IMG/VR virus record: IMGVR_UViG_3300042937_000502
Coordinates: 1 to 20,709 of that record
Strand: one strand, 5' to 3'
DNA: 20,709 nt
From: a virus
Shown here: piece after piece, positions 1 to 20,709 of the stretch
Numbering within the stretch: the stretch's first letter is position 1
Layout: each line of letters opens with the position of its first letter
Program-made: the position numbers and the translations under genes
The notes under the pieces: model-generated
What the model was told of the DNA's origin: nothing
The model's database searches: none
Seen by the model: only the letters and a program-made list of their open reading frames with translations

Positions 1-1791
1 AGTTGCTACTATGCTACTTGGTGTTTGTGGTGCGGTATTATCACCATTTATCTTTAGGCTTTGGCTTACATAAGAACTGAAAACGCCAAGATAGTTGAAG
101 TTTCTGGCACGGAACATATATGTCTTACCAGCCTCAACATCCAATGTTGTAAATGTGCTGTCTGTGCGTGGAAATACACCAAGAGCATCAAAATCAGCAG
201 AACTTGTTTCTTTATATTCTACTGATATATCTGATATGCTGCCACTATATGAAGCACTCCAGTTTAGTGTAGCACTAGGAAATACTGTACCATCGGCATC
301 AATTGTTGTAGTTTCTGTAACACTAAATCCAGCAGGAGGCTGTACAATAAATGGGTTAGGTAGATTTGTATTTGGACTTAGGTCTCTATCTACGTCTTCA
401 TCAATAGGAAAATCATATATATCCGAACTGGTTTCCTTGAGCAATAATCCAATGCTTAGGTCCGAGTTTATAGTAAGTTCATTTACCTCAAATACTTTAT
501 TTGTCCATCCATATCTTGCTACGGATAGATAAACATTATCACCAGCAATAAGTTGTAACCCACTTATTTTGGTAGTAAGTTGTACGCTCAAATCCTGACG
601 ACTATCCAGTAATGTTAGTTTAGCAATACGTCTTGCGATTGTATGGTCTGTAACACCTGATAGTTCAATGTCTATTGGATTATCAAAATTGTCATCTTCA
701 TTTAGATAAAAACTGCTGGTTATAGGAACAAAATCGGATGCTTGGAAACTGCTGGTATATGTATTGCCATCTATGAACAAGCCACGAACGCTATTGAACG
801 CATTGGCTTGACTTGATTTTGTGGTTACATTGATGCCGCCAATAAGGTCATCTTCATTTAGATATACGGTTGGCGTATTATATACACCAGCCTTTATTAC
901 AAACTTACCATTGGTATATACCAGTTTGCCATAGCAGGTCTTTAGTATATCTTCTATGACTTTTGCTGGCTTGGTATTCAGCGTAAATGTATAGTTGCAG
1001 GTATATCTTTTGCCTGTACCAGCACCATATGGTTCATAGTTGCAGGCGTCTTTGGCAACGCCAAAACTTGTAGCATCTATTTCAGTAGTATCAGCACCAA
1101 AATAGTTGAGCAAATAATGGCGTAGTATAAGTGCTGGATTATCATAATAATCTACATTGTTGCCATTTTCATCTTGTAGTTGATGACCAACAATCGTGGC
1201 TGATATATTTGGAATACCATTTGGATATGTGTTCGGGTCAGCCGTTAGACGAACATATACAGAAGCAATGCTGTTTAGCCTATGGTCGCTCGTCCATTCT
1301 GTTGGCGGCGTCATATCATATGCTGTTTGCGAAGCAGCACCAATCTTGTATGTAAATGCTAATTTATCTGCTGGAAATAACGCACTTTGACCGCTGCCAC
1401 TATCCCACGCCTGAACATCATTGAAGAAAATGGACTTGAACTCAGTAACTTCGTGCCCAGCAAGGGCAACAATCATATGTAAAAACTCGTTCTTACCAGA
1501 AGTTCCAGAACTATTTGTGCTGGCAAATATCACAGGTCCAGACACCCTCGCCATACCATATATGACTCTGCGAGACGCAACCGTATCACGGGTCATTGAT
1601 ATTTTACCAGCAGCATCTCCCTGCAAACTACCAAGGTTTGGTATTTTCTGCATACTGCGAATGGAAGCATATGTTCCCGCAGCAACAATGGCATATGCCG
1701 CATATGTGGCAGCAGTAGGTGCCCATACTGGCATTGATATTACCAATGCTCCCCAGATTTCAAGTATTGCTACGGTTACTAGTTGTGGCAT
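1..1791 (-). CDS. J-like tip attachment / host-specificity tail protein, partial at C-terminus
   Basis: The minus strand is open for 597 codons from the ATG at 1789-1791 to the window edge, with no stop, so the C-terminus is missing. The start is 3 bases after the stop of the NlpC-like gene. The N-terminus (MPQLVTVAILEIWG) is followed by an Ala-rich segment at about residues 25-45. Then come RRVIYGMARVSGPVIF (about 75-90) and NEFLHMIVALAGHEV (about 103-117), which resemble the conserved N-terminal region of lambda gpJ-type tip proteins. A region near residues 265-305 (TKPAKVIEDILKTCYGKLV) fits the phage-tail_3 type domain. From about residue 495 there is a fibronectin type III-like domain (TLNWSASYSGSISDI through the YMFRARN motif), and a second one seems to start at the edge. 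It is last in the tail operon, where tip proteins usually lie. It probably forms the tail tip and contacts the receptor. Family assignment is from recognised motifs, not a search. Confidence 0.85.
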   Translation of the reverse strand, partial: MPQLVTVAILEIWGALVISMPVWAPTAATYAAYAIVAAGTYASIRSMQKIPNLGSLQGDAAGKISMTRDTVASRRVIYGMARVSGPVIFASTNSSGTSGKNEFLHMIVALAGHEVTEFKSIFFNDVQAWDSGSGQSALFPADKLAFTYKIGAASQTAYDMTPPTEWTSDHRLNSIASVYVRLTADPNTYPNGIPNISATIVGHQLQDENGNNVDYYDNPALILRHYLLNYFGADTTEIDATSFGVAKDACNYEPYGAGTGKRYTCNYTFTLNTKPAKVIEDILKTCYGKLVYTNGKFVIKAGVYNTPTVYLNEDDLIGGINVTTKSSQANAFNSVRGLFIDGNTYTSSFQASDFVPITSSFYLNEDDNFDNPIDIELSGVTDHTIARRIAKLTLLDSRQDLSVQLTTKISGLQLIAGDNVYLSVARYGWTNKVFEVNELTINSDLSIGLLLKETSSDIYDFPIDEDVDRDLSPNTNLPNPFIVQPPAGFSVTETTTIDADGTVFPSATLNWSASYSGSISDISVEYKETSSADFDALGVFPRTDSTFTTLDVEAGKTYMFRARNFNYLGVFSSYVSQSLKINGDNTAPQTPSSIVAT

Positions 1792-1794
1792 AAA

Positions 1795-2172
1795 TCAATT
1801 CTCCTTGTAATAATACGCTGATGTTATTGCTGTTTTTCTGCGAAATGCTCCGCCAGCAAACAACGCTTTTGTGCCATCATATATACCAATGGCATTTTCA
1901 CACAATACAACATCACCAACATATATGGCATTATCTTTTCTTTTTACCAGACCAGCATCAGTCAATACTTTATGCCAGCCTCCTTTTGCTTCTATCAAAT
2001 CAAATGATGTTTTTTCGTCTGTGCATTTGTCAGCAAAATCTTTTAGAAAATCCTTCTTATACATAAACTGTAGCATCTTGCCAACAAAAAATCCGCAGTT
2101 GTTGTTCTTCCAATCAAACTCCTGCATATGCAGTTCTTGCAGTTTATGATAAAATGTGTTGTCTATATACAT
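1795..2172 (-). CDS. NlpC/P60-like tail-tip protein (DUF6950 type)
   Basis: The product has 125 residues if the ATG at 2170-2172 is used. An in-frame TTG three bases upstream is less likely, because the strong AGGAGG lies 6 bases before the ATG but only 3 before the TTG. The motif FDWKNNNCGFFVGKMLQF has a Cys (C26) at the position of the NlpC/P60 nucleophile, and IYVGDVVL resembles the second conserved block of DUF6950-type phage proteins. The histidine usually found after that block is absent; the sequence reads CENAIGIYDGTKALF. Genes of this type sit between the hub protein and the J-like protein in many siphophages and are thought to help the tip through the cell wall. Here catalysis is uncertain and the role may be structural. 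The start shares one base (TGATG) with the upstream stop, which implies translational coupling. Confidence 0.75.
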   Translation of the reverse strand: MYIDNTFYHKLQELHMQEFDWKNNNCGFFVGKMLQFMYKKDFLKDFADKCTDEKTSFDLIEAKGGWHKVLTDAGLVKRKDNAIYVGDVVLCENAIGIYDGTKALFAGGAFRRKTAITSAYYYKEN

Positions 2173-2816
2173 CAACTACCTCCTATGTTTGTGCCGTCGC
2201 CACCATCGCCATTATCACCACCGCCAGTATTGGCTGAACTACCCGGAGCACTTGTGCCCCAATAAATGCTTTTGTCTGCCATAGAACTTACAAACTCAAG
2301 TCCTTTATCACCCGGCGATATGATTTGCTGTGCTTCGTCGGTATATCTTATATCCTTTTGTCTATTCAGGTCAATCAGCCTATTTTCGCATTTTATAACG
2401 ATGCTGCTCAAGTCCTTGGCTTCTTGTATGGTCATCTGGTCCATTCTGCCACGAAACAATGTTACTTGTTCATACGCAGTCATACCAGTATTGTATAAAA
2501 TAAGATATACTGCTACTTCACGACCTCTATAGTTGTTGCTAAGAGCAAGGCTTACATATTCTGTAGGTATTCCGCTAAGTGTAAGGTCCATTCCTTTGGC
2601 TGCTACTTCAGTTGCTTCTGTAACGGTGGATATTGTGCCCAGAGTTCCTACTCCATTATATGTTCCATTGCCAAAATCATCATTGAACGCTTGATTATGC
2701 GTGCCGGTCCATAATCTAACAGCACTGCCGCTAAAGTCCATATATGCAGCCAAATATGGCTGAATAAGGCTTACAGAACTACTAACATATGTTGTGGATA
2801 TTCCGCTTCTGCTCAT
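2172..2816 (-). CDS. Distal tail / baseplate-hub protein, DUF2163-like
   Basis: A 214-residue protein. The motif YTDEAQQIISPGDKGLEFV followed by SSMADKSIYWG (about residues 158-187) matches the PGDxGxEFV signature of DUF2163-like proteins found just before NlpC/P60 genes in siphophage and gene-transfer-agent tail clusters. The N-terminus carries a mixed beta-type sequence (LAAYMDFSGSAVRLWTG). The last 25 residues are Gly/Asp/Asn-rich (GGGDNGDGGDG), probably a flexible tail, and they also encode the Shine-Dalgarno of the next gene. The start overlaps the preceding stop by 4 bases (ATGA). It most likely belongs to the hub or distal ring under the tape measure. The family name is from memory of its signature. 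Confidence 0.75.
   Translation of the reverse strand: MSRSGISTTYVSSSVSLIQPYLAAYMDFSGSAVRLWTGTHNQAFNDDFGNGTYNGVGTLGTISTVTEATEVAAKGMDLTLSGIPTEYVSLALSNNYRGREVAVYLILYNTGMTAYEQVTLFRGRMDQMTIQEAKDLSSIVIKCENRLIDLNRQKDIRYTDEAQQIISPGDKGLEFVSSMADKSIYWGTSAPGSSANTGGGDNGDGGDGTNIGGS
2179..2184 (-). promoter_or_regulatory. Strong Shine-Dalgarno AGGAGG
   Basis: A perfect AGGAGG lies 6 bases upstream of the ATG at 2172, inside the last Gly codons of the preceding gene. It decides the start of the NlpC-like gene. It stands out because most genes here have no recognisable Shine-Dalgarno sequence. Confidence 0.8.
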
Positions 2817-3358
2817 ATTGCTTCAACCATTGGTATTGTTACGCTGGTCAGCATAAACTCATCAACACTATATGTTATATCGCTATTGACCAGTCGCATT
2901 CTTACACCAGATGTTGTATTGATGGTATATGCTGTGCTTGGGCTTAGTTTTGGAAACAATGATGTAGCAGTTGTAAATTGTACCAGCCTGTTGCTTGTAT
3001 TATCATAGCCAAACTTGCCTACTTGTACGGTGCCACTGCCCACAGTAAAATCATTGCCTGTTGCTGTAGTTGTTATACCAACATTGGCTGATATAAGAAA
3101 CTTGCTTGGGATCTTGAATGTAAATGTGCCTACATTGCCAGCAAGGGCATTTAGAAAGCCAGTCATTTCTTCAGCATCACTTTGGAATAATGGAGCCAAT
3201 GTTACATTTAGTTCCCACCACTGACCACCATAACGATATATCTGCGTCTTGCCAGTAAATGGCGACTGGAACTGCGTGACCAATGTTCTGGTTGTAAATT
3301 CTATATTTCTTGGCTGTAGCCTTTTATTTGTTGGATATGTTAGTGGATATGTTGGCAT
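2813..3358 (-). CDS. Distal tail protein (beta-rich, minor tail)
   Basis: A 181-residue protein just downstream of the tape measure gene. The N-terminal half (RNIEFTTRTLVTQFQSPFTG, then YGGQWWELNVTLAPL and MTGFLNALAGNVGTFTF) has the pattern of small phage tail proteins that follow the tape measure and precede a DUF2163-like gene. The remainder is Thr/Val-rich and looks beta-structured. Position and sequence suggest a distal tail or first tip-ring component. The leader is A/T-rich with no Shine-Dalgarno; the start is the first ATG after the tape-measure stop. The specific family is not certain. Confidence 0.65.
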   Translation of the reverse strand: MPTYPLTYPTNKRLQPRNIEFTTRTLVTQFQSPFTGKTQIYRYGGQWWELNVTLAPLFQSDAEEMTGFLNALAGNVGTFTFKIPSKFLISANVGITTTATGNDFTVGSGTVQVGKFGYDNTSNRLVQFTTATSLFPKLSPSTAYTINTTSGVRMRLVNSDITYSVDEFMLTSVTIPMVEAI

Positions 3359-3371
3359 ATTATTTTATATT

Positions 3372-5849
3372 TTAGGCTGCTACTAATCCTTTGGCATATG
3401 AACCGCCACGCAGTTTGGCATCCAATACAGATGCGATTGCTTCTTGTCTGAACTTTGGCAGCAACGACACCATTTCTGCTCTTACGGTTTGTGATACACC
3501 AGTTTCTATATATATGTTCTGTGTTACATTCATTGACTCGCCCGGCATCATATCATTAGGAACAATATATCCATTTTCTCTTGGAACAAACATTTCTGGT
3601 CCTTGTTCTCCTACGGTATATGGCATACCTGCCATAACTGGACCACCACCTGCTCTGCCCGGTGGTAATCCTACCATTGTTCCAAATGCGGCACCAGCAA
3701 CTGGATTTATAAAGCCTATTGCTGCCATAATACCTTGTAGTATCATAGTTCTAAGTATCATAGCAGTAATATCTCTTAGTATATTCTTGAATACATTTGA
3801 TAATGCATCTCCAAAGTTTTCGCCAGCCGCAATGGCTCTGCTAAACTGGTCAGCAAAATCGGACATATACTGGAAGCCTTGTGCTATTGTTTCATTTCTG
3901 GTCAAGAATACTTTTGCTTCTGCCTGAGTAAGCATTATCCGTTTCTGCTGGTCTGTAAGAGCCAATCTCATCGCACCTTTTTCCGACTCTCTGGATGCGG
4001 CAAGAAGTTTGTTTATTCTAACAAGTTCTTCTGTATATTGTGCTTCACCAAGAAGTTGCTTGTCGTTCAGTGCTATAGCAAGTTCTCTTTGATATATCGC
4101 ATCCTTTTGTTGTTTGATGGTTAGTGCAGCAAATGTTGCTTCTGTTTGATACTTGGCTTGTATTGCATCTCTTTCTTGTTGTAATAACTCAAGCCTTCCT
4201 TGAGTCAATGTGCCTTGTTGCTGATATCCATTCAGTATCTTTTGTAATGTAGCAACTTCAGTATTTGCAAGTGCCTCAAAATATGCGTTGGACTCTTTTA
4301 GTTTGTCATCCAACTCTGCTAATGGTCTCAATATATCTCTAACCTCTTTATTGCTATTGCGTAAAACATCCAATATATTGACATTTGACCCTCTTGGTAA
4401 AGCAATCAAATCTCTTTGTAGTTTCAAGTATTTTTCTGTTGGGTCATATAATGCTCTATATGAACTACCTAAACTATCTATTACTGTTCTTCTTTCTTGG
4501 TCTGTTCTTATACCATTGGCAACAAGAGCATCCAAATCTTCTAAGATTTTCTTATATCTGTTTGCTGGGTCAATAGCATCATCATATGCAGCACCAAGAA
4601 GTTTTATATTATCAGCTTTTTGTTTTTCGGATAGACCTTTATCCGCTTTTATCTTTGCTACTTCTGCGGCATATTTTTTGACCGGGTCAACCGCAAATAC
4701 ATAAGCCTGTGAAATGCCAGCAATAAGTTTGAGCCTATCTTCTTCACTCAACTTATTCTTCTTTACCAGTTCATTTATTTTATCTACTTCCGAGGCATAT
4801 TTTGCCACAGGGTCAATGCTGGCAAGAATACTATCTCTTACTTTTCTAAATGCTTCTGCCTGTAGTTCCAGTGCTGCTGCTCTTTCTCTATCTTGCTTGG
4901 CACGCTCACGCAATAATCCTTGTTCTTCTCTGGCAAGTTGTAAATCTGTTTTATCAAATGAGCCTCTTGCTTGTTCAACCGCTGCTGCTACATTGCTGGT
5001 TGTTCCAAAACCACCTTGCCCTAAAAATGCACCAGCGGTTGTAGGAATTCCAGCCGGTCCTTTTGTATCTTGTAGTTTTTTTAGTTCTTTTTGGGAAATC
5101 AACAAGTTTCCAATCAGTTCAATAACAATCGCGTTGAAGTTTGCAAAAGCCAATTTTGCGTTATCAGCAAATTCTGATACTGCTGCTCCTGCTTCATCGC
5201 TAAATGTAACTACCTCTTTTGCAGCCTTATTTATATCACCACTTTCTGCTATGTCCTTGAAACCTTGTAATACTTTTCTGGAACTTTTTCCTAATATTTC
5301 TTGAGCCAAAGATGCTTTTTCAGCAGGGTCTTTTATTGTTTGTAGAGCCTTTGCAAATGCTACTACTTTATCATCTGCGTTCAGTTTATTGAAACTATCA
5401 GCATTTATTCCTAATCTGGCAAATGATTGTTCTAATGATTTATTTCCTTCTGCCGCTTCTACAGCACTTTTTTCTAACTTTGATATTGAAGCAACTACAT
5501 CATCTACACTGGCACCACTTTTGGCAAAAATACCTTGTAACTTCTGCAAACTTACACCACTTATGCTAAGTTGGTCGGATAAATCTCCTATTTTTTCTGC
5601 TGTATTTAGTACATCTCTGGCGAAACTTGCCAATCCAATACCTCCTAATGCAGCACCGAATAGTCGCAGTCCTTTTAGCCCACCACCTAATCCATTAGAA
5701 AAATCATCTATGCCACCTTTTGCTTTGGAGAATTCTTTCTTTGTATCAGAAGAAAACTTCTTGTTCTCTTCCTTCATCCGCGTCAATCCAGAAATGTACT
5801 TGGATACATTGGCGATAAAATCAACTGCTACTGTACTTAGGGTGGCCAT
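3372..5849 (-). CDS. Tail tape measure protein
   Basis: An 825-residue protein in the standard place after the chaperone pair, close in length to lambda gpH. The N-terminal region (IGDLSDQLSISGVSLQKLQ, about 87-105) is typical of tape measures. Residues about 305-335 are charged and helical. Residues about 340-485 hold four tandem repeats anchored by DP (at 346, 388, 427 and 469; spacing 42, 39 and 42). A helical Gln-rich region follows (530-650), then a hydrophobic stretch (about 697-727). The C-terminus has the very common tape-measure ending GRAGGGPVMAGMPYTVGEQG and PEMFVPRENGYIVPN (731-764). It sets tail length and is probably delivered with the DNA. At about 0.15 nm per residue the tail would be near 120 nm, which is an inference. 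There is no Shine-Dalgarno, and an inverted repeat lies in the leader. Confidence 0.95.
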   Translation of the reverse strand: MATLSTVAVDFIANVSKYISGLTRMKEENKKFSSDTKKEFSKAKGGIDDFSNGLGGGLKGLRLFGAALGGIGLASFARDVLNTAEKIGDLSDQLSISGVSLQKLQGIFAKSGASVDDVVASISKLEKSAVEAAEGNKSLEQSFARLGINADSFNKLNADDKVVAFAKALQTIKDPAEKASLAQEILGKSSRKVLQGFKDIAESGDINKAAKEVVTFSDEAGAAVSEFADNAKLAFANFNAIVIELIGNLLISQKELKKLQDTKGPAGIPTTAGAFLGQGGFGTTSNVAAAVEQARGSFDKTDLQLAREEQGLLRERAKQDRERAAALELQAEAFRKVRDSILASIDPVAKYASEVDKINELVKKNKLSEEDRLKLIAGISQAYVFAVDPVKKYAAEVAKIKADKGLSEKQKADNIKLLGAAYDDAIDPANRYKKILEDLDALVANGIRTDQERRTVIDSLGSSYRALYDPTEKYLKLQRDLIALPRGSNVNILDVLRNSNKEVRDILRPLAELDDKLKESNAYFEALANTEVATLQKILNGYQQQGTLTQGRLELLQQERDAIQAKYQTEATFAALTIKQQKDAIYQRELAIALNDKQLLGEAQYTEELVRINKLLAASRESEKGAMRLALTDQQKRIMLTQAEAKVFLTRNETIAQGFQYMSDFADQFSRAIAAGENFGDALSNVFKNILRDITAMILRTMILQGIMAAIGFINPVAGAAFGTMVGLPPGRAGGGPVMAGMPYTVGEQGPEMFVPRENGYIVPNDMMPGESMNVTQNIYIETGVSQTVRAEMVSLLPKFRQEAIASVLDAKLRGGSYAKGLVAA

Positions 5850-5858
5850 ATGTTATAA

Positions 5859-5878
5859 TATACTTTTATATAAGTATA
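5859..5878 (-). promoter_or_regulatory. Inverted repeat with ATACTTAT motif upstream of the tape measure gene
   Basis: TATACTT and AAGTATA form perfect 7-bp arms around a 6-base A/T spacer, 10 bases before the tape-measure ATG. The minus strand reads ATACTTAT (5877 to 5870), a motif also found ahead of other genes in the window. It could be an operator, a promoter -10 region or a weak RNA hairpin. Confidence 0.35.
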
Positions 5879-5889
5879 GAATAAAAAAC

Positions 5890-6213
5890 TTATTTACCTT
5901 TACGCTGTGCCATATAGCTCATAAAGTTTGATTTTATTGCTGCCTCTTTGTCTTGAACACTCTTGGGTTCTTTTGGCATAAAATCACTTGGCTCATACTT
6001 CTTTTTACCACTACCCATACAGTTTGCCATAACAGCACATAAAAGGGCAGTTCTGGCGTCTGCCCTTTTTTCCTTTGCTTTCCAAGCCTCAATAAGAGCC
6101 TTGTAAAGTTTATCGTTTGGACTCATTGAATATAAGACATCCAATGATATTGGCACATTTAGTTCTACTATGGCAAATGCGACAATATCGTGGGCACTTA
6201 TATTACTTTTCAT
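5890..6213 (-). CDS. Putative tail assembly chaperone, second cistron (gpT-like position)
   Basis: A 107-residue protein overlapping the preceding gene by 11 bases and ending 40 bases before the tape-measure start. Lambda-type phages carry the G/GT chaperone pair in exactly this place. The N-terminus (SAHDIVAFAIVELNVPISLD) is hydrophobic-helical and the C-terminus is Lys-rich and ends in RKGK. No motif proves the family, so the call rests on position, size and the overlap. It may be translated separately from the ATG at 6213, or as an extension of the upstream protein by -2 (or +1) frameshifting; a -1 shift would not enter this frame. Confidence 0.6.
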   Translation of the reverse strand: MKSNISAHDIVAFAIVELNVPISLDVLYSMSPNDKLYKALIEAWKAKEKRADARTALLCAVMANCMGSGKKKYEPSDFMPKEPKSVQDKEAAIKSNFMSYMAQRKGK

Positions 6214-6427
6214 CGCCTATGGTACTAAGAGTTGCTTGGAACTCTTCAGCAGACATATTCTCAATAGTATCAAACGTGGCTGTAGTATCCTTGGTATATT
6301 TCAGCAGGAATACAATATCACGCAAATCTGTTGCGGACTTGCCTTCTTTTTGGAATAGTTCCATTGCGTTTTTGCCAGTTACTTTTTCATAGTGGCACAT
6401 TGACTTTAGGCTTATTTTATCAAACAT
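6203..6427 (-). CDS. Putative tail assembly chaperone, first cistron (gpG-like position)
   Basis: A small acidic 74-residue protein (MFDKISLKSMCHYEKVTGKN ... EEFQATLSTIGDEK) between the major tail protein and the tape measure. The length and the overlap with the next gene fit the first member of a tail-assembly-chaperone pair that binds the tape measure before tube polymerisation. The segment ATDLRDIVFLLKYTKD is helical and resembles short chaperones of this type. It starts 3 bases after the NUMOD3 gene with an A/T leader. The last codons, GAT GAA AAG TAA, contain the start of the next gene. Confidence 0.65.
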   Translation of the reverse strand: MFDKISLKSMCHYEKVTGKNAMELFQKEGKSATDLRDIVFLLKYTKDTTATFDTIENMSAEEFQATLSTIGDEK

Positions 6428-6430
6428 ATT

Positions 6431-6670
6431 TTATTCTTTCTTTTTTTGTTCATCCTGAAACTTGCGGTATAAACCATCATATTTTATCAGAAACATCTTT
6501 ATACGATTTTCTTCTTGGCGAATATGATGCATAGTCAGTATATACTTGGCTCGCTGCTCTTCTGTCCATTCAGCACCATATCTTGGATGATTTTTACCAG
6601 TATATTTTTTACGCGACAAACTTATCTTGCGTTTGGTCTCCTCGCTATGCTTTTTACCTGTAAAACTCAT
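6431..6670 (-). CDS. Stand-alone NUMOD3-type DNA-binding protein (homing endonuclease remnant?)
   Basis: A 79-residue basic protein. The motif GKKHSEETKRKISLS (about 5-19) followed by GKNHPRYG (25-32) is characteristic of NUMOD3, a DNA-binding module normally attached to GIY-YIG or HNH homing endonucleases. No nuclease motif is present: no GIY, no HNH pair, and the rest is a short Lys/Arg-rich helix. It lies between the major tail protein terminator and the chaperone genes, only 3 bases before the chaperone start, so it is transcribed with the tail genes. It may be the DNA-binding end of a decayed homing endonuclease, or a small regulator derived from one. The domain call is fairly firm; the role is unknown. 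Confidence 0.7.
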   Translation of the reverse strand: MSFTGKKHSEETKRKISLSRKKYTGKNHPRYGAEWTEEQRAKYILTMHHIRQEENRIKMFLIKYDGLYRKFQDEQKKKE

Positions 6671-6730
6671 ATAACAATATATATAATGATGTAAAATAAA
6701 AAAGATATTTTAGCCTTATATTTGTATAAT

Positions 6731-6759
6731 AAAAAGCCCCGACATAATCGGGGCTTTTA
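6731..6759 (-). terminator. Rho-independent terminator after the major tail protein gene
   Basis: A 7-bp perfect stem GCCCCGA/TCGGGGC (6736-6742 with 6748-6754), a 5-base loop, and five T on the minus transcript. The plus strand also has a short T tract, so it could act both ways. It lies 20 bases past the tail-protein stop and would let that gene be over-transcribed relative to the chaperones and tape measure. Confidence 0.9.
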
Positions 6760-6780
6760 TCAAATAATCTAAAAAAGTGA

Positions 6781-7206
6781 TTATGGGTTGAAATTGACTG
6801 CTCCAGATAGGCGAACCGAGACGTTTGCGGTCAAGATGCCTTGGGATGGGTCATCAGCAGTAATGCTGAATTCAGTAAAGGAACCAGTGAAGTTCCAGTC
6901 AGTTGCATCACTAAAGGTAATCTTGAAGATATCGTTGCCAGCTGTGTTGTTGGCGGACTGAGATACGATATATTGATGCACAGCGTTTGCTGGATTATAT
7001 TGTAGGCCGAAGGTCAATATACCAGTATCAGTTAGTGCTGCTGGTTTGTATTCCTTGGCAACGCTTTCCATCGTGGTAATATCAATTTCAGGACGGGTAA
7101 AGTTAGGACCACCAACATTGGTGACACCTGAGATTAGTGTTGGTACTCCAGCAGAACTGGTTGCTACTGCGAGTGTTGTTTTGCTATAGATTGCTGGCGA
7201 TGGCAT
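6781..7206 (-). CDS. Major tail (tube) protein
   Basis: A 141-residue protein. The segment NVGGPNFTRPEIDITTMESV followed by AKEYKPAALTDTGILTFGLQ and YNPAN is typical of lambda gpV-like tube proteins (EIDVTTxxSxAKEY pattern). The C-terminal half is beta-rich (DWNFTGSFTEFSITADDP). It polymerises around the tape measure to build the tail tube. It is flanked by its own terminator and has a good Shine-Dalgarno (AAGGAT), both fitting high expression. The gene uses more C-ending codons than its neighbours, as the capsid gene does. The gene upstream on the same strand is almost 1.2 kb away, separated by plus-strand genes and a terminator, so it needs its own promoter. Confidence 0.9.
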   Translation of the reverse strand: MPSPAIYSKTTLAVATSSAGVPTLISGVTNVGGPNFTRPEIDITTMESVAKEYKPAALTDTGILTFGLQYNPANAVHQYIVSQSANNTAGNDIFKITFSDATDWNFTGSFTEFSITADDPSQGILTANVSVRLSGAVNFNP

Positions 7207-7212
7207 ATTATT

Positions 7213-7218
7213 ATCCTT
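7213..7218 (-). promoter_or_regulatory. Shine-Dalgarno AAGGAT of the major tail protein
   Basis: AAGGAT lies 6 bases before the ATG at 7206. The capsid gene has a similar site at the same spacing, while most neighbouring genes have none. Confidence 0.7.
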
Positions 7219-7249
7219 GTTTTTAGATTATTTGATTTACTATCTTCTA

Positions 7250-7257
7250 ATAAGTAT
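7250..7257 (-). promoter_or_regulatory. ATACTTAT motif upstream of the major tail protein gene
   Basis: This octamer on the minus strand lies 44 bases before the tail-protein ATG and contains the -10-like hexamer TATACT. It is one of five copies in the window, all at gene starts. No convincing -35 hexamer is seen. Candidate promoter element. Confidence 0.3.
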
Positions 7258-7312
7258 AATGAAAAATAAAAAAATGATGGTAAAAATAAAAACTAATGTC
7301 TTGGCAAAAACA

Positions 7313-7344
7313 TTGACAATACAAGTATTTTAGGCAATATATAT
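7313..7344 (+). promoter_or_regulatory. Possible plus-strand promoter
   Basis: A consensus -35 TTGACA (7313-7318) is followed after 17-19 bases by the A/T-rich run AATATATAT (7336-7344), which can serve as a -10. A transcript starting near 7350 would meet the strong terminator at 7375-7409 within about 60 bases. Confidence 0.35.
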
Positions 7345-7349
7345 GGCTG

Positions 7350-7409
7350 TTGTCATAGATAGTATAAAAGGTTGAGAAGCCCACTGCATAGCGGTGGGCT
7401 TCTTTTTTT
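7350..7409 (+). ncRNA. Candidate small RNA between a promoter-like site and a terminator
   Basis: The interval between a sigma70-like promoter and a strong intrinsic terminator has no open frame of note and lies antisense to the long leader of the major tail protein gene. A roughly 60-base transcript would consist of a short unstructured 5' part and the terminator hairpin. Existence and function are inference. Confidence 0.25.
7375..7409 (+). terminator. Strong plus-strand terminator upstream of the HNH gene
   Basis: A 13-bp stem with one G-T pair (7375-7387 with 7391-7403), a 3-base loop and seven T on the plus strand. There is no T tract on the minus strand. No plus-strand gene precedes it, so it either ends a small RNA or shields the HNH gene from antisense readthrough. 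Confidence 0.85.
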
Positions 7410-7461
7410 CACTAAAATCAAATATAAAAACTATTTTGAGATTTTAGTATCATATTTATTC

Positions 7462-7493
7462 TTGACACACTCAATGACTAAAGAATGTGTCAA
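7462..7493 (+). promoter_or_regulatory. Operator-like inverted repeat upstream of the HNH gene
   Basis: TTGACACA (7462-7469) and TGTGTCAA (7486-7493) form a perfect 8-bp dyad with a 16-base spacer, 20 bases before the HNH start. The left arm includes the -35 consensus TTGACA, but no good -10 follows at the right distance. It may be a repressor site or RNA hairpin controlling the nuclease. Confidence 0.4.
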
Positions 7494-7513
7494 TAACCTA
7501 AAATACAACAAAT

Positions 7514-8116
7514 ATGACAAACAAAGTAGAACGCCCAGAGGGCACATTATCGGACTCCTATAAACGCTATGCTCCATATATCAAGCAGTGGAGAAGCAAT
7601 AACAAGGATTATGTAAAGCAATATAATCGGGAATATCAACGCAAGATGCGTAAAGACCCGATAAAGTATGGTGAAGCAAGAATGCGTATAGCACTGAGAG
7701 CATATCTTCTTGGATACTGGAAATATAGTGCGATGGTAGTAAGCAGCCTTGGTATGACAAAAGAGCAGTTTTTTGTGAATATGAATACCACTGAAGAAGA
7801 GTTCAAGAAACTGCTAAAGACGCACGAGATTGACCATATTGTGCCAGCCAGTTGGTTCAATAAGCCAGAGAACAAACACCTAAAGCCATTCGCATACAAA
7901 TACTATAACATCCAGATAGTAGAAAAGAAAAGCAACAGAAACAAGCATTGCTGGATAGATGAAAATGAGATACGCACCAAATGCGTAATAAGTCGTATGA
8001 AACTGGATTATATGTATATGAACACAGATTACTCAGAAGATAGTGCCAAGAAGATGAAAGCATTATCGCTTGAGATAAATCATTTATTACGACAAATAAA
8101 AAAACAGAAAAAGTAA
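7514..8116 (+). CDS. Free-standing HNH endonuclease (homing-type)
   Basis: A 200-residue basic protein on the strand opposite to the structural genes. The HNH signature is complete: HEIDHIVPASWF (H104, D107, H108), then YYNIQIVEKKSNRNKH (N132, N141, K144, H145). The N-terminal 70 residues are Lys/Arg/Tyr-rich and probably bind DNA, and the C-terminus is helical and ends in a Lys tract. It cuts DNA using a single metal ion if it behaves like its family; the target is unknown, probably nearby phage DNA. It sits between two terminators, has an operator-like dyad in front and no Shine-Dalgarno, which fits a tightly limited mobile cassette inserted into the structural block beside the major tail protein gene. 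Confidence 0.9.
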   Translation: MTNKVERPEGTLSDSYKRYAPYIKQWRSNNKDYVKQYNREYQRKMRKDPIKYGEARMRIALRAYLLGYWKYSAMVVSSLGMTKEQFFVNMNTTEEEFKKLLKTHEIDHIVPASWFNKPENKHLKPFAYKYYNIQIVEKKSNRNKHCWIDENEIRTKCVISRMKLDYMYMNTDYSEDSAKKMKALSLEINHLLRQIKKQKK

Positions 8117-8122
8117 AGTAAT

Positions 8123-8152
8123 AAAAAGCCCACCTGCTCGGTGGGCTTTTTT
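8123..8152. terminator. Bidirectional terminator after the HNH gene
   Basis: A symmetric stem GCCCACC/GGTGGGC (8128-8134 with 8140-8146), a 5-base loop, with T tracts on both strands (six on plus, five on minus). It ends the HNH transcript and can also stop minus-strand transcription coming from the appendage genes. Confidence 0.9.
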
Positions 8153-8156
8153 GTTT

Positions 8157-8164
8157 ATACTTAT
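8157..8164 (+). promoter_or_regulatory. ATACTTAT motif before the 78-residue gene
   Basis: The octamer lies 5 bases before the ATG at 8170 on the coding strand. If it acts as a -10 element the message would be nearly leaderless. Same motif as at 5870, 7250 and 11348. Confidence 0.3.
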
Positions 8165-8169
8165 CTAAT

Positions 8170-8406
8170 ATGCTTACAGAACATCCTGATGACGATAATG
8201 ACGATATAAAGTTTTATGCGGTTACAGTAATATTCAGCAGATTTTCTATGTCTAAAAAACAGATAATAAATCTTGCTATAGAATGTTTTGCTTCAGAATA
8301 TGAGCTAAAGAAAGACAAGATTATTATATATTTTGATACAGATACATATGCTCATACGTTCATAAAGTTTATGAACGATTATCTAAAGAAGAAGAAGAAC
8401 GTATAA
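8170..8406 (+). CDS. Small acidic/basic hypothetical protein
   Basis: A 78-residue protein not recognised. It begins with an Asp-rich stretch (EHPDDDNDDI), has an alpha/beta-like core (AVTVIFSRFSMSKKQIINLA, then KIIIYFDTDTYAHTF) and ends in a Lys-rich tail (YLKKKKNV). No signal peptide or membrane segment is visible. It follows the HNH gene on the same strand but after a terminator, so it is not simply co-transcribed with it. Its 3' end overlaps the converging minus-strand gene by 38 bases. Coding status is likely but not certain given its size. Confidence 0.55.
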   Translation: MLTEHPDDDNDDIKFYAVTVIFSRFSMSKKQIINLAIECFASEYELKKDKIIIYFDTDTYAHTFIKFMNDYLKKKKNV

Positions 8407-9139
8407 TACTATATCCGTTTATTGTATCCAGATTATTTATCAGTGCCACTCTTAGCGTCTGGTGGCTTACACCAATATTTTTACCAGTTTCACGCAATGT
8501 TTCATAATATATCTCTTCATCACCTTTCTTGAATAATAGATTGGTATGAAAAAACTCATCATTGCGTTTGCCACTAAAATATTCTTCCCAACTAAGGCCA
8601 TCTATTCTTTTGCCTTTATAGCACCAATGCTTTATTTCTACACCCTGCCTGAACATAGCAGATATAAGGCTTTCTGAGATGTTTATTTTGGCGGATAAAT
8701 CTTTTCTACGCTGTGCTAATGGTATTTCCTGACCATTTATTGTATTGATTATATATTGGTTCTGCATACGCTGCCACCAAGTTAGATTGCCATCGCAACG
8801 CATAGGATGTACAACCTTCTTCCATTTTCTGCGATGTGTATCAATAATATCGCCATAATCACTTCTTCTGGCACAGTTGAACTTATCTGCTAATATTTTT
8901 AGTTGCTCAAGTTTTTCATTTCTAAAGCCAATAGGCTCCATTGTCTTTTCTTCCACAGATACATTATCATCCCTGCTGATACACATATAATAAATGCCAC
9001 CACCAAATAATATATGAGCAGTAGAGTTTCCTGCTTTTATTGTTTCTATATAGTTGTAATGTTCTACGGCATCTTTTTTGATGCGTAGTACTACAGGTAT
9101 ATAAACCTTCTCGTATCTTGGACCATCAGCATATTTCAT
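8369..9139 (-). CDS. Homing-associated DNA-binding protein with two NUMOD1/IENR-like repeats
   Basis: A 256-residue protein. The C-terminal segment YETLRETGKNIGVSHQTLRV followed by INGYSII (about 211-245) has the pattern of NUMOD1/IENR helix-turn-helix repeats, which give sequence-specific binding to homing endonucleases. A second, weaker copy is RRKDLSAKINISESLISAMF plus HWCYKGKRI (about 144-179). The N-terminal 130 residues, with VYIPVVLRIKKDAVEHYNY and CDGNLTWWQRMQNQY, show no GIY-YIG, HNH or LAGLIDADG motif that I can see. It may carry an unrecognised nuclease domain, be an AP2-like or degenerate homing protein, or act as a repressor. It lies at the end of the appendage genes beside an HNH gene, which supports a mobile origin. 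Confidence 0.6.
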   Translation of the reverse strand: MKYADGPRYEKVYIPVVLRIKKDAVEHYNYIETIKAGNSTAHILFGGGIYYMCISRDDNVSVEEKTMEPIGFRNEKLEQLKILADKFNCARRSDYGDIIDTHRRKWKKVVHPMRCDGNLTWWQRMQNQYIINTINGQEIPLAQRRKDLSAKINISESLISAMFRQGVEIKHWCYKGKRIDGLSWEEYFSGKRNDEFFHTNLLFKKGDEEIYYETLRETGKNIGVSHQTLRVALINNLDTINGYSIIRSSSSLDNRS

Positions 9140-9182
9140 ATTGATATATATGATTGCCGATTTGTAAAGTAGTTTTTATATT

Positions 9183-9428
9183 TTACCCTATTGGTGGAGG
9201 AAATGGTACTATAGAAGCAGAATATACTGTATCAAACTCTTCTTTTGGTATTTCTACCGCATTATATTCTTTTAGTATATCAAGGGTTTCTATGTCTGCG
9301 GCACCATAATAAATGTATGGAGGGTCGCTGACAACATATCCAGTTTGACTATTTTCTGGTAAAATAGCATCTGGTCCTATTGCCTCGCCAAGCGATATTG
9401 GCTTTAGATTGTATGTAAAATATTTCAT
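9183..9428 (-). CDS. 81-residue hypothetical protein in the appendage module
   Basis: Not recognised. It overlaps the upstream gene by 4 bases (ATGA), a sign of translational coupling and of real coding. The sequence contains SDPPYIYYGAADIETLDILK and a Pro-rich end (VPFPPPIG), with a short central helix. There are no signal or membrane segments. The tight link to the coiled-coil gene suggests the products work together, possibly in assembly of the adjacent fibres; this is inference. Confidence 0.6.
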   Translation of the reverse strand: MKYFTYNLKPISLGEAIGPDAILPENSQTGYVVSDPPYIYYGAADIETLDILKEYNAVEIPKEEFDTVYSASIVPFPPPIG

Positions 9429-9970
9429 TCTGGTAGTTCTGGTTTTTTGTGCTGTTCTATAAATGCTATGGCTGGATTATCTATGGCTTTTGATTGCCAT
9501 AATGCGTCAAGATTGCCTACACCTATTCTGCCGTGAGCAAGTATTTCTTCCTGCGATTGTCTTGCTAAACGCAACTGCCAATATTCTTCTTCACCAGATT
9601 GTATCTGTTCGTATGTATATTTTGGCATATCACTGAATAAACGATATAATACATTCCATTCACGCACTTGATTTTCCAATCCTAACTCCATCTCTTCCAA
9701 ATCAATGCCTAATAGTTCTTTTTCATCAGCATCTGTTGTTGCTGATATTTTCTTTAGTAGTTTTCTTTTTTCCACCATTTGACGGCGTAAGTTGAACGTG
9801 CGAACCTGAAGTTCCAATACACATTGAGAATACTGTCTTGGTTCAGTATCGTGCTGTCCAACAACAAAGTGTTGTATTTGATAGTTGCTGCGTGCTTGAT
9901 TGATGGCGTGAAACGCAGCTTCTAACTCGGTTCTTTTTTCTCCTACAATTGTGTTTATTTGATAGTCCAT
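9425..9970 (-). CDS. Coiled-coil protein of the appendage module
   Basis: A 181-residue protein with no recognised family. Residues about 55-120 are long, charged and heptad-like (VRTFNLRRQMVEKRKLLKKI, then DEKELLGIDLEEMELGLENQ), predicting a coiled coil. N-terminal SNYQIQHFVVGQHDTEPRQY and C-terminal GVGNLDALWQSKAIDNPAI look like conserved phage patterns rather than low complexity. It lies 9 bases after the Kelch-like gene and overlaps the next gene. I suspect a fibre-associated structural or assembly protein; the sequence alone does not prove that. Confidence 0.65.
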   Translation of the reverse strand: MDYQINTIVGEKRTELEAAFHAINQARSNYQIQHFVVGQHDTEPRQYSQCVLELQVRTFNLRRQMVEKRKLLKKISATTDADEKELLGIDLEEMELGLENQVREWNVLYRLFSDMPKYTYEQIQSGEEEYWQLRLARQSQEEILAHGRIGVGNLDALWQSKAIDNPAIAFIEQHKKPELPE

Positions 9971-9979
9971 AGTAAAATA

Positions 9980-10960
9980 TTAGCAAAAACCCATTGATTG
10001 TGCTTTTGCTACGGTTTTGTTCATAGCCGATATTGTTGAAGCGGTTTCACTGGAAAAAGGAAACTTATATGCAGTTGTAACCTGACCACCGGAAGATCCA
10101 CCTAAAGTATATCCAGTGGCTGAACTGCTCATACCAGAAGATTGTTCAACGCTATTGGTGCTTACTGTTGATGATGTATCTGTTGCATAAGTTACCTTTG
10201 CCCAAGTAGTCAAAGCACTGCTTGCAGCCAAAAACCCTTTTGTAGATATAGGACCGTTGATGCTACCAAAATTTCCATATGCTTTTGCTGCCGGTAATAC
10301 CAAAGAAGCATTGTTTGCACTTGTTTCTGTGCTAAATGGCATCTTATCCACAAGTGTTCGCCCAACAAATCCACTTGTAAATCCACCTAGATAAATTGCC
10401 GCACTATCCGAACTTACTGTCATTCCACTGTCTCTTCCAGTGGATAAATTTGCACTGGTGAGTGCTGCGGTTGTATCGTTGCTGTATGGTGTTTTGTATG
10501 CTTCTACTTTATTCAGTGATCCGCCAGGATTACTGCCACCATAACTATAAATTGCACTAGTATATACAGCAGCCATAATACCTGATCTTGCTAATGGTAA
10601 TGCAGCAGATGCGTTACTGGCCATTGTATCGTTGCTGTGTGTTAGTTTATTGGCACTGGTTTGCGGATTACCTGTGGTATCATATCCTCCAATACAATAT
10701 GCTATTGTGTTGTTGCCACCACTTGCTCCTTGTGCTCTAGGCCCTGACAAGTTGGCGGAAGTTTGCGCAGACGTTGTTTCACTTGAAAAGGTGGCCTTGT
10801 CGGCTGTTGTAACAGGACCAGAAGTTCCACCAACGCTAAATCCCTTGCTGTCTGTGCCATACCAAGTAGGTGCTGCTGCCGGTGGCCCCATTGGATTGAC
10901 ACTTCTTAGTGATAATCCAAGTTTATATGCTAGTCGTTGATATTTTGTGCTTCGTAGCAT
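9980..10960 (-). CDS. Kelch-like beta-propeller protein, candidate receptor-binding protein
   Basis: A 326-residue protein with a short N-terminal anchor (MLRSTKYQRLAYKLGLSLRS) and a linker rich in Pro/Ala. Six repeats of about 46-51 residues start near 40, 87, 136, 187, 237 and 283. Each has a GG or GF-containing strand (GFSVGG, AYCIGG, IYSYGG, IYLGG, GYTLGG), a K-x(2)-FS/YS-(T/N)-(E/D)T motif and a Ser/Ala-rich strand ending in a basic residue. This is the layout of Kelch/galactose-oxidase-like propellers used by phages and bacteria to bind glycans or proteins. Repeat 5 is the most divergent. The gene carries three of the eight GATC sites of the whole window, hinting at a different history. 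No signal peptide is present, as expected for a virion protein. Confidence 0.75.
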   Translation of the reverse strand: MLRSTKYQRLAYKLGLSLRSVNPMGPPAAAPTWYGTDSKGFSVGGTSGPVTTADKATFSSETTSAQTSANLSGPRAQGASGGNNTIAYCIGGYDTTGNPQTSANKLTHSNDTMASNASAALPLARSGIMAAVYTSAIYSYGGSNPGGSLNKVEAYKTPYSNDTTAALTSANLSTGRDSGMTVSSDSAAIYLGGFTSGFVGRTLVDKMPFSTETSANNASLVLPAAKAYGNFGSINGPISTKGFLAASSALTTWAKVTYATDTSSTVSTNSVEQSSGMSSSATGYTLGGSSGGQVTTAYKFPFSSETASTISAMNKTVAKAQSMGFC

Positions 10961-10963
10961 ATA

Positions 10964-11332
10964 TTATATCTGTTCTCTACCATATAATACAACATTGATA
11001 GATGCTGTTTGCGAGCATTTCATTGTTATTTTTTCATTATGAGAGCCAGTTACACTATTCAGTACAAATGGAACTTTTGGTGATATTTCAAGCACAGAAG
11101 AACCGCTGATGCCTTCACTCAATCTTTGTAAAGAAAATGAAGCACTGAAACTTGCTGTAGGAACAGTGGCAGTAAATGGAAAATACATTTGCACAGATTG
11201 AACCGTGTTTGTATAGTTGTAAAACCACATCGTGGCTATTTCAGCCGATTTGCTTGTGGGTGCCGTATATACAATACTTTCCGTAGCGTGTAGTATTTGA
11301 CTTGCTAGTTGTTTTATATCTGTGTATGCCAT
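10964..11332 (-). CDS. Small beta-type appendage protein
   Basis: A 122-residue protein, not assigned to a named family. It has alternating hydrophobic strands (ESIVYTAPTSKSAEIATMWF, SVQMYFPFTATV, INVVLYG) and a segment SSVLEISPKVPFVLNSVTGS, giving the look of a beta-sandwich. Similar small proteins often sit beside phage fibre genes, and here it is between two fibre-like genes, 3 bases before the Kelch-like gene. It has a Shine-Dalgarno (AAGGAT) 4 bases before the ATG, which is rare in this window and suggests higher expression. It could be a fibre cap or connector; that is inference. Confidence 0.6.
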   Translation of the reverse strand: MAYTDIKQLASQILHATESIVYTAPTSKSAEIATMWFYNYTNTVQSVQMYFPFTATVPTASFSASFSLQRLSEGISGSSVLEISPKVPFVLNSVTGSHNEKITMKCSQTASINVVLYGREQI

Positions 11333-11336
11333 ATAA

Positions 11337-11355
11337 ATCCTTTTATCATAAGTAT
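11337..11355 (-). promoter_or_regulatory. Shine-Dalgarno AAGGAT and upstream ATACTTAT motif
   Basis: AAGGAT (11342 to 11337) lies 4 bases before the ATG at 11332. The octamer ATACTTAT (11355 to 11348) is immediately upstream. The pair resembles the major tail protein leader. Confidence 0.4.
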
Positions 11356-11378
11356 CTTTGTAAAATCATAAACGTATG

Positions 11379-12317
11379 TTATGGTCCGCTTATTTTTTGT
11401 ATAAAAATAGAACCAGAACCACCCGTACCACCATTTGAGCCGGCACCAAGCCCAAATCCACCAGAACCTCCATTTGCTCGCACTATGCCATTGTTTGTAT
11501 ATGAACCAGCATAAAATAGTGATATAGTTCCTCCTCCGCCTCCGCCGCCTCCACCAATACTGCTTGGAGGATTAGTTCCTTCTGTTCCATTATCTCCATC
11601 TGCTATTATTTGACCTGTATTTGTTATAATAAGATTACCACCGACTATCATAACAATATTTCCTCCACCATTGCCACCATTATCTCTATAGTTTCCATTT
11701 ATGGCACTTCCTCTACCACCTTTGCCTCCTCCACTATATTTTCCAGCCACACCAGCATTTGCTGGATATAAACTATCATAATAACCTCCTCCACCTCCTC
11801 CTCCGCAAGAAGTTGATGAAGCATTTCCATTTCCAACAACACCGGGACTACTTCCTGCTGCTCCTGCCGCACCACCATTTACTGTTATAACTCTTTTGTC
11901 TCCTTTTGTTGCCCATATATATCTTTGATTTGCTTCAGCATTTATCGCATCTGTTCCAAGTCCAAGCATAATGCTGCTTGATGCTTGCTCTGAGCCGCTG
12001 ATAGGGTCTATTCTATATATTTCTATATTGTTGCTGCCTGTTCCTACATATGACCTTCCTTTCATACTTATAGAACCGCTGACAATACAATCTCCTTGAC
12101 AATATATAATCAAACCAGAACAGGCTGCATTTGGTCCAATACCAAATGCTTCACCAAGGTTCATAGATGTAAAGTTCAATACTTTAGCATCACCAAAAGC
12201 ATTTGGAGTCCAACCTGAACCAGTTATACATATACCATCCGAACCATTACCAAAATAGTTCTTTGGAGTAAATGTTATTCTTTCACGAGAATATCTTCTT
12301 ATTGCTGTAGAAAACAT
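11379..12317 (-). CDS. Glycine-rich fibre/adhesin-like protein
   Basis: A 312-residue protein. After a beta-rich N-terminal region (about 1-145) come glycine-rich blocks: CGGGGGGGYYD near 168, GGGKGGRGSAINGN near 193, and a nine-Gly run near 258. Between them are strand-turn units such as GNLIITNTGQIIADGDNGTEG split over residues 228-248, and TNNGIVRANGGSGGFG. This alternation of Gly-rich loops and I-x-G-x-I strands resembles beta-helix or polyglycine-II type adhesin domains of phage fibres. It starts 3 bases after the 1489-residue fibre stop, without a Shine-Dalgarno, so it belongs to the same transcript. It probably forms part of a surface-binding appendage. The fold is an inference. Confidence 0.65.
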   Translation of the reverse strand: MFSTAIRRYSRERITFTPKNYFGNGSDGICITGSGWTPNAFGDAKVLNFTSMNLGEAFGIGPNAACSGLIIYCQGDCIVSGSISMKGRSYVGTGSNNIEIYRIDPISGSEQASSSIMLGLGTDAINAEANQRYIWATKGDKRVITVNGGAAGAAGSSPGVVGNGNASSTSCGGGGGGGYYDSLYPANAGVAGKYSGGGKGGRGSAINGNYRDNGGNGGGNIVMIVGGNLIITNTGQIIADGDNGTEGTNPPSSIGGGGGGGGGTISLFYAGSYTNNGIVRANGGSGGFGLGAGSNGGTGGSGSIFIQKISGP

Positions 12318-12320
12318 ATT

Positions 12321-15300
12321 TTATATTCCGGTATAAGACCATATAGTATCCATATCCATAGTTACTACAGGAATATTTAGAGCATAACTTGATGTTGCTG
12401 AAAAACTGGAAGATACAGCATAACTGGATGTTATAGCATAACTTGATGAGATAGAACCACTTATAGTTCCATTTACAAATAACGAACCTGATATGCGAAC
12501 ACTTCCTGTGGCAAGAATATCACCAATAAATGTATGTAAATCATTGGCATTATCTCCAAAGATATTGCTGCCAGAAGCATACATATAACTTGCTGTAATG
12601 CTTGTGAGTAATGCGTTGCTTGATGTAACTTGACCAAACGTTACATTATTTGCTGTTGTAAATGCTTCACCGCCACCATTGCTCAACTGGAACGAACTGC
12701 TTATTGTTCCGCCGCCTCCACCACCTCCACCAGCAGCATTTAGTGCATATGAAGCAGTAAGTGCCATATTAGCATAACTTGCTGTGCCTTCTAATGAACC
12801 AGTTATTGAGCCACCAGTTACAACCAAGTTTCCAACAATATCAACTCCTGCTGGCTTTATGCTGAGTATGTTTGTATATGGTTGAGAAGAGACCTTGAAT
12901 ATATGTCCGGTATATACAGTATCATCTACTTCATAATAAAAGCCGCTGGGATCAGCATTGCCTATACTTGTTTGGCGAGTATTTGATGAGTCCCACCAAG
13001 TTAGTGTTGGTTTATTGCTATTTCCCTCAAAGATTACTTTTTCTCCATTTATACCAGTAAATGCTACACTATTATATGAATTCTGGATAGTTAGAACAAG
13101 GTCAGTAGATGGAAGGCTCTTGATTGTGCCGACTGTAATTTCATTACTACGCAATGAACCAGTGATTGACTCTATTTCTGCTGATGAACCACTTATTACA
13201 CCAGATAATCTTGTTCGTATAGTATTAGTACTACCAATAACTGTTTCATATGCTGAAGCACTGGCATAACCACCTATGGCGATTGACTCTTCTCCAGTTG
13301 CGGTTGCATAGTCGCCTATAGATATTTGAGTATTATCTGCTGCACTAACTTTGCTACCTCGTCCTATTGCTATATTGAGTTGGCCAGTAAATAATCCAAG
13401 ATTTTGTGAATTATCTGTGCCAATGAATATATTATCATTTCCTCCAGCAGTTGCTAAAGTGCTTCCAGACAAAGCATTTTGACCTATTACAATATTTCTC
13501 AAGCCATTATTTTGGAATGGCATTGGTCCTATTTGTACAGTTCCTCCAGAAACATCTTCACCAGAAGGAATATAAAGATTTCTTCCAGTTATAGAACCGC
13601 TGACATATAAATCATTTGTATAAATGCCATTTGATGCTGTAAGTTGTGTTACTTCATTGCTGTTTATCCACAATGAACCACTTTTTACAATTATTTGACC
13701 ATCTACTGGAGATACTATTCTAACATCGTGCAGTTCATCCAGTTCATATCCATTCTGTATTAGAGTGAATATACTACCATTACCAGCACCTACTCTTGTT
13801 ACTATACCGGCATATACAAGATGTATTGGTGCTTGTGGCTTTACGTTTGTCAGTTGTCCAGAAGATGTAGATACATAAAGAAGATCACCAGCATTATACA
13901 TTGATGTATTTATGTCTTTTACTAATCCGCGAGTGCTTACATATCCACTTTGAGCAGAACCGATGCTTTCAGCCACAATGCCAAGTGTGCGTGCGGATGT
14001 AGCATCTGATGTTGCTGCTGCTCTTTTGACTGCTATTCTGTCGGTGGCTGAACCAGAAGCATATACAACTTCACCTTTATTTAGCGTGGTTGCTTCAGCA
14101 TTATATACATATGCTATTTCCTCAAAGCCGATTGGAAGATTTACATTTCCTCCAAGCAATCCAAGTTTCAGCGTTCCAAGGTCGCTGTTCCAAGTAAGTT
14201 GTGCCACAGCATCTGTAGCATTTACTGTTTGAGCAAACTGGATATAAGAACTGCTTGCATCACCCAGCAAATAACTTGCGGTTGTTGCTGTGCCACCACT
14301 ACCACCATTTAGGGCATAACTTGCGGTGATGGCATAACTTGCTGTACCAGCAAACTGGCTGGTATTTGTTATACCCGTAATATTATTCCAATCTATGCTG
14401 GTTGGAGTTGTGCCACTTGTTCCGCTTGTGCCGCTGCTGCCATTGGCTCCATTTGCTCCGCTGGTGCCACTACTTCCACTTGTTCCATTTTGACCAGATG
14501 TTCCGCTTGAACCATTTTGACCAGATGTTCCAGATGTACCATTTACACCACTGGTGCCACTTGAGCCAGTAAGACCACTGGTTCCACTGCTGCCACTTGA
14601 ACCACTGGTGCCACTTGAACCACTGGTGCCACTTTCACCTGATGTGCCACTGCTGCCATTCTGACCACTGGTTCCACTACTTCCATTTTCTCCACTTGTG
14701 CCAGATGTGCCATTTACACCACTGGTACCACTTGAGCCAGTAAGACCACTGCTGCCACTAGTTCCACTTGAACCAGACGTTCCGCTTTCTCCAGAAGTTC
14801 CACTAGAACCATTTTGACCAGATGTACCGCTACTTCCATTTTGTCCGCTCGTTCCACTGCTTCCATTTTGGCCTGATGTTCCAGATGAGCCATTTACACC
14901 ACTGGTGCCACTTGAGCCACTAAGACCGCTGGTTCCGCTTGAACCACTGGTTCCACTTTCACCTGAAGTTCCACTTGAACCATTTTGACCACTGGTTCCA
15001 CTGCTTCCACTTGAACCACTTGTGCCACTTGAGCCAGATGTTCCACTGCTTCCGCTGGTTCCGCTGGTTCCACTACTACCATTTTGACCACTGGTTCCAC
15101 TTGAACCATTAGCACCGGATGTTCCGCTGCTTCCACTTGAGCCGCTGGTTCCACTTGAGCCAGCAGCACCAACTGCTCCGTTGAGGTTTGTCTGCCAAAC
15201 ACTGTATGTTCCAGAACCAGAACTTGCGTATATAACAACACTCAAATCTCCTGTAGATGGATTATAAGACGATATAGTTCCATCCATCCAGTTACTTAGA

Positions 15301-16790
15301 TCATATACTATAGTAATATCTTGTGTTATAGTATATGCTAATCCAGTTTCTACAACTAAGTTTATTGTTCCAGAACCTGTGATTGCTAAAGTTGTGGTTG
15401 AGTTACCGTTATATATGCTTCCATTTAGGCCGCTGGTGCCACTTGTGCCACTGGTTCCATTTTGTCCACTTGTTCCAGATGAACCACTAGTTCCACTTGT
15501 TCCGCTGCTGCCGCTTGAACCGTCTTCTCCGCTGGTTCCGCTACTGCCACTGCTGCCACTGGTTCCTGATGTGCCAGAAGAACCACTGCTTCCACTTGAC
15601 CCACTGCTTCCGCTGGTGCCACTTGTGCCGCTGCTACCATTTTGACCACTGGTTCCGCTGCTGCCATCTGTTCCGCTTGTGCCACTAGTTCCACTTGAAC
15701 CTGCTGTGCCACTGGTTCCACTGGTGCCACTTGTACCAGATGTGCCACTATAACTTAGTGCAAAAGATGCTGTAAGAGCCTGTAAAGCATAACTCGCAGT
15801 TCCTTGTAGGCTTCCTGTAACTCCACCATTAGCAACAAGAGGACCAGATACGGTCAAACTTCCTGTAACAAATGATACACTGCTTGTTACTATCTCTACA
15901 TTCAATACCTGAACTTGTATTGCTGATGCGGTGATTTGTCCAAAAGTAACATTGTTTGTGTTATTGAAAGCAAAGCCACCATTATTGCTCAACTGTTGCG
16001 AACTTGTTATAGTACCACCACTGCGTGCATAACTGGCACTATTGGCAAAACTAGCATAACTGGCTGTTCCGTTTAGAATGCCTTCTACATAACTTGCTGT
16101 TAGAGCATTGAACGCCCAAGAAGATGTAGCAGGTAATCCAGTTACATATGATGCGGTTAGTGCTTGTAAAGCATAACTGGCTGTGCCTGTAACCAATCCT
16201 TCTACATAACTGGCTGTCTTGGCATAACTGGCTGAAATAGCATTATCAACTACAAATCCACCAGCAACTATCAAACTTCCACTTACGGTAACATTGCCTA
16301 CAAAATCTACATTGCTGCCAGTAATGGTCATTACGTTACTGCCAGTAAGAATATATCTGTCTTTCCATATTGCTACTTGATTTGCTGTGCCTGCTCCAAT
16401 AACAGGCTGAACATATTCTATGTCAGCATTCCAAGTAACGGTAAATGATATTTGACGGCTGTATATACCAGTTATAATATCAAACTCATCTACGCTGCTG
16501 TCTAAAACTATTTGTATTTCACTATCATATCCATTCAGTAATGATATGATAAATGTACGCATCTCTTCTGCTTTTTCTATTGTCTGGGCCTTGCAATCAA
16601 ATGTAACCGTTTCATATCTTACACTTGGTCCATCCATCGTTTGTGTTCCGATGGTGTTGTCACGACTAAATACAACGCAAGGCAATTCTACGTTCTGGTT
16701 CTCAAACGTGCTTTCACTATAAACAGGAACCTGTAGATTATTATGAATTAGGCTGCGTAAGTTGTTATAATATTCTGTTATTCCTGCCAT
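12321..16790 (-). CDS. Giant fibre with an N-terminal tail-completion (DUF3168-like) domain and collagen-like repeats
   Basis: A 1489-residue protein. Residues 1-125 are a clear paralogue of the adjacent tail completion protein: both share VPVYxEST, QNVxLP, VVFSR or IVFSR, MDG, KAxTIEK and the FDI...IYxR ending. Residues about 180-250 carry TASYA/SASYA repeats. Gly-X-Y blocks lie at about 345-456 and 538-795, separated by a beta-type insert of about 80 residues. Next are TASYA repeats, a domain with FEEIAYVYNAEATTLNKGEV ending in NGYELDELHDV (about 890-1020), and YadA-like SIAIGG repeats (about 1095-1185). A further TASYA-rich end closes with MDMDTIWSYTGI. The N-terminal domain should dock at the head-tail junction, making this a candidate neck fibre. 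There is no obvious chaperone domain. The duplication and fusion are seen directly; the location in the virion is inferred. Confidence 0.85.
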   Translation of the reverse strand: MAGITEYYNNLRSLIHNNLQVPVYSESTFENQNVELPCVVFSRDNTIGTQTMDGPSVRYETVTFDCKAQTIEKAEEMRTFIISLLNGYDSEIQIVLDSSVDEFDIITGIYSRQISFTVTWNADIEYVQPVIGAGTANQVAIWKDRYILTGSNVMTITGSNVDFVGNVTVSGSLIVAGGFVVDNAISASYAKTASYVEGLVTGTASYALQALTASYVTGLPATSSWAFNALTASYVEGILNGTASYASFANSASYARSGGTITSSQQLSNNGGFAFNNTNNVTFGQITASAIQVQVLNVEIVTSSVSFVTGSLTVSGPLVANGGVTGSLQGTASYALQALTASFALSYSGTSGTSGTSGTSGTAGSSGTSGTSGTDGSSGTSGQNGSSGTSGTSGSSGSSGSSGSSGTSGTSGSSGSSGTSGEDGSSGSSGTSGTSGSSGTSGQNGTSGTSGTSGLNGSIYNGNSTTTLAITGSGTINLVVETGLAYTITQDITIVYDLSNWMDGTISSYNPSTGDLSVVIYASSGSGTYSVWQTNLNGAVGAAGSSGTSGSSGSSGTSGANGSSGTSGQNGSSGTSGTSGSSGTSGSSGTSGSSGSSGTSGQNGSSGTSGESGTSGSSGTSGLSGSSGTSGVNGSSGTSGQNGSSGTSGQNGSSGTSGQNGSSGTSGESGTSGSSGTSGSSGLTGSSGTSGVNGTSGTSGENGSSGTSGQNGSSGTSGESGTSGSSGTSGSSGSSGTSGLTGSSGTSGVNGTSGTSGQNGSSGTSGQNGTSGSSGTSGANGANGSSGTSGTSGTTPTSIDWNNITGITNTSQFAGTASYAITASYALNGGSGGTATTASYLLGDASSSYIQFAQTVNATDAVAQLTWNSDLGTLKLGLLGGNVNLPIGFEEIAYVYNAEATTLNKGEVVYASGSATDRIAVKRAAATSDATSARTLGIVAESIGSAQSGYVSTRGLVKDINTSMYNAGDLLYVSTSSGQLTNVKPQAPIHLVYAGIVTRVGAGNGSIFTLIQNGYELDELHDVRIVSPVDGQIIVKSGSLWINSNEVTQLTASNGIYTNDLYVSGSITGRNLYIPSGEDVSGGTVQIGPMPFQNNGLRNIVIGQNALSGSTLATAGGNDNIFIGTDNSQNLGLFTGQLNIAIGRGSKVSAADNTQISIGDYATATGEESIAIGGYASASAYETVIGSTNTIRTRLSGVISGSSAEIESITGSLRSNEITVGTIKSLPSTDLVLTIQNSYNSVAFTGINGEKVIFEGNSNKPTLTWWDSSNTRQTSIGNADPSGFYYEVDDTVYTGHIFKVSSQPYTNILSIKPAGVDIVGNLVVTGGSITGSLEGTASYANMALTASYALNAAGGGGGGGGTISSSFQLSNGGGEAFTTANNVTFGQVTSSNALLTSITASYMYASGSNIFGDNANDLHTFIGDILATGSVRISGSLFVNGTISGSISSSYAITSSYAVSSSFSATSSYALNIPVVTMDMDTIWSYTGI
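14408..15178 (-). repeat. Collagen-like Gly-X-Y block II of the giant fibre
   Basis: About 250 residues of uninterrupted Gly-X-Y-type triplets, mainly GTS, GSS, GQN, GES, GVN, GEN and GLT. There are no prolines. Codons for the same triplets vary, so the block is not a recent slippage product throughout. Confidence 0.9.
14539..15069 (-). repeat. Three tandem 171-180-base super-repeats inside block II
   Basis: A nearly identical stretch, encoding GLTGSSGTSGVNG or GLSGSSGTSGVNG, begins at 14539, 14710 and 14890 on the plus strand. The spacing is 171 and 180 bases, that is 19 and 20 triplets, which indicates segmental duplication of 57-60 residue units. The end of the third copy is approximate. 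Confidence 0.7.
15423..15750 (-). repeat. Collagen-like Gly-X-Y block I of the giant fibre
   Basis: About 110 residues of GTS/GSS/GTA/GQN/GED/GLN triplets, again without proline, between the first TASYA region and the globular insert. Confidence 0.9.
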
Positions 16791-16799
16791 ATGATTATT

Positions 16800-17156
16800 T
16801 TATTTGTAGATTACATTGAACACTATATCCCTATTATAAATAGCGGTGTTTATATCAAAATCGTTTGTTTCGGATGCTAATGCCATTTGATAATCATACG
16901 CATCTAATAGTGCTAAAAGAAAGTCGCGTATTTCTTCTACCTTTTCTATAGTTTTTGCTTTTATGCTAAAAACAACACTATCAAAATATGGACCAGAGCC
17001 ATCCATTATTTGACTGCTGCTAGTTGATATTCTGCTAAAAACAATGGCAGGCAGGCTTACATTTTGGTCTTGATATGTGCTTTCTGTATATACAGGCACT
17101 TCTAGTTGCTGATATACAAGTTCTCTTATAAAATCGTATGAGCCAGATGGGTTCAT
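16800..17156 (-). CDS. Tail completion / tail terminator-type protein (DUF3168, gp17-like)
   Basis: A 118-residue protein. IRELVYQQLEVPVYTES, LPAIVFSRI, VVFSIKAKTIEKVEEIRDFL and a C-terminal beta-strand NRDIVFNVIYK match DUF3168-type proteins, which close the head-proximal end of the tail and join it to the head. It follows the gp10-like gene with a 4-base overlap (ATGA), the usual place for this function. Nine bases after its stop begins the giant fibre whose first 125 residues are homologous to the whole of this protein (about 40-45 % identity by eye). It keeps the normal length for the family and is presumably the authentic structural copy. Confidence 0.85.
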   Translation of the reverse strand: MNPSGSYDFIRELVYQQLEVPVYTESTYQDQNVSLPAIVFSRISTSSSQIMDGSGPYFDSVVFSIKAKTIEKVEEIRDFLLALLDAYDYQMALASETNDFDINTAIYNRDIVFNVIYK

Positions 17157-17581
17157 TTTGTATATTTCTTTAGCCTTGACTCTAGTGCTTTTACAAACTT
17201 GTCAGTTAGTATTTGTGCATTATTCTGCATCGCATCTTCCATAAACTTATATCTTGGCTCTAATACATTAGCATAACGCCAAGGTACTCTTGGTCTGCCA
17301 TTTCTATCTGTTCCTCGCACATTTTTACTAACACCTGTGATAATCACTACAGTGCCATCTTTTTCGTATATAAGTTTTTTTCTTTTGATGCTGCTTTGTA
17401 ATAAGCCTGTATCTACTAAGCCATTGCTTTGTATGTTTCCTATCGCCGCATCAACAACTATTTTATTAGCACTATATGCCGCACTTACAATACTGCGTGC
17501 AGCAAACTCTTGACTTATACTTTGTAGTTTTTTGTCAAGTTCCTGTAGTCCTTTGATTTGTATTGATACAGCATCGGCCAT
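17153..17581 (-). CDS. HK97 gp10-like head-tail joining protein
   Basis: A 142-residue protein. The N-terminal helix IKGLQELDKKLQSISQEFAA and the segment NGLVDTGLLQSSIKRKK (L/V-DTG-L-L-x-SI) are hallmarks of HK97 gp10-family proteins. The motif PWRYANVLEPRYKFMEDAM near the C-terminus is also typical. It acts at the neck or in tail completion. Its start shares a base with the preceding stop (TAATG) and its stop overlaps the next start, so it lies in a tightly coupled cluster. Confidence 0.85.
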   Translation of the reverse strand: MADAVSIQIKGLQELDKKLQSISQEFAARSIVSAAYSANKIVVDAAIGNIQSNGLVDTGLLQSSIKRKKLIYEKDGTVVIITGVSKNVRGTDRNGRPRVPWRYANVLEPRYKFMEDAMQNNAQILTDKFVKALESRLKKYTK

Positions 17582-17895
17582 TAGTTTCTTCTTTCACCAG
17601 TGGCTTTGATATAACCATCATATACTAGTTCATCAACATATACGACGTTATACTTGTTTCCATCATATGTTATGTTGGCTTTTTCAGTAACATTAGCATT
17701 ATTACGCAGTGTAAAAATATATGTGGCTGTGTTGTATATATAGCCATTGTTTGTATTTTCGCCACCACCTTGTTTTTTTACATTGGCAAATAAAGATTGC
17801 GAAGCATAGTTCATTATGCTTTGACCAAATCTATCAACGCTGCTGCTGGTAGGATACTCCAGCATTATCTTTTCATCAAGTAAGCCGGGGTTCAT
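17581..17895 (-). CDS. Head-tail adaptor / head closure protein (SPP1 gp16-like)
   Basis: A 104-residue protein. The opening GLLDEKIMLEYPTSSSVDRF-GQ and the middle TATYIFTLRNN...ITYDGNKYNVVYVD follow the pattern of phage head-tail joining proteins (D-x-R-I/M-x-L, then R-x(n)-I-x-y-x-G-x-x-Y-x-I). It closes the portal channel after packaging. It starts 1 base after the connector stop, with no Shine-Dalgarno. Confidence 0.85.
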   Translation of the reverse strand: MNPGLLDEKIMLEYPTSSSVDRFGQSIMNYASQSLFANVKKQGGGENTNNGYIYNTATYIFTLRNNANVTEKANITYDGNKYNVVYVDELVYDGYIKATGERRN

Positions 17896-17896
17896 A

Positions 17897-18382
17897 TTAT
17901 TGTGGTTTTACAAGTTTGTATGGAGATAATAGAGCATCTACAGTATAGTTCAGCGGTGATGTAGATATACCGATTGCTTGTGGCAATCTATTTTCATACC
18001 AGTTATTGACCAGTATCATTTGTGCTATTCTTACATTAGTTGGTATGCTGCCGCTGTTTGCTACAGTAAATGTTATGTTGCCGCTAAAATATTCACCTTC
18101 TGGAATATAAGAATACCAACTTGCTGCTACTTCTTTTAGTGAGCCAGTAGATACAGTATTTACCGTTTGAGTGCTCAAAAATATATCACCACTGCTGCTC
18201 CATACATACATACTATGCGTACAAGCAGTAAAATCTCTATTACATTCCGCAGTTACTTGTTCATAACTGGCAGTAATAAGCGAACTAATCAACGTGTCAT
18301 CATCATTGAACTGAACACGTAAATAGTTTTTTGCTTCTGTTAGGGTAGGCCCGTAGTTTGATATATTTGTTCTGGTTCTCAT
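17897..18382 (-). CDS. Head-tail connector protein, HK97 gp6-like
   Basis: A 161-residue protein. The N-terminal TLTEAKNYLRVQFNDDDTLI followed by SSLITASYEQVTAECNRDF is the classic gp6-type opening. The C-terminal part has VRIAQMILVNNWYENR and VDALLSPYKLV, the standard ending of this family. It binds below the portal and links it to the adaptor. It is the first gene after the capsid terminator and has a promoter-like leader with two direct repeats. Confidence 0.9.
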   Translation of the reverse strand: MRTRTNISNYGPTLTEAKNYLRVQFNDDDTLISSLITASYEQVTAECNRDFTACTHSMYVWSSSGDIFLSTQTVNTVSTGSLKEVAASWYSYIPEGEYFSGNITFTVANSGSIPTNVRIAQMILVNNWYENRLPQAIGISTSPLNYTVDALLSPYKLVKPQ

Positions 18383-18384
18383 AT

Positions 18385-18415
18385 ACTATAAATAGAGGAT
18401 TATAACTATAAATAG
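18385..18415 (-). promoter_or_regulatory. Promoter/operator candidate with paired 11-base repeats
   Basis: Two exact copies of ACTATAAATAG (plus-strand sense, 18385-18395 and 18405-18415) are 20 bases apart, two helical turns. Between them the minus strand has a perfect TATAAT (18404 to 18399). No good -35 is present. The site lies between the capsid terminator and the connector gene. Confidence 0.45.
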
Positions 18416-18439
18416 CCTTATACAGAATAATAAATGGAT

Positions 18440-18468
18440 AAAAAAAGGCCCGCATTGCTGCGGGCCTT
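18440..18468 (-). terminator. Strong terminator after the major capsid gene
   Basis: A perfect 8-bp G/C-rich stem GGCCCGCA/TGCGGGCC (18447-18454 with 18459-18466), a 4-base loop, and six to seven T on the minus transcript. It lies 23 bases past the capsid stop. Confidence 0.95.
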
Positions 18469-18491
18469 AGTTATAGAGAACCTAACAAATA

Positions 18492-19673
18492 TTAGGCGAC
18501 GTTTGCGACCAACTTGACGAGCGAGTTGCCGTCAGTTAGAGCAGAGTCAAATCTCTTGTGTGCTCTCCAGCCGATATTGCCTTCAGCAGCATATAGTTCG
18601 TTGAGGCGTTGTAGCGAGTAGCCACCACGGTCACCGATTACGAAGTGCTGAGGATATAGCAATGCACCCATTACGCCAGTTGTGGACTGCCAAGTAGCAG
18701 GAGCGGCGTATGTAGTATATACTGGACGACCCAAGAATAGGTCTGGCTGACCAGCCTGAACGGAAACTTCCCACAGGTATGTACCAGCGGTAGAAGCCTT
18801 CAACTGACGCATCTGGGAAGCGAGACCATCGCCAACGATCCAGACGGCTTCCTGACGACGATTGCCTGGCATCTTGTAGTATGCAGCAATCATATTGTCC
18901 AGAAGAGCAGAACCTGTGCTTGAACCAAGGTTTTGGCTCAATGCAGCGTTTCCACCAGCAGTCGTGTAGCGGAGGATACCGCGTGGTTCATTTGTGCCTG
19001 AACCAGAGACGAATGCTTTTTCTTCCAAGTTGCCGAAGCCAATACCCATTTCAGCAGCGAGTGTGCTTTCCAAGTCGGTAGAAGCGTCCTGCAAGAGTTC
19101 TTCCGAGACCTTGATGAGGGCGGTAGCCTTATAAGCACCAAGTGTAGCAGAACTGAACGAAACGTCTGTTTCAGAGTATGAAGCAGATGGGTTCTGGTCC
19201 TTGAACACTGCGGTGACACCACTTCCAACGATTGGAAGAGTTGTGGTGCTGGTGGTCTGGATGGTGCGAGCACCAATACGACGCATTACAGAGTTCTGTA
19301 GAAGAGTGCGTTGAATGGTTTGCAGAAGAATGACAGGAACATTGACGCCACCTTCGCTGGTGCTGAAACTGTTCAACTGACGTAGTTCGTCGGTGTTGCC
19401 GGTGCGAACATATGTCAAGAAGGCTGAACGATATTCATCTTCACTTGGACCAGTTTTGCTGTTGATGGCACGCTTGTCTAGTACTTCACCCATCTTGCCG
19501 TTGATTGCGTCAAAGCGAACTTCGGCTTCAATCTGCTTGGTGAGTTTGTTGTATTCATTTTCCAAAGCGTCAAACTTTGCGTAGTCGCCTTCGGAACGTT
19601 TATCAGAGGCAATATCCATAATGTTTTTCATCTGGGAATATACCTCGTTGCGGGTTTTTAGTAGATTACTCAT
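18492..19673 (-). CDS. Major capsid protein, HK97 gp5 family
   Basis: A 393-residue protein. Residues about 1-70 are helical and charged (LLKTRNEVYSQMKNIMD, then FDALENEYNKLTKQIEAEVR), matching the delta/scaffold domain removed by the protease. The folded part starts near 76 (SEDEYRSAFLTYVRTG). Hallmarks of the HK97 fold follow: EGGVNVPVILLQTI, KVSEELLQDA and LEEKAFVSGSGTNEPRGIL (216-234). The end is HKRFDSALTDGNSLVKLV. It builds the icosahedral shell. It lies directly after the protease, has a Shine-Dalgarno and a strong terminator, and uses more C-ending codons than its neighbours, all in keeping with very high expression. I cannot tell whether it cross-links as HK97 does. Confidence 0.97.
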   Translation of the reverse strand: MSNLLKTRNEVYSQMKNIMDIASDKRSEGDYAKFDALENEYNKLTKQIEAEVRFDAINGKMGEVLDKRAINSKTGPSEDEYRSAFLTYVRTGNTDELRQLNSFSTSEGGVNVPVILLQTIQRTLLQNSVMRRIGARTIQTTSTTTLPIVGSGVTAVFKDQNPSASYSETDVSFSSATLGAYKATALIKVSEELLQDASTDLESTLAAEMGIGFGNLEEKAFVSGSGTNEPRGILRYTTAGGNAALSQNLGSSTGSALLDNMIAAYYKMPGNRRQEAVWIVGDGLASQMRQLKASTAGTYLWEVSVQAGQPDLFLGRPVYTTYAAPATWQSTTGVMGALLYPQHFVIGDRGGYSLQRLNELYAAEGNIGWRAHKRFDSALTDGNSLVKLVANVA

Positions 19674-19679
19674 ACTTAT

Positions 19680-19685
19680 TTCCTT
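19680..19685 (-). promoter_or_regulatory. Shine-Dalgarno AAGGAA of the capsid gene
   Basis: AAGGAA lies 6 bases before the capsid ATG at 19673, one of the few Shine-Dalgarno sites in the window. Confidence 0.75.
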
Positions 19686-19720
19686 ATTTTATTGTTATTG
19701 TTGTTTTTATTGACTGAGCA

Positions 19721-19735
19721 CGAGGTTGTGCCTCG
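19721..19735 (-). other. Small hairpin between protease and capsid genes
   Basis: CGAGG and CCTCG pair across a 5-base loop; an overlapping GCAC/GTGC pairing is an alternative. There is no following T tract, so it is not a normal terminator. It could be an RNA-processing or stability element in front of the capsid message. Confidence 0.35.
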
Positions 19736-19744
19736 GCAAAAGTT

Positions 19745-20431
19745 TTATTTTTTATCCAATGATAAAAACTTGAAACGCAGGTCATAGTCCTTGCTTTTAT
19801 CAGCCTTTTGTACTTCTGGCTGAACAACTGCTGGCGTTTCTGGTGCTTTGTCTTCTTTTCTAACTTCTGGAGCAGGAGCATCAACTTTTTCTCCTTGTTC
19901 CTTGTCCAAGTTTTCCACAAAATCTTCATTACGCATAACACTCAGCGTTGTTTCACTATATGCTGGGCTGGATACAACACTAACTTCACGTAGATTTAGG
20001 CTTTGTATTTCACGTATCTTTTCTCCGCTGCGAACATAGTTCTTGCTGCGTGGGCTGTTGAAGCCAAAACTAAAGCCACGTAGGTCTCCACGTTCAGCAC
20101 TAACCAGTGTATCATCTCCGTATGATGTCTTTGGAACATCAATCTTTACATAAAGTCCATCAGCCCTGTCTTCCAACATTAGGGTTCCTGCTGACTTACG
20201 ACCGAGCAAATAAACAGGATTATGCTCCTTGAAAGCCAATACATCATTCTTGTCTATGCTTTCTCTCAAAGCACCCGGCATAATGATTTCACGAAACTTG
20301 TCTCCGCTCATTGTGCGAAGTTCATTGCTCATACTATTATAAACTACGGCTCTGCCAGTAATGACACGATTTTCTTTGTCAATCTTGACATCCTCCATCA
20401 TATATCCTCTGTATTCTAGATTATCTTTCAT
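19745..20431 (-). CDS. Prohead protease, HK97 gp4 family
   Basis: A 228-residue protein. VITGRAVVYNSMS and FREIIMPGALRESI are the usual N-terminal blocks of the HK97-type (U35-like) serine protease. The catalytic His is in FKEHNP (H70), the Ser in RGFSFGF (S121), and the third conserved acid in LREVSVVSSPAY (E149). It trims the capsid scaffold domain and itself during head maturation. After residue 175 the protein is a low-complexity tail rich in Glu, Pro, Lys and Val (VDAPAPEVRKEDKAPETPAV), ending in a short basic segment. This extension is longer than the core needs and may be a scaffolding region. There is no Shine-Dalgarno; the first ATG after the portal stop was chosen. Confidence 0.93.
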   Translation of the reverse strand: MKDNLEYRGYMMEDVKIDKENRVITGRAVVYNSMSNELRTMSGDKFREIIMPGALRESIDKNDVLAFKEHNPVYLLGRKSAGTLMLEDRADGLYVKIDVPKTSYGDDTLVSAERGDLRGFSFGFNSPRSKNYVRSGEKIREIQSLNLREVSVVSSPAYSETTLSVMRNEDFVENLDKEQGEKVDAPAPEVRKEDKAPETPAVVQPEVQKADKSKDYDLRFKFLSLDKK

Positions 20432-20446
20432 AGTATATAAATAGTA

Positions 20447-20709
20447 TTATTGTTGTAAAATAGACCCAGTTGCTGGGGCATTGTATATTACGCCAAAGTT
20501 CAATGGACGAACATAATCATCGCCACCCTTTTCGGCTGGGATGTTGATGCCGCTGTCTTCTTCTTCATTGACTTGATTTGCGGTCATTACGCCGTGCTCA
20601 AGAGCAAATCTATAATATTCTATTCTGGTCTTGACATCGCCTCTAAGCAGTCCATTGACATTGAAATTCACATACACTTCATCGTCATCATCAAGCATTT
20701 GTTTTTGTA
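20447..20709 (-). CDS. Portal protein, C-terminal part (partial)
   Basis: The frame is open to the right edge; residues QKQ precede the internal Met at 20698, so that Met is not a real start. LLRGDVKTRIEYYRFALEHG followed by VMTANQVNEEED, and GGDDYVRPLNFG later, match the C-terminus of HK97-family portals (LLRGDxKxRxEYY...G..T.NE.R). The portal forms the dodecameric DNA channel at one head vertex. Its place before the protease and capsid genes confirms the call. The large N-terminal part lies outside the window. Confidence 0.9.
   Translation of the reverse strand, partial: QKQMLDDDDEVYVNFNVNGLLRGDVKTRIEYYRFALEHGVMTANQVNEEEDSGINIPAEKGGDDYVRPLNFGVIYNAPATGSILQQ

Follow-up and report, generated by a model that had tools for sequence, protein, structure and literature searches.

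A tail-terminator domain fused to a collagen-like fibre suggests neck fibres in metagenomic siphophages

The window analysed here, a 20.7 kb (20,709 nucleotides) siphophage fragment from IMG/VR with its genes mostly on the - strand, encodes a protein of 1489 residues that is most likely a tail-terminator subunit continued at its C-terminus into a giant trimeric fibre, which would make this a siphophage with neck fibres. The genes are ordered as capsid protein, adaptor, stopper, gp10-like neck protein, short terminator, 1489-residue fusion, accessory genes, tail tube, tape measure (assigned from position and similarity) and a GTA/lambda-like tail tip (Table 1).

Table 1. Features of the window, with positions counted from its first letter.
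Feature	Position	Strand	Evidence
Short tail terminator, 118 aa	16800-17156	-	47% identity with the fused domain; fold of a terminator, best VIA Z 14.1; phrog_347 E 0.005
Fused tail-terminator domain, residues 1-125 of the 1489-aa protein (12321-16790, -)	16416-16790	-	AlphaFold pLDDT 79.5; Foldseek/VIA matches; dN/dS 0.04-0.1
Linker/base of fibre, residues 126-348	15747-16415	-	Pairwise BLAST, 16 fused proteins
Collagen-like block 1, residues 349-459, 37 Gly-X-Y triplets	15414-15746	-	Triplet count; Pfam Collagen
Collagen-like block 2, residues 538-795, 86 Gly-X-Y triplets	14406-15179	-	Triplet count; Pfam Collagen, best stretch 736-794
Post-collagen fibre domain, residues 840-1047	13650-14273	-	Common to fibres of unrelated phages with other N-terminal anchors
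Distal tip, residues 1048-1489	12321-13649	-	41% identity to L004; YadA-head-like IAIG motifs, by eye
HK97-gp10-like neck/tail-completion protein, directly upstream of terminator	17153-17581	-	phrog_5 E 1.5e-10
Head completion/stopper protein	17581-17895	-	Pfam Phage_HCP E 5e-8
Head-tail adaptor	17897-18382	-	Phage_connect_1 E 4e-11; phrog_40 E 2.6e-18
Major capsid protein	18492-19673	-	Phage_capsid E 4e-49
Major tail tube protein	6781-7206	-	Phage_TTP_11 E 7.5e-7; phrog_158

An earlier note on this DNA had described the short protein as duplicated, with the second copy running on into the fibre. Both reading frames are found on the - strand at the positions it gave, and the two copies are homologous, the short protein aligning with residues 8-121 of the long one over 114 residues (47% identity, 70% similarity, one 2-residue gap; BLASTP E 9e-39) and sharing with it the VPVY-x-EST, MDG and TIEK motifs. 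The long protein runs without a stop from the terminator domain into two Gly-X-Y blocks. Some 20 further contigs, drawn from many metagenomes, have the same junction, which is therefore not an artefact of assembly.

The fold of the fused domain was examined in a single-chain AlphaFold model of moderate confidence (pLDDT 79.5, from 11 sequences), in which an N-terminal helix is followed by strands, a second long helix and a pair of long strands. Its VIA matches (Z 12.3 to 8, most of them spanning about 105-123 residues) are overwhelmingly tail terminators and include those of phiXacJX1, lambda (gpU), T5 (p142), GTA, Mu and NF5, the best (Z 12.3 to 11.4) being NF5, GTA, T5, lambda gpU and others. 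Likewise, nearly all Foldseek matches (E 5.7e-6 to 1e-3) were tail terminators, and the model of the short copy gave the same kind of list (VIA Z 14.1 to 11). The earlier note had staked its reading on a DUF3168/gp17-type fold in the N-terminal domain; the fused domain and the short copy both have the terminator fold in these models, and DUF3168 proteins are present among the matches. Sequence profiles were less sensitive, with a weak match of the short copy to phrog_347 tail terminator (E 0.005 only), no terminator profile match for the fused domain and no match of either to Pfam DUF3168 at its curated score. The label "tail completion protein" given to the short copy was a misnomer, as the tail completion/Neck1 family (phrog_5) is represented by the neighbouring gene at 17153-17581; judged by their predicted folds, both copies are tail terminators.

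Scans of IMG/VR yielded some 20 contigs covering the region, in which the copies were counted by domain profile. The fusion is present in every relative whose contig reaches the terminator slot and continues past the neck genes, and the order MCP, adaptor, stopper, gp10-like protein and terminator domain is kept in all relatives reaching the region. In 12 contigs of seven lineages (L006, L009, L011/L012, L013/L014, L016/L017, L007 and L023) the short copy is absent and the fusion directly follows the gp10-like gene, starting about 20-30 bases past it. Two fusions are found in L007 (794 and 919 aa; 7557-9941 and 12135-14894), with L008 and L010 representing the same lineage on contigs that stop before the second, and in L023 (872 and 473 aa; 8001-10619 and 12395-13816), where the second has no collagen repeats; a hetero-ring bearing two fibre kinds is possible in such genomes. 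Apart from contigs that end at the short copy, no relative with the short copy only was seen in the IMG/VR scans, and no further terminator copy was found across the whole contigs G001-G003 (28.7-30.3 kb). Several lineages, as represented by incomplete contigs, have no recognisable terminator gene other than the fusion. A separate, non-homologous terminator gene in the fusion-only genomes is conceivable, given that incompleteness and several small genes without assignment, although a family search, itself weak for fast-evolving genes, found no other terminator among several of the genes that separate the fusion from the tail tube gene.

Neither copy has relatives among INPHARED phages or the 84,980 genomes of bacteria and archaea searched, and no capsid or terminase match to a known phage reaches 60% identity. 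The gene starts show no clear Shine-Dalgarno motif and have A/T-rich leaders, which hints at a Bacteroidota host.

In a tree of the terminator domains, the four short copies group together (100/100) and are separated from 15 fused domains, forming one old paralogous clade. When mapped on the tree built from the capsid, adaptor, stopper and gp10-like proteins, the short copy must have appeared or disappeared at least three times, and these events may be gains or losses, as this tree has no outgroup; a plain terminator has been repeatedly lost or gained next to a fibre-bearing one. Furthermore, the fused domain is under strong purifying selection among relatives (dN/dS about 0.04-0.1 in pairs with unsaturated dS; 0.037 for L006/L009 and 0.046 for L013/L016, all without the short copy). 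Because the fused domain is kept everywhere, conserved, located in the terminator slot and often alone, it is best read as a functional terminator. The fusion is thus probably a working, often sole, terminator subunit, and its fibre would therefore be at the neck.

These data also bear on an unlikely alternative in which the ring consists of short copies only, the fused copy having a decayed terminator domain and docking outside the neck as a fibre adaptor. Genomes with both copies (the window, L004, L015, L024/L025 and L026) would allow it, short and fused copies being separate old clades that could have specialised, and the spikes of phage XM1 do dock outside terminator and stopper (PMC10457771). 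However, seven lineages without the short copy keep the fusion right in the terminator slot, and the fused domain is no less conserved there. Attachment at the tail tip, by a terminator-like domain binding a distal ring (terminators resemble tube domains), is very improbable: the tip is the site of most phage fibres and the T5 completion protein has been reported as distal (PMC11784142), but the nearest folds are head-proximal terminators, and the fusion gene lies in the neck cluster, apart from a separate set of tail-tip genes at 1-3358 that includes a gpJ-like protein. Least probable of all is a terminator domain freed from the fusion by recoding or proteolysis, leaving the fibre unattached, which would account for an ordinary ring in fusion-only phages, since the linker is conserved along with the domain to about residue 175 and no conserved slippery heptamer lies close to the junction in 12 genes; release through frameshifting was dropped on the latter ground.

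The fibre itself contains long Gly-X-Y runs, amounting to 123 triplets (369 residues) in two blocks (Pfam Collagen E 6.9e-51). Such repeats imply trimers and, taking the usual 0.286 nm rise per collagen residue, the two blocks would extend ~105 nm as a triple helix. Pairwise BLAST of 16 fused proteins showed that the conserved part of the linker is followed by TASYA-type repeats and that fibre modules are shuffled among relatives; the post-collagen domain also occurs in proteins of unrelated phages, on other anchors. Between the window and L004, identity is 98.8% over residues 1-347, 90.8% over residues 799-1047 and 41% in the tip, where IAIG motifs appear YadA-head-like by inspection only. 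L007 and L010 have collagen of 345 and 291 residues, respectively, between identical flanks. A conserved base, a fast-changing tip and collagen of variable length form the usual pattern of adhesins, and the fibre probably has such a role. A C-terminal motif like [VI]W-x-Y-[STA]-G-[ILF] is common to the window (about 12324-12365, -), L004, L007, L015 and L016; a short distance after it follows the 122-aa gene or another structural gene, and the motif is possibly a docking tail.

For the fusion as a terminator subunit we propose the following architecture, in which ring incorporation, neck position, fibre number and adhesin role are inferred. The terminator domain would form part of the hexamer that closes off the tail tube beneath the head, with the fibre leaving the ring outward. 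Among solved terminators with an outward C-terminus, XM1 gp5 joins the sheath (PMC10457771) and the C-terminus of the Milano terminator is likewise directed outward to the sheath (PMC10491603); a siphophage has no sheath, and a C-terminal extension should therefore be free outside the neck. Projection of the fibre from the neck, as first proposed, is supported by the terminator fold and by the relatives that have no recognisable terminator gene besides the fusion. If all six ring positions were occupied by fusions, the simplest arrangement of their six chains would be two collagen-type trimers; a ring with three of each copy would have the chains for one. In T5 the terminator hexamer, seated on a trimeric tube ring, has C3 pseudo-C6 symmetry (PMC11784142), and alternate ring positions can therefore differ. 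The mixed ring suggested in the earlier note is possible where the short copy is kept, in a minority of lineages, and does not apply to those with the fusion only. The conserved base would anchor the fibre and the collagen block (about 100 nm) would act as a spacer, while the variable tip would make probably reversible contact with the host surface, alongside the separate tail-tip apparatus. We give an even chance to a reading in which the terminator of at least seven lineages exists solely as a fibre fusion and every tail has a neck fibre that is built in and stoichiometric in an essential ring, its six chains forming two collagen trimers.

Known tail terminators (lambda gpU, T5 p142, SPP1 gp17 and GTA) have the same fold, domain size and gene position after the stopper and neck genes. 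Larger terminators of contractile tails have sheath-binding extensions or a duplicated domain, with no long fibre (PMC11784142). The matched siphophage terminators, at about 117-165 aa, are also without a long fibre, unlike the 1489-residue fusion.

The whiskers of T4 (fibritin, wac) are likewise trimeric neck fibres; fibritin is a coiled-coil fibre with an unrelated anchor, and the T4 terminator gp15 is a separate protein. The collar spikes of Vibrio phage XM1 (gp40) resemble the proposed fibre in being long trimeric neck appendages with three chains per spike that touch the terminator ring, but gp40 is a separate protein whose Ig-like anchor is docked on gp4/gp5, forming six trimers (PMC10457771). 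The lactococcal neck passage structure (936 phages, TP901-1) is similar as a siphophage neck fibre with variable distal host-binding modules, and as a decoration that is non-essential in TP901-1, the neck position being an inferred one in our case; it differs in its ring of BppU-like anchor domains round the portal/adaptor, with six trimers (PMC6669499, PMC10747895). Flexible neck fibres of about 100 nm, a length computed from sequence for the fusion, are also found on Anabaena phage A-1(L), which is a myophage with gp82 on a pentadecameric neck ring and five fibres of three proteins (PMC10966104). The anchor domain is not shared, being of terminator fold here and BppU-like (lactococcal), Ig-like (XM1) or pilus-like (A-1(L)) elsewhere, in agreement with the initial remark that T4 whiskers and lactococcal neck passage structures use unrelated proteins.

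Neck fibres are therefore already known on other anchors, and what is new, as far as we found, is a fibre anchored through a terminator domain. No report of a terminator-fibre fusion was present in the open-access literature (subscription papers mostly fall outside this coverage), in keeping with the earlier note, whose author was not aware of a description; a six-fold ring with two collagen trimers was not found described for any phage. The neck fibres known so far come from few phages and are, as far as found, always separate proteins docked on the neck, whereas here an essential ring and a fast-evolving adhesin would share one chain. The fusion shows a new route by which phages may gain host-contact devices, offers a sequence signature with which to predict neck fibres in metagenomic phages, and raises the question of how a six-fold ring feeds three-stranded fibres.

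Several other features of the region were observed. Insertions of about 0.6 kb lie between the adaptor and stopper genes at L023:6683-7311 and L033:5971-6627, with the stopper ORF shortened to 77 aa (L023) and 94 aa (L033); they are possibly a mobile element. Two ORFs amid the tail genes of the window may be mobile nuclease genes, namely a 200-aa opposite-strand ORF at 7514-8116 (+), whose only nuclease-domain match is below threshold (GmrSD_C E 0.033), and a 79-aa ORF at 6431-6670 (-) that resembles homing endonucleases (phrog_314, E 1.4e-5). Downstream of the fusion, a Kelch-like 326-aa protein (window 9980-10960, -) and a 122-aa protein (10964-11332, -) recur in many relatives and are probably further parts of the appendage.
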